A DNA stretch of 64,000 nt, from contig CANQYT010000002.1 of the NCBI GenBank assembly GCA_947628135.1, forward strand, positions 1-64,000, read 5' to 3'. The notes below the pieces were generated by a model, which saw only the letters and a list, made by a program, of their open reading frames with translations, had not been told where the DNA came from and searched no databases. This document shows positions 1-64,000 of the stretch, piece after piece (position 1 is the stretch's first letter; each line of letters starts with the position of its first letter). The position numbers and the translations under genes are program-made. The DNA is from an uncultured Clostridia bacterium (GTDB lineage: Bacteria > Bacillota > Clostridia > Christensenellales > CAG-314).

Positions 1-227
1 CGGATTCGGTTGAGACCTTGGCGCTTTTGACGCGTCGCATTATGCTTGCATAGAATGCGACAAGGAAAATGCGACAAGAGTAGAGACCGAAAATTGTTTC
101 GCCCTCGGCGCGAGAAAAAACATATGGCGTATTTTAGCAATAATCAAATAGCGTTTCGTCGGACAGGGCAATCGACTCGTCGCAACGGGCGGTCGGTCTC
201 GGCGGCGAAAACAATGTAAAGGCAGTT

Positions 228-929
228 ATGAACAAATCGTTTTGCCGAAGCGAAATGCTTCTCGGCGAAGAAAAAATGAACAAACTCTATTCCGCGCACG
301 TCGCGGTGTTCGGCTTGGGCGGCGTAGGCAGTTACGTCGTCGAGGCGTTGGCGCGCGCAGGGGTGGGCAAACTGACGATAACGGACGGCGACGTCGTTGC
401 GGAAAGCAACGTCAACCGACAGCTTTACGCGTTGCATTCCACCATCGGGCGGTACAAGACGGAGGTTGCGGCGGAGCGCATAGCGGACATCAATCCCAAT
501 TGCATTGTGGACGCGCGCGCAACACGTTTCAACGAAACTACGGCTGAGCAATTCGACTTTGCCTCTTTCGACTGCGTTGCGGACGCGATAGACTCGGTGA
601 CGGACAAGTTGCTTTTGATTCGTTTGTGTACACAGCGCAGCACTCCCGTAGTAAGTTGTATGGGCGCGGGCAACAAATTGCACGCCGAACTGTTTCGCGC
701 GGCGGACATTTCCGAAACGCAGGTGTGCCCCCTTGCAAGGGTTATGCGCAGGGAATTGCGCGAACTCGGTATCACGCGCGGCGTCAGAGTAGTATTTTCC
801 GACGAACCGCCGATAAAACCGCGTTCGGAGAGCGTTTCGAGACGGCAAACGCCGGGCAGCGTGTCGTTCGTCCCCTCTGCGGCGGGGCTGCTTGTCGCCG
901 AAGAAATAGTGCGTATTTTGACAGAATAA
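228..929 (+). CDS. tcdA: tRNA threonylcarbamoyladenosine dehydratase (ThiF/E1-like, TcdA family)
   Basis: N-terminal SRxEMLLGEE followed by VAVFGLGGVGSYVVEALARAGVG nucleotide-binding motif and CMGAGNK, typical of TcdA/ThiF proteins. Confidence 0.88.
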   Translation: MNKSFCRSEMLLGEEKMNKLYSAHVAVFGLGGVGSYVVEALARAGVGKLTITDGDVVAESNVNRQLYALHSTIGRYKTEVAAERIADINPNCIVDARATRFNETTAEQFDFASFDCVADAIDSVTDKLLLIRLCTQRSTPVVSCMGAGNKLHAELFRAADISETQVCPLARVMRRELRELGITRGVRVVFSDEPPIKPRSESVSRRQTPGSVSFVPSAAGLLVAEEIVRILTE

Positions 930-931
930 AG

Positions 932-959
932 AAAGCGTCCCGATTCAAAGGGACGCTTT
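932..959. terminator. Rho-independent terminator hairpin
   Basis: AAAGCGTCCC-gattcaaa-GGGACGCTTT perfect 10-bp stem between convergent genes. Confidence 0.75.
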
Positions 960-996
960 TCCGTTTTTTGAGTATGCCTGCGCAAGTTTTGCGGCG

Positions 997-3657
997 TTAT
1001 TTTTTTGTGCGGAATTTTCCGCGCACGGCGTTTACAATTAGTTTTTGAATTTCCACAAGGGGAATGATGGAAAGGGCAAGCGCGAGCGCGGTGAAATATT
1101 CCACTGCGGAAATATCCACAAAACCGAACGCGGTGTTCAGCCCGGGAATGTATATTACGGCGGTGGTGAGCGCAAGGCTCAACAGCATTGCTCCCCACAG
1201 CAGCCAATTCTGATGTTTTATACGGAAGATACTTCCCGTCATACTGCGAGCGTTGTATGCGTGGAAAATTTCCGTCATACTCATCGCGAGGAACGCCATT
1301 GTCATTCCCTGTTCGGTGGAGTGCCAATCTGCGCCTTCGAGGTGCGCTCCGACAAAGTAGGCGGCAAGAGTTATTCCCGCGACGTACAGCCCGTGTACAA
1401 TTACGTTTACACCCAATCCGCCTGCGAATATTCCCTCCTTTTTGAGCCGCGGCGGACGATTCATTACGTTTGCTTCGGCTTTTTCCGTACCAAGCGCAAC
1501 GGCAGGCAGCGTGTCGGTGATGAGGTTTATCCACAGTAGGTGAGCGGGGCGCAACAGCGTAAAACCGCACAGCGTGGACACAAACACGGCAAGCACTTCG
1601 GCAAGGTTGCTGGACAGCAAAAACTGTATCGCTTTGCGAATGTTGTCGTAAATACGTCGCCCTTCGCCTACGGCTGTCACTATCGTCGCGAAGTTGTCGT
1701 CCGTCAGAATCATATCGGCGGTATTTTTTGTGACGTCCGTTCCCGTTATGCCCATACCGACGCCGATGTCGGCGCTTTTTATCGAAGGCGCGTCGTTTAC
1801 GCCGTCCCCCGTCATCGCGCACACTTTACCCAACTTTTTCCAAGCGTTGACAATGCGTACTTTGTGTTCGGGTTGCACGCGCGCGTACACCGAGTACTGC
1901 GCTATGCGGCTTTCAAATTCCTCATCGCTCATTTTGTCGAGAGCAGAGCCGAGTATCGCCTGACTTGCGTCGGAGATTATACCCAATTGCAGCGCTATCG
2001 CTACGGCGGTGTCGATGTGGTCGCCCGTTATCATTATCGGGCGTATTCCCGCCTGCTTGCAACGGACTATCGCGTCGGAAACTTCGGTGCGCACGGGGTC
2101 TATCATTCCGCACATTCCCACGAAAACCAACCCCATTTCGATTTTTTGCGCCGAAACGTCGTCGGGAAGCGCGTCGTAACGTTTGTACGCCACGGCAAGC
2201 ACGCGCAGAGCCTTGTCCGCCATTTGTTTGTTGCGGGCGAGTATTTCCGCTTTCAGTTGTTCGGTCATCGCCGTTTCTTTGCCGTCAACGAAAGCGGCGG
2301 TGCAACGCGCGAGTATTTCGTCGGGCGCGCCCTTTGTGTATTGCACAACGCCTTGTTCCGTTTTGTGAAGCGTACTCATCATCTTGCGCAAACTGTCGAA
2401 AGGCGCTTCCGCCACGCGCGGAGTTGCGTTTTGCAAGTCCGTCTTGTTGAGTCCCATCGACAAAGCAAAGTCCACAAGCGCGCATTCCGTCGGCTCGCCC
2501 ACGGCGCGTTGGTCGCTTACCTGTGCGTCACAGCACAGCGCCATTGCCGTTGCGAGCAATTTTTCGTCGCTGCCGTACGTTTCGGTTACGGTCATTTTGT
2601 TCTGCGTAAGAGTACCCGTCTTGTCCGAGCATATTATCTCCGCGCAGCCGAGCGTTTCCACAGCCGTCATTTTGCGTATTACGGCGTGTTTTTTGCTCAT
2701 ATTCGTCACGCCGATAGACAGCACGATGGTGACGACCGTCGCAAGTCCCTCGGGGATAGCCGCCACCGCAAGTCCTATCGCGACAAGTAGCGAATCCATC
2801 AATATGTCCACGTCGAAGCCGTTGCCGCTGACGTAACTCATCAGCAACTTAAACAGGAAGATGAACACGGAAATGCCTATCACTACGTAGGTGAGCACTT
2901 TGGACAGTTGCGCCATCTTGATTTGCAAAGGAGTCCTTTCTTCCTTGGTGGTGGCGAGAACGTTTGCGATCTTGCCCATTTCCGTTTTCATAGCGGCAGC
3001 CACGACTACGGCTTTTGCTCTGCCGTAGGCGATAGAACTGCCCATAAAAAGCATATTTTTACGGTCGCCGAGGGGCGCGTCTTTGCAAATCACGTCGGAT
3101 ATTTTGTCTACGGGCACGCTTTCTCCCGTAAGAGCCGACTCTTCCGCTTTGCAACTTGCCGCTTCGAGAATACGGCAGTCGGCGGGTACGCTGTCTCCCG
3201 CTTCCAGCAAAACGACGTCGCCCACAACTATGTCGCAACTGTCCACAAAGAGCATTTTTCCGCCGCGAAGCACTTTGCACTTGGATTCCGTCATAGATTG
3301 CAACGCTTTTATCGCTTGTTCCGCTTTGCTTTCCTGTATCACGCCGAGCGTAGCGTTTAGCAGGACAACTACCGCGATAATTATCACGTCGGCGAAAGAT
3401 TCCTTTTCGTTGGCGGGGTTTGCGTTGTTTACGAGGGTAAGCGCAAGGCTTACTACGGCAGCCACAAGCAAAATGATTATCATCGGGTCGGCAAGTTGTT
3501 TCAGAAACTTAACGACGACGTTTTGCTTTTTGCCCTCTGCAAGTTTGTTTTTGCCGTTGGTCTGCAAACGCGTCGCCGCCTCTTCTTCCGTCAGACCTGT
3601 TTGTGCGGAACGGACGTTTTCAAGCGTTTGCTCGACGGTTTGTTTGTAAAATTCCAT
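997..3657 (-). CDS. P-type (P2A, calcium/manganese-type) cation-transporting ATPase
   Basis: DKTGTLTQNKM phosphorylation motif, TGES, MTGDGVNDAPSIKSADIGVGMG; start MEFYKQTVEQ preceded by AGGAGAAG. Confidence 0.92.
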   Translation of the reverse strand: MEFYKQTVEQTLENVRSAQTGLTEEEAATRLQTNGKNKLAEGKKQNVVVKFLKQLADPMIIILLVAAVVSLALTLVNNANPANEKESFADVIIIAVVVLLNATLGVIQESKAEQAIKALQSMTESKCKVLRGGKMLFVDSCDIVVGDVVLLEAGDSVPADCRILEAASCKAEESALTGESVPVDKISDVICKDAPLGDRKNMLFMGSSIAYGRAKAVVVAAAMKTEMGKIANVLATTKEERTPLQIKMAQLSKVLTYVVIGISVFIFLFKLLMSYVSGNGFDVDILMDSLLVAIGLAVAAIPEGLATVVTIVLSIGVTNMSKKHAVIRKMTAVETLGCAEIICSDKTGTLTQNKMTVTETYGSDEKLLATAMALCCDAQVSDQRAVGEPTECALVDFALSMGLNKTDLQNATPRVAEAPFDSLRKMMSTLHKTEQGVVQYTKGAPDEILARCTAAFVDGKETAMTEQLKAEILARNKQMADKALRVLAVAYKRYDALPDDVSAQKIEMGLVFVGMCGMIDPVRTEVSDAIVRCKQAGIRPIMITGDHIDTAVAIALQLGIISDASQAILGSALDKMSDEEFESRIAQYSVYARVQPEHKVRIVNAWKKLGKVCAMTGDGVNDAPSIKSADIGVGMGITGTDVTKNTADMILTDDNFATIVTAVGEGRRIYDNIRKAIQFLLSSNLAEVLAVFVSTLCGFTLLRPAHLLWINLITDTLPAVALGTEKAEANVMNRPPRLKKEGIFAGGLGVNVIVHGLYVAGITLAAYFVGAHLEGADWHSTEQGMTMAFLAMSMTEIFHAYNARSMTGSIFRIKHQNWLLWGAMLLSLALTTAVIYIPGLNTAFGFVDISAVEYFTALALALSIIPLVEIQKLIVNAVRGKFRTKK

Positions 3658-3675
3658 ATTCTTCTCCTGATTTTG

Positions 3676-3711
3676 AAAAAAACTCACGCAACCGTTTTCG
3701 GCTGCGTGAGT
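3676..3711 (-). terminator. Intrinsic terminator in the leader of the P-type ATPase (probable riboswitch expression platform)
   Basis: Minus strand: ACTCACGCA-gccgaaaacggt-TGCGTGAGT followed by T7. Confidence 0.7.
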
Positions 3712-3790
3712 CTCATCGTTTCAAACAATGCCAGACTTGTCGTCGGTTGTTGGCAGTTGTTGCGCGTAGGCGTCGATTACTCCCTCACGG
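3705..3790 (-). promoter_or_regulatory. Candidate yybP-ykoY (manganese) riboswitch aptamer
   Basis: Minus-strand leader CCGUGAGGGAGUAAUCGACGCC...GAUGAGACUCACG: P1 (CGUGAG/CUCACG) flanked by GGAGUA and GAGAC-type conserved segments; the 3' P1 strand is shared with the downstream terminator; gene is a P-type ATPase. Confidence 0.6.
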
Positions 3791-3804
3791 TTATTTTCGA
3801 GGCT

Positions 3805-3833
3805 ATGATAACACATTGCAAAGCGGTTGTCAA
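3805..3833 (-). promoter_or_regulatory. Sigma-A-type promoter for P-type ATPase
   Basis: TTGACA-N17-TATCAT on the minus strand. Confidence 0.7.
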
Positions 3834-3856
3834 CAACAAATCGCGTGTGGTATAAT
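3827..3856 (+). promoter_or_regulatory. Sigma-A-type promoter for acyl-ACP thioesterase
   Basis: TTGTCA-N18-TATAAT; overlaps the -35 of the divergent promoter. Confidence 0.65.
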
Positions 3857-3909
3857 GATATATATGTTTGCCGACGGACAAAGTTTCATCGGATACGGAG
3901 GAGTAAATT

Positions 3910-4668
3910 ATGTTGCCCGCAAAAACGTTTTTGACGACAGACTGTTTGCTGTACGAAAGTAATTTCGACGTAAGCGGCGTTTTGAAACTTCATCGCGTGA
4001 TGGAGTTTTTGCAGGACGCCGCGGGTGCGCACGCCGCAAATCTCGGTTTCGGGTGGGACAATCTGGACGCAACGGGGTGTCTTTGGGTGCTGTCCAAGTT
4101 GAAGATACGTTTCGACACGCCCATAGGTAAAGACGTAAAACGTTTTACGCTGTATACTTGGCCCTTGAAACCGACGCGTTTCTTTGCGGAACGCTGTTTC
4201 GTTGCGGTAAATGAAGCGGGCGAACAACTCTTTTGCGCAACGTCCGTTTGGTTGGTCATCGACCGCGACACGCGCAGGATAGTCTCCCCGGACAGGCTTG
4301 AAGCGCTTTGCAATTGCGACTACGACGACGCCCACTGCGACGTTTTGCCGCAATTTGAAAGGGTGCGCCGCGACGAAATGTACGAATTTTGTTACGACAG
4401 GACCATTCGGCGCAGCGACCTTGACGTAAACGGACACGCCAACAACACCAATTACGTAAACTACGCGCTGGACGCGCTAAGTACGGACGAGATCGTATCG
4501 GAAATGGAAATAGTGTATCAAAAGGAACTTATTCTCGGCGACGTCGTGCATATTTACGGCAAGCGCGACGGTAACTCCGCTTACGTTGTCGGCGAGCGCG
4601 GCGAAACCTGCTTCACGGTGAAGTTTACGCTTGCCCCAAGCAGTAAACGCGCACCCGCCGAGCAATAG
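3910..4668 (+). CDS. Acyl-ACP thioesterase family protein
   Basis: Two hot-dog halves: HRVMEFLQDAAGAHAANLG... and RRSDLDVNGHANNTNYVNYALDAL motif typical of FatA-like thioesterases. Confidence 0.85.
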   Translation: MLPAKTFLTTDCLLYESNFDVSGVLKLHRVMEFLQDAAGAHAANLGFGWDNLDATGCLWVLSKLKIRFDTPIGKDVKRFTLYTWPLKPTRFFAERCFVAVNEAGEQLFCATSVWLVIDRDTRRIVSPDRLEALCNCDYDDAHCDVLPQFERVRRDEMYEFCYDRTIRRSDLDVNGHANNTNYVNYALDALSTDEIVSEMEIVYQKELILGDVVHIYGKRDGNSAYVVGERGETCFTVKFTLAPSSKRAPAEQ

Positions 4669-4852
4669 TCGCATTTCCGCTTGTGACGTACGCACTCGGC
4701 GAAACGGCACGCAAACTTTTTCGGCAGTCTTTCACGCAAACGCAGCGACCGCGGCGCGTACCCGTCGGATCTTGCGAAAAATTACGGCTGCAAGGGAAAA
4801 TTTGCGAAGTCGTCCGCCTCAAAAGCGAAATAATTTTTTTGTTACTTTTTGT

Positions 4853-4890
4853 CTTTTAGTCTTGCCTAAAAGCGTGTTTTAGTGTAAACT
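4853..4890 (+). promoter_or_regulatory. Promoter overlapped by inverted repeat CTTTTAG-N6-CTAAAAG
   Basis: TTGCCT-N17-TAAACT upstream of 4919 CDS; palindrome overlaps the -35. Confidence 0.5.
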
Positions 4891-4918
4891 ATTTAGTTGT
4901 GTACTACGAGGAGGAACT

Positions 4919-5467
4919 ATGAACAAAGCGGTTGCCGTTGTCGGTATGTGCGGTTCGGGCAAAAGCGTGCTGTGCAAGTATTTTACTGATATGGGTTGGA
5001 ACAGCGTCTATTTCGGAGGCGTGGCGGTTTCGCAGTTGCAAAAAAACAATATACCCGTCAACGAAGCTAACGAGCGTAAAGTGCGCGAGCAACTCCGCCG
5101 CGATCTCGGTATGGGCGCGTTTGCCGTCGTCCTCAAAGACGAGATAATGGACAAACTGCAAAAAGGCAATGTGGTGCTGGACGGACTGTACAGTTGGAGC
5201 GAATACGTTATACTGAAAAATTTGTTGGGAGACAATTTGATAATTCTCGCGGTGGTGACTAACAGCGAAATACGCAAACAGCGTCTCGCAAACCGCAGCG
5301 TTCGTCCGCTCAGTCCCGAAATGGTAGACAGCCGCGACATAGCGGAAATCGAACATTCCGAAAAGGGCGGTCCGATAGCCAAAGCAGACTACTACGTCAC
5401 AAACAACGGCACGGAAGCGCAACTCAAAGCCCAATTCGAAGAATTTATGAAGTGGCTGAACAGATAG
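4919..5467 (+). CDS. P-loop nucleotide kinase-like protein (dephospho-CoA kinase/adenylate kinase-like AAA)
   Basis: VVGMCGSGKSVLCKYF Walker A; VVLDGLYSWSEY; overall kinase-like length. Confidence 0.6.
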   Translation: MNKAVAVVGMCGSGKSVLCKYFTDMGWNSVYFGGVAVSQLQKNNIPVNEANERKVREQLRRDLGMGAFAVVLKDEIMDKLQKGNVVLDGLYSWSEYVILKNLLGDNLIILAVVTNSEIRKQRLANRSVRPLSPEMVDSRDIAEIEHSEKGGPIAKADYYVTNNGTEAQLKAQFEEFMKWLNR

Positions 5468-5877
5468 TTCCCGCTTCACTCGGCAAAACTACTCGTATCA
5501 TTCCTCATTTCCAATAAAAACGTTTAAGTGAGCGGTTTGACAGGCAAGTCAAGCCGCTTGTCATTTGTATACTGTGCGGTCGCATCACCGACAATTTCCG
5601 CGGCGGCACGGTCGATTGCTTTGCACAACTCTCCTCAACGGACGGAGCGTTTTATCCGCAAAAGGCGTAGAACAATTTGTTCTGCGTTTTTTTTGTTAAA
5701 TTCACTGCGATTTCGTACGAAACGTTGAATTTTAGTTTGTTTTGCGCCGTTTCCCGATAGAGCCTCCGCAGGCGTGCCCTCGGATATTTTCGCCATCTGC
5801 GCATTTATTACAATGTAAACTCTCGGATACGTTCGAAAACGTATGCAATTAAGCCGCAAATAATTTTGTCAAAATAG

Positions 5878-5924
5878 TTGACACGGTGTCAGAATAGTGC
5901 TATTTTGTTGTTGACACGGCGTCA
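5878..5924 (+). promoter_or_regulatory. tetR-family promoter with two operator copies
   Basis: Direct repeat TTGACACGG(T/C)GTCAGAATA; palindromes TGACACGGTGTCA at 5879-5891 and 5912-5924 (33 bp apart); TTGACA-N17-TATTTT promoter embedded. Confidence 0.7.
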
Positions 5925-5950
5925 GAATACCGCGCGACAAGGAGAATCCA

Positions 5951-6580
5951 ATGCCCAAAAGTTCCAAAGAATTGACAAACGCGAGGAAGGAAGAAATCGT
6001 AAACGCCTGTGAAAAACTTTACGAAACGATGAGTTTCAAGGAAATCACCGTCAAGGACATAGGCGCAGTCACTTCCTTTACTCGCACGTCAGTATACAAC
6101 TATTTTCATACGAAAGAGGAAATTTTCCTCGCCCTGCTCAAAAGGGAATACGAAAAGTGGATAAAGGATATAAACGCGCTCGTCGAAAACAACGCCGCGC
6201 TGTCCGTTGAGGAGTTTGCCTCGTCCCTTGCGAGCATTCTCGACCGCCGCAAACTTCTTTTGAAACTGATGACGATGAACAATTACGATATGGAGGAAAA
6301 CAGCCGCCCCGAAAACCTTGCCGAGTTCAAGCAAGTCTACGGCGAATCGATAAACGCGCTGGACAGATGTTTTGCAAAGTTTACGCGCCTTGCGGAAGCG
6401 GAGCGCCAAGAACTGCTGTATATTTTCCTGCCCTTTGTGTACGGTATCTATCCTTATGCGGAAGTCACAAAAAAGCAGCGCGTCGCAATGGCGCAAGCCA
6501 ACGTTGCTTTTAAGTATCATTCTGTCTACGAACTTACCTACAACTGCGTAAAAAACCTGCTGAAAGGCAAAGGAGAATAA
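5951..6580 (+). CDS. TetR/AcrR family transcriptional regulator
   Basis: N-terminal HTH: ACEKLYETMSFKEITVKDIGAVTSFTRTSVYNYFHTKEEIFLALL. Confidence 0.9.
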   Translation: MPKSSKELTNARKEEIVNACEKLYETMSFKEITVKDIGAVTSFTRTSVYNYFHTKEEIFLALLKREYEKWIKDINALVENNAALSVEEFASSLASILDRRKLLLKLMTMNNYDMEENSRPENLAEFKQVYGESINALDRCFAKFTRLAEAERQELLYIFLPFVYGIYPYAEVTKKQRVAMAQANVAFKYHSVYELTYNCVKNLLKGKGE

Positions 6581-6584
6581 AATT

Positions 6585-6653
6585 ATGAGCAAAAAAATTT
6601 TGGTAGCGTATTTTTCGGCGAGCGGTGTGACGAATAAGACGGCAAACCCGTAA
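6585..6653 (+). pseudogene. Truncated flavodoxin N-terminus
   Basis: ATG-initiated MSKKILVAYFSASGVTNKTANP* matches a flavodoxin FMN-binding start (KILVAYFSASGVTKK..), then stops after 22 codons. Confidence 0.65.
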
Positions 6654-6746
6654 TCGGCATTGCGCGGCTGTTCTATACGGCGATATGCAATATTTTAGTA
6701 CAAACGCTTAACAAAGTCATAAAAATCAAAAAAAAGGAGTTTTACT

Positions 6747-7499
6747 ATGAAGAAAATCACTCAGGACGCGGGAAGAAAGTCCCTCGGGGAATTTGCCCCC
6801 GATTTTGCGCATTTCAACGACGACGTTCTCTTCGGGGAGAATTGGAACAACCGCGACATAGACAACAAAACGCGCTGTATCGTCACAGTGGTGGCGCTTA
6901 TGTCGTCGGGCATCACCGATTCCTCGCTGCGCTATCATCTTGAAAACGCCAAGAAAGCAGGCGTGACGAAAAAGGAGATCGCCGCAATAGTCACCCACGT
7001 CGGGTTTTACGCGGGCTGGCCCAAAGCGTGGGCGGTGTTCAATATGGCAAAAGAGGTGTGGGCGCAAGAAACCGCGGCTACCGCAATGGAAGCGCACGCC
7101 AACGAGATGGTGTTCCCCATCGGCGCGCCCAACGACGGCTTTGCGCAGTATTTCAGCGGCAAGAGTTACCTCGCGCCCGTTTCCAAATCGCAGGTGGGCA
7201 TTTTCAACGTCACGTTCGAGCCCTCCTGCCGCAACAATTGGCATATCCACCACGCGGATAAAGGCGGCGGACAAATTCTCATTTGCGTTGCGGGGCGCGG
7301 TTACTATCGCGAGTGGGGCAAGCAAGCCGTGGAGATGAAACCGGGCGATTGCATAAATATCCCCGCAGGGGTAAAGCATTGGCACGGCGCGGCTAAGAAC
7401 AGTTGGTTCTCCCACCTTGCGATAGAAGTGCCCGGCGAAAACGCTTTCAACGAGTGGTTGGAAGCCGTCTCCGACGAAGAGTACGACAAACTGCCGTAA
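6747..7499 (+). CDS. Carboxymuconolactone decarboxylase-like domain fused to C-terminal cupin
   Basis: CMD segment (RCIVTVVALMSSGITDSSLRYHLENAKKAGVTKKEIAAIVTHVGFYAGWPKAW) followed by cupin (NNWHIHHADKGGGQILICVAGRG..PGDCINIPAGVKHWHG). Confidence 0.88.
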   Translation: MKKITQDAGRKSLGEFAPDFAHFNDDVLFGENWNNRDIDNKTRCIVTVVALMSSGITDSSLRYHLENAKKAGVTKKEIAAIVTHVGFYAGWPKAWAVFNMAKEVWAQETAATAMEAHANEMVFPIGAPNDGFAQYFSGKSYLAPVSKSQVGIFNVTFEPSCRNNWHIHHADKGGGQILICVAGRGYYREWGKQAVEMKPGDCINIPAGVKHWHGAAKNSWFSHLAIEVPGENAFNEWLEAVSDEEYDKLP

Positions 7500-7511
7500 G
7501 CGAGGCGCGAT

Positions 7512-7805
7512 ATGGCGTTGACGGTCAATATCTACTACACGGGAACAAACGGCAGCGCAAAGAAATTTGCGGAAGAGATGAACACAAGCGGACTTGCGGA
7601 AAAAGTACGCGCCGAAAAAGGCAATATTAGTTACGAATATTTTTTCCCTATGGACGATCGCGAGACGGTGCTGCTCATCGACGTCTGGGAAAGCAACGAG
7701 GCGCTTGCGCTTCACCACAAAAGTTCTATGATGAGGGAAATTGCCGCTCTCCGCGAGAAATATCATCTCAAAATGAGAGTACGCAAGTACGAAGAAATAG
7801 AGTAA
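7512..7805 (+). CDS. Putative quinol monooxygenase / antibiotic biosynthesis monooxygenase (ABM) domain protein
   Basis: Small ABM-like protein: ISYEYFFPMDDRETVLLIDVWESNEALALHHKSSMM. Confidence 0.75.
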   Translation: MALTVNIYYTGTNGSAKKFAEEMNTSGLAEKVRAEKGNISYEYFFPMDDRETVLLIDVWESNEALALHHKSSMMREIAALREKYHLKMRVRKYEEIE

Positions 7806-7822
7806 TTTTCAGGAGCGACAAA

Positions 7823-7906
7823 ATGAGCAGAACACAACTGTCGGTTGTTCTGCTAACAGTAGTAAGTTGTTTGATAATTATGCTTTCCGCTTGCGGCGGG
7901 CGGTAA
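7823..7906 (+). pseudogene. Orphan lipoprotein signal peptide (truncated lipoprotein gene)
   Basis: SD GGAG, then MSRTQLSVVLLTVVSCLIIMLSACGGR*: lipobox LSAC followed by stop. Confidence 0.6.
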
Positions 7907-8238
7907 TTGCCGCAAAAGCCTTTGTACCTTTCCGTGACGTTTTACCGTCGGGATAGACGGGAAATTGCGTCCAATGCGTTCGATTGGAAGTAAACGAAAG
8001 CGGTGCGGAATGGCTGAACTGCTTGACGTACTGACCATTTTCGCGGAAGTTAACAATTGAATAAAAACATCGATATGCAAAAACAGCGAAAATTTCCTCG
8101 CTGTTTTTTTTGCGAAATGTACTTTCAAGTGCAACACCAAAGATGTAAATCATATTTTCAAATGTAACGTCTTGTGAATCATATATCGAGCATAAGCAAA
8201 AAAAATGATGTATATCTCGGTTTTGAGGTCAATCGGAA

Positions 8239-8400
8239 ATGATTTTGACAGATAAGCAGATTCGAATGAACTTCCGACATCTTACCAAAGAAGAGCGACG
8301 GTGTGTACGGGAAAATTACAAAAACGGCAAATCTTGCAGAAAATTTGCCGTTTACGTATTATCAAGAAACAGTATTGTTCGGTTATTCGAAATAGTGCGT
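8239..8400 (+). mobile_element. Possible IS30-family transposase N-terminal remnant
   Basis: NFRHLTKEERRCVRENYKNGKSCRKFA resembles the IS30 HTH start (HLTxEERxxIxxLxxxGKSxRxIA); no intact DDE ORF follows. Confidence 0.4.
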
Positions 8401-8420
8401 CCTGTTTACGCGTTTGCCGC

Positions 8421-8933
8421 TTATATGTCCCAATCGAGGGAGTATTCCTCCTCTATCAGACGGTAGGGCACGCCGCACTCGCGGCAGCGCGCAAGGAAGT
8501 AATCGTTACACTCTATCAGCCGTTCGAGATCGAGGTCGCTGTCGTCCGCCCGATTTTCAATGTCGTTTGCGTGCTTTTTTACGTCGTCGAAATGCGCGCG
8601 CAAGTACTTTTCGCTCATCACCAGACACACAAAACGTATCTGCTCGGCAGTTTTCTCGTCGAAGTATTCGCGATAGTTCATCGGTATGTAACAGCCCTCC
8701 ACAATAAGATCCTGCCCGTTTTCCGCGGCGGTCTTTACTATTTCCGCCGTTATGCGCCACAGATACGGGCGCAAACTTTCATTGTCTTTTACGTCGATAG
8801 CGGTGTTTCCGCTGCGTATAAGTCCCATTTTCAGCAGATCCTGCGAAATACACGCAAATCCGTGTTTCTTTACCAATTTGTCTGCGAGCAAAGTTTTGCC
8901 CGTGTGGCTTGCGCCGCTAATCAATACTATCAT
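8421..8933 (-). CDS. P-loop kinase-like AAA family protein
   Basis: MIVLISGASHTGKTLLADKLVKKHG Walker A; IVEGCYIP; overlaps upstream MATE gene by 17 nt. Confidence 0.6.
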   Translation of the reverse strand: MIVLISGASHTGKTLLADKLVKKHGFACISQDLLKMGLIRSGNTAIDVKDNESLRPYLWRITAEIVKTAAENGQDLIVEGCYIPMNYREYFDEKTAEQIRFVCLVMSEKYLRAHFDDVKKHANDIENRADDSDLDLERLIECNDYFLARCRECGVPYRLIEEEYSLDWDI

Positions 8934-10332
8934 TTTTCTCCTTCGGTTTGCTGTGGAAAAACCTTGCCAAAACGGGCAAACTTATCGCCGCAGTCAGCAC
9001 GTCGGACAGCGGTTGCGCTATCTGTATTCCCGTAAGACCCCACAACGCCGACGTGATGAAGAGCAGCGGAATAAACAGCAGTCCCGACCGCAACAGTGAC
9101 AGAAACGAAGCCATTGCGGGCTTGCGTATGCTTTGATAAGTCATATTTATCGGCACGGACAGCGGAACGAACAGTTGCCCGAATATTGCGTAGCGCATTG
9201 CGGGCGTTGCAAATTCGACGACGGTGGGTTCTTTTTGGAACAGTTCCACGAAAAATTTCGGCGCGGCGATGATGGGAACGCCCAGCACCGTTACGCAGCC
9301 GAGGCAGATGGCGCACGTCACCCACAAGCCGTCTTTTACGCGGTCGTACCTTTGCGCTTGGTAGTTGAAGGAGGCAACGGGCTGCAATCCTTGACTTATG
9401 CCCATACCCACGCACATCACAAAGTTGCTCACGCGGTTTACCACCGTCATACCGTCTATCGCGGCGTCCGCCATTTGCGCGCTTACCTGCGCGCCGTAGT
9501 TGCCTGCAAGAGTGTTGAGTACGCCGCTGCTTACCGAGTTGAGTCCTTGACGTATAAAGGACGGAAAACCCGTGCGGAACACCTGTGAGTACGTTCGGAA
9601 ACGTCTGCTTATGTACTTGAAACGTATTTTGCTTTGCGCCTTTGTGATGAACATCGCCAACAAAATGGCGAAACTTACTATCTGCGAGATCGCCGTCGCC
9701 ATTCCCGCGCCGAACACTCCGAGATTGCAGAAGCGAATAAACACAAAGTCCAACCCCATATTGAGCAAACCGCCGCTCACAAGCCCGAACATAGCGTAAA
9801 ACGCTTTGCCTTCGTAGCGCAGATTGTTGTTGAGTATCAGACTGCAAATCATAAACGGACAGGAGATCAGCACCCACATACCGTATTCTTTCGCGTAGGG
9901 CAGGATGGTGTCCGTTGCGCCCAACAGTTTCATCAGCGGCGACAGCAAAACCAGCCCCAGCGCAGTCATCAGCAATCCTATCGCTCCGCCGAGGAAAAAC
10001 GCCGACGACACGTAGTTCGACGCTTTTTTTGCGTCTTTGTTTGCAAGTTCTTTCGCTACGTACGTGCCCGAACCGTGCCCGAGCATAAACGCAATTGCCT
10101 GAATGATGGACTGCAACGTAAACAGTATCCCGATAGAGCCCTGCGCGCTGGTGTTGACGTCTCCCGACGCGGTGGTGATCGTCCCTACGAAGTAGGTGTC
10201 CGCCATATTGTAAATGCTGGTGATGAGCATACTTGCCGTGGTGGGCAATCCCAGCCTCACAATAAGTTTCGACACGGGCGTTTCCGTCATTTTCTTGTAG
10301 TATATTTCCATCGTTTCCTGCTGTTGCGTCAT
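8917..10332 (-). CDS. MATE family efflux transporter
   Basis: LIVRLGLPTTASMLITSIYNMADTYFVG; multi-TM MatE halves. Confidence 0.92.
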   Translation of the reverse strand: MTQQQETMEIYYKKMTETPVSKLIVRLGLPTTASMLITSIYNMADTYFVGTITTASGDVNTSAQGSIGILFTLQSIIQAIAFMLGHGSGTYVAKELANKDAKKASNYVSSAFFLGGAIGLLMTALGLVLLSPLMKLLGATDTILPYAKEYGMWVLISCPFMICSLILNNNLRYEGKAFYAMFGLVSGGLLNMGLDFVFIRFCNLGVFGAGMATAISQIVSFAILLAMFITKAQSKIRFKYISRRFRTYSQVFRTGFPSFIRQGLNSVSSGVLNTLAGNYGAQVSAQMADAAIDGMTVVNRVSNFVMCVGMGISQGLQPVASFNYQAQRYDRVKDGLWVTCAICLGCVTVLGVPIIAAPKFFVELFQKEPTVVEFATPAMRYAIFGQLFVPLSVPINMTYQSIRKPAMASFLSLLRSGLLFIPLLFITSALWGLTGIQIAQPLSDVLTAAISLPVLARFFHSKPKEKNDSID

Positions 10333-10453
10333 AGTTATAGTTTACTACCGTAATCAAATTATGTCAACGCGATGAGTCAACGTTCGTTACTTTGGAAAAA
10401 CCTCTTTTCACTTTCGGCGCAGTGTGGTATAATATGCCGTAAAGGAGGTCGTT

Positions 10454-10897
10454 GTGAAAGCGGTCATTCAACGGGTCAACAATGCGCGTCTGTATGCGGA
10501 CGGCAAACTCATTTCTCAAATAGGCAAAGGCTTGACGGTGTTTTTGTGCGTGGAACGGGGAGACTCCGTTTCCGTCTGCGAAACCTTTGCCGACAAACTG
10601 TCCAAACTGCGTATTTTTGCTGATGGGGTGGGAAAAATGAACCTTTCCGTACTCGACGTGCAGGGCGAAACGTTGCTTGTGTCGCAGTTTACGCTTGCGG
10701 CGGATATGTCGCGCGGCAACCGCCCCAACTTTTCCGAAGCCGAAACGCCCGCGCGGGCAAAGGAGATGTACGAACTTGTCGCGCGGTTGCTTACCGAAAA
10801 AGGAGTAAAAGTGCAAACGGGAGTGTTCGGCGCGGATATGACGATAGACAGGCAGGACGACGGTCCTGTCACGCTGATATGGGAGAGTAAACGATGA
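10454..10897 (+). CDS. dtd: D-aminoacyl-tRNA deacylase
   Basis: MKAVIQRVNNARLY...LLVSQFTLAADMSRGNRPNFSEA; GVFGADM. Confidence 0.95.
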   Translation: MKAVIQRVNNARLYADGKLISQIGKGLTVFLCVERGDSVSVCETFADKLSKLRIFADGVGKMNLSVLDVQGETLLVSQFTLAADMSRGNRPNFSEAETPARAKEMYELVARLLTEKGVKVQTGVFGADMTIDRQDDGPVTLIWESKR

Positions 10898-12084
10898 AAA
10901 GTTTGCGCAATTTGTACAAGATAGGCATAGGTCCGTCCTCCTCCCACACGATGGGACCCGTCAAGGCGGTGGAGAGGTTTCTCGCCGAAAAGGGGGAATT
11001 CGACCGTTACACGGTGACGCTTTTCGGGTCGTTGGCGATGACGGGCAAGGGGCACGGCACGGACGCGGCGATTTTCCGCGCTTTCGGCAACAGGCGCGCG
11101 GAGGTTGTTTTCGACAAAGAAACCAAGTGCGTCCACCCCAACACTATGGAAATAACGGGTTACAAAGAGGGCTGCGACCCCGTGCGCGTTCAGGTGTTCA
11201 GCATAGGCGGCGGCGACGTTGTATTTGCGGGCGAAACTTTCGACGAGGGCGACGAAATTTATCCGCAAAACACCTTTCTGCAAGTCAAGGAATATTGCAA
11301 ACAACACGGCTTGCGCCTGTGGGAATACGCCCTTCGTTTCGAAAACGACGCTATTTGCGACTATATGCGGGAGATATGGGACGTTATGCAGCGTTGCGTT
11401 GACGACGGACTTTCCGCAGAGGGCGTTCTCCCCGGCGGGCTGAACGTTCAGCGCCGCGCAAAAATGCTGCTCAACGAATCCAACGACGTCACCCGTCACA
11501 CGCGCAGAGACAGGATAGTGGCAAGTTACGCCTTTGCCGTGGGCGAACAAAATGCCTCCGGCGGAGTTGTTGTCACCGCGCCCACTTGCGGTTCAAGCGG
11601 AGTGCTGCCCGCAGTAATGGTGTATGCCAAGCGGCAACAGGACTATTCCGACGAGGAAATATGCCGCGCGTTGCTTTCCGCGGGCATTGTGGGCAACGTC
11701 GTCAAGACCAACGCCTCCGTTTCCGGCGCGGAGTGCGGCTGTCAGGCGGAGATAGGCACTGCCTGCGCAATGGCTGCCGCCGCCCTCGCCGAGTTGTACA
11801 ATATGACGCTCGACGAAATAGAGTACAGCGCCGAAGTGGCGTTGGAACATCAATTGGGACTTACCTGCGACCCCGTTGACGGGCTTGTGCAGATACCCTG
11901 TATCGAGCGCAACGCCGTAGGCGCAATGCGCGCTATCAACGCCGTTAGTCTTGCGACGTTCCTTGCGGACAGCCGCAAAATTTCTTTCGACACGGTCGTG
12001 GGCGCGATGTACGAAACGGGCAAAGATCTGTCGGACAAATATCGCGAAACGGGCGCAGGCGGGCTTGCGAAAGTATACCGCTGA
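10894..12084 (+). CDS. sdaA: L-serine ammonia-lyase (single-chain, iron-sulfur)
   Basis: IGIGPSSSHTMGPVKA; APTCGSSGVLPAV; CDPVDGLVQIPCIERNA. Confidence 0.93.
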   Translation: MKSLRNLYKIGIGPSSSHTMGPVKAVERFLAEKGEFDRYTVTLFGSLAMTGKGHGTDAAIFRAFGNRRAEVVFDKETKCVHPNTMEITGYKEGCDPVRVQVFSIGGGDVVFAGETFDEGDEIYPQNTFLQVKEYCKQHGLRLWEYALRFENDAICDYMREIWDVMQRCVDDGLSAEGVLPGGLNVQRRAKMLLNESNDVTRHTRRDRIVASYAFAVGEQNASGGVVVTAPTCGSSGVLPAVMVYAKRQQDYSDEEICRALLSAGIVGNVVKTNASVSGAECGCQAEIGTACAMAAAALAELYNMTLDEIEYSAEVALEHQLGLTCDPVDGLVQIPCIERNAVGAMRAINAVSLATFLADSRKISFDTVVGAMYETGKDLSDKYRETGAGGLAKVYR

Positions 12085-12098
12085 ACGTTTGTATTTTT

Positions 12099-12140
12099 CA
12101 GCGCCGCGCCGACAAAACAACGGCGCGGTTATTTTGTTTG
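12099..12140 (+). terminator. Rho-independent terminator after sdaA
   Basis: CCGCGCCG-acaaaacaa-CGGCGCGG followed by TTATTTTG. Confidence 0.65.
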
Positions 12141-12196
12141 CGCGCCGCTTTTCGGATAAATTTTTTCTTAAAACCGTCGAATTTTTTACAAAGGTA

Positions 12197-12225
12197 TTTA
12201 CTTGCCGCCGTTGAGGGTGTATAAT
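12197..12225 (+). promoter_or_regulatory. Promoter for secreted nuclease
   Basis: TTTACT-N17-TATAAT. Confidence 0.55.
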
Positions 12226-12261
12226 TATCTATACGAAAATGATTTTCGGGGAGAGAAAATT

Positions 12262-13836
12262 ATGACACGATCGAGAAAAATCAGTCTGACGTTGGCGATT
12301 GCTCTCGTTGCGGTGCTTGTGTGCGTGTTCGCGCTGCCCTTTGCCGCGCGTCCCGAAGCGCAAGCCGCGCCACCCGTTGTGCCGGATCGCAACGGTTGGC
12401 AAAGCGCCTACACAGGCACGTACTACGACAATCTCAACACCGATCTCACGGGCACGGCGTTCAGGAGCGAGTTGGCGGAACTCATCACCGACACGCACAC
12501 AACTTGGACGGTCTACAACGGAACTTCCTCCTTGGCGCTCAACAACGTGTGGCCCAAGTCGGACGTAGCCGACCCCAAAAACCCCAACAACGGGCAGATA
12601 AAGTGGTTCTACACGGGCACGGTCACTTCCGCGAGCAATTTCGGAGGTAGCAATGGCACGACCAATCGCGAACACGTATGGGCAAAGAACGGCAAAGACA
12701 GCCTCACGTTCGGAAGCGGTTGGGCGGAAGCAGGACCGGGCGCTGACGCTCATCACCTGCGCCCGACGGAATGTCAGTTGAACAGCGGCAGAGGCAATCT
12801 CGGCTTTGACATTGTTCCGCAGACAAGCGGCAACATAGTTAAGCAAGACGACCGTACGGATTACGGTACGGGCGACGGTCTTTGCTACAAATCGGGCAGT
12901 TTCTTTTACCCCGCCAAGGGCTACCGCGGCGCAACGGCGCGAATATTGTTTTATATGCAAGTAAGGTGGGGCGACGCTTGCGCGCTTGATTTTGTAGACG
13001 GTGCAACAACCAACAACGGAAAGTATATAGGCAAAATTTCCACGTTGATGAGGTGGCACATCGAAGAACCGCCCAATGAGGACGAAATATATCGCAACAA
13101 TATCATCGCGGGCATTCAGGGCAACCGCAATCCTTTCATCGATCACCCCGAATTTGCCGAAATGATTTACTGCTACAACAACGCAAGTTACAGCAACACG
13201 CTCAGAAACGTGGTAGCCACGTATGGCAGTTATCTCAACGACAATCCCATTGTTCCGCCGGTAGGTGACGACGTTCCAACGGCTCTTACGCTTTCGGAAA
13301 GCAGCGTGACCTTGTCCGAGGGACAGTCGCGGCAAGTAAGCGTCACGGCGCAGCCGAGCGGCGCAAGCAACAGCGTCGTCTGGTCCAGCAGCGACGAAAA
13401 CGTAGCCACGGTGCAAAACGGTCTTATCGAGGCAAAGCGCGCGGGCGTGACGACTGTCACTGCAACAAGCACGCTGAACAGTTCCGTATCTGCAAGTCTC
13501 ACGGTGGCGGTGACAGCCGTCGGAGTGGAAACGGACACGAGCGCGTTTGAGGCGGCTATGGGTGAAATAGACGGAAAGACCGCCCTTGCCGAGCGGTATG
13601 CCGCGCTCGCCGACGCGATAAACGAATACAACAAACTTACCGCCGATGCAAAGGAAAGCGTGGCGCAGCAATACGCGGCTCTTCAAGAAGCAGTAAACAA
13701 GTACAACGAGGAAATTTCCGCCGTCAACGACGACGCGGTCGCCGCGACGGATCTCGCTTCGCAATCTTTGGCGTTGGGAATTTCGTCGGCGTTTTTGGCG
13801 CTTATAGCCATTCTTATCAAAAAGTTCGGGAGGTAG
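12262..13836 (+). CDS. Secreted, membrane-anchored endonuclease I family nuclease with bacterial Ig-like (Big2) domain
   Basis: Signal peptide; TNREHVWAKN...DAHHLRPTECQLNSGRGN (EndA/NucM-type His motif); Big2-type repeat ALTLSESSVTLSEGQSRQVSVTAQPSGASNSVVWSSSDENVATV; C-terminal TM LGISSAFLALIAILIKKFGR. Confidence 0.85.
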   Translation: MTRSRKISLTLAIALVAVLVCVFALPFAARPEAQAAPPVVPDRNGWQSAYTGTYYDNLNTDLTGTAFRSELAELITDTHTTWTVYNGTSSLALNNVWPKSDVADPKNPNNGQIKWFYTGTVTSASNFGGSNGTTNREHVWAKNGKDSLTFGSGWAEAGPGADAHHLRPTECQLNSGRGNLGFDIVPQTSGNIVKQDDRTDYGTGDGLCYKSGSFFYPAKGYRGATARILFYMQVRWGDACALDFVDGATTNNGKYIGKISTLMRWHIEEPPNEDEIYRNNIIAGIQGNRNPFIDHPEFAEMIYCYNNASYSNTLRNVVATYGSYLNDNPIVPPVGDDVPTALTLSESSVTLSEGQSRQVSVTAQPSGASNSVVWSSSDENVATVQNGLIEAKRAGVTTVTATSTLNSSVSASLTVAVTAVGVETDTSAFEAAMGEIDGKTALAERYAALADAINEYNKLTADAKESVAQQYAALQEAVNKYNEEISAVNDDAVAATDLASQSLALGISSAFLALIAILIKKFGR

Positions 13837-13840
13837 CGCT

Positions 13841-14431
13841 ATGAAAAAGAGATATTTCGCAATAGCGGCGGTACTTTTGGCAACGTTGATATGTCTTGCG
13901 GCGTGCAACGGCTCGGGCGAGATGATGAACGCCATCACAAATGCGCTGCGCGCCGATTACTCGCAAGCGACCGTCACCGTGCAAACGGAAAAAGGCGACG
14001 TAAAACTCGTCAGCACGTACGAAATCACTTTCGACGGCGACAACGCCTCCGTCGAGTACAACATTCAGAAGTTGCACGAACTCAATTGGGCTGCCAATCC
14101 CGACAACCCCGTCGAAACGTTCTCCGGTACGGCGCATTACGTCAACGGCATACTTGTGGACGGCGATCACAACGCAAATCTGTCGTCGGGAGAGTTGGAC
14201 TTTACGGGGTTCAGATTCAAGCAGAACTTTTTCACCAACGTCAAAACCTCCGAAAGCGCGTTCAGCGCGGACGTCGTCAACGCCAAAGCGTTTGTGGGCA
14301 ACGCTTCTTTCGACGGAACGAATATGAAAGTTTACGTCAAACTCAACGCCGACAAACTTGCCAAATTCTCGCTGAATTACCTTTCGGCAAACGGCTCGGA
14401 CGTGGCGGTGATATACGAATTTACGGCGTAG
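13841..14431 (+). CDS. Hypothetical lipoprotein
   Basis: MKKRYFAIAAVLLATLICLAAC lipobox signal peptide. Confidence 0.75.
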   Translation: MKKRYFAIAAVLLATLICLAACNGSGEMMNAITNALRADYSQATVTVQTEKGDVKLVSTYEITFDGDNASVEYNIQKLHELNWAANPDNPVETFSGTAHYVNGILVDGDHNANLSSGELDFTGFRFKQNFFTNVKTSESAFSADVVNAKAFVGNASFDGTNMKVYVKLNADKLAKFSLNYLSANGSDVAVIYEFTA

Positions 14432-14452
14432 CCATTTCGTACGATAAATTGT

Positions 14453-14490
14453 GCCGCGGGCATTTTGCCCGCGGTTTCTTTTTTGTTTTT
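14453..14490 (+). terminator. Rho-independent terminator
   Basis: CCGCGGGC-atttt-GCCCGCGG followed by TTTCTTTTTTG. Confidence 0.85.
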
Positions 14491-14649
14491 ATTTTATATA
14501 TAAAATTATTTTAATTTTTTCGGCGGTTTTTGCCGAAAGTTTACCTAAAATTTACTTGACTACTGTAAAATGCTTGTTAAAGTGAGTTTTTGCGCTTATT
14601 TCCGTGCAAAACGCTTTGCAAATTTACCTCTGAAAAAGGAAAAAAACTT

Positions 14650-17600
14650 ATGCCCAAATTCAAAATCATATGTTTCATCGTCGCGGCAGTGCTTGCCGCC
14701 GTGGGAACAGTGGTCGTGTTGAGAAACCTCAGCAGCGACTACGTCCCGCCGACGAACACCAACGTAGAGGACTACAACACTTATCTCGACCGCACGGAGG
14801 ATATGGACATCACCGATCGCAGTCGGGACGTTACCGATTTCCTTTTTGTGGCGCACAAGCGGCTGCTCAGCGGCAGCGGCTTCAAGGGCGTGTCGGAAGG
14901 CGCATCAACTGCTGTTATGGGCATAAAGCAGAACGTCTTGAACACGCGTTACGTGGTGGGTGATTTTGCAAACAAAAGCGTATTCAAGGAAATGGTAACT
15001 ACGGGCGCGGTTTCCAACGCTTATCAACTGTATCTCGTGGACGCCAGCAAAAACGGCAGTTACGTTTACCGCGACAGCGACAGGATAAACGGTTTGCGGG
15101 ACGTGGTGTGGAGCAGCAGCGCAACTCCCCTTGCCTGGCAGCAATTTATGGACAGTTTCGGACACCGTTCCGACAAACTTACGGGTTACATTCTCAACCG
15201 CGACACCATCGCGGGAGGCGAGTTTGTGGGAGAGGAAAACGGTCTGTATACTTTCCGATACATATTGAAAACGGAAGAAGTCAGTTTCAACTACCCCGCG
15301 GAGGGCGGCGAAGTGGTTACCCTCCAACGCGGCGCGGCGGAAAAACTCTGCTACGAAATGGTTAAAAACGGCGGGTTGGAAAACTTGCCCACGTTTGAAA
15401 AGTGCGAGATCTACGTCACAATGGACGCGGATTTCAACATAAAAAGTTTGCGTACCGATTGCCGCTACGTGGCTCAGACTATGGGTATCAACGCAGGCTG
15501 TTCGGAAGACATAACGGAAACTTTCGAACCCTACGAGGGCGACCTGCCTTACAGCGATTTCTTTACCCCCTATCTGGGACAGACGGGCGGCTCTCTTGAC
15601 GAAAAAGCCACTCCGCTCGGAATGTTGACGGGGATGTTCTCGCCCTATCTCAACGGCGAGCGGTTGCAGGCGAAGTTGACCGTCCTCAACGGCGACAAAG
15701 CGTTTACCGACGCAATGGTTTCCATAGACGGTCTGGACATTGCAGACCTAAGCAAACTTTCGGTAGACCTTCGTCTCGGCGACCTCAACCTCAATTACTT
15801 ACACGGCGACGGCAAAATACTGTTCAATTACGGCGATTTCAACGCCTCAGCCTCCATCAGCGGCGTAACGGAACTTGTGGGTACGTTTTCCGCTCTTTTA
15901 GGCGAGCCGAGTACGGCTTCGGCAACTGCCGCAACGCAGGACTTGGACCTTTTGGCTCTGCTCAACGACCTACAATACGAACTTTCCGACGACGAACAAA
16001 TCTGCACGGTCACCCTGCCCCTAAGCGTGGCGGGTCTGGACATAAACGCCTCCCTTGTGGGAATTTCCAACGGCAGCGGTTACGATTTCAGTTACGCCGA
16101 CATAACTATCGGCGACGTAGCGTTGCACGTGGAGTTGCAAAGTTGGTCTCCCGCACAGATAGACGCCAACGCTTCGGAAATTCTCGGTATAGCCGATTTG
16201 ATAGAGGACGGCAAACTGTCTCTTACGGCAAACGTCGAAATTCCTCTCTTCGACAGAACGTACAGCGTAACTGCCGACGTTCTCGCCGACCTTGCTTCAA
16301 AAGCAGTCCGCGCGCACGCGGTATTGGGCAGCAACGGCGAATTGGACGCGGTGTATATTGACGGAACGGCGTATCTTGCGCTGGGCGACAACCTCAAATT
16401 CAAGTTGGACGTATCTCAAACGGACAAGTTGCAAGAAATCGCGGAAAATTTGACTTCGAAATTGGGCGGCGGCGTTCTGCCCGATACAAACGCGGCGCAT
16501 CTGTTGACGCTGTTCGGCGGCGTGGACGTGCTCACCGACATAAACGGCGTTGATTTGCAGTTTGCGATAGGCGAAATGCGCGTAACTCTCCGTCTCGCGG
16601 ACCGCGGCGGACGTTGGCAAGTGGAAAAGATAACCGCCAACGGTTACGGCGTGGACGCGACAGTTGCGCCTGCCGATTCCTACGGCGACGTTTACGCGCC
16701 TGCGGACGCGGAACAATACGTGGACGTCACTCAACTTGCAGACGCCTTTGACGAGGCTGTATTGGAGGCGTTGGACGCGCAAGGTATAGGCGCAAAATTC
16801 GATCTTCAACTCACTCTCGGCGGCAAGACGTACCGTGCGGAGGGCAACGTGCTTCGCGACGCGCAAGGCAATGTCGAGGCAACAGCCGCGGTGTACGACG
16901 ACGAAGTGGGTATCCTCACCGCAAACGTAGTTTATTACGACCAAACTGTATATCTCACTGTCAACGGCGTAAAAGTCGCCTTTGCGGTAAGCGGCGGCGG
17001 TATCGACGCGGACGTTGTCGACGCGCTCGGAAAACTCGTCTCCGACGAACGGATAAGCCGACTGCTGGAAAGCGACGACGACGTTTCGGAACTTGTCGGA
17101 ACTGTCGGCGCGTTGGTGCAAAAAGTAAAAGATTTCGACGTCGAAAGTCTGTGGGATACGGACTTCACGGCGACGGTTACGCGTTTCCTGTTTGACGAGG
17201 GCGTACTTGCGGTAACTTTGGACGGCGCGGCGCTCGGCTTTGACGGCGCGCAACTCTCTTTCGACGTGTACACGGAAGAGGGCAGCCTCGCTTTGCGGCT
17301 GTACGGTTTGCCCGTTTCCGCCGATCCGCAAGGTACGGTGCGGCTTGTTACGGACGTGCCGACGGTGGAGCGCCCCGACGCGGAAGAATACGTGCTTACT
17401 CTCAGAGGCACTGTGTTCGGCGCGACCGCGGACGTCACGCTTGACCTTGCCAAGTCGGATATATGGGCAAGTGTGCATATCCGCAACGAAGAGTTGCTCG
17501 TCCGATTTGTCGGCGGCAAGTTGTACGCGGCATACGGCGGAATAAAGATAGTCCTTGACGTGACCGACGCGGGTACGTTGGGCAAACTTCAATCGCTTAT

Positions 17601-20600
17601 GGGCGACGTCGGCGCACCCGACCTTCCCGTTGCGGAAGTGGCGGCTATGCTTGCCGCGCTCAAAGCCGACTTTACGGGGGACAGCCCCGCGCTTTCGCTG
17701 GACGGCGAGGCGGTAAAAGTCAGCGTCAACTTCACCAATACGGACGGCAATCTGATGTTCGACGGTGTAAACGCGGAATTTACGCTGAACGGCGAAGTGT
17801 ACGAGGCGACTCTTGCGTGCGGCGACGCTCCCGCTTTCAAACTCGATACGGAACAACAATTCGTTGACGGCAACGCGCTTGTCGAAAGTCTTGCCGATAC
17901 AATAGCCACTTTCCGCGGCGGAAATGCGGCAATACACGCCGCTCTCGACTTCACGTCGGGCAGCGACGCTTACTGCGCAGAGATATTCGTCGATTGCGGC
18001 GACGTACTGCGCGTGCGGATTATCCTCACCGATAAGGCGGCGAACGTAACGCTCGTATCTGCCGAAATTATCTATATTGCTCAGGGTGCGCAAGGTACTT
18101 TGTATATCGACGTCAACGGTATCCGTCAGGCGGTGAGTATGACTTCCTTGCAGCAGAGCGGCGGCGAATCCGTCCTTGGACAACTTGTCGGTATAGCCAA
18201 CGAGTTCAAAGGCGTAAGCGACGTTACGGACGACCTGTTCGATGTGTTCGACAAACTTGCGCAGGGCGCGAAAGATTTCGTATATTCTCAATTCCTTTCC
18301 GATCTGTACGAAACGGAAGGCAGGTACTGCCTTGCGCTTGATTTGCGGCAAATAGGTCTCGGTACGGCAAACGTTACGTTCGGCTTGGGTAGCGACCCGT
18401 CGGTAAGCGTAACGGGACTGTCGATAGGAAATATCTCTGCCGACGTAACGGCGGAAGTAAGCATATCCGACGCCGTTGTCGAAGAACCTTCGGCAAGCGA
18501 CTACGTAACGGAATTTACGTTCCGTCTCGGCGAGATGGACGGCAAAGCGCGCGTAGACGTATACAATCGTTACGCTTGCGGCGAACTGTCATTAAAAGAC
18601 GGCAGCAAATTGCTGTTTGAGTACTCCGACGGCGCTGTGTATTTGCAATACGGCGAAATTTCGCTCACGGCAAAAGCGGCGGACGCGAACGAGTTGTTGA
18701 AACTCATCGGTAAATTTACGGATTTGCCGCAAATGCCGCAATTTACGGCGGAACAGGCGGCTGCAACGGTGAAAGGGCTGCTCGCTCAACTTTCCTGCCG
18801 TCGCGGCAACACGGCGGACGGTTACGCTCTGACGGTGGATTACCGCGAAGCGTCCGTCACAGCCGACTTTGCGTGCGGCGAGGGAACGGCGGCGCTTTCG
18901 GGCGTGACGGTAGTGTACGGCGGAACGACGATTTCCGTGCAAATCGCAACAACTCCGCTCACCTTTACCGATATAGACAAAACCGCCGATTTCGTAGACG
19001 TGACGGAAGTGGCGCAGTTGTTTGCGCAACCCGTTGCCGATTTACTGCAATTCCGCAGTTTCGGCTCGGACAACATAGAAATGAATGTAACGTTGGGCGG
19101 CAAGACCTACGTCGTAAACGGCAGTTTTGCTCGCGACGGCGAGGGAACGATGCGCTTCAAAGCGACGTTGCTCGACGGCGAACTCGGCATTGCCGACGTT
19201 GACGTGATAGTCGTCGGCGGCAACGTGTATCTGACGGTAAACGGCGTAAAGGCGGCGTTCAAAGTGCCCGACGTCGGCGGTAACGTCGATTTCGGCGCGG
19301 TTATGGAGCAACTTGCCGCAAACAAGCAGGCAGAGCAACTGCTTTCAGCCTATCCCGAAGCGGCGGAACTCATCGACCAAATTGGCAAAGTCGCCTCTGC
19401 GTTCGCTCGGTTCGATGTGTCCGATACGAATTTCGGCGCGATGTTTGCTTCGCTGCGCTTCGAAAACGGCGAACTTGCTCTCGGCGTAAACGCAAGCGCG
19501 TTTGAGTTGGGCAACTTCACGCTGACTTTGAGCCTGGACGACGGCAAGTTGGCGGTAGGCTTGCGCGACTTTGCGTTGGCAAGCGTAAAACTGCAATCGG
19601 TTAGCGCAACGCTGTACGGCGGCGCGGACGAAATACAAAAACCGTCCTCCGACGATTACGTGATAAGTCTCGCTATCAACGGCTTCGGCGCGGACATAGA
19701 CCTCGTTGCCGACCTGTACAATATGGACGTGTGGGCGACGGTCGCCTTCCGCCGCGACCCCGTTGAGGGCATACACGTCAACGAAACGGCGCAACTGCGC
19801 TACGTCAACGGCAATTTGTACGTCAATTTCAACAACGTAAAACTTGTGTTTGCCTCGAAAGAATTGGGCAAAGCGGTAAGCCGCCTCGTCGGACTGCTTT
19901 CAACGGGCGAAAGCGCGCTGCCGCAATTGGACGACGTTCTGTCGCGGCTTGTGTTCGACCTCGTCGGCGAAAGTCACTCCATTTACTACAACGGAGAGGA
20001 CTTCGACGTGCAAGTCAACTTCAAGCAGGCAAGCGACAAACTGTTCTTCGACGGTATCACGGCTGACGTGGGCGGTCAACGCGTCACGGTGCAGATGCAG
20101 GAAGCGTCCTTCGACAAATTGGAAACAGACGGCGGCTACGTATTTGCGGACGGCAATTTGCTGCTTGACAAACTTGCGGACATTTTGCAGACGGTAAAAC
20201 AAGCCGACGGGCTCAGCGCGCAGTTCGATCTCAATTTGACGTTGAACGGAAGCAGTTACATAGCGCACGTGGGACTTACGTACAACAGCGGACTCGAAGT
20301 GAGTTTTGTACTTACGGACAGCGCCGAGCAACTCATCGCAAACGGCAAACTGATTTACGTAAACGACGTGCTTTACATAGACGTAAACGGCGTCAAACAG
20401 GCTGTCGCTTTGGACGGCAAAGAGGATGACGGCGAACCCTTCCGCCTCGCCAATCTCAAAACGGCTCTCAAAGAGTACCTCGGCATACACGACGTTCTGG
20501 ACGAAGTGATACGCTTTGTCAACGCTCTGCCCGACAAACTTACGGACGAAACCAACGTTCCGACCATTTCCGCGCTGATAGGCGGTTTGACCTTGGACGC

Positions 20601-23600
20601 GCAAAACAACGTGGTGCTTACTCTTGCCGCAAGCAAATTGGGCTTGACGGGAGACGTTGCGATTACCGTCGGAACTGACGACAAACTTCAATACGTCACC
20701 TTTGGCACGGGCGAAGTGCGTTTGGGAGACGCGTTGTCGCTCAGCGCCGAGGGCACTTTGAAGCCCTGCGGCGACCCCGTTACCGCTCCCGATCCGTCCG
20801 ATTACGTAACGGAACTGAACGTCGAACTGTTTGTGGACATACGTTCCGACGAGCAGGCGGCTGTCGCGCTTTCGGACGACGGCAAACTTAAAATAACCGT
20901 CGGTTTGCGGCTGGATCTGTTCAACGATCGCGTGTTCGGTACGGCGGGCTTCAACGGCAACAGCGTCACTTTCGAGTTGAGGCTGAACAGCGGCAACCTG
21001 TTCGTTGTGCTGGGCGGCGTCAACGGCGGCAGCAAACTGAAATTCAACATAAATACGGATATCGACGAGATACGTACGGCGCTTGCCGAATTGGGCTTTA
21101 CCCTGCCCGAACTGAATTTGGGCGGCGATGCGGTTACTACCGTCAAGTCGTTGCTCGACGGCATCGGATATTCGCGCACGCAAAACGGCTACGCGTTGAG
21201 TTTGGCATTGGACGGCATTTCCGTCGGAGTGGGCTTCAACGTGGAGGACGGCGGCGTATCCCTCGGCGACATAAGCGTCAACGGCGGCGGCTTTGACGTC
21301 AACGCCCGTCAGACTGCGAAAAACGACGCCAACAAAGGCTTGCCCGACGCAGAAAAACATATCGACGAATATCTCTCCGCCGCGGATACGCTCGGCGAAC
21401 TTCTGCCCGCGGTGGCTGCTCTGACAAAGTGCGACAGTTTCGCTGTCGACTTCGACGGAGTGGTGACGTTGGGCGGAAAGACCTACGACCTTGTCGCGTC
21501 GGTGAACGTGGTCGGTTCAGACGCGTACATCAGGATAGAATCGTTGCTCTACGACGGCAAACGCGTCACCCTCATCAAAGAAGGTCAATTGTGGATAGTG
21601 GACAACGTCCTGTACGTGGATATCGGCGGTATCAAAGTAAAGGTGAATCTCGCAGGTAGCGGCGATGCCGACAGCCCCGCAGCCGTCTCAAACGACGCTC
21701 TCGGCGGAACTCTCAACGGACTTCGCGGCTACAACGACTATCTCGACAAACTGTTGAATCTCGTCGAAAGCGTCGTCTCAACCGACTTACTGTCCTGCAA
21801 TTTCACCGATATGATACACATCTCCAAAGAAAAAGGCGCGTACAAACTTACCGTAAACGGCGGGCTTTGGAACGTGTCCGAGTTTACCGCTACGCTTTCC
21901 GTCCTCGGCAGTAAGCCCGACGGACTGCAATTGTCGATAAGCGACTTCGTCTACGGCGACATCGCGTTCGACTGCAACAAACTTTCCGTCACCAACCTCG
22001 GCAGTATCACCGCTCCGCCGGAAAACGACGATTGGACCACCAACCTCGACATAAGCGTAGAGGACGGAACGGACATCACAAACACCATTCATCTCCGTCT
22101 CGATCTGATAGAAATGATGGTGTACGTGAAGATAGAGTCGCAGGACACTCACGAGGGCGCTGTGGACACGACTATGTACGAACTGTACGTAAAGTACGAC
22201 ATCACCGCCAACAAACTGTGGCTGTCCAACCGCGGCGACGCCAACGTTTCGGTGGACATCAACGACATCAGCAGTATCGTAGCGGAAATAAACGACGTCG
22301 TAAACAAGGTTGCCAAGGAACAGCACAACTTTGAGTTGCCCAACCTCTTCCAAGGCGGTTTCAACCTCAAAGACATTTTCGACACGCTGGAATTTGTCCA
22401 CGACAGTCAAAAGAACGGCATAGGTATCACTTTCGACGCAATGGGCTTCTCCATAGAGGCGCTTGTGGGCGACAACGCGTTCTCTGCGGACATCGACGTG
22501 CGCAGTATCTTCGAGGACACCGACCTGCACGTTGCGGGCGCGTCCGACAGCGTACACAGAGCGTTTGCCGACGAAATGGATTCCCGTATAAGCGGCGGCA
22601 AGGTAAACTACGTGGCGGTGGACGAAGTGTTCGACTACCTGTTCTACGGTCCTAACGGCAATTTGGACGGCAGCAAGGACAACAACGGCGTAATGTACGA
22701 CCTCGTCGAAACCAACGCTTGGCGCTTCGATTTCAGAGGAGACACAAACAACGACAAGCACAGCAACGTCATTATCGACAGTACGGACTCGGCAGGCAAC
22801 CCCGTCACCGACAAGTACCGCATAGCGCCCGGCTCGTACATTGTTTTCGCTTTCAACAAGTCGGATACGTCGTTCAGTATGAACCAACTGCTGCATACCT
22901 TCGGCGAGAGCAAAGACGACGGCTATCGCGACCTGTTCATACTGCTCAACACCCTGCAACTGCGCGCAAAACTTACCTTGCAGAAGTACAATTCCGCAAC
23001 CAAAGCCTATTCCGATATGTTGTATCTGGACATCGCGTTGCTCAGATATGCGGGCGGCGGAACGGCTGACAGCGCAAAGGCGCGCCTGTACATAAGTTAC
23101 GACACAAGCCACGCCGACGGCAGAAGCGGCGAACTCAACGCCACGCTCAGTCTCGACGCGCTGGACGACGTGATAAGTCTTAAAGACGCACTCGACAACG
23201 TTCTCGGCGGCGCTATCACAAATCTCGTAACGAAGATTTCCGATATGATCGCCGAAATGAAGAATAACACGCCCAAGATGCAACTTGGCAGACTTGCCCG
23301 TCTGTTCTCCGCAGTCACTTACGGCGGCGACGGCAACAACTTCGGTATCACCGTCAACGGCAAAGCCCTCAGCGACAAGTTGGGCACAATCGACCTCAAC
23401 GTAAGCGCTTACAACGGCACGCAGGGCAGCAACGTCGCTGCGGCGGAGCGGCGCGGCAGAGGTCTCACGGTAAACGAACTCGCGTTTGCCTACGGCGGCT
23501 TGTCGTTGGAGTTGGTAAACGTCGACGTGTCCGCGTCCACCTACGAGACAGTTGAGGGCACAGAGGGCACGCAGAGCCGCACCTACGACTACGTGACCTA

Positions 23601-24735
23601 CGGCATAAACGGTTACCGCGCCGACCACGGCACGCCCGTAACCAAAGCCGTAAACAACGTGGAAGCCAATTCCGCCTACGACAAGACTAACGACCACGGC
23701 TACGATATGAGCAAGTTTATGAACTTCGACAGCCTGTACGAACTCGCCGCCTCGTTGGTGATAACCGCCGGCAACGAAGATACAAACGGCAGAAGGTCGT
23801 TTGAAATAAGCGGTACTCTGCACGTTGACATCTTGTCTATCTACAACGTTGACATAGACTTGAAGATGTATGCCGATATAGACGAACACGGCGACAGTTA
23901 CTTCGCTGTACGATTGGTGCGCCCGGACAAAACCGTATTCGATGACAAAGGCGGCTACTCTTACTTGACGTTTACTACCAACGACGGAAACGGCAACCCC
24001 GTATTCAATATTTACAGGGATTCGCGGCTTAACAACAGATGTCCGCAATGTGGCTCTACAAACGTTAAGTATAGATATGACATTACGTTTAAGTATGATT
24101 GCAAAGATTGCGGCGCACAAAAGATAAGCCCCGTGGACGGCAAGTTGGATTCGGACTTTGATATGAAATACGCATACAGCGAGACGAATATCGCGCCGGG
24201 AGAATTCCTGGACAACCTGATACAAAACAAAAAGTATCTGTTTGAATTGCTCAACTTCGGAAGCACTATCGAAAATCTGATAGTGGACCAGATCAACAAT
24301 CCCGACGCAAAGGTGTTCGGCGTGGACTACGGCATAGAAGATATTCTCGACACGGGCGAGTCCTACAACTACGGCGACGCCACCGACAACGACGGCAAAG
24401 CGGTTGCGGGACACAAACAATTCCAAATCAAAGCCAACCTCAGCCCCATTTCCAGCGCGTTGGGCACGCTGGACGTCAAGATACATCACAGCGGCGACTT
24501 CAACAATTTGATGAAGTGGAATCCCGCAACGGGCAAGTACGAGTACGACAATAACAAACTTGCCGCTATCAAGTTGGATCGTCTGTGCGGCGGACTGAAC
24601 ATAATCAGTATCGTGCATATCAATTTCGATTTGCAACATTCCACCCCGGGTTACGGCACTGCGCGCTACTTTACTTCGGACCTGCCGCAACTGTGGAGGG
24701 ACAGCGCCGCCTGGACAACGCCTCATCTTCTTTGA
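14650..24735 (+). CDS. Giant (~3361 aa) extracytoplasmic modular repeat protein of unknown function
   Basis: Start MPKFKIICFIVAAVLAAVGTVVVLRNL (signal anchor, no lipobox); uninterrupted ORF; recurring (V)TLGGKTY and VYLTVNGVK/LYIDVNGVKQAV landmarks at ~380-aa spacing; predicted beta-rich. Confidence 0.85.
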   Translation: MPKFKIICFIVAAVLAAVGTVVVLRNLSSDYVPPTNTNVEDYNTYLDRTEDMDITDRSRDVTDFLFVAHKRLLSGSGFKGVSEGASTAVMGIKQNVLNTRYVVGDFANKSVFKEMVTTGAVSNAYQLYLVDASKNGSYVYRDSDRINGLRDVVWSSSATPLAWQQFMDSFGHRSDKLTGYILNRDTIAGGEFVGEENGLYTFRYILKTEEVSFNYPAEGGEVVTLQRGAAEKLCYEMVKNGGLENLPTFEKCEIYVTMDADFNIKSLRTDCRYVAQTMGINAGCSEDITETFEPYEGDLPYSDFFTPYLGQTGGSLDEKATPLGMLTGMFSPYLNGERLQAKLTVLNGDKAFTDAMVSIDGLDIADLSKLSVDLRLGDLNLNYLHGDGKILFNYGDFNASASISGVTELVGTFSALLGEPSTASATAATQDLDLLALLNDLQYELSDDEQICTVTLPLSVAGLDINASLVGISNGSGYDFSYADITIGDVALHVELQSWSPAQIDANASEILGIADLIEDGKLSLTANVEIPLFDRTYSVTADVLADLASKAVRAHAVLGSNGELDAVYIDGTAYLALGDNLKFKLDVSQTDKLQEIAENLTSKLGGGVLPDTNAAHLLTLFGGVDVLTDINGVDLQFAIGEMRVTLRLADRGGRWQVEKITANGYGVDATVAPADSYGDVYAPADAEQYVDVTQLADAFDEAVLEALDAQGIGAKFDLQLTLGGKTYRAEGNVLRDAQGNVEATAAVYDDEVGILTANVVYYDQTVYLTVNGVKVAFAVSGGGIDADVVDALGKLVSDERISRLLESDDDVSELVGTVGALVQKVKDFDVESLWDTDFTATVTRFLFDEGVLAVTLDGAALGFDGAQLSFDVYTEEGSLALRLYGLPVSADPQGTVRLVTDVPTVERPDAEEYVLTLRGTVFGATADVTLDLAKSDIWASVHIRNEELLVRFVGGKLYAAYGGIKIVLDVTDAGTLGKLQSLMGDVGAPDLPVAEVAAMLAALKADFTGDSPALSLDGEAVKVSVNFTNTDGNLMFDGVNAEFTLNGEVYEATLACGDAPAFKLDTEQQFVDGNALVESLADTIATFRGGNAAIHAALDFTSGSDAYCAEIFVDCGDVLRVRIILTDKAANVTLVSAEIIYIAQGAQGTLYIDVNGIRQAVSMTSLQQSGGESVLGQLVGIANEFKGVSDVTDDLFDVFDKLAQGAKDFVYSQFLSDLYETEGRYCLALDLRQIGLGTANVTFGLGSDPSVSVTGLSIGNISADVTAEVSISDAVVEEPSASDYVTEFTFRLGEMDGKARVDVYNRYACGELSLKDGSKLLFEYSDGAVYLQYGEISLTAKAADANELLKLIGKFTDLPQMPQFTAEQAAATVKGLLAQLSCRRGNTADGYALTVDYREASVTADFACGEGTAALSGVTVVYGGTTISVQIATTPLTFTDIDKTADFVDVTEVAQLFAQPVADLLQFRSFGSDNIEMNVTLGGKTYVVNGSFARDGEGTMRFKATLLDGELGIADVDVIVVGGNVYLTVNGVKAAFKVPDVGGNVDFGAVMEQLAANKQAEQLLSAYPEAAELIDQIGKVASAFARFDVSDTNFGAMFASLRFENGELALGVNASAFELGNFTLTLSLDDGKLAVGLRDFALASVKLQSVSATLYGGADEIQKPSSDDYVISLAINGFGADIDLVADLYNMDVWATVAFRRDPVEGIHVNETAQLRYVNGNLYVNFNNVKLVFASKELGKAVSRLVGLLSTGESALPQLDDVLSRLVFDLVGESHSIYYNGEDFDVQVNFKQASDKLFFDGITADVGGQRVTVQMQEASFDKLETDGGYVFADGNLLLDKLADILQTVKQADGLSAQFDLNLTLNGSSYIAHVGLTYNSGLEVSFVLTDSAEQLIANGKLIYVNDVLYIDVNGVKQAVALDGKEDDGEPFRLANLKTALKEYLGIHDVLDEVIRFVNALPDKLTDETNVPTISALIGGLTLDAQNNVVLTLAASKLGLTGDVAITVGTDDKLQYVTFGTGEVRLGDALSLSAEGTLKPCGDPVTAPDPSDYVTELNVELFVDIRSDEQAAVALSDDGKLKITVGLRLDLFNDRVFGTAGFNGNSVTFELRLNSGNLFVVLGGVNGGSKLKFNINTDIDEIRTALAELGFTLPELNLGGDAVTTVKSLLDGIGYSRTQNGYALSLALDGISVGVGFNVEDGGVSLGDISVNGGGFDVNARQTAKNDANKGLPDAEKHIDEYLSAADTLGELLPAVAALTKCDSFAVDFDGVVTLGGKTYDLVASVNVVGSDAYIRIESLLYDGKRVTLIKEGQLWIVDNVLYVDIGGIKVKVNLAGSGDADSPAAVSNDALGGTLNGLRGYNDYLDKLLNLVESVVSTDLLSCNFTDMIHISKEKGAYKLTVNGGLWNVSEFTATLSVLGSKPDGLQLSISDFVYGDIAFDCNKLSVTNLGSITAPPENDDWTTNLDISVEDGTDITNTIHLRLDLIEMMVYVKIESQDTHEGAVDTTMYELYVKYDITANKLWLSNRGDANVSVDINDISSIVAEINDVVNKVAKEQHNFELPNLFQGGFNLKDIFDTLEFVHDSQKNGIGITFDAMGFSIEALVGDNAFSADIDVRSIFEDTDLHVAGASDSVHRAFADEMDSRISGGKVNYVAVDEVFDYLFYGPNGNLDGSKDNNGVMYDLVETNAWRFDFRGDTNNDKHSNVIIDSTDSAGNPVTDKYRIAPGSYIVFAFNKSDTSFSMNQLLHTFGESKDDGYRDLFILLNTLQLRAKLTLQKYNSATKAYSDMLYLDIALLRYAGGGTADSAKARLYISYDTSHADGRSGELNATLSLDALDDVISLKDALDNVLGGAITNLVTKISDMIAEMKNNTPKMQLGRLARLFSAVTYGGDGNNFGITVNGKALSDKLGTIDLNVSAYNGTQGSNVAAAERRGRGLTVNELAFAYGGLSLELVNVDVSASTYETVEGTEGTQSRTYDYVTYGINGYRADHGTPVTKAVNNVEANSAYDKTNDHGYDMSKFMNFDSLYELAASLVITAGNEDTNGRRSFEISGTLHVDILSIYNVDIDLKMYADIDEHGDSYFAVRLVRPDKTVFDDKGGYSYLTFTTNDGNGNPVFNIYRDSRLNNRCPQCGSTNVKYRYDITFKYDCKDCGAQKISPVDGKLDSDFDMKYAYSETNIAPGEFLDNLIQNKKYLFELLNFGSTIENLIVDQINNPDAKVFGVDYGIEDILDTGESYNYGDATDNDGKAVAGHKQFQIKANLSPISSALGTLDVKIHHSGDFNNLMKWNPATGKYEYDNNKLAAIKLDRLCGGLNIISIVHINFDLQHSTPGYGTARYFTSDLPQLWRDSAAWTTPHLL
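16738..22020 (+). repeat. Five tandem ~380-aa coding modules within the giant protein
   Basis: GGKTY-type landmark codons (Tyr) at 16831, 17971, 19108, 20257, 21483 (spacing 1140, 1137, 1149, 1226 nt). Confidence 0.7.
24031..24135 (+). other. Zinc-ribbon-like insertion (CPxCG...CKDCG) within giant protein
   Basis: NNRCPQCGSTNVKYRYDITFKYDCKDCGAQKI; codons AT-richer than flanks (AGA, ATA, AAG, TAT). Confidence 0.6.
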
Positions 24736-24751
24736 TACGTCATTCCAATGC

Positions 24752-24782
24752 AAACGCCTTTCGCAGCGCGCGAAGGGCGTTT
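24752..24782 (+). terminator. Rho-independent terminator after giant gene
   Basis: AAACGCCTTTCGC-agcgc-GCGAAGGGCGTTTT (13-bp stem, one G.U). Confidence 0.8.
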
Positions 24783-25022
24783 TGCTTGCGCGTTTGCGCA
24801 CTTGAACAGCGGCGCATACCTTTTCGGAGGGTATGAAACAAGCGCGTTGTTTGACGGAGGAAAGTCCGAGTAGGTCCTTGCCCCTCCCGTTTGCGATATG
24901 CAACCGTCGTGAAGCGTTTATTTGTTTCGTGATTTTTTTGCGGCTTGCGACGAGCGGCAGAACGTATCGTCGAAAAACGTTCTATCGCCGCGCCCGTTTT
25001 GCACCCGCTTAGAAAAAAGGTA

Positions 25023-25051
25023 TTGACATTTTATTATATATATACTAAAAT
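25023..25051 (+). promoter_or_regulatory. Promoter for cdd
   Basis: TTGACA-N17-TAAAAT. Confidence 0.75.
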
Positions 25052-25086
25052 ATAAATCCACCTTTTGAAAAGGAGACTGCACAAAG

Positions 25087-25500
25087 ATGACGGATTACAA
25101 AGCATTGGTAAGAGAAGCGTACGAAGCGCAAAAGCGCGCCTACTGTCCCTATTCCCATTGGGCTGTCGGAGCGGCGTTGCTTACGAAAGATGGCAAGATC
25201 TACCGCGGTTGCAACGTGGAAAACAACACGTTTACCCCGTCGGTATGCGCCGAGCGAGTGGCTATCTTCAAAGCCGTCAGCGAGGGCGTTCGCGATTTCG
25301 CAGCGATAGCCATTGTCGGCAACGACGTAAACACGCCTATCGGCAAGGGCGATATATGTCCGCCCTGCGGCGTTTGCAGGCAGGTTATGTCGGAGTTTTG
25401 TCCGTCCGACTTCGAAATAGTCCTCGGCAAAAATTACGATGAATACGAAGTGTACACCTTGGCGGAACTTATGCCGAAGGTCAGCTTGCCGTTGAAGTGA
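25087..25500 (+). CDS. cdd: Cytidine deaminase
   Basis: CNVENNTFTPSVCAERVA and PPCGVCRQVMSEF zinc motifs. Confidence 0.95.
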   Translation: MTDYKALVREAYEAQKRAYCPYSHWAVGAALLTKDGKIYRGCNVENNTFTPSVCAERVAIFKAVSEGVRDFAAIAIVGNDVNTPIGKGDICPPCGVCRQVMSEFCPSDFEIVLGKNYDEYEVYTLAELMPKVSLPLK

Positions 25501-25887
25501 GTATTTCGCCGCGCCGCTCGGGGCGCTTGCGTGTTGCCGCGGCGTTGGACGTTTGCGGGGTGAACTTCGCGCCGAACGTCGGGCGCACTTTATGCGTTTG
25601 TTCGCGGTAAAGACGTTTCGGGCGGGTTTGAACGTACAACCGCCTTTTGCCTCTCGGGACGCTTTTCGACGGGCGTGTATGCCCTTTGTCGGCTGAACTT
25701 GCGGCAGGCGTTGCCTGTTGTTTACTATTTTCCTTGCGCCGAACGTTTTTCGGCGCGCGTAGTGCGGCACGTGCGCAAAAGGGGCGTTTTGCCGTGGCGC
25801 TGTGTTTGATTTTTGTATGTTGACGGGTTTTTGTCGGCAATTTTTCTTTTTCCAACAAAAAAACATTTCACAATCGGCGTAAATTCA

Positions 25888-25916
25888 TTGACAAATCGGG
25901 CGCGCTATGGTATCAT
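25888..25916 (+). promoter_or_regulatory. Promoter for rpmG-secE-nusG-rpl operon
   Basis: TTGACA-N17-TATCAT. Confidence 0.7.
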
Positions 25917-25992
25917 AGTCTTGCACTTCTGTAAGGGGTGTAATTTTTTGCGTGCGCAATTTTCTGCTTTGCGACACGTATGGGAGAAAACT

Positions 25993-26160
25993 ATGGCAGC
26001 GAAGAAAGGTAACAGAGTCAAGGTTGTCCTTGCTTGCACCGAGTGCAAGCAACGTAATTACGACACGTTCAAAAACAGCAAAAATACAACCGACAGGCTC
26101 GAACGCACCAAGTATTGCAGATTCTGCAAAAAGCACACTGTACACAGAGAAGCGAAGTAA
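25993..26160 (+). CDS. rpmG: 50S ribosomal protein L33
   Basis: [55 protein letters not shown]. Confidence 0.97.
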
Positions 26161-26172
26161 GGAGATAGTCGT

Positions 26173-26412
26173 ATGGCGGTTGCACAACAAAAAGCAAAAA
26201 AACCCAACGTGTTCAAGCGTCTCGGCTCTTTCTTCGTGAAGAGTTGGTCGGAACTCAAAAAGGTAACTTGGCCCACGTTCAGGACCGTACTCAAAAACTT
26301 GGGTATCGTCTTGTTGGTGGTGCTGTTCTTTGCGGTTATCATTTTCGGTGTGGATACGCTGTTTGCGTATTTGCTCATAGGATTGCCTACGGGCACTGGA
26401 TTAACTTTGTAA
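26173..26412 (+). CDS. secE: Preprotein translocase subunit SecE
   Basis: Single-TM SecE: FFVKSWSELKKVTWPTFRTVLKNLGIVLLVVLFFAVIIFGVDTLF. Confidence 0.93.
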   Translation: MAVAQQKAKKPNVFKRLGSFFVKSWSELKKVTWPTFRTVLKNLGIVLLVVLFFAVIIFGVDTLFAYLLIGLPTGTGLTL

Positions 26413-26416
26413 GGCA

Positions 26417-26965
26417 ATGGCAAACGAAGCAAAGTGGTACATTCTGCACACCTATTCCGGCTATGAAAGTCTGGTAAAGAAGTCTATCGAGCAGATGGTG
26501 GAAAACGGCAATCTGCAAGAGGTAATTCTTGACACCAAGATTCCCACCGAAACGCTCATCGAGGACCGCAACGGCAAGATGAAAGCCTACGAAGCCAAGG
26601 TAATGCCCGGCTACGTGTTCATCAAGTTGGTGTATTCGTCGCAGTTGTGGTTTATGCTTACCAACACTCGCGGCGTAACGGGCTTCGTCGGACCTAACGG
26701 CAAAGCGTGGCCGCTTACGGATGACGAAGTGAAGCGTCTGCGTCTGGAAGAACCCGTGGCGGATCTGACTCTGGCGGTGGGCGACAGCGTCAACGTTGTT
26801 GCAGGTCCGTTTGAGGGGCTTATCGGCGTGATAAAGAGCATCGACACCGTCCATCAAAAGGTGCAAGTCGCGCTCAATATGTTCGGACGCGAAACTTCGG
26901 TCGATATGGACTTCATTCAATTGGAAAAAATATCCAACCCCACTACGGTGGTGGACGAGGATTAG
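26417..26965 (+). CDS. nusG: Transcription termination/antitermination protein NusG
   Basis: KWYILHTYSGYE; MPGYVFIKL; VRVVAGPFEG-like KOW (VNVVAGPFEGLIGVI). Confidence 0.96.
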   Translation: MANEAKWYILHTYSGYESLVKKSIEQMVENGNLQEVILDTKIPTETLIEDRNGKMKAYEAKVMPGYVFIKLVYSSQLWFMLTNTRGVTGFVGPNGKAWPLTDDEVKRLRLEEPVADLTLAVGDSVNVVAGPFEGLIGVIKSIDTVHQKVQVALNMFGRETSVDMDFIQLEKISNPTTVVDED

Positions 26966-27060
26966 TTTTTTTCGCTCGCACGGCGTAACAGTGCGTATGG
27001 GAGAAGCGGCAAATCTCATTTAAGGTCGCTTCGCTTAACCACGAACAGGAGGAAATCACA

Positions 27061-27486
27061 ATGGCAAAGAAAGTAACGGCAGTTGTAAAACTGCAACTTC
27101 CCGCCGGTAAAGCAACGCCTGCTCCCCCGGTAGGCTCGGCGCTTGGTCCTCACGGAATCAACATTCCCGGTTTCACCAAGGACTTCAACGCAAAGACGGC
27201 GGACAAAGCGGGACTCATCATTCCCGTTATCGTAACTATCTATCAGGACCACAGTTTCACGTTTGTTTTGAAGACGCCCCCCGCGCCCGTACTCATCAAG
27301 AAAGCGTGCGGTATCGAAAGCGGCAGCGCGACCCCCAACAAAACGAAAGTGGCAAAGATCACCAAGGCGCAGATCGAAGAGATCGCAAAACTCAAAATGG
27401 TAGATCTGAACGCGGCGACTCTGGAAGCGGCGTGTTCTATGATTGAAGGCACGGCGCGTTCTATGGGCGTGACCGTTGCGGACTGA
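27061..27486 (+). CDS. rplK: 50S ribosomal protein L11
   Basis: [37 protein letters not shown]. Confidence 0.98.
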
Positions 27487-27497
27487 GGAGGCGCGCT

Positions 27498-28175
27498 ATG
27501 GGAAAGAAATATATCGACGCATTGAAGCAAATCGACCGCACAAAGCAGTACGATCTTAACGAGGCGATAGACCTCGCCGTAAAGGTCGCTCCCGCAAAGT
27601 TCGACGAAACTCTCGAATTGCACGTCAAATTGGGCGTTGACCCCCGTCACGCAGACCAACAAGTCCGCGGCGTGGTGGTGCTTCCCAACGGAACAGGCAA
27701 AACGGTGCGCGTTCTGGTCATCGCAAAGGGCGCAAAGGCGGACGAAGCGACGGCTGCCGGCGCAGATTTCGTAGGCGCGGAAGAGTACATCGAAAAGATT
27801 CAAAAGGAAAATTGGTTCGGTTTCGACGTGATGATCACAACTCCCGATATGATGGGTCTTGTGGGACGTATGGGTAGAGTTCTCGGTCCTAAGGGATTGA
27901 TGCCCAACCCCAAGAGCGGAACAGTCACGATGGACGTTGCAAAGGCTATCGCCGACGTCAAAGCAGGTAAGGTAGAGTACCGCGTGGACAAACAGTCTAT
28001 CTGCCACGTCATCTTCGGCAAGAAGTCCTTCGGTACGGAAAAACTCGTGGAAAACGCAACCACCGTTATGGACGCAATCATCAGGGCAAAGCCCGCGGCA
28101 GCCAAGGGTACTTATCTCAAATCCGTTGCGGTAGCAACGACTATGGGACCCGGCATCAAGGTCAGCTACAAGTAA
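27498..28175 (+). CDS. rplA: 50S ribosomal protein L1
   Basis: [48 protein letters not shown]. Confidence 0.98.
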
Positions 28176-28199
28176 GCCGACGTCAACAACAAATATAAA

Positions 28200-28315
28200 C
28201 CCCACCGTTCCCAAGACAGCAAGTAACAGTAAATCTTGCCGAGGTACACGAAAGGTTACACAGTCAACAACGACTCCTACCCTTGTACCTACGCGGTGCA
28301 AGGGTTTTGTATTCC
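28200..28315 (+). promoter_or_regulatory. Ribosomal protein L10 leader with attenuator
   Basis: CAAGACAGCAAGU...AAAUCUUGCCGAGGUACACGAAAGGU core and ACCCUUGUACC/GGUGCAAGGGUUUUG terminator upstream of rplJ. Confidence 0.85.
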
Positions 28316-28366
28316 CCATCAAAACGTCGATATGGGGCAACAAAAAATTCAAACAGGAGGAAAACA

Positions 28367-28888
28367 ATGGATCACGAACGTCATCACGGTCATCTCAGTC
28401 CTTCGCAGCAAGCCAAGCACGAGAAAGTAGATGAGATCAGGCACATCATCGAAAACAGCCACTCATTCGTCATCATCGACTACAAAGGCTTGACGGTTGC
28501 TCAGGATACGGAATTCCGTTCCGAATTTCGCAAAAACGGCGTTGAGTACAAGGTTCTCAAAAACACTCTCGTACGCAAAGCGCTGAACGAACTCGGCTAC
28601 ACGGAGTTTGACGAAGCTCTCAACGGACCAAGCGCATTTGCATTCGGTACGCAAGACGCGATAGCGCCCACAAAGGTCGCTTTCGAAGGCGTAAAGAAAT
28701 ACAACAAAATGCAAGTTAAGTGCGGTATGTTCGACAAGAAATTTGCCGACGCAGCCACTTGCGAAGCGATGTCCAAAGTTCCCGGCAGAGAAACGTTGCT
28801 TGCAATGTTGGTATCTGTTCTGTCCGCTCCTATGCGCGGACTTGCGGTTGCTATCAACGCCGTTGCCGAAAAGAAGGCAAATGAGTAA
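28367..28888 (+). CDS. rplJ: 50S ribosomal protein L10
   Basis: GGAGG SD then MDHERHHGHLSPSQQAKHEKVDEIRHIIENSHSFVIIDYKGLTVAQDTEFR; KNTLVRKAL. Confidence 0.96.
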   Translation: MDHERHHGHLSPSQQAKHEKVDEIRHIIENSHSFVIIDYKGLTVAQDTEFRSEFRKNGVEYKVLKNTLVRKALNELGYTEFDEALNGPSAFAFGTQDAIAPTKVAFEGVKKYNKMQVKCGMFDKKFADAATCEAMSKVPGRETLLAMLVSVLSAPMRGLAVAINAVAEKKANE

Positions 28889-28979
28889 TTTTACTCACGG
28901 CGCGGCAGGACCGCGTCAAGGTAGGCTTTCACCTCACGAAAGCGCACATCTAATCTAAAATTATCAAGGAGAAACAACA

Positions 28980-29354
28980 ATGGATACAAAAAAGTTTATT
29001 GAAGAGATAAGCAATCTCTCCGTATTGGAACTCAACGAACTCGTTCACGCTATCGAAGAGGCGTTCGGCGTAAGCGCAGCCGCTCCCGTAGCGGTGGCAG
29101 GCGGTGCAACTGCGTCCGCAACTCCCGCTGTGGAAGAAAAGACGGAATTCGACGTCGTTTTGAAGGGCATCGGCTCTGCAAACAAGATCGCCGTCATCAA
29201 GATCGTTCGCGAACTGACCGGTCTCGGACTTGTCGAAGCGAAGAACGCCGTGGAAGGCGCTCCCACAACGCTGAAAGAAGCGCAACCCAAGGACGCCGCC
29301 GAAGCCATCGTCAAGCAATTGACGGAAATCGGTGCGGAAGCCGAGTTGAAGTAA
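28980..29354 (+). CDS. rplL: 50S ribosomal protein L7/L12
   Basis: [48 protein letters not shown]. Confidence 0.98.
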
Positions 29355-29360
29355 TCGAAA

Positions 29361-29445
29361 GTAGGCTCTATGTCAAATGTCGGGGTAAATATTTTATAAA
29401 CAGTGGTGATTATTTATGCGCCCCAACATTTGCCATCAAGCCTAC
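29361..29445 (+). other. Long multi-helix hairpin immediately downstream of rplL
   Basis: Nested complementary arms GTAGGCT/AGCCTAC, CAAATGT/ACATTTG, GGGG/CCCC, TAAATA/TATTTA. Confidence 0.65.
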
Positions 29446-29519
29446 CGACCACACGTGCGGCGGTCGATTGCTTGCTACTGCGTAACGCTTGCGCAATCGA
29501 CGGTAAAATAGACAACATA

Positions 29520-29556
29520 TATGAAACCGACTCTCCCGTCTGAGGTCGGTTTCATT
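29520..29556. terminator. Strong (likely bidirectional) terminator
   Basis: ATGAAACCGAC-tctcccgtctgag-GTCGGTTTCAT followed by TTTATAT. Confidence 0.8.
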
Positions 29557-29569
29557 TTATATAATAAGC

Positions 29570-29736
29570 AACATTATCCTGTGCGCTACCGCGCCGCCGC
29601 AGTCGGACTTGGGAGTTGCGCAGGAGACCTGCGCGGTCGGATAGACCTTTCGCCGGGGTCTCCCCTACCCCCGGCATCCCCGGGGAGGACGCAAAGATTC
29701 GGTACACGCCCGAACTTTGCGGGGGTTTGGTTAAAA
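29570..29736 (+). ncRNA. Candidate structured ncRNA (unclassified)
   Basis: TATAAT at 29560-29565 then GC-rich segment with GCGCAGG-aga-CCTGCGC, CTCCCC/GGGGAG and CGCAAAGaTTCGG-tacacgc-CCGAACTTTGCG stems; no credible ORF. Confidence 0.35.
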
Positions 29737-29829
29737 CTTAGCGAATTTGTTTCTTTACCGACTTGTTTGCACTCTAATATTTATTATAGAACAGAAAAGT
29801 ATCAAACGAGTTTTTGCTCAATCAAACAA

Positions 29830-29863
29830 GAAAGAGGTTTGCCTGTTTACGGCAAGCCTCTTT
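29830..29863. terminator. Rho-independent terminator
   Basis: AGAGGTTTGCC-tgtttac-GGCAAGCCTCTTTT. Confidence 0.8.
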
Positions 29864-30103
29864 TGTGTTGCGGCAGACCGTGTTGCTGTTTTTGTTGCGG
29901 TAGATTTGCGAGCAATTTTTGCTCAATGAAAAGCAGAGTATTTGTTGCGAGTGCGCCGCCTTTTTTGCGCGCCGTTTTACGCCGCGGGAAATTTTTCATT
30001 GCGTAAGCGTTGCGAGATAAATGTGAAAAAACAGTGCGATCCGACAAAAACGTCGAACCGCCTTGTGTTGGGGCAAAGTAAGAGAATTATTTATCCGCGT
30101 ATT

Positions 30104-30787
30104 TTACTGATTGGGGTATTTGATGATGTTTCTCAACGCCCGTTCGTCCGCCTCGGGCAAAAGGGCGTGCAGATGTTGTACTATACGCTCAAAACTTTCG
30201 GCGGGGTCGCGCTTGTATGCGGCGGTGACGGCTTCGTAACCGAAACGGCGTTCGGGAGTGGAGTATTTCGCAACTCCCCAACCGTAGGTTTTGCCGTGCT
30301 TGTCCGTCAAATAAACAAAGTCGCTTGTGTCCACGTAAGTTTGCATCTGCAAGCGCGTAATCACCGTTTCGAAACCCGTGTTTCCGCCCTTGCGGTAGTT
30401 GCAGTTTGCTTTGAGCGTTTTGGAAAGCACCGCGCCCTCCTTTGAAATTGCGGTGAAAACTTCGCAATCTTTGTGCGGAGCGATACCTTCGTCCATACGG
30501 CTGTCGAAATCGTACCCGTCGCGGCGGTAGTTGGCGAAGTCGGCGAACCATTCGCGGCTGACGAAACCCGCCTTGTTGCGGAAAAACTTTCCGTAGAGAC
30601 AGCCGCTGCGTATCACAGGACCTTTCCATTCCCACGGACCGTCCGCCGTGTCGGAAAACCACAACTCGGACGGGCAGTTTTCTTCTATCGAAAAACCGTC
30701 TATTTCATTTGCGAAAAAGGGCAGAAAACCCATTTCGTTTACCGCTTGTGCAATAGCCTCGGGGCTGTCAAACGTGTATTTTTTCAT
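30104..30787 (-). CDS. AlkZ-related / conserved hypothetical protein
   Basis: Resembles NCBI AlkZ-related family: WEWKGPVIRSGCLYGKFFRNKAGFVSREWFADFANYRRDGYD..FE(T)VITRLQMQTYV. Confidence 0.6.
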   Translation of the reverse strand: MKKYTFDSPEAIAQAVNEMGFLPFFANEIDGFSIEENCPSELWFSDTADGPWEWKGPVIRSGCLYGKFFRNKAGFVSREWFADFANYRRDGYDFDSRMDEGIAPHKDCEVFTAISKEGAVLSKTLKANCNYRKGGNTGFETVITRLQMQTYVDTSDFVYLTDKHGKTYGWGVAKYSTPERRFGYEAVTAAYKRDPAESFERIVQHLHALLPEADERALRNIIKYPNQ

Positions 30788-30853
30788 ATATCTTTCGGTA
30801 GTTTGAGGAAAGCCGCAAAGCGTAAAACGTTTGGACTTTCGGCGTTGCGGAGA

Positions 30854-31339
30854 TTATTTCCCGTTGGAATAAACAACGTCCGTCACTTCGCCTACGTACA
30901 TAGTGTGGGGCGCTTCGCTTTGATAGTAGCGTTCCGCCGCAAATTGCGGAATGGCGTCAATATCCATATCCTGTCGGTAGATCTTGCGGCAAACGAGCGT
31001 TACGTACGCTTGTTCGAACGTCACTCCGTTTTGCAGAAAGCGCGGCGAAAGCCCGCTTTCTTTCACTTTGTCGCAATCTCTGCCCGATTTAGTACCCAGC
31101 AGTCCCAACGCTTTTTTGTATTTTTCGTCGTAAAAACTTACTGTAAAGTACTCGTTGCTTTCCAAAAATTCGTGCGTGTAGCGGCAAGGTTTGACGTATA
31201 CCGTAGCAACGGGTTTGCTCCACAGCGTGCCTACGCCTCCCCAGCCGATGGTCATCGTGTTGAAGCGTTTTTCGTCGCCTGCCGTCACCAACGCCCAATC
31301 CTTGTTGAAAATTTGCAGCATATTTTCATCTAATTTCAT
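30854..31339 (-). CDS. Flavin reductase-like FMN-binding protein
   Basis: FNTMTIGWGGVGTLWSKPVATVYVKPCRYTHEFLE. Confidence 0.85.
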   Translation of the reverse strand: MKLDENMLQIFNKDWALVTAGDEKRFNTMTIGWGGVGTLWSKPVATVYVKPCRYTHEFLESNEYFTVSFYDEKYKKALGLLGTKSGRDCDKVKESGLSPRFLQNGVTFEQAYVTLVCRKIYRQDMDIDAIPQFAAERYYQSEAPHTMYVGEVTDVVYSNGK

Positions 31340-31347
31340 ATTTCACC

Positions 31348-32577
31348 TCAAATTACGATCATACCGAGCAGTGCGCCCAATCCCCAACCCAACAAAGTGC
31401 CTATCGCCAGCCCGAACGTGCCGCAAATTACACCGGGTACTATCAGGTCGCGATCGCCGAAAGCGTTTGCTACCGGCGCGATAAAGGGCGGACCGTAAAT
31501 TCCCGCCACGCTTGTAATGAGTGCAGTACCTGCGTCTATGCGGAAAATTTTGCACAACATTAGGTGCAACAGTATCACTGCCATCTGCGAGCACGCAAAG
31601 AACGCCAACGTGGGCAGTATCGCGCGCACAAGTTGAGTAATATCAATGCTCATCGACAGTCCCAATGAAAAGATCAACACAAGATATTGACCTATTTGAT
31701 ACGACCCTTTTACGTTACGCACAGGTTTGAAAAGACTCAACACAATGCCGAGTATCGATACGGTCAAAATTATGTACAAACTGCCTTGCATATTGCCGTT
31801 GATGAGAATTTCCAAACAAACGCCCAAGCCGAGACACAGTACGGCAAGCACGATTACCAACGTCAATCTGACAATGGACTTTCTATCGCGCGGAATAGAC
31901 GCAAAGTTGTATTCTTCGGCGACATTACCGCATTGTGTGTATGCGCCGTCCTGTTGTTCGAGGGCGGGCTTTCTGTCGCCTTTGTCGGGTTTGTCACCCA
32001 AAAAACGTTTGTATATTGGTTTGATAACGGTCAGTATCAACAAAAAGTATATACCGCCCACAAAAAAGTCGGATATTTGCGCTGCCGCGATCACATCGGA
32101 TGAGGCATTGCCCAACAACGCTTTGGCAATGGCTATCATATTCGGCGTTCCGCCCGTGTACAGTCCCGTTGTCATACCGGACAACACGTTTGCGTTGGCA
32201 AGTCCCGCCGCACTTGCCGCAAAATACGACGCGACGGATACCGCCATTGCCGAAACTATTACCAAGACAAAGGATATTACGGTGTTTTTTGCCAGATAGC
32301 GCACACTGCCGATATCGAATGTAAACAAGATCAAGGGGATCGCTATCGCCACAAAAACGCTGCTCAACGTTTCCGTCAGCCCCCTGTCGTAGGGAATGGG
32401 TATCACCGAAACGATTATTCCCAACGCATAGCACAGCGCGATAGCTCCGATAAATCCCAAAAATTTAACTTTTTTTACCAACCAAAGGATAAACGCCGGC
32501 ATCGTCAGCATAAAAATCACTGCCAAAACGGTACATATCGTTTGCCATAGAGAACTTGCCGCTAATAATAAAATCAT
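31348..32577 (-). CDS. DUF819 family membrane protein
   Basis: Multi-TM; TTGLYTGGTPNMIAIAKAL motif typical of DUF819. Confidence 0.85.
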   Translation of the reverse strand: MILLLAASSLWQTICTVLAVIFMLTMPAFILWLVKKVKFLGFIGAIALCYALGIIVSVIPIPYDRGLTETLSSVFVAIAIPLILFTFDIGSVRYLAKNTVISFVLVIVSAMAVSVASYFAASAAGLANANVLSGMTTGLYTGGTPNMIAIAKALLGNASSDVIAAAQISDFFVGGIYFLLILTVIKPIYKRFLGDKPDKGDRKPALEQQDGAYTQCGNVAEEYNFASIPRDRKSIVRLTLVIVLAVLCLGLGVCLEILINGNMQGSLYIILTVSILGIVLSLFKPVRNVKGSYQIGQYLVLIFSLGLSMSIDITQLVRAILPTLAFFACSQMAVILLHLMLCKIFRIDAGTALITSVAGIYGPPFIAPVANAFGDRDLIVPGVICGTFGLAIGTLLGWGLGALLGMIVI

Positions 32578-32578
32578 A

Positions 32579-33679
32579 TCAAATTTCCTTGTAATACAGC
32601 CGATATCTGCGAGCCAACGTGCCTCCGACGCTTTGTACGACGTTGTTGCTCGGGGCGTTGTTCTCCATAATCGTGCCCGCTTCCAACCGAGTAATTCCGT
32701 TGGCTTGAATTGCGTCCCACAATTTGCAGTACATAGACATCAACATACCCGTATTTTGATATTTCGGCACTACATACTGCAACATTGCGCGCAAACCGTG
32801 AATTTTTTTGCGGTTTCGCAAAAATATATGCAAGCCACGCAGATCCAAACGTCCGTGCATTTTCGCAAACAATTCAAAGTAATCGGGCAGAGCCATCAAT
32901 ATTCCGAGAGGCATATTGTTGCTGTTGTCGCGGGCTATCAGAATATAGTCTTTGTTCAGGTATCTTTTCCAGTCCTTGACAATGGCGTTGAGCGCGTCCA
33001 AGGAGGGCGCGTCTTGGTAGATGATTTCGTTGGTGGCAATTTGCATTACGCTGTGGAAGTCATCTATGTCGCGGTCGATGTGTTTCCAATCAACGGTATC
33101 TATTCGGTAGTTGTGTCTTTTACGCGAAAATTCGTCTACACGCTTTGCGCGTTGATACTCGTTGTTTTGCAAATCGATTTTGTACTGCAATGCGTCCGTT
33201 TGTTTTTTCAGACCGAAGTTGGTAAACAAATCGTCGTAGTAGGGCTTGTTGTAGGATGTAAACACAAGCGGCGGCGCGTCAAAACCCTCTACCAAAATGC
33301 CGCGACGGTTGTCGGGATCGTAGGGAAAATAACTGCCCGATATGCACTCCGCGCCCATTTGCCGCAATATTTCCACGGCGGCACTGAGCAATTCGTTGCA
33401 CACGTCGTAATCGTACACACACTCAAACATACTGAAAAATCCGCATTTATCTGTGTGCAGTTGTTTGTTTTTGTCTACGGTGAGTAAAATTCTTGCTTGT
33501 ACGACGTTCATGTCGGTATATAGCAGCCCAACGTAGTTTTTCTGCTTGAACAGCAATTTGTCCAGCGTCTTGGTCAAGTCCCTTTTCATATAGGGCACAT
33601 AGTTTTTGTCTGCCTCGTACAAAACGTCCGGAAAGTTTACAAATTCGCGCAGATTCCTTTTGTTTACCGTTTCTATCAT
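32579..33679 (-). CDS. GNAT-like acyltransferase family protein
   Basis: EFVNFPDVLYEADKNYVPYM start and GNAT-like C-terminal segment (AMLQYVVPKYQNTGMLMSMYCKLWDAIQANGITRLEAGTIMENN). Confidence 0.65.
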   Translation of the reverse strand: MIETVNKRNLREFVNFPDVLYEADKNYVPYMKRDLTKTLDKLLFKQKNYVGLLYTDMNVVQARILLTVDKNKQLHTDKCGFFSMFECVYDYDVCNELLSAAVEILRQMGAECISGSYFPYDPDNRRGILVEGFDAPPLVFTSYNKPYYDDLFTNFGLKKQTDALQYKIDLQNNEYQRAKRVDEFSRKRHNYRIDTVDWKHIDRDIDDFHSVMQIATNEIIYQDAPSLDALNAIVKDWKRYLNKDYILIARDNSNNMPLGILMALPDYFELFAKMHGRLDLRGLHIFLRNRKKIHGLRAMLQYVVPKYQNTGMLMSMYCKLWDAIQANGITRLEAGTIMENNAPSNNVVQSVGGTLARRYRLYYKEI

Positions 33680-33691
33680 ACCAAACGCCTT

Positions 33692-34129
33692 TTATACTAC
33701 CGACACGTTTATCGTAACGGAAATCTCCGCGTACAGTTTTACGGTGGCGGTGTAGTTGCCCGTTGCGCGTATGGGTTCTTTCAGCAGTACCTGTTTTTTG
33801 TCCACAGGGTAGCCGTTTTTCGTAAGTTCGTCGGCTATTTCCTTGTTGGTAACGCTGCCGTACATCTTGCCTTGACTGCCCGTTGCGGCAACGATCTTCA
33901 CCGTTTGTCCTTTCAGACGCGCGGCGTCCTCCTGCGCCTTTTGACGCTCGGCGGCTTTTTGTTTCTCCACGGCTTTTTTGTGTATTTCGGCGGAGTTGAT
34001 TTTGTCGGCGGTGGCAATTACGCCCAAGCCGCGTTTCAACAGGAAATTGTTTGCGTATCCGTCGGATACGTTGATTATGTCTCCCTTTTTACCTTGACCT
34101 TTTACGTCTGCGAGCAGTAGTACTTTCAT
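33692..34129 (-). CDS. rplI: 50S ribosomal protein L9
   Basis: MKVLLLADVKGQGKKGDIINVSDGYANNFLLKRGLGVIAT. Confidence 0.95.
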   Translation of the reverse strand: MKVLLLADVKGQGKKGDIINVSDGYANNFLLKRGLGVIATADKINSAEIHKKAVEKQKAAERQKAQEDAARLKGQTVKIVAATGSQGKMYGSVTNKEIADELTKNGYPVDKKQVLLKEPIRATGNYTATVKLYAEISVTINVSVV

Positions 34130-34368
34130 CTTGCGGTGCGCCGTCTCGGCGACGGCAATTCTCCTTGTGAAAATTTCCAACGGCGCGCCTTTTGCAAACC
34201 GCTTTCGCGATGGTGCGCTGCGTGTTGCCAAGCGCCTTTTGCGCGGCGTTCCGTTACGATTCAGTATAACACAAAACCGAAGGTCAAGTCAACAGCAATT
34301 TGAGAGAGTTGCGTTTCTGCGGTATCGTTCGGCTCGCAATTGTGCAAACTTAGCGCAGGAGGTGAATT

Positions 34369-34518
34369 ATGAAAAACCAACAAACCATTATGTGCGACGT
34401 TTGCGCGTGCAGGTATCACGACGGTGTACAAAGTTGCTGTAAACTTTCTCAGATAACCGTTACCCCCTGCGAAGACTGCGAAACGGCTCACTACTGCGGC
34501 AATTACGAACACAAGTAA
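34369..34518 (+). CDS. DUF1540 domain-containing small Cys-rich protein
   Basis: AGGAGG SD; MKNQQTIMCDVCACRYHDGVQSCCKLSQITVTPCEDCETAHYCGNYEHK*; absent from supplied ORF list. Confidence 0.75.
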   Translation: MKNQQTIMCDVCACRYHDGVQSCCKLSQITVTPCEDCETAHYCGNYEHK

Positions 34519-34623
34519 TTCCGCACCCCGAATTTCGGGGTACATAATGTCATTTGCTTGACACAAATTGCCGCAAAAGTTAAAATACTGTTGTAAGAAT
34601 TTCCAAGGAAAGCGAGGCAATTT

Positions 34624-35577
34624 ATGCTCAATCAAGTACACGGAGCGATCAAAGTTTTTGCCGGCAACAGCAGTCGGACCTTGGCTAAACAAATCTGTCA
34701 GCAGTTGGATCTGGAATTGGGCAAAGTGGACGTCGGAAAGTTCTCCGACGGCGAAACCAGCGTCAATATCAAAGAGTCCGTCCGCGGCTGCGACGTGTTC
34801 GTGGTGCAGTCCACAAATACGCCCGTCAACGACAATCTGATGGAACTTCTGCTGATGTGCGACGCTTGCAAGCGCGCCTCGGCAGGGCGGATAACAGCCG
34901 TTATGCCCTATTTCGGCTATGCCCGACAGGACCGTCAGGCGCACGCCCGCGATCCCATTTCCGCAAAGGTGGTCGCGGACATAATACAAACCGCCGGCGC
35001 AAACCGAGTGCTTACGATGGATCTGCACAGCAGTCAGGTACAGGGATTCTTCAACATACCCGTAGACAACTTGCTCGGTATGCCCGTGCTGACAAAATAC
35101 ATCAAGAGGCACGGCGTTCCCGACGATCTTACGATAGTAAGCCCCGATACGGGCAGCGTGGTGCGCAGCCGCGCAATGGCTTCGAAGTTCGACGCGCCGC
35201 TTGCCATCATCGACAAACGCCGTCCGCGCGCCAACGTAATGGAAGTGATGAACGTCATCGGCGACGTAAAAGGGCGCACTTGCTTGATGTTGGACGATAT
35301 GATAGACACAGGCGGAACGATTTGTCAAGGCGCGCAGGCGCTTGCGGAACACGGCGCAAAGGAAGTAATTGCCTGTTGCACTCACCCCGTGCTTTCCGGT
35401 CCGGCAATCGAACGTCTGCAAAACAGCGCTCTCAGCAAGGTGATAGTTCTCGACACGATAGAACTTCCCCCCGAAAAGCGCATAGACAAGATAGAAATAG
35501 TGTCCATCGCCGACATTTTCGCCGAAGCGATAGAGCGCGTTTACACCGATTTGCCTATGTCTCAACTGTTTGAATAA
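34624..35577 (+). CDS. prs: Ribose-phosphate pyrophosphokinase
   Basis: IKVFAGNSSRTLAKQI; YFGYARQDRQ; LMLDDMIDTGGTICQGAQAL. Confidence 0.97.
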   Translation: MLNQVHGAIKVFAGNSSRTLAKQICQQLDLELGKVDVGKFSDGETSVNIKESVRGCDVFVVQSTNTPVNDNLMELLLMCDACKRASAGRITAVMPYFGYARQDRQAHARDPISAKVVADIIQTAGANRVLTMDLHSSQVQGFFNIPVDNLLGMPVLTKYIKRHGVPDDLTIVSPDTGSVVRSRAMASKFDAPLAIIDKRRPRANVMEVMNVIGDVKGRTCLMLDDMIDTGGTICQGAQALAEHGAKEVIACCTHPVLSGPAIERLQNSALSKVIVLDTIELPPEKRIDKIEIVSIADIFAEAIERVYTDLPMSQLFE

Positions 35578-35714
35578 TCGCACGCGCAGTTTTGCGTTTA
35601 CCGATTTCCCGCAAGGAGATCGGTTTTTTTTGTTTTTCGACATTTGTTTTCCGATTATTTTCGCAGGGCGGTATTCGCCGCGTTTTTGCCGTCAACACTT
35701 TTTGCGGAGAGACT

Positions 35715-36173
35715 ATGAAAAGATTTACCGTCGCATTTGTTTTGACAGCGATCCTCGCGGGAAGTATGGCGTTTTTTATGCCGAAAAATTTCGCGCGTGT
35801 CGCTTCGCGTTTCCCCGACGCGGAGGCGTGCGTGTACTGCCGACAGACCTCTTTGCCCTTTTCGCAGGGCGGCTTGGGAAAAACGGTTTTCTGTTCGGCA
35901 AAAGACTTGCCGCGCGTACTTGCGCAGTGCGGCGGTGTGGACGGCGTAAGCGTGACGTTTGAGGGTTCGCAACAAGACGTGCGCGCAGTTATTTACAAAT
36001 TTGCGCTTGCAAACGTGTCTGTGCTGCGGTTGGAAGATTTGACGGTGGTGTGCGGTTTTTCGCCGCGGATATGCGGCGGAGTGGTCGTGGACGGTAAAAC
36101 TGTCAATTTGCAGATAGCATTCCGAAGCGGCAGAGTGACCGTCGGCAGTCCGCTCATTCTCGGCAGTTACTGA
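35715..36173 (+). CDS. Hypothetical secreted protein (possible YwmB/TATA-box-like family)
   Basis: Signal peptide MKRFTVAFVLTAILAGSMAFFMP; C-terminal VNLQIAFRSGRVTVGSPLILGSY. Confidence 0.4.
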   Translation: MKRFTVAFVLTAILAGSMAFFMPKNFARVASRFPDAEACVYCRQTSLPFSQGGLGKTVFCSAKDLPRVLAQCGGVDGVSVTFEGSQQDVRAVIYKFALANVSVLRLEDLTVVCGFSPRICGGVVVDGKTVNLQIAFRSGRVTVGSPLILGSY

Positions 36174-36309
36174 AAAAAATAGCGCAAAAAACGCGATTGG
36201 GGTGAGAATTTCCGCAAATAGACGTTGAAGTTTGCGGCAAAAAACAAAATACGTATAAACTTTCCGCTAATAGGTAAAACTCACATCAAACAAATTTCGG
36301 AGGCAAACA

Positions 36310-36990
36310 ATGAACAGTAACACTACCAAACAACCAAACAAGTTTACAAGATTTCTGCGCAACAATGCCGCGCTCTTGTTGCTTATCTTTTGCGTGCTGG
36401 CAATCACGGCGGTCGTGCTTGCGGTCACGCTCACGCGCGATACGGCGGTCATTCCCGACGACCCCGTAGTGGGCAATCCCGACGATCCCAATTCGGGCAG
36501 TCCGAGCGACAATCCCCCTACGCCCTCCACGCAGAAGATAGACGTGTATTTTTCCTCGCCCCTCGATTACACCGACGTCGGGCTTGAATACACCGACGGC
36601 GAAGAAACGCTTTTCGTGTGGAAAGAGACCCTGCAAGAGTGGAGTACTCACTACGGCGTAGACTTGCACGCGGCGGAGGGAACAGCCGTCAAGGCGATGT
36701 ACGACGGAACGGTGATAAAAGCGTCCTCCACGTTCGGCAACGGCTACTTTGTGACGATAGACCACGGCGACGGAGTGATTGCAACTTACGCGTCCTTAAA
36801 GGATACGGAAGTCAAGGCGGGCGACGCGGTGAAGAAAGGCGACGTTCTCGGGTACGTAAGTACCACCGCGGAAAACGAGTTCAAGGAAGGCGCTCACCTT
36901 CACCTCGAAATGACGCTCAACGGCGAGGCGGTAGACCCGATGCCCTACGTCAAGGGAGAAGTGTACCGCACGGTGGAAGTGACGGCGTAG
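36310..36990 (+). CDS. M23 family metallopeptidase, SpoIIQ-like
   Basis: N-terminal TM; LHAAEGTAVKAMYDGTV...HGDGVIATYASLKDTEVKAGDAVKKGDVLGYVSTTAENEFKEGAHLHLEMTLNGEAVDP. Confidence 0.85.
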   Translation: MNSNTTKQPNKFTRFLRNNAALLLLIFCVLAITAVVLAVTLTRDTAVIPDDPVVGNPDDPNSGSPSDNPPTPSTQKIDVYFSSPLDYTDVGLEYTDGEETLFVWKETLQEWSTHYGVDLHAAEGTAVKAMYDGTVIKASSTFGNGYFVTIDHGDGVIATYASLKDTEVKAGDAVKKGDVLGYVSTTAENEFKEGAHLHLEMTLNGEAVDPMPYVKGEVYRTVEVTA

Positions 36991-37027
36991 TCGCGTAAAA
37001 AGCGCCAACGGCAAGCGGATTCGGAAA

Positions 37028-37056
37028 CGAGTCCGCTTTTTTTTGCGCAGTAGACA
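37028..37056 (+). terminator. Rho-independent terminator
   Basis: AAGCGGATTCG-gaaa-CGAGTCCGCTTTTTTTT (coordinates approximate, within ~15 nt). Confidence 0.6.
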
Positions 37057-37120
37057 AAAATTTGTCAACTCCTACAAAACCTTGCACAAATTACCCTTTC
37101 GTCGATGTTACAATCGGGCT

Positions 37121-37906
37121 ATGAACGTCTACGCGGAATACGTTGTGTTGGACAATCTTGCGTTGGATACGCTGTTGCTGTGGGGCGCAGCCGTCACCTT
37201 GCGGCTACCTTTCAAAAAGTGGCGCATATTCCTCGGCGGAGTTGTGGGCGCGGGGTGCGCCGTGGCAAGCGTGTACGTGTTCGGCGTGTGGCTGTACCTG
37301 CTCAAAGCGGCTTGTCTTGCGGCAATGTGCATAACGGCGGTAGGCTTCGGAAAAAAACTTTTTTGGTATATTTTGCTTACCGTGGCATATACATTTGTTG
37401 CGGGCGGCGCAATTGTGGGGATGTTCAACCTGTTCAACGTAAGTTACCTTGACGCAAACGGACGGTTTTACACGATGAACGTACCGTTGTTCGTCTATGT
37501 GCTGGCTCTCACATCGGCGGCGTTTCTGTGTTACAGCATTGCCGTCTACGTCAAGCAAACGAAGAAAATCGCGCCCCATATAGTAAAAATCACCGTGAAA
37601 CTCAACAAAGATTACCAATTGACGGGTTTCTGCGACAGCGGCAACACGCTTGTTTACGACGGCGCGCCCGTGTGCTTTGTAACCAAGCGGTTCGGCGGTT
37701 TTGCCGACTACTTTGCGCAGCAATTGCTGCTCGACAAATGCGTAAAAGTGCCCGTTTCCACGGTGGCGGGGACAACGGCGGTGCAGGCTGTCGCGGCTCA
37801 CATAGAGGCGTGCGGCAAGCAAATGAAAGTGTGGCTTGCTCTTCCCGCCGAAAAATGTCACACTTTCTACAACGTGTTGCTTTCAAACGAATTTTGCGGA
37901 GGCTGA
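37121..37906 (+). CDS. spoIIGA: Sigma-E processing peptidase SpoIIGA
   Basis: Five N-terminal TMs; FCDSGNTLVYDGAPV (DSGN aspartic protease motif); directly upstream of sigE. Confidence 0.9.
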   Translation: MNVYAEYVVLDNLALDTLLLWGAAVTLRLPFKKWRIFLGGVVGAGCAVASVYVFGVWLYLLKAACLAAMCITAVGFGKKLFWYILLTVAYTFVAGGAIVGMFNLFNVSYLDANGRFYTMNVPLFVYVLALTSAAFLCYSIAVYVKQTKKIAPHIVKITVKLNKDYQLTGFCDSGNTLVYDGAPVCFVTKRFGGFADYFAQQLLLDKCVKVPVSTVAGTTAVQAVAAHIEACGKQMKVWLALPAEKCHTFYNVLLSNEFCGG

Positions 37907-37907
37907 T

Positions 37908-38612
37908 ATGAAACTGTTGCAATTACTTTCCAAATTGTTGTCTCAACTGTCGCTGTCGGACAAGGCGGTGCACTATCTGTGCGGCAACGAGGCTTTGCCA
38001 CACCCGCTTTCCCCCGACGAGGAAAACGAACTGCTGGACAGAATTGCCCTCGGCGACAACGAGGCAAAGGACAAATTGGTGGAACACAACCTGCGCCTGG
38101 TGGTGTTCCTCGCCAAAAAATTCGAAAGCAGCGGGCTGGATATGGAAGATCTTGTGTCCGTCGGCACAATTGGGCTCATCAAGGCGATAAACAGTTTCAA
38201 GCGGGACAAGCAAATCAAACTTGCCACCTACGCCAGCCGTTGCATAGAAAACGAAATTTTGATGTATCTGCGCAAACTGTCCAAACGCAAAACGGAAGTA
38301 AGCCTAGACGAGCCGCTCAACGTGGACGGCGAGGGCAACGAACTGCTGCTTGCGGACATTCTCGGCACGGACGGCGACGCGATATACACCCACGTGGAAA
38401 ATCAGGTGGAGCGCCAACTGTTGGAAGAGGGGCTGTCTCGGTTGAGCAAGCGCGAGCAACAGATAATAGAAATGCGCTTCGGGCTGGACGGCGAGGACGA
38501 GCGCACGCAAAAAGAAGTCGCGGACAAACTCGGCATCTCGCAAAGTTACATTTCCCGTCTGGAAAAAAAGATAATCTCCCGCCTCAAACGGGAGATAGGC
38601 AAATTGGTGTAA
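37908..38612 (+). CDS. sigE: RNA polymerase sporulation sigma factor SigE
   Basis: Pro-sequence then GNEALPHPLSPDEENELLDRIALGDNEAKDKLVEHNLRLVVFLAKKFE..DLVSVGTIGLIKAINSF. Confidence 0.93.
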   Translation: MKLLQLLSKLLSQLSLSDKAVHYLCGNEALPHPLSPDEENELLDRIALGDNEAKDKLVEHNLRLVVFLAKKFESSGLDMEDLVSVGTIGLIKAINSFKRDKQIKLATYASRCIENEILMYLRKLSKRKTEVSLDEPLNVDGEGNELLLADILGTDGDAIYTHVENQVERQLLEEGLSRLSKREQQIIEMRFGLDGEDERTQKEVADKLGISQSYISRLEKKIISRLKREIGKLV

Positions 38613-38614
38613 AA

Positions 38615-38655
38615 ATATCCGTTCGTCGCTAATTGACGAACGGATAGATTTTTTT
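38615..38655. terminator. Bidirectional terminator
   Basis: TATCCGTTCGTC-gctaatt-GACGAACGGATA followed by GATTTTTTT. Confidence 0.85.
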
Positions 38656-39619
38656 ACAGGTAGCAGACGTTTCCGCCGTTTTCCGTCTTGTCTTTGTGCA
38701 ATTTGAAGTTGAGTTTCGCAAGCAGTTTCTCCAACCCCTTGCAGCCGTAGTCGGCGTATTTGATGGTTGGGTAGTGCAATTTTATCTCGTCTCCGACGTT
38801 GGTCAGCAGCACCTTGTCCTTGCCCTTTTCCTTCTCTTTCTGCACGTATTCGGTTACCACCCGTTCTATTTCTTCAAGCGGGGTAAGTTGCGGCTGTTCC
38901 GCTTTTTGCGCGGCGCTTGCCGTCGCGGCGGGCTCTGTTGCAGGTTCGGTCTCCGCGTGTTCGGTCGTGGGCGCAGTTGCATTTGCCGTAGGCGTTGCAA
39001 GCACAGGCGCATTAACGGGCGCAGTTACGGTTGTCGGCGCAGGTGTCGGCGCAGTCGCCGTTGTATTTGCGGGCGCGTTTACGGACGCGGGTTGTTCCTG
39101 TGCGGGTTTTGCCTTTTCCTTGGGCGGTTGAGTTTGTTTTTGCCGCTTGGGCGCGTTGGCGTCCTTTTTCTGCGGTTTTGTTTCCTCTTTGGGTTGTTCC
39201 GTCTTGGGTTTCAGCGTTATGTGTTCGCTGCAAGCCGCCTTGAAGTTGTCGTTCGTTTTTTCGCTCATACCTATCACGGGTTTGCCGCAACTGCGCAGTT
39301 TTATCGCAAGCGTGGTGAAATCGCTGTCGCTGCTCACTATGCAGAATACGTCTATTTGTTTGCGGTAGAGCACTTCCATAACGTCTATCGCAAGCGCAAC
39401 GTCGGTGCAGTTTTTCCCCGGGGCGTAGTTTATTTGATGTTTGATTTCAAACAAGTGTTTCGGAACGGCTTTTTTCCAATTTTTGCATTTGTTGCTCCAA
39501 TCGCCGTAAACGCGTTTTACCACAACTTCGCCGCGCTGTGCAAGCAATTTCATAATATCGTCCGCGTAAGCCGCGCTCACGTTGTCGCCGTCGATGAACA
39601 GCGCTATTTTCTTGTCCAT
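38654..39619 (-). CDS. NYN domain ribonuclease-like protein with C-terminal OST-HTH/LOTUS-like domain
   Basis: KKIALFIDGDNVSAAYADDIM; VALAIDVMEVLYRKQIDVFCIVSSDSDFTTLAIKLR; Pro/Thr/Ala-rich linker; C-terminal winged-helix-like segment. Confidence 0.85.
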   Translation of the reverse strand: MDKKIALFIDGDNVSAAYADDIMKLLAQRGEVVVKRVYGDWSNKCKNWKKAVPKHLFEIKHQINYAPGKNCTDVALAIDVMEVLYRKQIDVFCIVSSDSDFTTLAIKLRSCGKPVIGMSEKTNDNFKAACSEHITLKPKTEQPKEETKPQKKDANAPKRQKQTQPPKEKAKPAQEQPASVNAPANTTATAPTPAPTTVTAPVNAPVLATPTANATAPTTEHAETEPATEPAATASAAQKAEQPQLTPLEEIERVVTEYVQKEKEKGKDKVLLTNVGDEIKLHYPTIKYADYGCKGLEKLLAKLNFKLHKDKTENGGNVCYL

Positions 39620-39737
39620 TTTCTTCTCCTTGTAAGTTACTTTTGCGGCAATTTACGTTGCCGCAGGTGTGCATTTCAGCAAAAGCGACCGCATTGTGTG
39701 CGGCCGCATTACGTCGCCTCAGCGACCCAAATTATTC

Positions 39738-40007
39738 AAAAACCTGCGCGTTGCAGTTGACAGTCGACGCCGAAACGGTATCGCGGTAGGTGGCTACTCC
39801 AAAGCTACCTCGTGGCACACGCTCAAACTGCGTAGTGCTGCTATGTCCCCATCCTGACACGGTTGACAGCGTCACGTTGCACAAGACCTTGGGATCAACG
39901 CTCCTTGCCGTTTCCAGCTTTCCACGCCGAAAGCCGCCTGCAACATTCAGCCTCACTGTGGCGGATTGTGAGTAACAGGGCACCGCCGGCTCCCCGCCTA
40001 GCGCAGT
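39738..40007 (-). ncRNA. ffs: Signal recognition particle RNA (large, Alu-containing bacterial type)
   Basis: Minus strand CUGCGCUAGGCGGGGAGCCGGCGGUGCCCUGUUACUCACAAUCCGCC...GUGUCAGGAUGGGGACAUAGCAGCACUACG..., terminal GCGC closing stem and U5; promoter TTGCAA-N17-TATAAT. Confidence 0.85.
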
Positions 40008-40140
40008 AATGGTATTATACAACACTTTGCCGCAAATTGCAACCTTTTTGCAACACCTCGCCGAAGAGGCAATTTGTCGCTTTTTGCCGCAGACGTTTGC
40101 CTGTCCCGCGCGAAATTCGCCGCGCGGGACGGGACTTACG

Positions 40141-42885
40141 TCATTGCTGCGCTTCGACCTCGTCTTTCGGCGTTTCGACGGGTTGGGCTTGCGGCTGTTT
40201 CGCGTTCAATATGCGGTTCAATTCCGTTGCGACGATTTGCAGCACGGCAAATAACATCGTTTGGTAAACTATACAAATATTAGTATATTGAATGAAAATA
40301 ATTTCAAGGGCAATAATTATGGCGTACCACACGTAACTTACATAGTTCAAGACGCGCGTTGCCTTGCAGTCGCCCTTTTTCAGTTGCACAACGGCGAAAG
40401 CCACCGCGTACGCGCAGGAAATTGCGGCGAAGGATATCAATGGCCACACAATGGGGGAGAAGTCGTAGTAGTTCTTTTGCAACAGTTGGTAAAGACTGAT
40501 ATTCACCCAATAACCGTCCATCACGGGCGCTGCGAAGAGTGCCCACAGCAACACTGCCCACAAGGCAAACAGCGTGAGCGGCGCGTATTTCAGCATAGTG
40601 CGCGCGATTTTGTTTTTGATTTCAGCGTCTTTTTCTTCATCGACCTTTTGTGTGCCACGTTTGAAGTCCGACACGGTTGCGGCAACTTGCAGCAGTGCAA
40701 ATACCGCCGTCAGCGAGATGACTACGGCGACAAAACTGCCGTTTGTTCCCGCAAACACGCTTACGCAAATTATTATTGCAACGTGGCACAGGTAACTTGC
40801 AACGTTGAGGACGAATTTTACAACGGTGTTGCCCTTCCATTGTGCAACGGCGAATGCCGCCGCGTACGCGCAGGAAATTGCGGCGAAAGATATCAACGCC
40901 CGCGCAGCGGGGAAGAGATAATTCATAGTTTCGGGGAAGAGATAACTCGTAGTTTCGTCTTGCAGCAGTTGGTAAAGATTGACGTTTTCAATATAATATT
41001 CGCCGTCCACTCTCACGTATCCCTCTGTTACGGGCGCTGCGAAGAGTGCCCACAGCAACATTGCCCACAAGGCAAACAGCGCAAGAGGCGCGTATTTAAG
41101 CACAGTGCGCAGAGTTTTGCTTTCCGTCAGACGTTTGCGCGCGGGCTTTTGTTCGCCGCTAACGTTTTGTTCGGCAGCGGTGAGTTCGCCGCCGTATCCC
41201 GCGTCGTATTCCTTTGCGATTCTTTTACGAGCCGAGGAAATTGACATTAACTGCAACGCAACGGGAAGCAAAGTAAATATGAAACCGAGAGCCGCAAATG
41301 TAGAAAGAAGTGCGTTTGCCCATTTATCTGTCAATTCAGTTAAGGCGGCAGCAGCAAAAATAATGTCGATTACAGACCACGCCAATTGACAGACGGAAAG
41401 AGTCAAACCTACGGCCCATTGTTTTTTTAGCATAAAACAGCCCGCCGCTATTGCAATGGCGATATAAAATACAAGATAAATCCAAGCTATTGATACGTCT
41501 GAATTTTCCTCTGCTGTGTTTTGGAATAACGTTCCTGTTCCCAAATAATGCAAAAAAACTGTACAAAGCAACATTGAAAAAGTAATTGTCGCGGCGGATG
41601 CGCACCGTATTTTCTCCTTTCTCAAACGCTTGTTTATTTCTCTCTCGCGGAGCAACCGCGCTTTCAGTTTTTCCTTGAAAGCGGCGAGTTCCTTTTTGTC
41701 GAGGGTCTCAATGCCGAATTTGCTACGCAGTACGGTTGCGGCGGCTTGCAACACAGCAAATACCGCTGTCAGCGAGATGACCACCGCGACAAAACTTCCG
41801 TTTTCGTCCTCCAAATCGCCCATAAATTCTTTCATCTTTCCCGCAAACACGCCTGCGCAAATTATTATTGCAACGTGCCACAGGTAACTTGCAACGTTGA
41901 CGGCGAATTTTACAACGGTGTTGCCCTTCCATTGCGCAACGGCGAATGCCGCCGCGTACGCGCAGGAAATTGCGGCGAAAGATATCAACGCCCGCGCAAC
42001 GGGGAAGAGGTCGCTCATAGTTTCGTCTTTCAGCAGTTGGTAAAGATTGACGTTCTCCATCAAAAAGCCGTCTCCCGCTATTACCGGCGCGGCGAAGAAC
42101 GCCCACAGCAACGCCGCCCACAGCGCAAACAGCGCAAGGGGCGCGTATTTCAACGCAATGCGCGCGACTTTGTTGTTGATTACAGCGTCTTTTTCTTCAT
42201 TGAACTTTTGTATGAAGCCTTTGAAACTCAGTACCGTTGCCGTCGCTTGCAACACAGCAAATACCGCTGTCAGCGAGATGACCACCGCGACAAAACTTCC
42301 GTTTATGTCCTCCAAACCGTCAGTAAACTCTTTCATCTTTCCCGCAAATACGCCTGCGCAAATTATTATTGCAATGTGCCACAGGTAACTTGCAACGTTG
42401 AAAACGAATTTTACAACGGTGTTGCCTTTCCATTGCGCAACGGCGAAAACCGCCGCGTACGCGCAGGAAATCGCGGCGAAGGATATCAACGCCCGCGCAA
42501 CGGGAAAGAGGTCGCTCATCATCTCGTCTTTCAGCAGTTGGTAAAGAGTGACGTTCTCAATCAAAAAACCGTCTCCCGCTATCACCGGCGCGGCGAAGAA
42601 AGCCCACAGCAACGCCGCCCACAGCGCAAACAGCACAAGGGGTGCGTATGTCAACGCCGTGCGCACAGTTTTGTTGTTTGCAAGCGCCGCGTCGCCCTTT
42701 GCTTGTTTAGCCTTGTACTCGCTCGATTCTCCCAACAGGTCGTATCCGCAATTGCTGCAAAACCTTTGGTCTTTATGCAACTCGGCGCTGCACCTGGGAC
42801 ACACTTTTGGCGCGTCGGAAGCCGTTCCGCAGTTGGGGCAGAAGTTTCCTTCATATTCCGTGCCGCATTTTGTGCATTTGTTCAT
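40141..42885 (-). CDS. Zinc-ribbon multi-TM protein with four internal TM repeats, unknown function
   Basis: N-terminal MNKCTKCGTEYEGNFCPNCGTASDAPKVCPRCSAELHKDQRFCSNCGYDLLG; repeats of (K/T)YAPLxLFALWAxLLWAFFAAPV...ARALISFAAISCAYAAxFAVAQWKGNTVVKF. Confidence 0.85.
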   Translation of the reverse strand: MNKCTKCGTEYEGNFCPNCGTASDAPKVCPRCSAELHKDQRFCSNCGYDLLGESSEYKAKQAKGDAALANNKTVRTALTYAPLVLFALWAALLWAFFAAPVIAGDGFLIENVTLYQLLKDEMMSDLFPVARALISFAAISCAYAAVFAVAQWKGNTVVKFVFNVASYLWHIAIIICAGVFAGKMKEFTDGLEDINGSFVAVVISLTAVFAVLQATATVLSFKGFIQKFNEEKDAVINNKVARIALKYAPLALFALWAALLWAFFAAPVIAGDGFLMENVNLYQLLKDETMSDLFPVARALISFAAISCAYAAAFAVAQWKGNTVVKFAVNVASYLWHVAIIICAGVFAGKMKEFMGDLEDENGSFVAVVISLTAVFAVLQAAATVLRSKFGIETLDKKELAAFKEKLKARLLREREINKRLRKEKIRCASAATITFSMLLCTVFLHYLGTGTLFQNTAEENSDVSIAWIYLVFYIAIAIAAGCFMLKKQWAVGLTLSVCQLAWSVIDIIFAAAALTELTDKWANALLSTFAALGFIFTLLPVALQLMSISSARKRIAKEYDAGYGGELTAAEQNVSGEQKPARKRLTESKTLRTVLKYAPLALFALWAMLLWALFAAPVTEGYVRVDGEYYIENVNLYQLLQDETTSYLFPETMNYLFPAARALISFAAISCAYAAAFAVAQWKGNTVVKFVLNVASYLCHVAIIICVSVFAGTNGSFVAVVISLTAVFALLQVAATVSDFKRGTQKVDEEKDAEIKNKIARTMLKYAPLTLFALWAVLLWALFAAPVMDGYWVNISLYQLLQKNYYDFSPIVWPLISFAAISCAYAVAFAVVQLKKGDCKATRVLNYVSYVWYAIIIALEIIFIQYTNICIVYQTMLFAVLQIVATELNRILNAKQPQAQPVETPKDEVEAQQ
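40200..42680 (-). repeat. Four intragenic direct repeats (~500 bp) in zinc-ribbon TM gene
   Basis: Highly similar DNA copies; shared landmarks spaced 501 bp (42571 vs 42070) and 507 bp (41030 vs 40523). Confidence 0.8.
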
Positions 42886-43194
42886 TTTGTTTTCCTCCCG
42901 ATATTTGTATTTCGGCATCAAAAAAAAGTGCCGCTCCTTGCGAAGCGACACTGCAAAGCGCCTCTTCGCATAGCTGCGACACTAGTTTACAATACCCCTA
43001 TTGTATAGGAATGTGATTGCGCGAATAAGGAACACTTTACCTAAGTAAAGTATGTCCTAAACAATAAAGGTATTAAACTGTGTCGCAATTTTCATTTTAC
43101 AACAGTTGGGAAAATATGTCAATCCGCCGCGAATACAAAAGTAAATTTTGTACCGCAAGTCGGTTTTGCCGCCCGCGACTTCTTAAATACACGC

Positions 43195-43240
43195 CGTATA
43201 AATATATTAAATAAGTTTTCCGACAACGTATAAATATATT
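43195..43240 (+). repeat. 14-bp direct repeat CGTATAAATATATT x2
   Basis: Copies at 43195-43208 and 43227-43240, 32-bp period. Confidence 0.7.
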
Positions 43241-43345
43241 GTGCGTTTGCCGAACTTGTTCTTTGCGCCGAAAGGGCGTGCGCGCGTTCTTGACTGCTTT
43301 TTTGCGCTGTGTTATAATAGGTTACGACATACAAAGGAGGTACTT

Positions 43346-43549
43346 ATGGAACAAAGCAAGATCGACAGAATAAACGAACTTGCGCGCAAAAGCAAGACGG
43401 AAGCGGGTTTGACGGAAGAAGAAAAAGCCGAGCAGTTTCGTCTGCGCCGCGAGTACATTGAGGAATGGCGGCGCGCAACCGAGGCGACCCTCGACAACGT
43501 CTACATAGTGGACGACAAGGGCAACGAACGCAAACTTCCCAAGAAGTAA
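43346..43549 (+). CDS. DUF896 family protein (YnzC-like)
   Basis: DRINELARKSKTEAGLTEEEKAEQFRLRREYIEEWRR; AAAGGAGG SD. Confidence 0.93.
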   Translation: MEQSKIDRINELARKSKTEAGLTEEEKAEQFRLRREYIEEWRRATEATLDNVYIVDDKGNERKLPKK

Positions 43550-43701
43550 ATTCTCTTTGCGCCGCGAGTCCTCGTGGAGCGGTGCATAGCGGCGCGAACA
43601 TATCATATCAATAACAAGTTTAACTCAAAACATTGACAAAATTTGCGCGCGCTGTTACAATATAGTGCAGAACACGGTTGCAAAGTGCGCCAAGGAGACA
43701 A

Positions 43702-45441
43702 ATGAACGAAAGTATACTCGAACCCGTCAAGTCCTATTTCGGAGAGTACCGCGACAAGTTCAAACAACTTGCCGAGCAGTATTTTGACGAGTTGGTCAAG
43801 CAATCGGGGATATCCCCCGAAGAAAACGCGGTTATCGTCGCGGAAAGAAACAAAGCCGTTGCCGCTTTCAACGCCGCCGACGCGGTCAATCGCAGAAACA
43901 AAGGTCTGAGAGCCTTTTTGATAGTGATGTCCGTGTTGCTTGTCGTTGCGGGCGTTGTCACCTGCGCCCTGCTGTGGACGGACGTTTTGCAGTGGGTGGG
44001 CATTTTGGTCGCGGCGCTTTGCGTTGCGGGCGCGGGCGCGCTCATTGCCGTTGTTTGCACGGTACTCAACAAACGCATAAAGGAAGGCAGCCTCGTTGCC
44101 GACGGTCACAAAAAGCAAATAGAGGACGCGGAACGCCGCGCTTGGCAGCAAATGCTGCCCCTCAACGCCAAATACGATTGGAACATACCCAACAAACTCA
44201 TTTACGAAACCACGCCGCAGATACTGTTGGACAAGTACTTCGACGAGGACAAACTGGACTACTTCGACAAACGGTGCAACCTCGCCGCCTACGACGAAAA
44301 CAGTTCCGCCTTGTGCGTAAAGAGCGGCAACAGCAACGGCAGACCCTTTTTGCTGACGCGCTTTTTGCGGCAGAGTATGCAGGCGCGCACCTACACGGGT
44401 ACGCGCGTCGTCACCTGGACGGAAACGGTGCGGGATTCCAACGGTCACACACGCACGGTAACCTGTTCGGAAACGCTCGTTGCGTCGGTGGTAAAGCCCG
44501 CGCCCGTCTATTTCCCCGTCACGTACCTGTTTTACGGTTGCGACGTCGCTACGGAATTGCATTTCCGCCGTTCGCCCACCGTGCCGCACAACGCCGACGA
44601 CAAAAAGATAGACAGCCTCGTAAAAAAAGGCGAAAAGGCGTTGGAAAAGAAAGCGCGCGAGGCGGTGTCCGACGGACGCGATTTCAACAAACTTGCCAAC
44701 AGCGAGTTCGAAGTGCTGTTCGGCGCGGACGACCGCGACAACGAAGTGCAGTTTCGGCTTATGTTTACGCCGCTTGCTCAACGCAATATGGTGGAACTGC
44801 TTCGCAGCCGCGAGCCGTACGGAGACGATTTCGACTTCGGCAAGTACGGCGCGGTAAACGTGATAAGTTCCGCGCACGGCGCTCGCCTCGCGATAGAAGC
44901 CGACCCCGCCGAATTTGTAAATTTCGATTTGGCAAAGGCGCGCGAGCATTTCGTAGAGTTCAACTGCGAGTACTTCCAATCCGTTTACTTCGACTTTGCG
45001 CCGCTGTTTTGCATACCGCTCTACACGCAGGACGCGCCCGACAACAAATTCGGCGAATGTACCTCTCACGGCAACATAGGCAGTTGGGAGGCGGAAGCGG
45101 TGGCAAACCGTTTCGACCGCAGAAAACTTGCGCCGCCCGAGTCGGCTACGGAGTGTATCCTCAAAGCGGAAACGACCGTCGGCGAGGAATTTACCTCGGT
45201 GCGGGTAACCGCGCACTCTTTCAAGGCTATCCCTCAGATAGAGTACGTTCCGCGTATATGCCGCAACGGCTACACCTACGAAGTGCCCGTGCCTTGGACG
45301 CTGTACGTCCCCGTCGAACAAGATTCCAACCTCGAAATGCGTGCGCTTGACGTCAGCCGAGAGGAATTCGACCGCACCGACGGCGACGACGCGCTGTTTG
45401 TGGCGGGCATAAAGGCGAAGATATTGTCTGGCGGAGAATAA
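43702..45441 (+). CDS. Conserved hypothetical membrane protein, LemA-associated
   Basis: TM pair FLIVMSVLLVVAGVVTCALLW..VGILVAALCVAGAGALIAVVC; located directly upstream of lemA. Confidence 0.7.
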   Translation: MNESILEPVKSYFGEYRDKFKQLAEQYFDELVKQSGISPEENAVIVAERNKAVAAFNAADAVNRRNKGLRAFLIVMSVLLVVAGVVTCALLWTDVLQWVGILVAALCVAGAGALIAVVCTVLNKRIKEGSLVADGHKKQIEDAERRAWQQMLPLNAKYDWNIPNKLIYETTPQILLDKYFDEDKLDYFDKRCNLAAYDENSSALCVKSGNSNGRPFLLTRFLRQSMQARTYTGTRVVTWTETVRDSNGHTRTVTCSETLVASVVKPAPVYFPVTYLFYGCDVATELHFRRSPTVPHNADDKKIDSLVKKGEKALEKKAREAVSDGRDFNKLANSEFEVLFGADDRDNEVQFRLMFTPLAQRNMVELLRSREPYGDDFDFGKYGAVNVISSAHGARLAIEADPAEFVNFDLAKAREHFVEFNCEYFQSVYFDFAPLFCIPLYTQDAPDNKFGECTSHGNIGSWEAEAVANRFDRRKLAPPESATECILKAETTVGEEFTSVRVTAHSFKAIPQIEYVPRICRNGYTYEVPVPWTLYVPVEQDSNLEMRALDVSREEFDRTDGDDALFVAGIKAKILSGGE

Positions 45442-45512
45442 CGTTTGAGCGCGCGCCGTAAAGCGCGCTTGATATAACAACTACAACACAACAAAGGAGA
45501 CTAAAACAAATT

Positions 45513-46178
45513 ATGGCAAACGAACTTGACGAAATGAACGCCCCGGTAAAACCCGAAGGCAGAGACGTAAACGTCATCGCAAAACAACTCCCCGTAAAGG
45601 TGGGTGTGGGCAGTCTTATCTTCGAAATTATGCTGTGGGTATTGGGAATAATCCCCGGCATAGTGTTTCTGTTTATGAAGGTCAAGGCGAAGAATTACTT
45701 CCAACGTCTGCAACAGAAATTGCAACACGACGCGTCGCAGATAGACAACTATCTGGAACAGCGCGTACGCATATTGGAAAATACCGCCGCCCTCGTCAAC
45801 AGATCCGTTGAGTTGGACAAGTCCACGTTTACGCAGATAGCGGCATTGCGCAGCGGAAACTCTCTCACCGACGAACAGCGCAACGCGGTGGTCAGTCAGA
45901 TAGACAACCTCCACAATCAACTCAACGTGGCGTTGGAACACTATCCCGACCTCAAAGCGCACGAGGATATACGTCAGGCAATGAGTCAAAACGCCTACCT
46001 GCAAAAGGAAATTACCGCCGCGCGCGAATTGTACAACGACACGATAAACCAATGGAATCGCGACGTATTCGCTTGGCCCACCAAACAAATAGTGGCTGCC
46101 CGCGCGGGATACACGACGCGTATCCCCTTTATCGCTTCGCAGGAAGTAAAAGAGCGCGCAAATTCCGTGTTCTTCTGA
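45513..46178 (+). CDS. lemA: LemA family protein
   Basis: TM then KNYFQRLQQKLQHDASQIDNYLEQRVRILENTAALV; LREELTATENRI-like helical body (ARELYNDTINQWNRDVFAWP). Confidence 0.85.
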   Translation: MANELDEMNAPVKPEGRDVNVIAKQLPVKVGVGSLIFEIMLWVLGIIPGIVFLFMKVKAKNYFQRLQQKLQHDASQIDNYLEQRVRILENTAALVNRSVELDKSTFTQIAALRSGNSLTDEQRNAVVSQIDNLHNQLNVALEHYPDLKAHEDIRQAMSQNAYLQKEITAARELYNDTINQWNRDVFAWPTKQIVAARAGYTTRIPFIASQEVKERANSVFF

Positions 46179-46280
46179 GAAGCGGCGCGAGGGAAGAGCG
46201 ACGAGCGTTTTGTCCCGACGTGTCTGTTTGCGCAAACCGTAGGCGAAACGCAAAGTCGGCGTAATTTTGTTTCAAATTGC

Positions 46281-46309
46281 TTGCAAATCGGGGCGATATT
46301 TGCTAAAAT
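46281..46309 (+). promoter_or_regulatory. Promoter for ileS T-box leader
   Basis: TTGCAA-N17-TAAAAT. Confidence 0.6.
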
Positions 46310-46315
46310 ACAGGT

Positions 46316-46592
46316 AAATACAGTAAATACGTCCGAGCGGGGACAAGACTGCGGCAGTACGTTTGTTCAGAGAGCGCGCCCAAGGCTGAAAGGCGCGTCA
46401 CACCAAGCCGAAAGCTATCACCCCGCAAGTAGATTTGCCGAACGGGCGACCGCGTAGGCGAATACGGTGGCGCTCCGTTATCTAAGCGCACGGTATAATC
46501 TGCATATATGTATATATGTGCAGCCGTACCTGTTTGAAAGTGGTTCGTCATACTGTCGGTATGCGTTTTTCAAACGCGTACCGACTTTTTTG
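46316..46592 (+). promoter_or_regulatory. T-box leader (Ile), with terminator/antiterminator
   Basis: Stem I base GCGGGG/CCCCGC; CAGAGAG motif; specifier AUC (46417-46419) followed by A; T-box-like AAAGUGGUUCGUC (46537-46549); terminator GTCGGTAtGCGTTT/AAACGCgTACCGAC-T6; upstream of ileS. Confidence 0.85.
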
Positions 46593-46661
46593 TCAAATGG
46601 GAACGCAGCGCGTGCGCGTTGCCCGTTGCCCCGTAAGAGAGAACAAAGAAAGGAGATATAT

Positions 46662-49600
46662 ATGTCCAAATACGTCAAGGTAGACAGTTCGCTGAACTTT
46701 GTCGACAGAGAAAAGCAAATTCTCGAATTTTGGAAAGACAACAAAATATTCGAACAAACGGCAGCCAAAGGCGACGTCAGTTTTACTTTCTACGACGGTC
46801 CGCCCACAGCCAACGGCAAACCGCACATAGGGCACGTGCTTACCCGTTCGATAAAGGATCTTATCCCCCGCTACAAGGTGATGAAAGGCTACAACGTCCT
46901 GCGCAAGGCGGGGTGGGATACTCACGGCTTGCCCGTAGAGTTGGAAGTGGAAAAGCAACTCGGTATCGACGGGAAAAAGCAAATCGAAGAGTACGGCATT
47001 GAGCCATTCGTTGCCAAGTGCAAGGAATCGGTGTGGAAGTACAAAAACGAATGGGAGCAACTCAGCGAACGCGTCGCGTATTGGGCGGATATGGAACACC
47101 CCTACGTCACCTACGACAACGACTACATCGAAAGCGAGTGGTGGGCGCTGAAAACGATTTACGACAAGGGTCTGCTGTACAAAGGGTTCAAGATAGTTCC
47201 TTATTGCCCCCGTTGCGGCACGGCTTTGAGTTCCCACGAGGTGGCGCAGGGCTACAAGGACGTGAAGGAAAAGTCTGCCGTGGCGCGTTTCGAACTTGCG
47301 GACAGCCCCAACACGTTTTTCCTCGCTTGGACGACCACACCTTGGACGTTGCCCAGCAACGTCGCGCTGTGTATGAACGCCGATTTCGACTACGTCACGG
47401 TGGAAAAGGACGGAGCGAGGTACATTCTCGCAAAGGAATTGCTTTCCAAGCATTTCGAAGAGGGAACTTACACCGTGGTGGATTGTCACAAGGGCAGTTT
47501 TTACGAGCGCGTTCACTACAAGCCGTTATTTAACTACGCCGACGTAAACGAGGACTGTTACTACGTCACCAACGACGGATACGTGACGCTAACCGACGGT
47601 ACGGGTATCGTACACATTGCGCCCGCGTTCGGCGAGGACGACGCCAATGTCGGTCGCCGTTACAACCTGCCTCTCGTGCAGCTTGTGGGCGAGGACGGCA
47701 AATTTAAGGAGGGCTGCGGCGAACTTACGGGCGTATTCTGCAAACAGGCGGACAAACTTATCCTCAAAGATCTGAAACAGCGCGGACTGTTGCAGGCGGA
47801 GTTGATGTTCGAACACAGTTATCCCCATTGTTGGCGTTGCGACACGCCGCTCATTTACTACGCGCGCAAGTCTTGGTTTATCAAGACGACCGCGGTAAAG
47901 GACAAACTTCTGCGCGCCAACGCCTCCGTCAATTGGATACCTCCCACCATCGGGTCGGGACGTATGGGCAACTTCCTCGAAAACGTGATAGATTGGGGCA
48001 TTTCGCGCGATCGCTATTGGGGCACGCCTTTGCCCGTGTGGATATGCAACAAATGCGGAAAAGTTCACGTCATCGGTTCGCGGAGGGAACTCGCCGAGAA
48101 GTGCGGTTGCAGTGAAAATATCGAATTGCACCGTCCCTTTATTGACGGCTGCAAGTGGAAGTGCGATTGCGGCGGCGAATTTGTCCGTACGCCGGAAGTC
48201 ATCGACTGTTGGTTCGACAGCGGCAGTATGCCCTACGCGCAGTTCCATTACCCCTTTGAAAACAAGCAGTTGTTCGAGCGCAATTTCCCCGCCGACTTCA
48301 TCAGCGAAGCGGTGGACCAGACGCGCGGTTGGTTTTACGTGCTGCTTGCGGTAAACACGTTGCTTTTCGACAAAGCGCCTTTCAAAAACTGTATCGTGTT
48401 GGGGCTTGTGGGCGACGAACACGGTGTAAAGATGTCCAAGCACAAAGGCAACGTCGTCGATCCGTGGGACAGTTTCAACAAGCAGGGCGCGGACGCGGTG
48501 AGGTGGTATTTCTACACGTCAAGTTCGCCGTGGCTGCCCAGCCGCTACTACGACGAGGCGGTAAGCGAAACGCAGCGCAAATTCCTCGGCACGCTGTGGA
48601 ACACCTATGCGTTTTACGTCCTTTATGCGGATATAGACGATTTCGACCCGAGCAAGTACAGCCTTGACAAGTGCAAGTTGACTCTTATGGACAAGTGGAT
48701 ACTTTCCGAAGTCAACCAATTGGTGCAAACTGTGGATATGGGGCTGGAAAAATACGAAATTACGGAATCTGCCCGCGCGATAGAACGTTTTACCGATATG
48801 CTGTCCAATTGGTACGTGCGCCGTTGCCGCGAAAGATATTGGGGCAGCGAGTGGACCGCGGACAAACAGGCGGCATATATGACTCTGTACACCGTGCTGG
48901 ATACGCTTGTCAAGACGGCAGCGCCCTTTGTTCCGTTCATCACGGAAAGTATCTATCTCAACATCACCGCCAACTGCTTTGCCGCCGCGCCGAAGAGCGT
49001 TCATCTGTGCGATTTCCCCAAGGCGGACGCAAAGCGTATAGACAAACGTCTGAACAAGATGATGGAAAAGGTTTTGGACATAGTTGTGCTGGGGCGCAGC
49101 GCGCGCAACGCCGCCAACGTCAAAAACCGTCAGCCTCTTGCAAAGATGTACGTTGTTACCAAGGACAAACTGAACGGTGAAATGTCCGAAATAATAAAAA
49201 ACGAACTCAACGTAAAGGAACTTGCGCAGATAGATTCCGCAGACGGGTTCGCCGACTACGAAATCAAGCCGCAACTCAAAACGCTCGGACCTAAGTACGG
49301 CAAATTGCTGAACAAGATACGTACGGCGTTGGCAAATCTCGGCGCAAAAGCCGCCGAAGTCGTGGAAAACGTCAAAAACGGCGGCAAACACGTGTTCGAT
49401 CTCGACGGCGACAAGGTGGAAGTTACGGAAAGCGACCTACTTGTCTCGTCGAAAAACAAAGAGGGCTATTCCGTTGTTTCCGATCGCGGCGACACCGTCG
49501 CGTTGGACGTAACGCTCACAGACGAATTGGAGGAAGAGGGCGCTGTCCGCGAGATAGTGTCCAAGATACAGACAATGCGCAAGGAGTGCGATTTCGTCGT

Positions 49601-49790
49601 GACGGATCACATAAACGTAGGTTACGAGGCGAGCGGACGGCTTGCCGAAGTGTTTGCAAACAACGCTTCGGAAATCGCCGCGGGCTGCCTTGCGGACAGC
49701 GTTCTGCCCGCCGCAAGCGGAACTTTTTCCAAACAATGGGAAGTAAACGGCGAAAACTTCGTGCTGCATCTCAGCAAAGCGACGAAGTGA
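46662..49790 (+). CDS. ileS: Isoleucyl-tRNA synthetase
   Basis: YDGPPTANGKPHIGHVLTR (HIGH); KMSKHKGNVVDPW (KMSKS); size about 1042 aa. Confidence 0.97.
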   Translation: MSKYVKVDSSLNFVDREKQILEFWKDNKIFEQTAAKGDVSFTFYDGPPTANGKPHIGHVLTRSIKDLIPRYKVMKGYNVLRKAGWDTHGLPVELEVEKQLGIDGKKQIEEYGIEPFVAKCKESVWKYKNEWEQLSERVAYWADMEHPYVTYDNDYIESEWWALKTIYDKGLLYKGFKIVPYCPRCGTALSSHEVAQGYKDVKEKSAVARFELADSPNTFFLAWTTTPWTLPSNVALCMNADFDYVTVEKDGARYILAKELLSKHFEEGTYTVVDCHKGSFYERVHYKPLFNYADVNEDCYYVTNDGYVTLTDGTGIVHIAPAFGEDDANVGRRYNLPLVQLVGEDGKFKEGCGELTGVFCKQADKLILKDLKQRGLLQAELMFEHSYPHCWRCDTPLIYYARKSWFIKTTAVKDKLLRANASVNWIPPTIGSGRMGNFLENVIDWGISRDRYWGTPLPVWICNKCGKVHVIGSRRELAEKCGCSENIELHRPFIDGCKWKCDCGGEFVRTPEVIDCWFDSGSMPYAQFHYPFENKQLFERNFPADFISEAVDQTRGWFYVLLAVNTLLFDKAPFKNCIVLGLVGDEHGVKMSKHKGNVVDPWDSFNKQGADAVRWYFYTSSSPWLPSRYYDEAVSETQRKFLGTLWNTYAFYVLYADIDDFDPSKYSLDKCKLTLMDKWILSEVNQLVQTVDMGLEKYEITESARAIERFTDMLSNWYVRRCRERYWGSEWTADKQAAYMTLYTVLDTLVKTAAPFVPFITESIYLNITANCFAAAPKSVHLCDFPKADAKRIDKRLNKMMEKVLDIVVLGRSARNAANVKNRQPLAKMYVVTKDKLNGEMSEIIKNELNVKELAQIDSADGFADYEIKPQLKTLGPKYGKLLNKIRTALANLGAKAAEVVENVKNGGKHVFDLDGDKVEVTESDLLVSSKNKEGYSVVSDRGDTVALDVTLTDELEEEGAVREIVSKIQTMRKECDFVVTDHINVGYEASGRLAEVFANNASEIAAGCLADSVLPAASGTFSKQWEVNGENFVLHLSKATK

Positions 49791-49826
49791 TTCGTTGCGT
49801 TCGGCAGGCTGGGAGTTATGCGCCTT

Positions 49827-49850
49827 TGCCGCGCGGTAAAGCGCGGTTTG
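49827..49850 (+). terminator. Terminator-like hairpin after ileS
   Basis: CCGCGC-ggtaaa-GCGCGG-TTT. Confidence 0.5.
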
Positions 49851-49869
49851 CATTGTAATACGGCTCACA

Positions 49870-50754
49870 ATGGACGGAATTATGAAAATCAACACCGAAT
49901 GGAAAGACTATCGTATAATCGCCACGGGCGACGGCGAAAAGTTGGAACGTTGGAAAGACGTCGTGCTGTTGCGCCCCGATCCGCAGGTGATATGGCGCGC
50001 GGCAAGACCGTTGAGGGATATTTGCAGACCCGCCGCGCGTTACGTTCGTTCGCAAAGCGGCGGCGGACATTGGGAATACAATTCGCCCCTGCCCGACAGT
50101 TGGGTGGTGAGTTGGCGCGATCTGCGTTTCAACGTGCGTCCGATGAACTTCAAACATACGGGACTTTTCCCCGAGCAGGCGGCAAATTGGGCAACGGCGA
50201 TAGACCTCATAAAAAGCGCCGCCCGTCCCATATCGGTACTCAATCTCTTCGCCTACACGGGCGGAGCGACGGTTGCGTGTCTGTCGGCGGGGGCAAGCGT
50301 TTGTCACGTGGACGCCGCGAAAAATATGGTGGAAACGGCAAAAGAAAACGTCGCGCTGTCGGGGCTAAGCGACAGACCCGTCCGCTACATCGTGGACGAT
50401 TGCCGCAAGTTCGTCGTACGGGAAATACGCCGCGGCAACCGTTACGACGCGATAGTGCTCGATCCGCCCAGTTTCGGACGAGGCGCAAACGGCGAAGAAT
50501 GGAAGTTGGAAAGGGACGTATACGATTTTCTCACTATGTGCCGCTCGGTGCTGTCGGATGAGCCTCTTTTCGTGTTGCTCAACAGTTACACGACGGGTTT
50601 ACAGCCCGCGGTGCTGTCGAATTTGTTGAAACTTACAATGCCCGACAACGGCAGCGTGACCTCTTACGAGGTGTGCTTGCCCACCGACGAGGGAACGGTG
50701 CTTCCCTGCGGCGCAAGCGGACTGTGGACGGGCAAAGGAGTACGGTATGAGTAG
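49870..50754 (+). CDS. Class I SAM-dependent rRNA methyltransferase (RlmI-like)
   Basis: VLNLFAYTGGATVACLSAGASVCHVDAAKNMV; AIVLDPPSFGRG. Confidence 0.88.
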   Translation: MDGIMKINTEWKDYRIIATGDGEKLERWKDVVLLRPDPQVIWRAARPLRDICRPAARYVRSQSGGGHWEYNSPLPDSWVVSWRDLRFNVRPMNFKHTGLFPEQAANWATAIDLIKSAARPISVLNLFAYTGGATVACLSAGASVCHVDAAKNMVETAKENVALSGLSDRPVRYIVDDCRKFVVREIRRGNRYDAIVLDPPSFGRGANGEEWKLERDVYDFLTMCRSVLSDEPLFVLLNSYTTGLQPAVLSNLLKLTMPDNGSVTSYEVCLPTDEGTVLPCGASGLWTGKGVRYE

Positions 50755-51532
50755 AAATTTCACAATGGACGACGTTACGATATTGCACGAGGACAACAGC
50801 GTTCTGGTGGTAGTCAAACCGCAGAATATTCCCTCGCAAGCGGACAAAAGCGGCGATTTGGACTTGCTGACCCTGCTTAAAAATTACGTCAAGGAAAAAT
50901 ACGCCAAGCCGGGCAACGCCTATTTGGGATTGGTGCACAGGCTTGACCGTCCGACGGGCGGCGTGATGGTGTTTGCGAAAAACAGCAAAGCGGCGGAGCG
51001 GCTTTCCGCGCAGATAGTAAACGGCGATATGACCAAGCAGTATCTCACCGCCGTGGTTGGAACGCCCCGCGAACGAAAAGGCACGCTTGTAAACTATCTC
51101 AAAAAGAACGCGCTTACCAACAACGTATACGTTGCGACGTTTGGCGACCACGGCGCAAAGCGCGCCGAACTCGATTACGAAGTGTTGGAGACGCGCAACG
51201 GGTTGAGTCTCGTCAGAGTTAAGTTGGGCACGGGGCGCAGTCATCAGATACGCGTTCAGTTTTCCGCAATATCCTGTCCCGTGTTCGGCGACGTGCGTTA
51301 CGGCGGCGACGTCACAAAGGGCTGCAATCTCGCTTTGTGGGCGTACAGGTTGGAATTTGACCACCCCGTGTCGCGAGAACGTATGGTTTTTGTCGCCTAT
51401 CCGCCGCAAATCGAGCCGTGGGGACGTTTCGACGTGAGTAAATACGTCGAAAACTTCACCGACAGCGAGGACGGCGAAGAGGACGGCGTGCCTCTCTACG
51501 TCAACCCCTCAACGGACGACAGCGACGACTGA
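50747..51532 (+). CDS. RluA family pseudouridine synthase
   Basis: LVHRLDRPTGGVMVFAKN; LGTGRSHQIRVQFS. Confidence 0.93.
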   Translation: MSRNFTMDDVTILHEDNSVLVVVKPQNIPSQADKSGDLDLLTLLKNYVKEKYAKPGNAYLGLVHRLDRPTGGVMVFAKNSKAAERLSAQIVNGDMTKQYLTAVVGTPRERKGTLVNYLKKNALTNNVYVATFGDHGAKRAELDYEVLETRNGLSLVRVKLGTGRSHQIRVQFSAISCPVFGDVRYGGDVTKGCNLALWAYRLEFDHPVSRERMVFVAYPPQIEPWGRFDVSKYVENFTDSEDGEEDGVPLYVNPSTDDSDD

Positions 51533-51534
51533 TA

Positions 51535-52044
51535 TCACAGCAATTTCGTTACGCCGAGCAACGCAAGCACTATCGCGGAAAACACGTTTGTGCGTTGCAG
51601 ATACACTTTTTTGGCAAGGATCTGTCCCAACGCCACCGCGAGGTAGTGCGTCGCCGCAAAAACAATGGGAGTTATCCATTGCAAACCCTGTCCCGCAAAG
51701 GAAAAATTGGCTATCGCCGCGTCCATACCTACCGCAACGCCTATCGTGAGGCTTTCAAGCAGCGTCACCTCGGAAAGCACGAAGTGCGATTCCTCTTTGC
51801 GCAGCAGCGCCGTCAACGCCAGCACAAACAACAGCGCCGCGCCGAAGTAATCTGTCGCGCGTTGGGCGTATTTGCTCAGCAACGTCCCCACAAAGGAGGA
51901 CGCAATGCACATAAGCAACGTTATCAGGGCGACTGCCGACGGCAGTACGGTGTTCGGTCTTTTGTTGAGAGACATCGAAAAACCCGCCAAAAAACTATCC
52001 AACGACACAACTATCGCAGTAAGCGCAACCGTCGCGATCTTCAC
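51535..52044 (-). CDS. MntP/YtaF-family membrane protein (putative manganese efflux pump)
   Basis: GTG start with AAAGGAGA SD; LTAIVVSLDSFLAGFSMSL...LLESLTIGVAVGMDAAIANFS repeat typical of MntP/YtaF. Confidence 0.75.
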   Translation of the reverse strand: MKIATVALTAIVVSLDSFLAGFSMSLNKRPNTVLPSAVALITLLMCIASSFVGTLLSKYAQRATDYFGAALLFVLALTALLRKEESHFVLSEVTLLESLTIGVAVGMDAAIANFSFAGQGLQWITPIVFAATHYLAVALGQILAKKVYLQRTNVFSAIVLALLGVTKLL

Positions 52045-52174
52045 AAGCGTCTCCTTTACGTTCTCTTGCAGTGTGGCGGAGCGGAAAGCCCCGCTTTTGT
52101 ATTGTATGTCGCGTTTTTTTACAATGTTTCGGCTGTCCGCGAACCAAATATTTTGTTTTGTATTTATAAGTAGT

Positions 52175-52203
52175 TGACAATCAAAGCAAATAAATGTAAA
52201 ATA
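52175..52203 (+). promoter_or_regulatory. Promoter for surface protein
   Basis: TTGACA-N17-TAAAAT (coordinates within ~3 nt). Confidence 0.7.
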
Positions 52204-52299
52204 TCCCTATATGCGGTGTAATGTCGCAGCTTTCGGTATGCCCCGACGGCAAGCGATCCGCTTACGAAATGTTGGGCGTCTACGCCCTTCGGAGGAACA

Positions 52300-53892
52300 A
52301 TGAAAAGAATTTTTTGTGTTTTGATAGCTTTGGTACTGACCGTCGGTATGTTTGCGGTTACCGCAACGGCGGCTGCCGAAGACTTGGAAACGGGATCGGA
52401 GTCCGAACGCGTCGTTACGTTTCACTTTGACAAATTCAAAGAGTATGTTCTCGACCCCACCCACCCCTATTACGTTGAAATGAACACCAAGTTTATGTTG
52501 GAAAACAAGTGGTGGGAAGACAGCGCCAAGGTCCACGAGATTTTCGAGGGTATAAATTACAGAGTTCAACCCGCCGAAAGTGAGGATCTGCCCGACGAAG
52601 AAGCGGACGACCCCGACGCGCACACCGTAACTTATGCGGAGTACGATTCGGAAAAGACGGCAACGCCTACGCCGCAAGCGGCAAAGCACCTTGAAACAAA
52701 GCATTTTGCTCTGCCCTCCGCGCCCATTGCCAAGACGAGCGAACCCGCCGAGGGTGAGGAAACGGGTACTCCCGTAGTCTATTTCGCAGGTTGGGAAATC
52801 ACCGCCGATAACGGCGACGATCTGCCCGTTTGGCTGCAAGGTACGTTTGCTCCGGGCGCAAATATTGCAATGCCCGCTTTCGACATCACCGTAACGGGCG
52901 TTTGGAAGGACACCGAGGAAGAAGCCGAAAGCGCAGTCCTGCCCGACGACGTCATCTATATGCTGTACGTCAATCCGAGCGGCGTTCCCAATGCCGATAT
53001 GAAAGATTGGCTTCGTTGCAAGGTAACAAGCAACTTCAACCTTTCCGCCGAGGGCGAATGGAATTTCCGTTTTGCCGTGGTGGACGGTGCGAAAGAATCT
53101 CAATCCAACTACACCTTCAATTTCGACGACGTGCTGACCACAACTTACGCCGAAGTGGAAAAACTGCTTGAAGAAGCCGACGCCGAGGGCAGAACGGTAT
53201 CCGACGAAGACGCAATGGCAGTCAACGGCACTATCATTTACTATGTTGAGGACACCACCCCGCCCAAAGTCAAGTTGAGCGACGCTCAGGAAAACAAAGT
53301 CGTCGACGGTTTGACGGTAGGCACGGCATACACCGTTTCGACGTCGCTCACCATCACCGACTGTTCCTCCTACACGGTAACTTACATCGTCTACAAAAAG
53401 GTCGCCGACAACACGGAAGGCGCGGTGGACGGCTGGCTGCAAATTTACGACAGCAAAACGCGCGAAGTGACGGAAGGCTACGAGAACAACATCACGACCG
53501 GCGGAGTCATCACTCCCCTTGCAGAGGACGTCACGGGCGAAGCGGTGTACAAGATCTACTACACGGTGGTGGACAACGTTTCGGGAAAAGTGGCTGTGGA
53601 AGACGCTCCCGAGGGAACGGAATCTACCGAAGAATACCACCCCACAATGCTTTTGAAGGTCAACCCCGACCCCACAGCGCCGCAAGGACCTACCGGTGTG
53701 CAGATCTGGCAGATAATTCTCTACGTGATCGCGGGACTTTCCGCTGTGGCTATCGTTGTGTTGCTTTGCATCAAACCCAAACAAACGGTTTCCGACGCGC
53801 GTTACAATGCAAGCGCCGAAACTGCAAGCGAACAGCCTGCCGCAGAAGAGGAGACCTCTTCCGACGAGGATAATACCGAAAACAAGGAATAA
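52300..53892 (+). CDS. Secreted, C-terminally membrane-anchored surface protein of unknown function
   Basis: Signal peptide MKRIFCVLIALVLTVGMFAVTATAAA; C-terminal TM IWQIILYVIAGLSAVAIVVLLCI then acidic tail. Confidence 0.8.
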   Translation: MKRIFCVLIALVLTVGMFAVTATAAAEDLETGSESERVVTFHFDKFKEYVLDPTHPYYVEMNTKFMLENKWWEDSAKVHEIFEGINYRVQPAESEDLPDEEADDPDAHTVTYAEYDSEKTATPTPQAAKHLETKHFALPSAPIAKTSEPAEGEETGTPVVYFAGWEITADNGDDLPVWLQGTFAPGANIAMPAFDITVTGVWKDTEEEAESAVLPDDVIYMLYVNPSGVPNADMKDWLRCKVTSNFNLSAEGEWNFRFAVVDGAKESQSNYTFNFDDVLTTTYAEVEKLLEEADAEGRTVSDEDAMAVNGTIIYYVEDTTPPKVKLSDAQENKVVDGLTVGTAYTVSTSLTITDCSSYTVTYIVYKKVADNTEGAVDGWLQIYDSKTREVTEGYENNITTGGVITPLAEDVTGEAVYKIYYTVVDNVSGKVAVEDAPEGTESTEEYHPTMLLKVNPDPTAPQGPTGVQIWQIILYVIAGLSAVAIVVLLCIKPKQTVSDARYNASAETASEQPAAEEETSSDEDNTENKE

Positions 53893-53911
53893 GATCAACC
53901 AAGTAAAAAAG

Positions 53912-53942
53912 TGCGCCGAGCGTAACGCTCGGCGCTTTTTGT
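53912..53942. terminator. Rho-independent terminator
   Basis: GCGCCGAGCG-taa-CGCTCGGCGCTTTTTG. Confidence 0.85.
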
Positions 53943-53961
53943 TGCGAAAAATCGTTGATTT

Positions 53962-54933
53962 TCAGCCGAAGATAATGAAGTCGGCGTGTTTGTTTACCTC
54001 TATTGTGCCTATCAGACTGTCCAGCCCAACGAGACGGGCGGGGTTTACCGTCCACAGTTTGATTGCCTCGTACAGCGGAAGTTTACAACTTGTCACGGTG
54101 TTTGCCAAGCCTTGATATGCGTCGGCGGAGTCCATCGTCACGCCTACCACTTTGTTTATCCCCTTTGTCTTGACAAGCAGCCGCAAAGCGTCGTTGCTTA
54201 CCCGTTTGTCGAACGTTGTCATCGCGTAGCAGTCGCCGAGCAGTGCGCAACCTGTCAGACCGACGTCCGCCGCGGTCAGTTGCGACATTTCCTTTCCCCA
54301 ATCGGTTACCGCTTTTGCTCCCGCGGCAAAGGCTTTCGCCGCCGTTTCGCCGTCCGCGTCGCTTCGTCCCAAAGCCACCATTACGCGGCTGTCGGCAAGT
54401 TCCGACACGAATGCCGTCCCGTCGGCAAGTTCGGGGGCTACCGTTACCAAACGTATTTTCCCCTCCGCCGCCTTTTGCAGCCGCAAAAACGTTTCCATAG
54501 AGGGTTTGCAAACATATTTTTCCTCGCCCTTGCAGTGCTGCGGGGAAACAAACGGTCCGTCGAGGTGGATACCCTTGATTTCGGGGTATTCCTTGGATAG
54601 TTCGGCGATGACGGCAAGTTGTTTGCACAGCCGTTCCTCACTGTCCGTTTTCAGCGTGGGAAACACCGTCCCCACTCCGTGAGCCACGTAGTATTCCATT
54701 ATCTTTTTGATACCGTCGGCGTCCGCGGTGTTGAAGTCGCAGCCGTTTGCGCCGTAACTGCACAGATCTACAAGCGCAGGCAAGAGAAACCGATTTGTGC
54801 AATCTATTACTTCGGTTTGTTCGTCTGCGATTATTTCGGGGGCGATTTCTATTATTCTGCCGTGATTTGCGGCGATGTCCGTTTTTACGAGTCTGTCGCC
54901 GATGAGGGCTCTGCCGTTTTTGTAAAGTATCAT
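53962..54933 (-). CDS. N-acetylglucosamine-6-phosphate deacetylase-like amidohydrolase, likely catalytically degenerate
   Basis: NagA-like architecture (GIHLDGPFVS, TVAPELAD, TVNPARLVGLDSLIGTI) but canonical His motifs replaced. Confidence 0.75.
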   Translation of the reverse strand: MILYKNGRALIGDRLVKTDIAANHGRIIEIAPEIIADEQTEVIDCTNRFLLPALVDLCSYGANGCDFNTADADGIKKIMEYYVAHGVGTVFPTLKTDSEERLCKQLAVIAELSKEYPEIKGIHLDGPFVSPQHCKGEEKYVCKPSMETFLRLQKAAEGKIRLVTVAPELADGTAFVSELADSRVMVALGRSDADGETAAKAFAAGAKAVTDWGKEMSQLTAADVGLTGCALLGDCYAMTTFDKRVSNDALRLLVKTKGINKVVGVTMDSADAYQGLANTVTSCKLPLYEAIKLWTVNPARLVGLDSLIGTIEVNKHADFIIFG

Positions 54934-54942
54934 TTTTCTCTC

Positions 54943-56106
54943 CTATTCTATCCTCAGTACGTAGCATTTGAGGTAGTGCGTTTCTTCTGCGTTAAGCAGA
55001 GTGGGGTGGTCGGGCGCTTGCGAACGTACTTCGAGGCATTGCGCCTTTTTTCCGCTGCGGCGAACGGCTGCGGCGAGCATCTTCTCAAACGCTTGCTGAG
55101 ACACGTGGTGCGAGCAACTGCACGTCATCAGGTATCCGCCGCTTTTTACCAGTTCAATCGCGGCGGCGTTCAGGTCGGTATACCCTCTCAGCGCGTCCTG
55201 CGTTTCGTTTGCCGATTTGGTAAAGGCGGGCGGGTCGAGAACGATGCAGTCGAAACGTCTGTTTTCCTTTTTGTACCGCCGCAGCAGTTCGAACACGTCC
55301 GCGCACACCGTTTCGACGTTGGTAAAGCCGTTGAGTTCGGCGTTTTTGCGCACGTTTTCCAATGCAAATTCCGACGCGTCTACGGCGGTCACTCTCGTCG
55401 CCTTTTCGGCGGCGTTCAGCGTAAATCCGCCGCTGTTGCAAAAGCAGTCCAGCACCTCTCCCGCGGCGTACCTGCGCAATGCCAGCCGATTTTCCTTTTG
55501 GTCGAGGAAGTATCCCGTTTTCTGTCCCTTGCGTAGACTTACGCACATTTTCAAGCCGTTTTCCGTCACGGTCACCCAATCGGGCACTTCGCCGTACAGC
55601 ACGCCCGTTTCTTCGGGCAAGCCCTCTTTTTGACGGACGGCGACGTCGCTGCGTTCGTAGATACCTTTGGGCGCAAATTCCTTTACAAGCGCCTCGGTAA
55701 CGGCTTTTTTGCGAAGATACATTCCCAAAGAAAGTATCTGCACCGACAAATAGTCGCCGTATTTGTCAACGACAAGCGCAGGCAAGCCGTCCGCTTCGGC
55801 AAATACCGCGCGGTAACAACTGTCGTAGCCCAACGACCGACGGTATGCGTTGGCGGCGGATATGCGCTCCGCTATCACTTGGTCGCAGTCCGTTCTGCCG
55901 TCGCGTATGAAGATACGCACGAGTATTTTGGACGCGTGATTGATGAAACCGCTTCCGACGTATTTGCCGTCGGCAGTGTACACCGAGGCTAGCGACCCGT
56001 TTTTGTCTTTGCCCACAATGCGCGCCGCTTCGTTGGCGTACACCCACGGGTGACCTTCCTCTATACGTCGTTCTTCGCCCTTTTTGAGATAAATTTCGTA
56101 TGGCAT
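54943..56106 (-). CDS. rlmI: 23S rRNA (cytosine) methyltransferase RlmI-family
   Basis: PUA-like start (EEGHPWVYANEAARI); VLDCFCNSGGFTLNAA; IVLDPPAFTKSA; CSCSHHV. Confidence 0.9.
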   Translation of the reverse strand: MPYEIYLKKGEERRIEEGHPWVYANEAARIVGKDKNGSLASVYTADGKYVGSGFINHASKILVRIFIRDGRTDCDQVIAERISAANAYRRSLGYDSCYRAVFAEADGLPALVVDKYGDYLSVQILSLGMYLRKKAVTEALVKEFAPKGIYERSDVAVRQKEGLPEETGVLYGEVPDWVTVTENGLKMCVSLRKGQKTGYFLDQKENRLALRRYAAGEVLDCFCNSGGFTLNAAEKATRVTAVDASEFALENVRKNAELNGFTNVETVCADVFELLRRYKKENRRFDCIVLDPPAFTKSANETQDALRGYTDLNAAAIELVKSGGYLMTCSCSHHVSQQAFEKMLAAAVRRSGKKAQCLEVRSQAPDHPTLLNAEETHYLKCYVLRIE

Positions 56107-56252
56107 ATCGCAAGATTTCCTTTACGCAACCGAGGTCGCTATGCGCGGCGTTTGCCGAACAAGCGCGTTGCGTAAGCAATAATATTGTTTCGTCGAATTT
56201 ATTATATATTAACTTAAACAAAAAAGCAACCGCGTTTGCGATCGCTTTTGAA

Positions 56253-57386
56253 TTACAGGCTTGACTTGGAAATAAGTTCCACGGCGTTGAGCAGAGAGTA
56301 ACATTCCTCTTTTTCCGTCACGCAACTTACGGAGGCGCGCACAACGCCCTGTTCCAACGTTCCGAGAAAGCGGTGCATCAACGGCGCGCATTGCAGACCG
56401 CCCCGCACGGATATGTCATACCTTTCGGACAAAATATCCGCTATTTCCGCGCTGTCGCGCTTGCCGACGTTGAAAGCCGCTATGCCGCTTCGGTTGGGCT
56501 GCGAGTAAACGGTTACGCCTTTTATTTTTTTGAGTCCGTCGAGAATCGTGCCCTGCATTTCCGCAATGACGTCGCGATTGTGTTTCCAATTGCTCAGCCA
56601 CCAATCCAGCCCGGCATTCATCGACAGTATCGCGGGGCAGGGCAACGTGCCGCTTTCCAGACAGTCGGGTATCGTGGACGGTTGGTAGTAGAGGTGACTT
56701 TCCGTTCCCGTCCCTCCAAAGGATATGGGGCGCGGAATTGCGCGTTTTGTAAATATAAGCGCGCCCGCACCCTGCATTGCGTGCAGTCCTTTGTGCGAAC
56801 CTATCGCCGCCATATCCACCCCGCATTTTTCCATATCGGTAGCAAGGTATCCCACGCTTTGGGCGCAGTCGGCAAGCAGTTTTACGTTTCTTCGCCGCGT
56901 GACCCGCCCTATCTCCGCAAGGTTTTGCGCCGTACCCGTCACGTTGCTCGCGTGAGAAACGCACACGAGATAGGTGTCTGGGCGGATAAGCCGTTCTATC
57001 TCCTCCGCGGTAACCGTTCCGCGCTCGTTGGGCTTTGCAAGAGACACTTCGACGTAGCCTTTCTTTTTGAGTTGCATAACGGGTCTCAATACGGAATTAT
57101 GCTCGGTTGCGGTGATTATTATATGTCCGCGTTGCGCCGTGCCAAGTATCGCGAGGTTGAGCGCGGCTGTGCACCCTCCCGTAAACGCCACGTGCAGTTC
57201 GCTGTCGTTGTTGAATACGAGGTGCAGTTTGCGTCGGGTTTCGTACAGTCGCTGTTGCAGTTCCAACGAAAGTTTGTTGCCGCTGCGGTTGGGGTTGAAC
57301 GGGTACTTCGTCAGACAGTCGTTTACCGCTTGGATAACTTCGGGCGGTTTGTAGTTTGTTGTTGCGGCATTGTCGAGATAAATCAT
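56253..57386 (-). CDS. Cysteine desulfurase-like class V aminotransferase
   Basis: MIYLDNAATTNYKPPEV; TEHNSVLRPV; DCAQSVGYLATDMEKCGVDMAAIGSHKGLHAMQGAGAL (PLP Lys). Confidence 0.92.
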   Translation of the reverse strand: MIYLDNAATTNYKPPEVIQAVNDCLTKYPFNPNRSGNKLSLELQQRLYETRRKLHLVFNNDSELHVAFTGGCTAALNLAILGTAQRGHIIITATEHNSVLRPVMQLKKKGYVEVSLAKPNERGTVTAEEIERLIRPDTYLVCVSHASNVTGTAQNLAEIGRVTRRRNVKLLADCAQSVGYLATDMEKCGVDMAAIGSHKGLHAMQGAGALIFTKRAIPRPISFGGTGTESHLYYQPSTIPDCLESGTLPCPAILSMNAGLDWWLSNWKHNRDVIAEMQGTILDGLKKIKGVTVYSQPNRSGIAAFNVGKRDSAEIADILSERYDISVRGGLQCAPLMHRFLGTLEQGVVRASVSCVTEKEECYSLLNAVELISKSSL

Positions 57387-57484
57387 TTACGTCACACTTT
57401 TTCGCAATAAAGTCAGTAATATATTTTATGGGAAACTTTTTGCCGTATGCCACAGTATGCGCCGTTACATAAGGAGGAAACTGT

Positions 57485-57736
57485 ATGGAATATGTTTTGG
57501 CGGTCTACCGTTCGCGCAACGTGGCGATCAAAGCGTACAACTATCTTGCGTCACGCGGAGCAACGTGCGCGCTTGTATCCACGCCGCGGGCGGCAAACGT
57601 CGGGTGCGGACTGTCGGTAAAACTTTCGAGGGGCGATTTCGAGCGCGAACGCAGCGTACTTGCCGACGGCGAAAGTTTCGTCGGATTTTATCTTTTCAAA
57701 AGCACCTACCGCGGCGGTACGCTCACCCGTATGTGA
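57485..57736 (+). CDS. DUF3343 (putative Se/S carrier-like) protein
   Basis: YVLAVYRSRNVAIKAYNYLASRGATCALVSTPRAANVGCGLSVKL. Confidence 0.85.
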   Translation: MEYVLAVYRSRNVAIKAYNYLASRGATCALVSTPRAANVGCGLSVKLSRGDFERERSVLADGESFVGFYLFKSTYRGGTLTRM

Positions 57737-57860
57737 ATGAGGCGCAAACTGTTGAAAAATTGCGGCGTTTGGGGTATAATGTGATTGGTGAAATTTGCAC
57801 GTATGCAAGTCGCCGCACTTATACCCCTTTCCCAACGCAAAGGGGCGGAGGACAAAACCG

Positions 57861-58496
57861 ATGTCGGATACAAAAGCAATTCTGGAACAACTCGCCGCGG
57901 ATTTTCCCGACGCAAAGAGCGAACTGCATTTCGAATCCCCCTACGAATTGATAGTGGCGGTCATTTTGTCCGCGCAGTGTACGGACAAACGCGTAAACTT
58001 GGTAACGCCCGCTCTGTTCAAAGAAGCGCCCACGGTAGAGGCGTTGGCGGAAATTCCCACGGAGCGTTTGGAGCAACTTATACATTCCTGCGGTTTTTAC
58101 CGCACCAAGGCGGCTCACCTCAAACAGATGGCGGCGGACGTGGTGTCCCGTTTCGGCGGCAAAATTCCCGACAACATAGACGATCTGCAAACGCTTTCCG
58201 GCGTCGGGCGCAAGACGGCTAACGTCGTTTACGCCGTGGGATTCGGCGGACAGGCGATAGCGGTGGACACTCACGTGTTCCGCGTTTCCAATCGGTTGGG
58301 TATCGTTTCCGCGTCAAACGTGTTGGACGCGGAAAAACAACTTATGCAGGCTATTCCGTCGGACAAGTGGGCGGACAGTCATCATTACATATTGTTGCAC
58401 GGCAGATACGTATGCAAGGCGCAACGTCCCCTTTGCGACCGCTGTTCGGTAAGCGCGCTGTGCAAATATTACAAGGAACACAACAATGCAAACTGA
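57861..58496 (+). CDS. nth: Endonuclease III
   Basis: ILSAQCTDKRVNLVTPALF; LSGVGRKTANVV; C-terminal 4Fe-4S Cys (CKAQRPLCDRCSVSALC). Confidence 0.96.
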   Translation: MSDTKAILEQLAADFPDAKSELHFESPYELIVAVILSAQCTDKRVNLVTPALFKEAPTVEALAEIPTERLEQLIHSCGFYRTKAAHLKQMAADVVSRFGGKIPDNIDDLQTLSGVGRKTANVVYAVGFGGQAIAVDTHVFRVSNRLGIVSASNVLDAEKQLMQAIPSDKWADSHHYILLHGRYVCKAQRPLCDRCSVSALCKYYKEHNNAN

Positions 58497-59640
58497 TTTT
58501 TCCGTTGATTACAGGGCGGAGTGCGGACGCTGTTTGCATTGCGCCAAGCCGCATTGCGCTTTGTCTTGTCCGATAGGCAACGCCATTCCGCAAATTTTGC
58601 GTTTGGCAGGCAACGGCGGCGAACAAACGGCGGTGCAACTCGTCGGACACCCGTTCGGCGAGATATGCGGTTACGTTTGCCCGCGCGACAGGTTTTGTCA
58701 GGGCGGTTGCGTGCTGTCCAAACGCGGCGGCATAGCGATAGGCAGTGTGGAAAAAGAAATTTTCGCTCGCTATCCCTACAAGGTCGCGCGAGCGGGAAAC
58801 GCCGCCGAGGGGCGACGCGTAGCCGTTGTGGGCGGTGGCGCGTCGGGCTTGACCTTTGCCGTAAAGATGTACGAACAGAACGCGTCTGTCACCGTGTACG
58901 AACCGAACGGTTTGCTGTCCACGCTGAAACTCATTCCCGATTTCCGTTTGCCTGCCCAAGCCCTCTCTCGCGTCGAAGCGCAGTTGAAGGGCGTATTCCA
59001 ACTTGTCGAAAAGCGTGTGCTGCGCGAAGATATTCCTCTCCTTTGCTCTCAATACGACGCGGTCTATCTCGCCACGGGAGCGACCCGCCCGTATGGATTG
59101 GACATAGACGGCGAGGAAAACGCCACCCCATACGCTGTTTTTTTGAGTAAAACTCGGCATTGTTCGCTTTTGGGCAAGCACGTGACGGTGGTGGGCGGCG
59201 GCAACACCGCTATGGATTGCGCAAGACTTGCCGTCCGTAGCGGAGCGAAAGCGACCGTTCTCTATCGCAGACAGCGCGCAGATATGCCCGCGTTCGTCGG
59301 AGAAATATCCGCCGCGGAAGAGGAGGGAGTTCAATTTGTATTTAACGTCGTTCCCGTCCTGTTGCAACGCGACGGACGTTTGAAGTTGACGCTTGCAAAG
59401 ACTTACAGCGAAGGTCGCGGCAAACTCACCGTAACCGATTCCGTTTACCACGTGGATTGCGACGTCGTTGTGGCTGCGGCGGGCGCGTCGGCGGACAAAG
59501 ACCTTGTCGCGCTTGCGGAAAAATCGGGTGTATATACGGGCGGCGACGTAAAAGGCGGCAAGACGGTTGCGGAAGCGGTCGCCGACGGTTTGCGCGCGGC
59601 GAAAGCGCTGACGGAAAAATTTGCAAAAAAGGTAAAATAA
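58486..59640 (+). CDS. GltD-like FAD/NAD(P)-dependent oxidoreductase
   Basis: CGRCLHCAKPHCALSCPIGNAIP; GYVCPRDRFCQGGC; VAVVGGGASGLTFA; VVGGGNTAMDCARLAVRSGA. Confidence 0.9.
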   Translation: MQTDFSVDYRAECGRCLHCAKPHCALSCPIGNAIPQILRLAGNGGEQTAVQLVGHPFGEICGYVCPRDRFCQGGCVLSKRGGIAIGSVEKEIFARYPYKVARAGNAAEGRRVAVVGGGASGLTFAVKMYEQNASVTVYEPNGLLSTLKLIPDFRLPAQALSRVEAQLKGVFQLVEKRVLREDIPLLCSQYDAVYLATGATRPYGLDIDGEENATPYAVFLSKTRHCSLLGKHVTVVGGGNTAMDCARLAVRSGAKATVLYRRQRADMPAFVGEISAAEEEGVQFVFNVVPVLLQRDGRLKLTLAKTYSEGRGKLTVTDSVYHVDCDVVVAAAGASADKDLVALAEKSGVYTGGDVKGGKTVAEAVADGLRAAKALTEKFAKKVK

Positions 59641-60902
59641 TGTTTATCGACAAAGTAAAAATCTACATCAAATCGGGCAACGGCGGCAACGGTTCGGCAA
59701 GTTTGCACACGGAAAAATACGTCAACAACGGCGGACCGGACGGCGGCGACGGCGGCAAGGGCGGCGACGTGGTATTCGTAGCCACCTCTTCCGAAAACAC
59801 GCTCAATGCTTTCCACTACCAAAAGCACTTTCGCGCGGGCGACGGGGAAAACGGCGGCAGACAGCGCTCTTTCGGCAAACAGGGCGCGGACGTGGTAATA
59901 AAAGTTCCCGTGGGAACTGTCGTAAAAAATTCCGACGGTCAAATCGTCTGCGATATGTTCGAGGACGGTCAGCGCGAGGTGATTTTGCGCGGCGGCAAGG
60001 GCGGCAGAGGCAATTGGCACTTCAAAACTTCCCGCAGACAGTCTCCGTCCTTTGCGGAACACGGCGTCAAAACGAGCGAATACGAAGTCACGTTGGAACT
60101 AAAAACCATTGCAGACGTAGGGCTGGTCGGCTTCCCCAACGTGGGCAAGAGTACCTTGCTTTCCGTAGTGTCCGACGCCAAGCCGAAAATAGCCAATTAC
60201 CACTTCACAACGTTGAGCCCCAACCTCGGAGTGGTCAGTTACCGCGATCAGACCTTTGTGATGGCGGACATTCCCGGGCTTATCGAAGGCGCAAGCGAGG
60301 GCGCGGGGCTGGGGCACAGTTTTTTGCGTCACATCGAACGCACGCGGCTTTTGGTACACGTTGTGGACATTTCGGGCAGCGAAGGGCGCGATCCGCTGGA
60401 CGATTTCCAATTGATAAACAACGAAATTTTCGGTTACGACGCTCAACTTGAAAAGTTGCCTATGCTCGTTGCGGCAAACAAAATGGATATGCCCGACGCG
60501 GAAACAAATTTGCGGCGTTTCCGCGAAAAATACGGCGACCGTTACACCGTGATACCTATGACGACGCTCATTCACGAGGGCACGGAGGAACTTATCGAGG
60601 CTATCGCTTCGGTTTTGAAAGATCTGCCTCCCGCCGCGCCTCTTTCCTACGCGCCGATAAGTCTGCAACGCGAACTTTCCGACGACTTTGCGGTGGAAAC
60701 GCTTGCCGACGGCGTTTTCGAGGTGACGGGCGGACTTGTCGAAATGCTCAGCCGCAGGGTAAATCTGGACGACTACGACAGTTTTCGCTACTTTCAGCGA
60801 GTCTTGCGCGATCGCGGCGTAATTGCCGAACTGCGCAAATGCGGCGCGGCAGACGGCAGCACGGTGATAGTCGGCGACATAGAATTTGAATTTGTCGATT
60901 GA
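59640..60902 (+). CDS. obgE: GTPase ObgE/CgtA
   Basis: MFIDKVKIYIKSGNGGNG..Obg fold; GLVGFPNVGKSTLLSVVSDAKPKIANYHFTTLSPNLG; C-terminal Obg domain; ATAATG overlap with previous stop. Confidence 0.97.
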   Translation: MFIDKVKIYIKSGNGGNGSASLHTEKYVNNGGPDGGDGGKGGDVVFVATSSENTLNAFHYQKHFRAGDGENGGRQRSFGKQGADVVIKVPVGTVVKNSDGQIVCDMFEDGQREVILRGGKGGRGNWHFKTSRRQSPSFAEHGVKTSEYEVTLELKTIADVGLVGFPNVGKSTLLSVVSDAKPKIANYHFTTLSPNLGVVSYRDQTFVMADIPGLIEGASEGAGLGHSFLRHIERTRLLVHVVDISGSEGRDPLDDFQLINNEIFGYDAQLEKLPMLVAANKMDMPDAETNLRRFREKYGDRYTVIPMTTLIHEGTEELIEAIASVLKDLPPAAPLSYAPISLQRELSDDFAVETLADGVFEVTGGLVEMLSRRVNLDDYDSFRYFQRVLRDRGVIAELRKCGAADGSTVIVGDIEFEFVD

Positions 60903-60915
60903 CGGAGGATGGCAA

Positions 60916-61209
60916 ATGCTCACTACCAAGCAGAGAAGTAAATTAAAGGCGCTTTCCAATACGTTGAGACCCGCCGTAACGGTGGGTAAGGACGAACTTA
61001 CGGAAAACATCGTCAAAGAGATAGAAGTCGCGCTGTATCATCGCGAACTTGTCAAGGTGGCGGCATTGAAAAGCTGCGCCGCTTCGGCAAAGGATATGTG
61101 CCGCGAAGTGTGCGACGCGCTGGACTGTTTTCCCGTGCTGTGCATAGGCAACCGTTTCGTGGTGTACAAGCGCAGCGACAAAGAGGGAATAGAGCATATA
61201 GAAATTTGA
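60916..61209 (+). CDS. yhbY: YhbY family RNA-binding (CRM domain) protein
   Basis: LTTKQRSKLKALSNTLRPAVTVGKDELTENIVKEIEVAL. Confidence 0.92.
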   Translation: MLTTKQRSKLKALSNTLRPAVTVGKDELTENIVKEIEVALYHRELVKVAALKSCAASAKDMCREVCDALDCFPVLCIGNRFVVYKRSDKEGIEHIEI

Positions 61210-61258
61210 CAATGCGCGCCGCGCGGAAGCGTTTCCTCGCGCGTTGCGGTTTTTGCTT

Positions 61259-61786
61259 ATGAAAATTTTGGTTTTTTCGGATCTCCACGGAAGCCTTGCC
61301 GCCGCGGACAACGCCGTAGCAATTTCCCGCAGAGAAAAGCCCGACAAGACGGTCGTTTGCGGGGATATATTCGGTTGGTCGAGTTACGCCGACGTTTCGT
61401 CGCGCCTGCTCGGGCTTGAAGGCGTTTTGTATTTTCTTCGCGGCAACAACGATTGGCAAAGCGCAGTCGATTCCTGTTCTCTCGATTTGGAGGACAGCGC
61501 CGTTATGCGCAGTTTCGGCAGAACGCTGTTTTTCACCCACGGCGACAGATACAACGGTTACGCCGTTCCGCCCTTTCTCAAAGAGGGCGACGCTCTCGTT
61601 TACGGTCATACCCACGTCGGTTCTTTGCGTTGCCGCAACGGATTGTTTTTGCTCAACGTCGGCTCTCTCGCCCGTCCCCGCGACGGCGCGCCCGACTATC
61701 TCGTGCTGGACGAACGCGGCGCGCAACTTAAAAGTCCCGACGGCGAAATCATTTGCTCTCTTGCGTGGGACGGCGCGGCGTTTTAG
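61259..61786 (+). CDS. yfcE: YfcE family phosphodiesterase
   Basis: MKILVFSDLHGSL; CGDIFGWSSYAD; VRGNND-like LRGNNDW; VYGHTHV. Confidence 0.92.
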   Translation: MKILVFSDLHGSLAAADNAVAISRREKPDKTVVCGDIFGWSSYADVSSRLLGLEGVLYFLRGNNDWQSAVDSCSLDLEDSAVMRSFGRTLFFTHGDRYNGYAVPPFLKEGDALVYGHTHVGSLRCRNGLFLLNVGSLARPRDGAPDYLVLDERGAQLKSPDGEIICSLAWDGAAF

Positions 61787-62226
61787 GACGGTTTTTGCCC
61801 TTTTTGTTTGGCAAATACAGTGCAAACGTAAGAGATTTTGCATAAACGCGCAGCGCCGCTACAAACGGCGTTTTGTTTTGAGGTGTACCGCAAAATATAT
61901 CAACCGTTCTTTATCTCATTTCCCCGCATATAGTAGTGTACAAGCGGTAAAGTGCAAAAGGTCTGCGGGCAATTTTGTGTAAAGCCGCGTGTGCGGCGGT
62001 GAAGTGCAGTCAAAGAAGTACTGTTTTTCGCTCGGCACTGCGGAAGCGGGCGTTTTTTTTGCATTGCGGTAGCGGCGCAATGTAGGAGCGGGGCGGCAAG
62101 CGTGTTCCGAAAGGCGTATTCAGTACTCTGTCGGCAAAGAGGGCGCGCCGCGCAGCAAATTAAAGATTGAAAAATTTTTAGGTAGGTATAAAAGGATTCT
62201 ATACTTTCTATTTTTTTCGCATATTC

Positions 62227-62255
62227 TTGCCTAAAAAATTTGATTGTGGTATACT
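62227..62255 (+). promoter_or_regulatory. Promoter of NifU-like/GGGtGRT operon
   Basis: TTGCCT-N17-TATACT. Confidence 0.6.
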
Positions 62256-62292
62256 GAAACCAACGTAAAAAATTTTGGAGGACAAATTAGCT

Positions 62293-62985
62293 ATGCAATA
62301 TTCACACGAAGTAGAATTGATGCAATGCGTTGCCAAGGGCTGCAATCACGGTCCTGCTCCCATTCCCGAAGAGGGCAAGTGGGTCGCCGCTACGCAGATC
62401 AAGGACATCAGCGGACTTACTCACGGTTGCGGTTGCTGCGCGCCTCAGCAAGGCACTTGCAAACTTACGCTTAACGTAAAGGACGGAGTCATTCAGGAAG
62501 CGCTTGTGGAAACTATCGGCTGTTCGGGAATGACCCATTCCGCGGCTATGGCGGCGGAGATTCTCCCCGGCAAAACAATTCTCGAAGCGCTCAACACCGA
62601 CTTGGTTTGCGACGCTATCAACGTCGCTATGCGCGAACTGTTTTTGCAAATCGTCTACGGCCGCACGCAATCGGCGTTTTCCGATGACGGTCTGCCCATC
62701 GGCGCTGGTCTGGAAGATCTCGGCAAAGGGCTGAGAAGTCAGGTCGGCACAATGTATTCCACCGCAAAGAAAGGACCGCGCTACCTTGAAATGGCAGAAG
62801 GGTACGTAACGCGTCTTGCGTTGGACGAAGGCGGCGAAATAATCGGCTACGAATACGTCAATCTCGGCGTGATGATGAAGGGCATCTCCGAGGGTCTGGA
62901 CGCCAACGACGCACTTGCCAAGGCAAAGAAACACTACGGACGTTTTGAAAACGCCGCTAAATACATCGTTCCGCGTAACGAGTAA
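62293..62985 (+). CDS. NifU-like iron-sulfur cluster assembly scaffold protein
   Basis: KGCNHGPAPIPEEGKW; HGCGCCAPQQGTCKLTLNVKDG; VETIGCSGMTHSAAMAAEILPGKTILEAL. Confidence 0.85.
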   Translation: MQYSHEVELMQCVAKGCNHGPAPIPEEGKWVAATQIKDISGLTHGCGCCAPQQGTCKLTLNVKDGVIQEALVETIGCSGMTHSAAMAAEILPGKTILEALNTDLVCDAINVAMRELFLQIVYGRTQSAFSDDGLPIGAGLEDLGKGLRSQVGTMYSTAKKGPRYLEMAEGYVTRLALDEGGEIIGYEYVNLGVMMKGISEGLDANDALAKAKKHYGRFENAAKYIVPRNE

Positions 62986-62999
62986 GGAGGGATAGGAAA

Positions 63000-63998
63000 A
63001 TGGCTGTCAGATTTGAAGGATATGAAAGAAGAATAGACAAAATAAACTCCGAACTCAAAAAGTACGGAATGAAAAATCTCGAAGAAGCGCGCGACCTGTG
63101 CCTTTCTCACGGAGTAAACGTGGAAGAAATCGTAAAGGGCGTTCAGCCTATCGCTTTCGAAAACGCCGTCTGGGCATACACGTTGGGGTGCGCGATCGCT
63201 TTCAAAAAGGGCGTAAAGAACGCCGCGGAAGTTTCCGAGTGCATCGGCTTGGGCTTGCAAGCGTTTTGTATCCCCGGAAGCGTAGCCGATCAGCGTAAGG
63301 TCGGTTTGGGACACGGCAATCTCGGCGCAATGCTGCTTAGGGAGGAGACGGACTGTTTCGCGTTCCTCGCGGGACACGAGTCCTTTGCCGCCGCGGAAGG
63401 CGCAATCGGCATTGCCCGCAACGCCAACAAGGCGCGCAAAAAGCCTCTCCGCGTGATACTTAACGGTCTCGGCAAGGACGCCGCGTACATAATCTCCCGT
63501 ATCAACGGCTTCACCTACGTGCAAACGAAGTACGACTACTACACGGGCGAACTGACAATCGTGCGCGAAGTTCCCTTCTCCGACGGCGAGCGCGTAAAGG
63601 TGCGTTGCTACGGCGCGGACGACGTAAACGAAGGCGTCGCGATTATGCGCCACGAAAAAGTGGACGTGTCCATCACGGGCAACTCCACCAACCCCACCCG
63701 TTTCCAACACCCCGTTGCGGGCACTTACAAGAAGTGGTGTCAGGAAAACGGCAAAAAGTACTTCTCCGTTGCAAGCGGCGGCGGCACGGGACGTACTTTG
63801 CACCCCGACAACGTTGCGGCAGGTCCTGCAAGTTACGGAATGACGGATACTTTGGGACGTATGCACAGCGACGCGCAGTTTGCAGGCAGCAGTTCCGTAC
63901 CCGCGCACGTCGAAATGATGGGACTTATCGGTATGGGCAACAACCCGATGGTCGGCGCGACGGTCGCTTGCGCAGTGGCTGTTTCCCTCGCAAAGTAA
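63000..63998 (+). CDS. GGGtGRT protein
   Basis: VASGGGTGRTLHPDNVAAGPASYGMTDTLGRMHSDAQFAGSSSVPAHVEMMGLIGMGNNPMVGATVA; adjacent to NifU-like gene. Confidence 0.9.
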   Translation: MAVRFEGYERRIDKINSELKKYGMKNLEEARDLCLSHGVNVEEIVKGVQPIAFENAVWAYTLGCAIAFKKGVKNAAEVSECIGLGLQAFCIPGSVADQRKVGLGHGNLGAMLLREETDCFAFLAGHESFAAAEGAIGIARNANKARKKPLRVILNGLGKDAAYIISRINGFTYVQTKYDYYTGELTIVREVPFSDGERVKVRCYGADDVNEGVAIMRHEKVDVSITGNSTNPTRFQHPVAGTYKKWCQENGKKYFSVASGGGTGRTLHPDNVAAGPASYGMTDTLGRMHSDAQFAGSSSVPAHVEMMGLIGMGNNPMVGATVACAVAVSLAK

Positions 63999-64000
63999 TT

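Follow-up and report, generated by a model that had tools for sequence, protein, structure and literature searches.

A membrane-anchored giant protein of a Clostridia bacterium predicted to carry at least 12 LolA-fold half-barrels in tandem

A giant protein encoded by an uncultured Clostridia bacterium appears, from structure models and sequence comparison, to be a chain of at least 12 (perhaps 15) LolA-fold half-barrels. The stretch of DNA analysed here (the window) covers 64,000 nucleotides and is the start of a 150-kb contig in a 1.66-Mb assembly that is 95% complete. The giant gene occupies positions 14650-24735 of the forward strand, where an ATG at 14650 opens a single uninterrupted frame of 3361 aa. 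End-to-end orthologues (39-40% identity) are present in three other species of the genus (G008, G018, and G012), and most of the other species have longer or shorter versions. Therefore, the frame is a real and conserved gene. Known proteins of the LolA fold are carriers or sensors with one or two domains. The fold itself is not new, whereas a tethered tandem array with 12 or more of these domains is undescribed as far as the tools used and the open-access literature show. That literature yielded nothing relevant on tandem LolA domains or on giant proteins of this kind.

The original prediction was of an anchored extracytoplasmic protein of about 3361 aa, and this has been borne out by the unbroken frame and a lone hydrophobic segment. 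The only strongly hydrophobic window of the protein is a helix at aa ~5-25 (14662-14724, + strand), and anchoring at the N-terminus is strongly supported. Outside this helix the protein is soluble and acidic (481 D+E versus 242 K+R). The prediction also held that no lipobox is evident. This is correct for the protein of the window, although some relatives possess one. A Cys at aa 8 (14671-14673), where the anchor helix begins, does not vary among 14 family members that were aligned, though it lies outside any lipobox. The anchor is followed by an N-terminal domain (aa 34-330; 14749-15639, + strand; alignment A6) that marks the family across the order, either alone or fused. Part of this domain is LolA-like in an AlphaFold model, in which confidence is low at aa ~120-178.

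The remainder of the protein is dominated by repeats. A blastp comparison of the protein with itself gave no off-diagonal matches, and offset scoring and profile alignment were used instead. Self-comparison had been suggested as the check for periodicity, and in these two forms it recovers the repeats. The best self-match is at an offset of 759 aa, with a BLOSUM score of 142 versus a maximum of 48 in 20 shuffles, and offsets of 757, 756, 763, 1142, and 413 aa likewise score above the shuffled maximum. In the profile self-alignment, modules two apart match with E values down to 1e-43 whereas neighbours reach only about 1e-13, which supports the earlier proposal that a two-module unit was duplicated. 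The proposal of ~380-aa modules is half right. The periodicity is far above that of shuffled sequence, but the true unit is half as long and the array begins earlier, at aa 331. The first halves of the modules are homologous to the second halves (hhalign P 96.5, E 7.8e-10), and short periods can be seen directly in distant relatives: 167 aa (L128), 168-190 (L127), 181-194 (L122, L123, and L131), and 221 (L132). A hierarchy with a basic repeat unit of ~190 aa, two units in each 380-aa module and a 760-aa pair of modules is shown by these comparisons.

All parts of the array lie on the + strand. Two extra units at aa 331-690 precede module 1. These are unit U (aa 331-535; 15640-16254), which is homologous to the second-half units (E 6e-10), and unit b0 (aa 536-690; 16255-16719), which resembles the second half of a module and has a profile match to aa 1295-1484 (E 1.8e-19). 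Both are modelled with six plus five strands. Profile self-alignment and a module tree then define module 1 (aa 691-1070; 16720-17859), also modelled as two LolA-fold units, module 2 (aa 1071-1448; 17860-18993), the first unit of which is modelled in part, module 3 (aa 1449-1831; 18994-20142) and module 4 (aa 1832-2241; 20143-21372). Module 5 (aa 2242-2620; 21373-22509) has two predicted LolA-fold units, each with six plus five strands.

The tree, built from 45 modules of 10 genomes, places modules 1 and 3 in one clade (type A, support 100/100), modules 2 and 4 in another (type B, 100/99) and module 5 in a third (type T, 100/99). From these sequences the module order is read as A-B-A-B-T. The order first proposed was A-B-A-B-B. 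Its A/B alternation stands, but its fifth module belongs to a clade of its own. The best pairwise profile match of module 5 is to type A, an assignment that was dropped because of the tree. The landmark GGKTY-type codons need correction. They had been placed at 16831, 17971, 19108, 20257, and 21483, whereas exact GGKTY codons are found at 16819, 19096, and 21472, about 12 nt away, and modules 2 and 4 have degenerate versions in their place (GSDAY and NGSSY).

The LolA fold was identified in two AlphaFold models. Model 1 covers aa 34-1200 (24 sequences, mean pLDDT 71.5 and mostly 75-89 inside units, pTM 0.44) and model 2 covers aa 2237-3361 (8 sequences, mean pLDDT 69.4, pTM 0.56). Each ~190-aa unit in the models mostly has a lead helix, and then six strands, two or three helices and five strands. 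This order, which is a count of strands from secondary structure rather than a sheet order from coordinates, recurs in model 1 in five successive stretches, the fifth of them partial, and in model 2 in each half of module 5. Foldseek comparison of model 1 with the PDB returned LolA (several species), LolB, LppX, LprG, and LprF at probability 1.00 (E 1e-4 to 4e-3, target TM-score mostly 0.45-0.55) and MucB/RseB at 0.87-0.99. Model 2, a different region, returned LolA, LprG, LolB, and RseB at 0.9-0.99. The E values are modest because a long model with many domains served as the query, and the Foldseek table gives no matched query region. It is the concordance of the matches that bears the weight. 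LolA/LppX was among the folds originally put forward for checking, and of these it is the one that the matches support.

The sequence searches give a different picture. Pfam and NCBIfam have no match to the repeats up to E 10. No relative was found in the PDB by sequence or by module-profile search, and none of these searches matched the repeats to a curated LolA, LppX, or LprAFG family. A structural match without a family match argues for membership of the fold, not of any named family. That the units have the LolA fold is strongly supported by the models. There are 12 units over aa 331-2620, of which six complete and one partial are seen in the models and the others are assigned by homology. 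The amphipathic character claimed for the beta modules was confirmed for the predicted strands of module 5 (3.88 versus 1.98 +/- 0.31 shuffled). This is strong enough to indicate one hydrophobic face.

The array leads into a C-terminal head (aa 2621-3361; 22510-24732, + strand), which is defined by the model and by 47-60% identity with the C-terminal parts of close orthologues. Within it a match to the first-half units spans aa 2750-3000 (P 89, E 2e-6), and the final ~330 aa look partly like the unit fold. The head probably contains one or two more LolA-like units. The only Pfam or NCBIfam matches in the entire protein are weak zinc-ribbon matches at aa 3124-3159. They mark a zinc-ribbon-like CxxC...CxxC insert at aa 3131-3154 (24040-24111, + strand; PF12760, E 0.0019, below cut-off), which is a disordered loop in the AlphaFold model and is variable among orthologues. 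The C-termini of orthologues (L060-L066) have scattered CxxC or C...C motifs of differing spacing, with many in L066 and none in L067-L069.

The number of modules is not fixed. Relatives within the genus range from ~1420 to about 4800 aa. The ~2400-aa proteins are A-B-T, and others are A-B-A-B-T and longer. The A-B-T versions make the AB pair the unit of change, and sequence comparison strongly supports growth of the array by duplication of AB pairs. The longest case comes from G002, in which one contig reads A-B-A-B-A-B-A up to its end and another carries B-T-head, with a 77-mer in common (L058 and L079). If the two pieces join, they would together give about 4800 aa. On the first of these contigs 867 different 100-mers are repeated within the gene and two A modules are only 0.04 changes per site apart, the mark of a recent duplication. 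The 77-mer common to the contig ends fits a break of the assembly graph inside a repeat. Repeats are probably the reason why contigs break inside the giant gene in several genomes. Among close orthologues the ends and the middle evolve differently. Identity is 43-77% over the N-terminal ~400 aa and the last ~160 aa, whereas in the middle it is about 25-48% per 200-aa block.

The family extends beyond the genus. With a profile of the N-terminal domain, 63 of the 297 genomes from the order give a match, and a class-wide draw yielded only one genome outside the order. Another scan of the collection was seeded with alignment A2, as A1 was too diverged. Open frames of the wider family reach 6238 aa across the order, and in some members (L115, L127, L132, and L069) a lipobox-like motif replaces the bare anchor. 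One family, whose reduced genomes measure ~1 Mb, encodes the N-terminal domain and the array separately, in adjacent genes with 2-15 bp between them (L133, L134, L135, L137, and L138), and this split suggests joint action of the two parts. The L133 array and the G166 giant (L124) have List_Bact (InlB-type) repeats close to the C-terminus, above the Pfam cut-off. They are marginal in L070 and below cut-off in L125. The L070 frame (1956 aa, from G021) lies on a 6.8-kb contig and resembles the versions of other families. It is possibly a contamination, and so a weak example only. The C-terminal part of another family's giant (L131:3523-6222, - strand) has a sub-threshold Hint-module match (E 9.5e-4).

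A survey of neighbours in related genomes, also among the checks first suggested, recovered the gene order. Usually in the genus this is serine dehydratase, response regulator, histidine kinase, endonuclease I, lipoprotein and giant gene, followed by nusG and ribosomal genes. The window has a secreted endonuclease I with a Big_2 domain and a C-terminal hydrophobic tail (12262-13836, + strand; PF04231 E 1.4e-31, PF02368 E 6.7e-12) and then a 196-aa lipoprotein with the lipobox LAAC and no Pfam family (13841-14431, + strand). No sequence homology to the modules was seen in either this lipoprotein or the N-terminal domain. The response regulator and histidine kinase, which most of the genus has between serine dehydratase and nuclease, are missing here (12084-12202, compared with L058-L065). 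In relatives, the upstream genes of 224 and ~400 aa might have encoded a Lol/MacB-type ABC transporter, but Pfam identifies them as the response regulator and histidine kinase. A terminator-like stem (14453-14475, + strand; 10 pairs, 8 of them G-C, with a T-rich tail) separates the lipoprotein from the giant gene, and a weak promoter-like site follows at 14556-14583. Both are consensus matches only. These signals suggest that the giant gene is transcribed separately from the lipoprotein gene.

The nuclease-lipoprotein pair persists at the syntenic site where the giant gene is absent. In G021 (L154) the lipoprotein gene is followed by rplK within 2 kb, on one contig and without the giant gene, and the serine dehydratase is 81% identical. 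The pair likewise lacks the giant gene at that site in G022 (L155) and G003 (L158), and G003 has a giant gene on another contig. Therefore, the giant gene is an accessory one with no fixed tie to the pair. An obligatory operon of the three genes was rejected on these grounds and because of the intervening stem. G003 also has two tandem nuclease-lipoprotein pairs.

How does the protein compare with systems already described? LolA and LolB (PDB 9azz, 9c89, 8cm1, and 1iwm) are alike in the fold of each ~180-aa unit (probability 1.00, target TM-score 0.46-0.55). However, they are single soluble or lipid-anchored domains that serve the outer membrane, whereas here at least 12 domains form a tethered chain in a genome without Omp85, and no sequence similarity was found. 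LppX, LprG, and LprF (PDB 2byo, 3mh8, and 4qa8) match each unit at probability 1.00 (target TM-score 0.54 for LppX) and are membrane-anchored outside the cytoplasm, but they are single-domain lipoproteins and the giant protein has no Pfam match to their family. The lipid-sensing regulator MucB/RseB (PDB 6jau and 2v42) also has a LolA-like half-barrel (probability 0.87-0.99), but is a periplasmic protein of two domains that binds an anti-sigma factor. GerS of Clostridioides difficile is a clostridial protein with a LolA-like half-barrel of 11 strands, a likeness taken from its published description, and differs in having one domain per chain, forming a domain-swapped dimer and activating the amidase CwlD (PMC8496864). 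The giant adhesins of Gram-positive bacteria share tandem modules, copy-number variation and conserved ends with it, and InlB-type repeats with some of its relatives. However, this genome has no sortase match, Pfam and NCBIfam show no known adhesin domain in the protein, and it has an N-terminal anchor and a putative stalk of LolA-fold units. A giant adhesin was also among the original suggestions, and the copy-number variation and the InlB-type repeats of relatives bear on it only indirectly.

The favoured explanation, which we give about an even chance of being right, is that the array is a surface stalk that spans the wall with the conserved head outermost. In this monoderm clostridium the N-terminal helix would hold the chain on the outer face of the cytoplasmic membrane. 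From there the chain would run outward through the peptidoglycan, with the C-terminal head as a contact-making tip and a reach set by the AB copy number. Omp85 was found neither in the window genome nor in ten relatives, and sortase (PF04203) had no match in the window genome (G000), the assembly of which is 95% complete. This leaves the N-terminal helix as the only visible tether. Conserved ends with a fast-evolving middle are what would be expected of a spacer between two working ends. Also in favour are the InlB-type repeats near the C-terminus of some relatives, the accessory nature of the gene and an AB number that varies between species. Against this, the head has no recognised binding domain, and model confidence is moderate (pLDDT ~70). 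To our knowledge, relatives of the LolA fold bind lipids or proteins rather than serve as spacers.

The main rival, less likely than the stalk, is that the units each hold an acyl chain or other hydrophobic ligand. The chain might then store lipids, capture them from the gut lumen or pass them between the membrane and the outer wall, like LprG/LppX or Lol carriers in series. The best fold matches are indeed carriers of lipids or lipoproteins, some relatives are lipobox proteins, and the half-barrel of MucB has a large hydrophobic cavity (PMC7400510). The amphipathic strands of module 5 fit too, but would be expected of any one-sheet protein under helices, and GerS shows that a LolA-like fold can be a protein activator (PMC8496864). 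Also against it, there is no second membrane to receive the lipids (no Omp85), no transporter gene adjoins the giant gene, and a close relative does without it. The stalk and the amphiphile-binding array are not exclusive of each other. The concave faces of the beads in a stalk may still accommodate amphiphile tails, although the stalk role has no need of that. It seems unlikely that a dozen or more lipid-carrier domains pass amphiphiles along one covalent chain through the thick wall of a bacterium with a single membrane, as a bead-chain counterpart of bridge-like lipid transport. If they did, the reach of that transport would be set by gene-internal duplication. The precedent of GerS and CwlD in a clostridium (PMC8496864), together with protein binding by MucB/RseB (PMC7400510), raises the idea of units strung through the wall to dock or activate enzymes of the cell wall or secreted partners. 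In most of the genus the giant gene adjoins those for a secreted nuclease and a lipoprotein, but this pair also persists without it, no wall enzyme is a regular neighbour and the middle modules diverge fast, which makes such a scaffold quite improbable. A continuous beta-groove of the AsmA/TamB/VPS13 kind, one of the original suggestions, is very improbable indeed. Great length, richness in beta strands, an N-terminal anchor and weak Foldseek matches to the long-groove proteins LptD and ApoB100 speak for it. However, those matches have a probability of 0.20 or less, helices break the 11-strand units every ~190 aa, the whole-protein Pfam scan has no AsmA/TamB/DUF490-type domain and there is no second membrane to bridge.

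Can lipid-carrier half-barrels serve as a structural stalk, or can tethered chains of carriers capture or move lipids in single-membrane gut bacteria? The family, with its natural range of sizes, its pairs of genomes with and without the gene and its two-gene version, makes this testable.

Elsewhere in the window, a 936-aa protein (40141-42951, - strand) has a double zinc ribbon at its N-terminus, and four hydrophobic segments of similar sequence (APLxLFALWAxLLWAxFAAPV) are distributed over its length. A 587-aa protein of no Pfam family (43678-45441, + strand) adjoins a LemA-family gene (45513-46178), and a secreted protein of 530 aa (52300-53892, + strand), also of no Pfam family, has a C-terminal hydrophobic tail.
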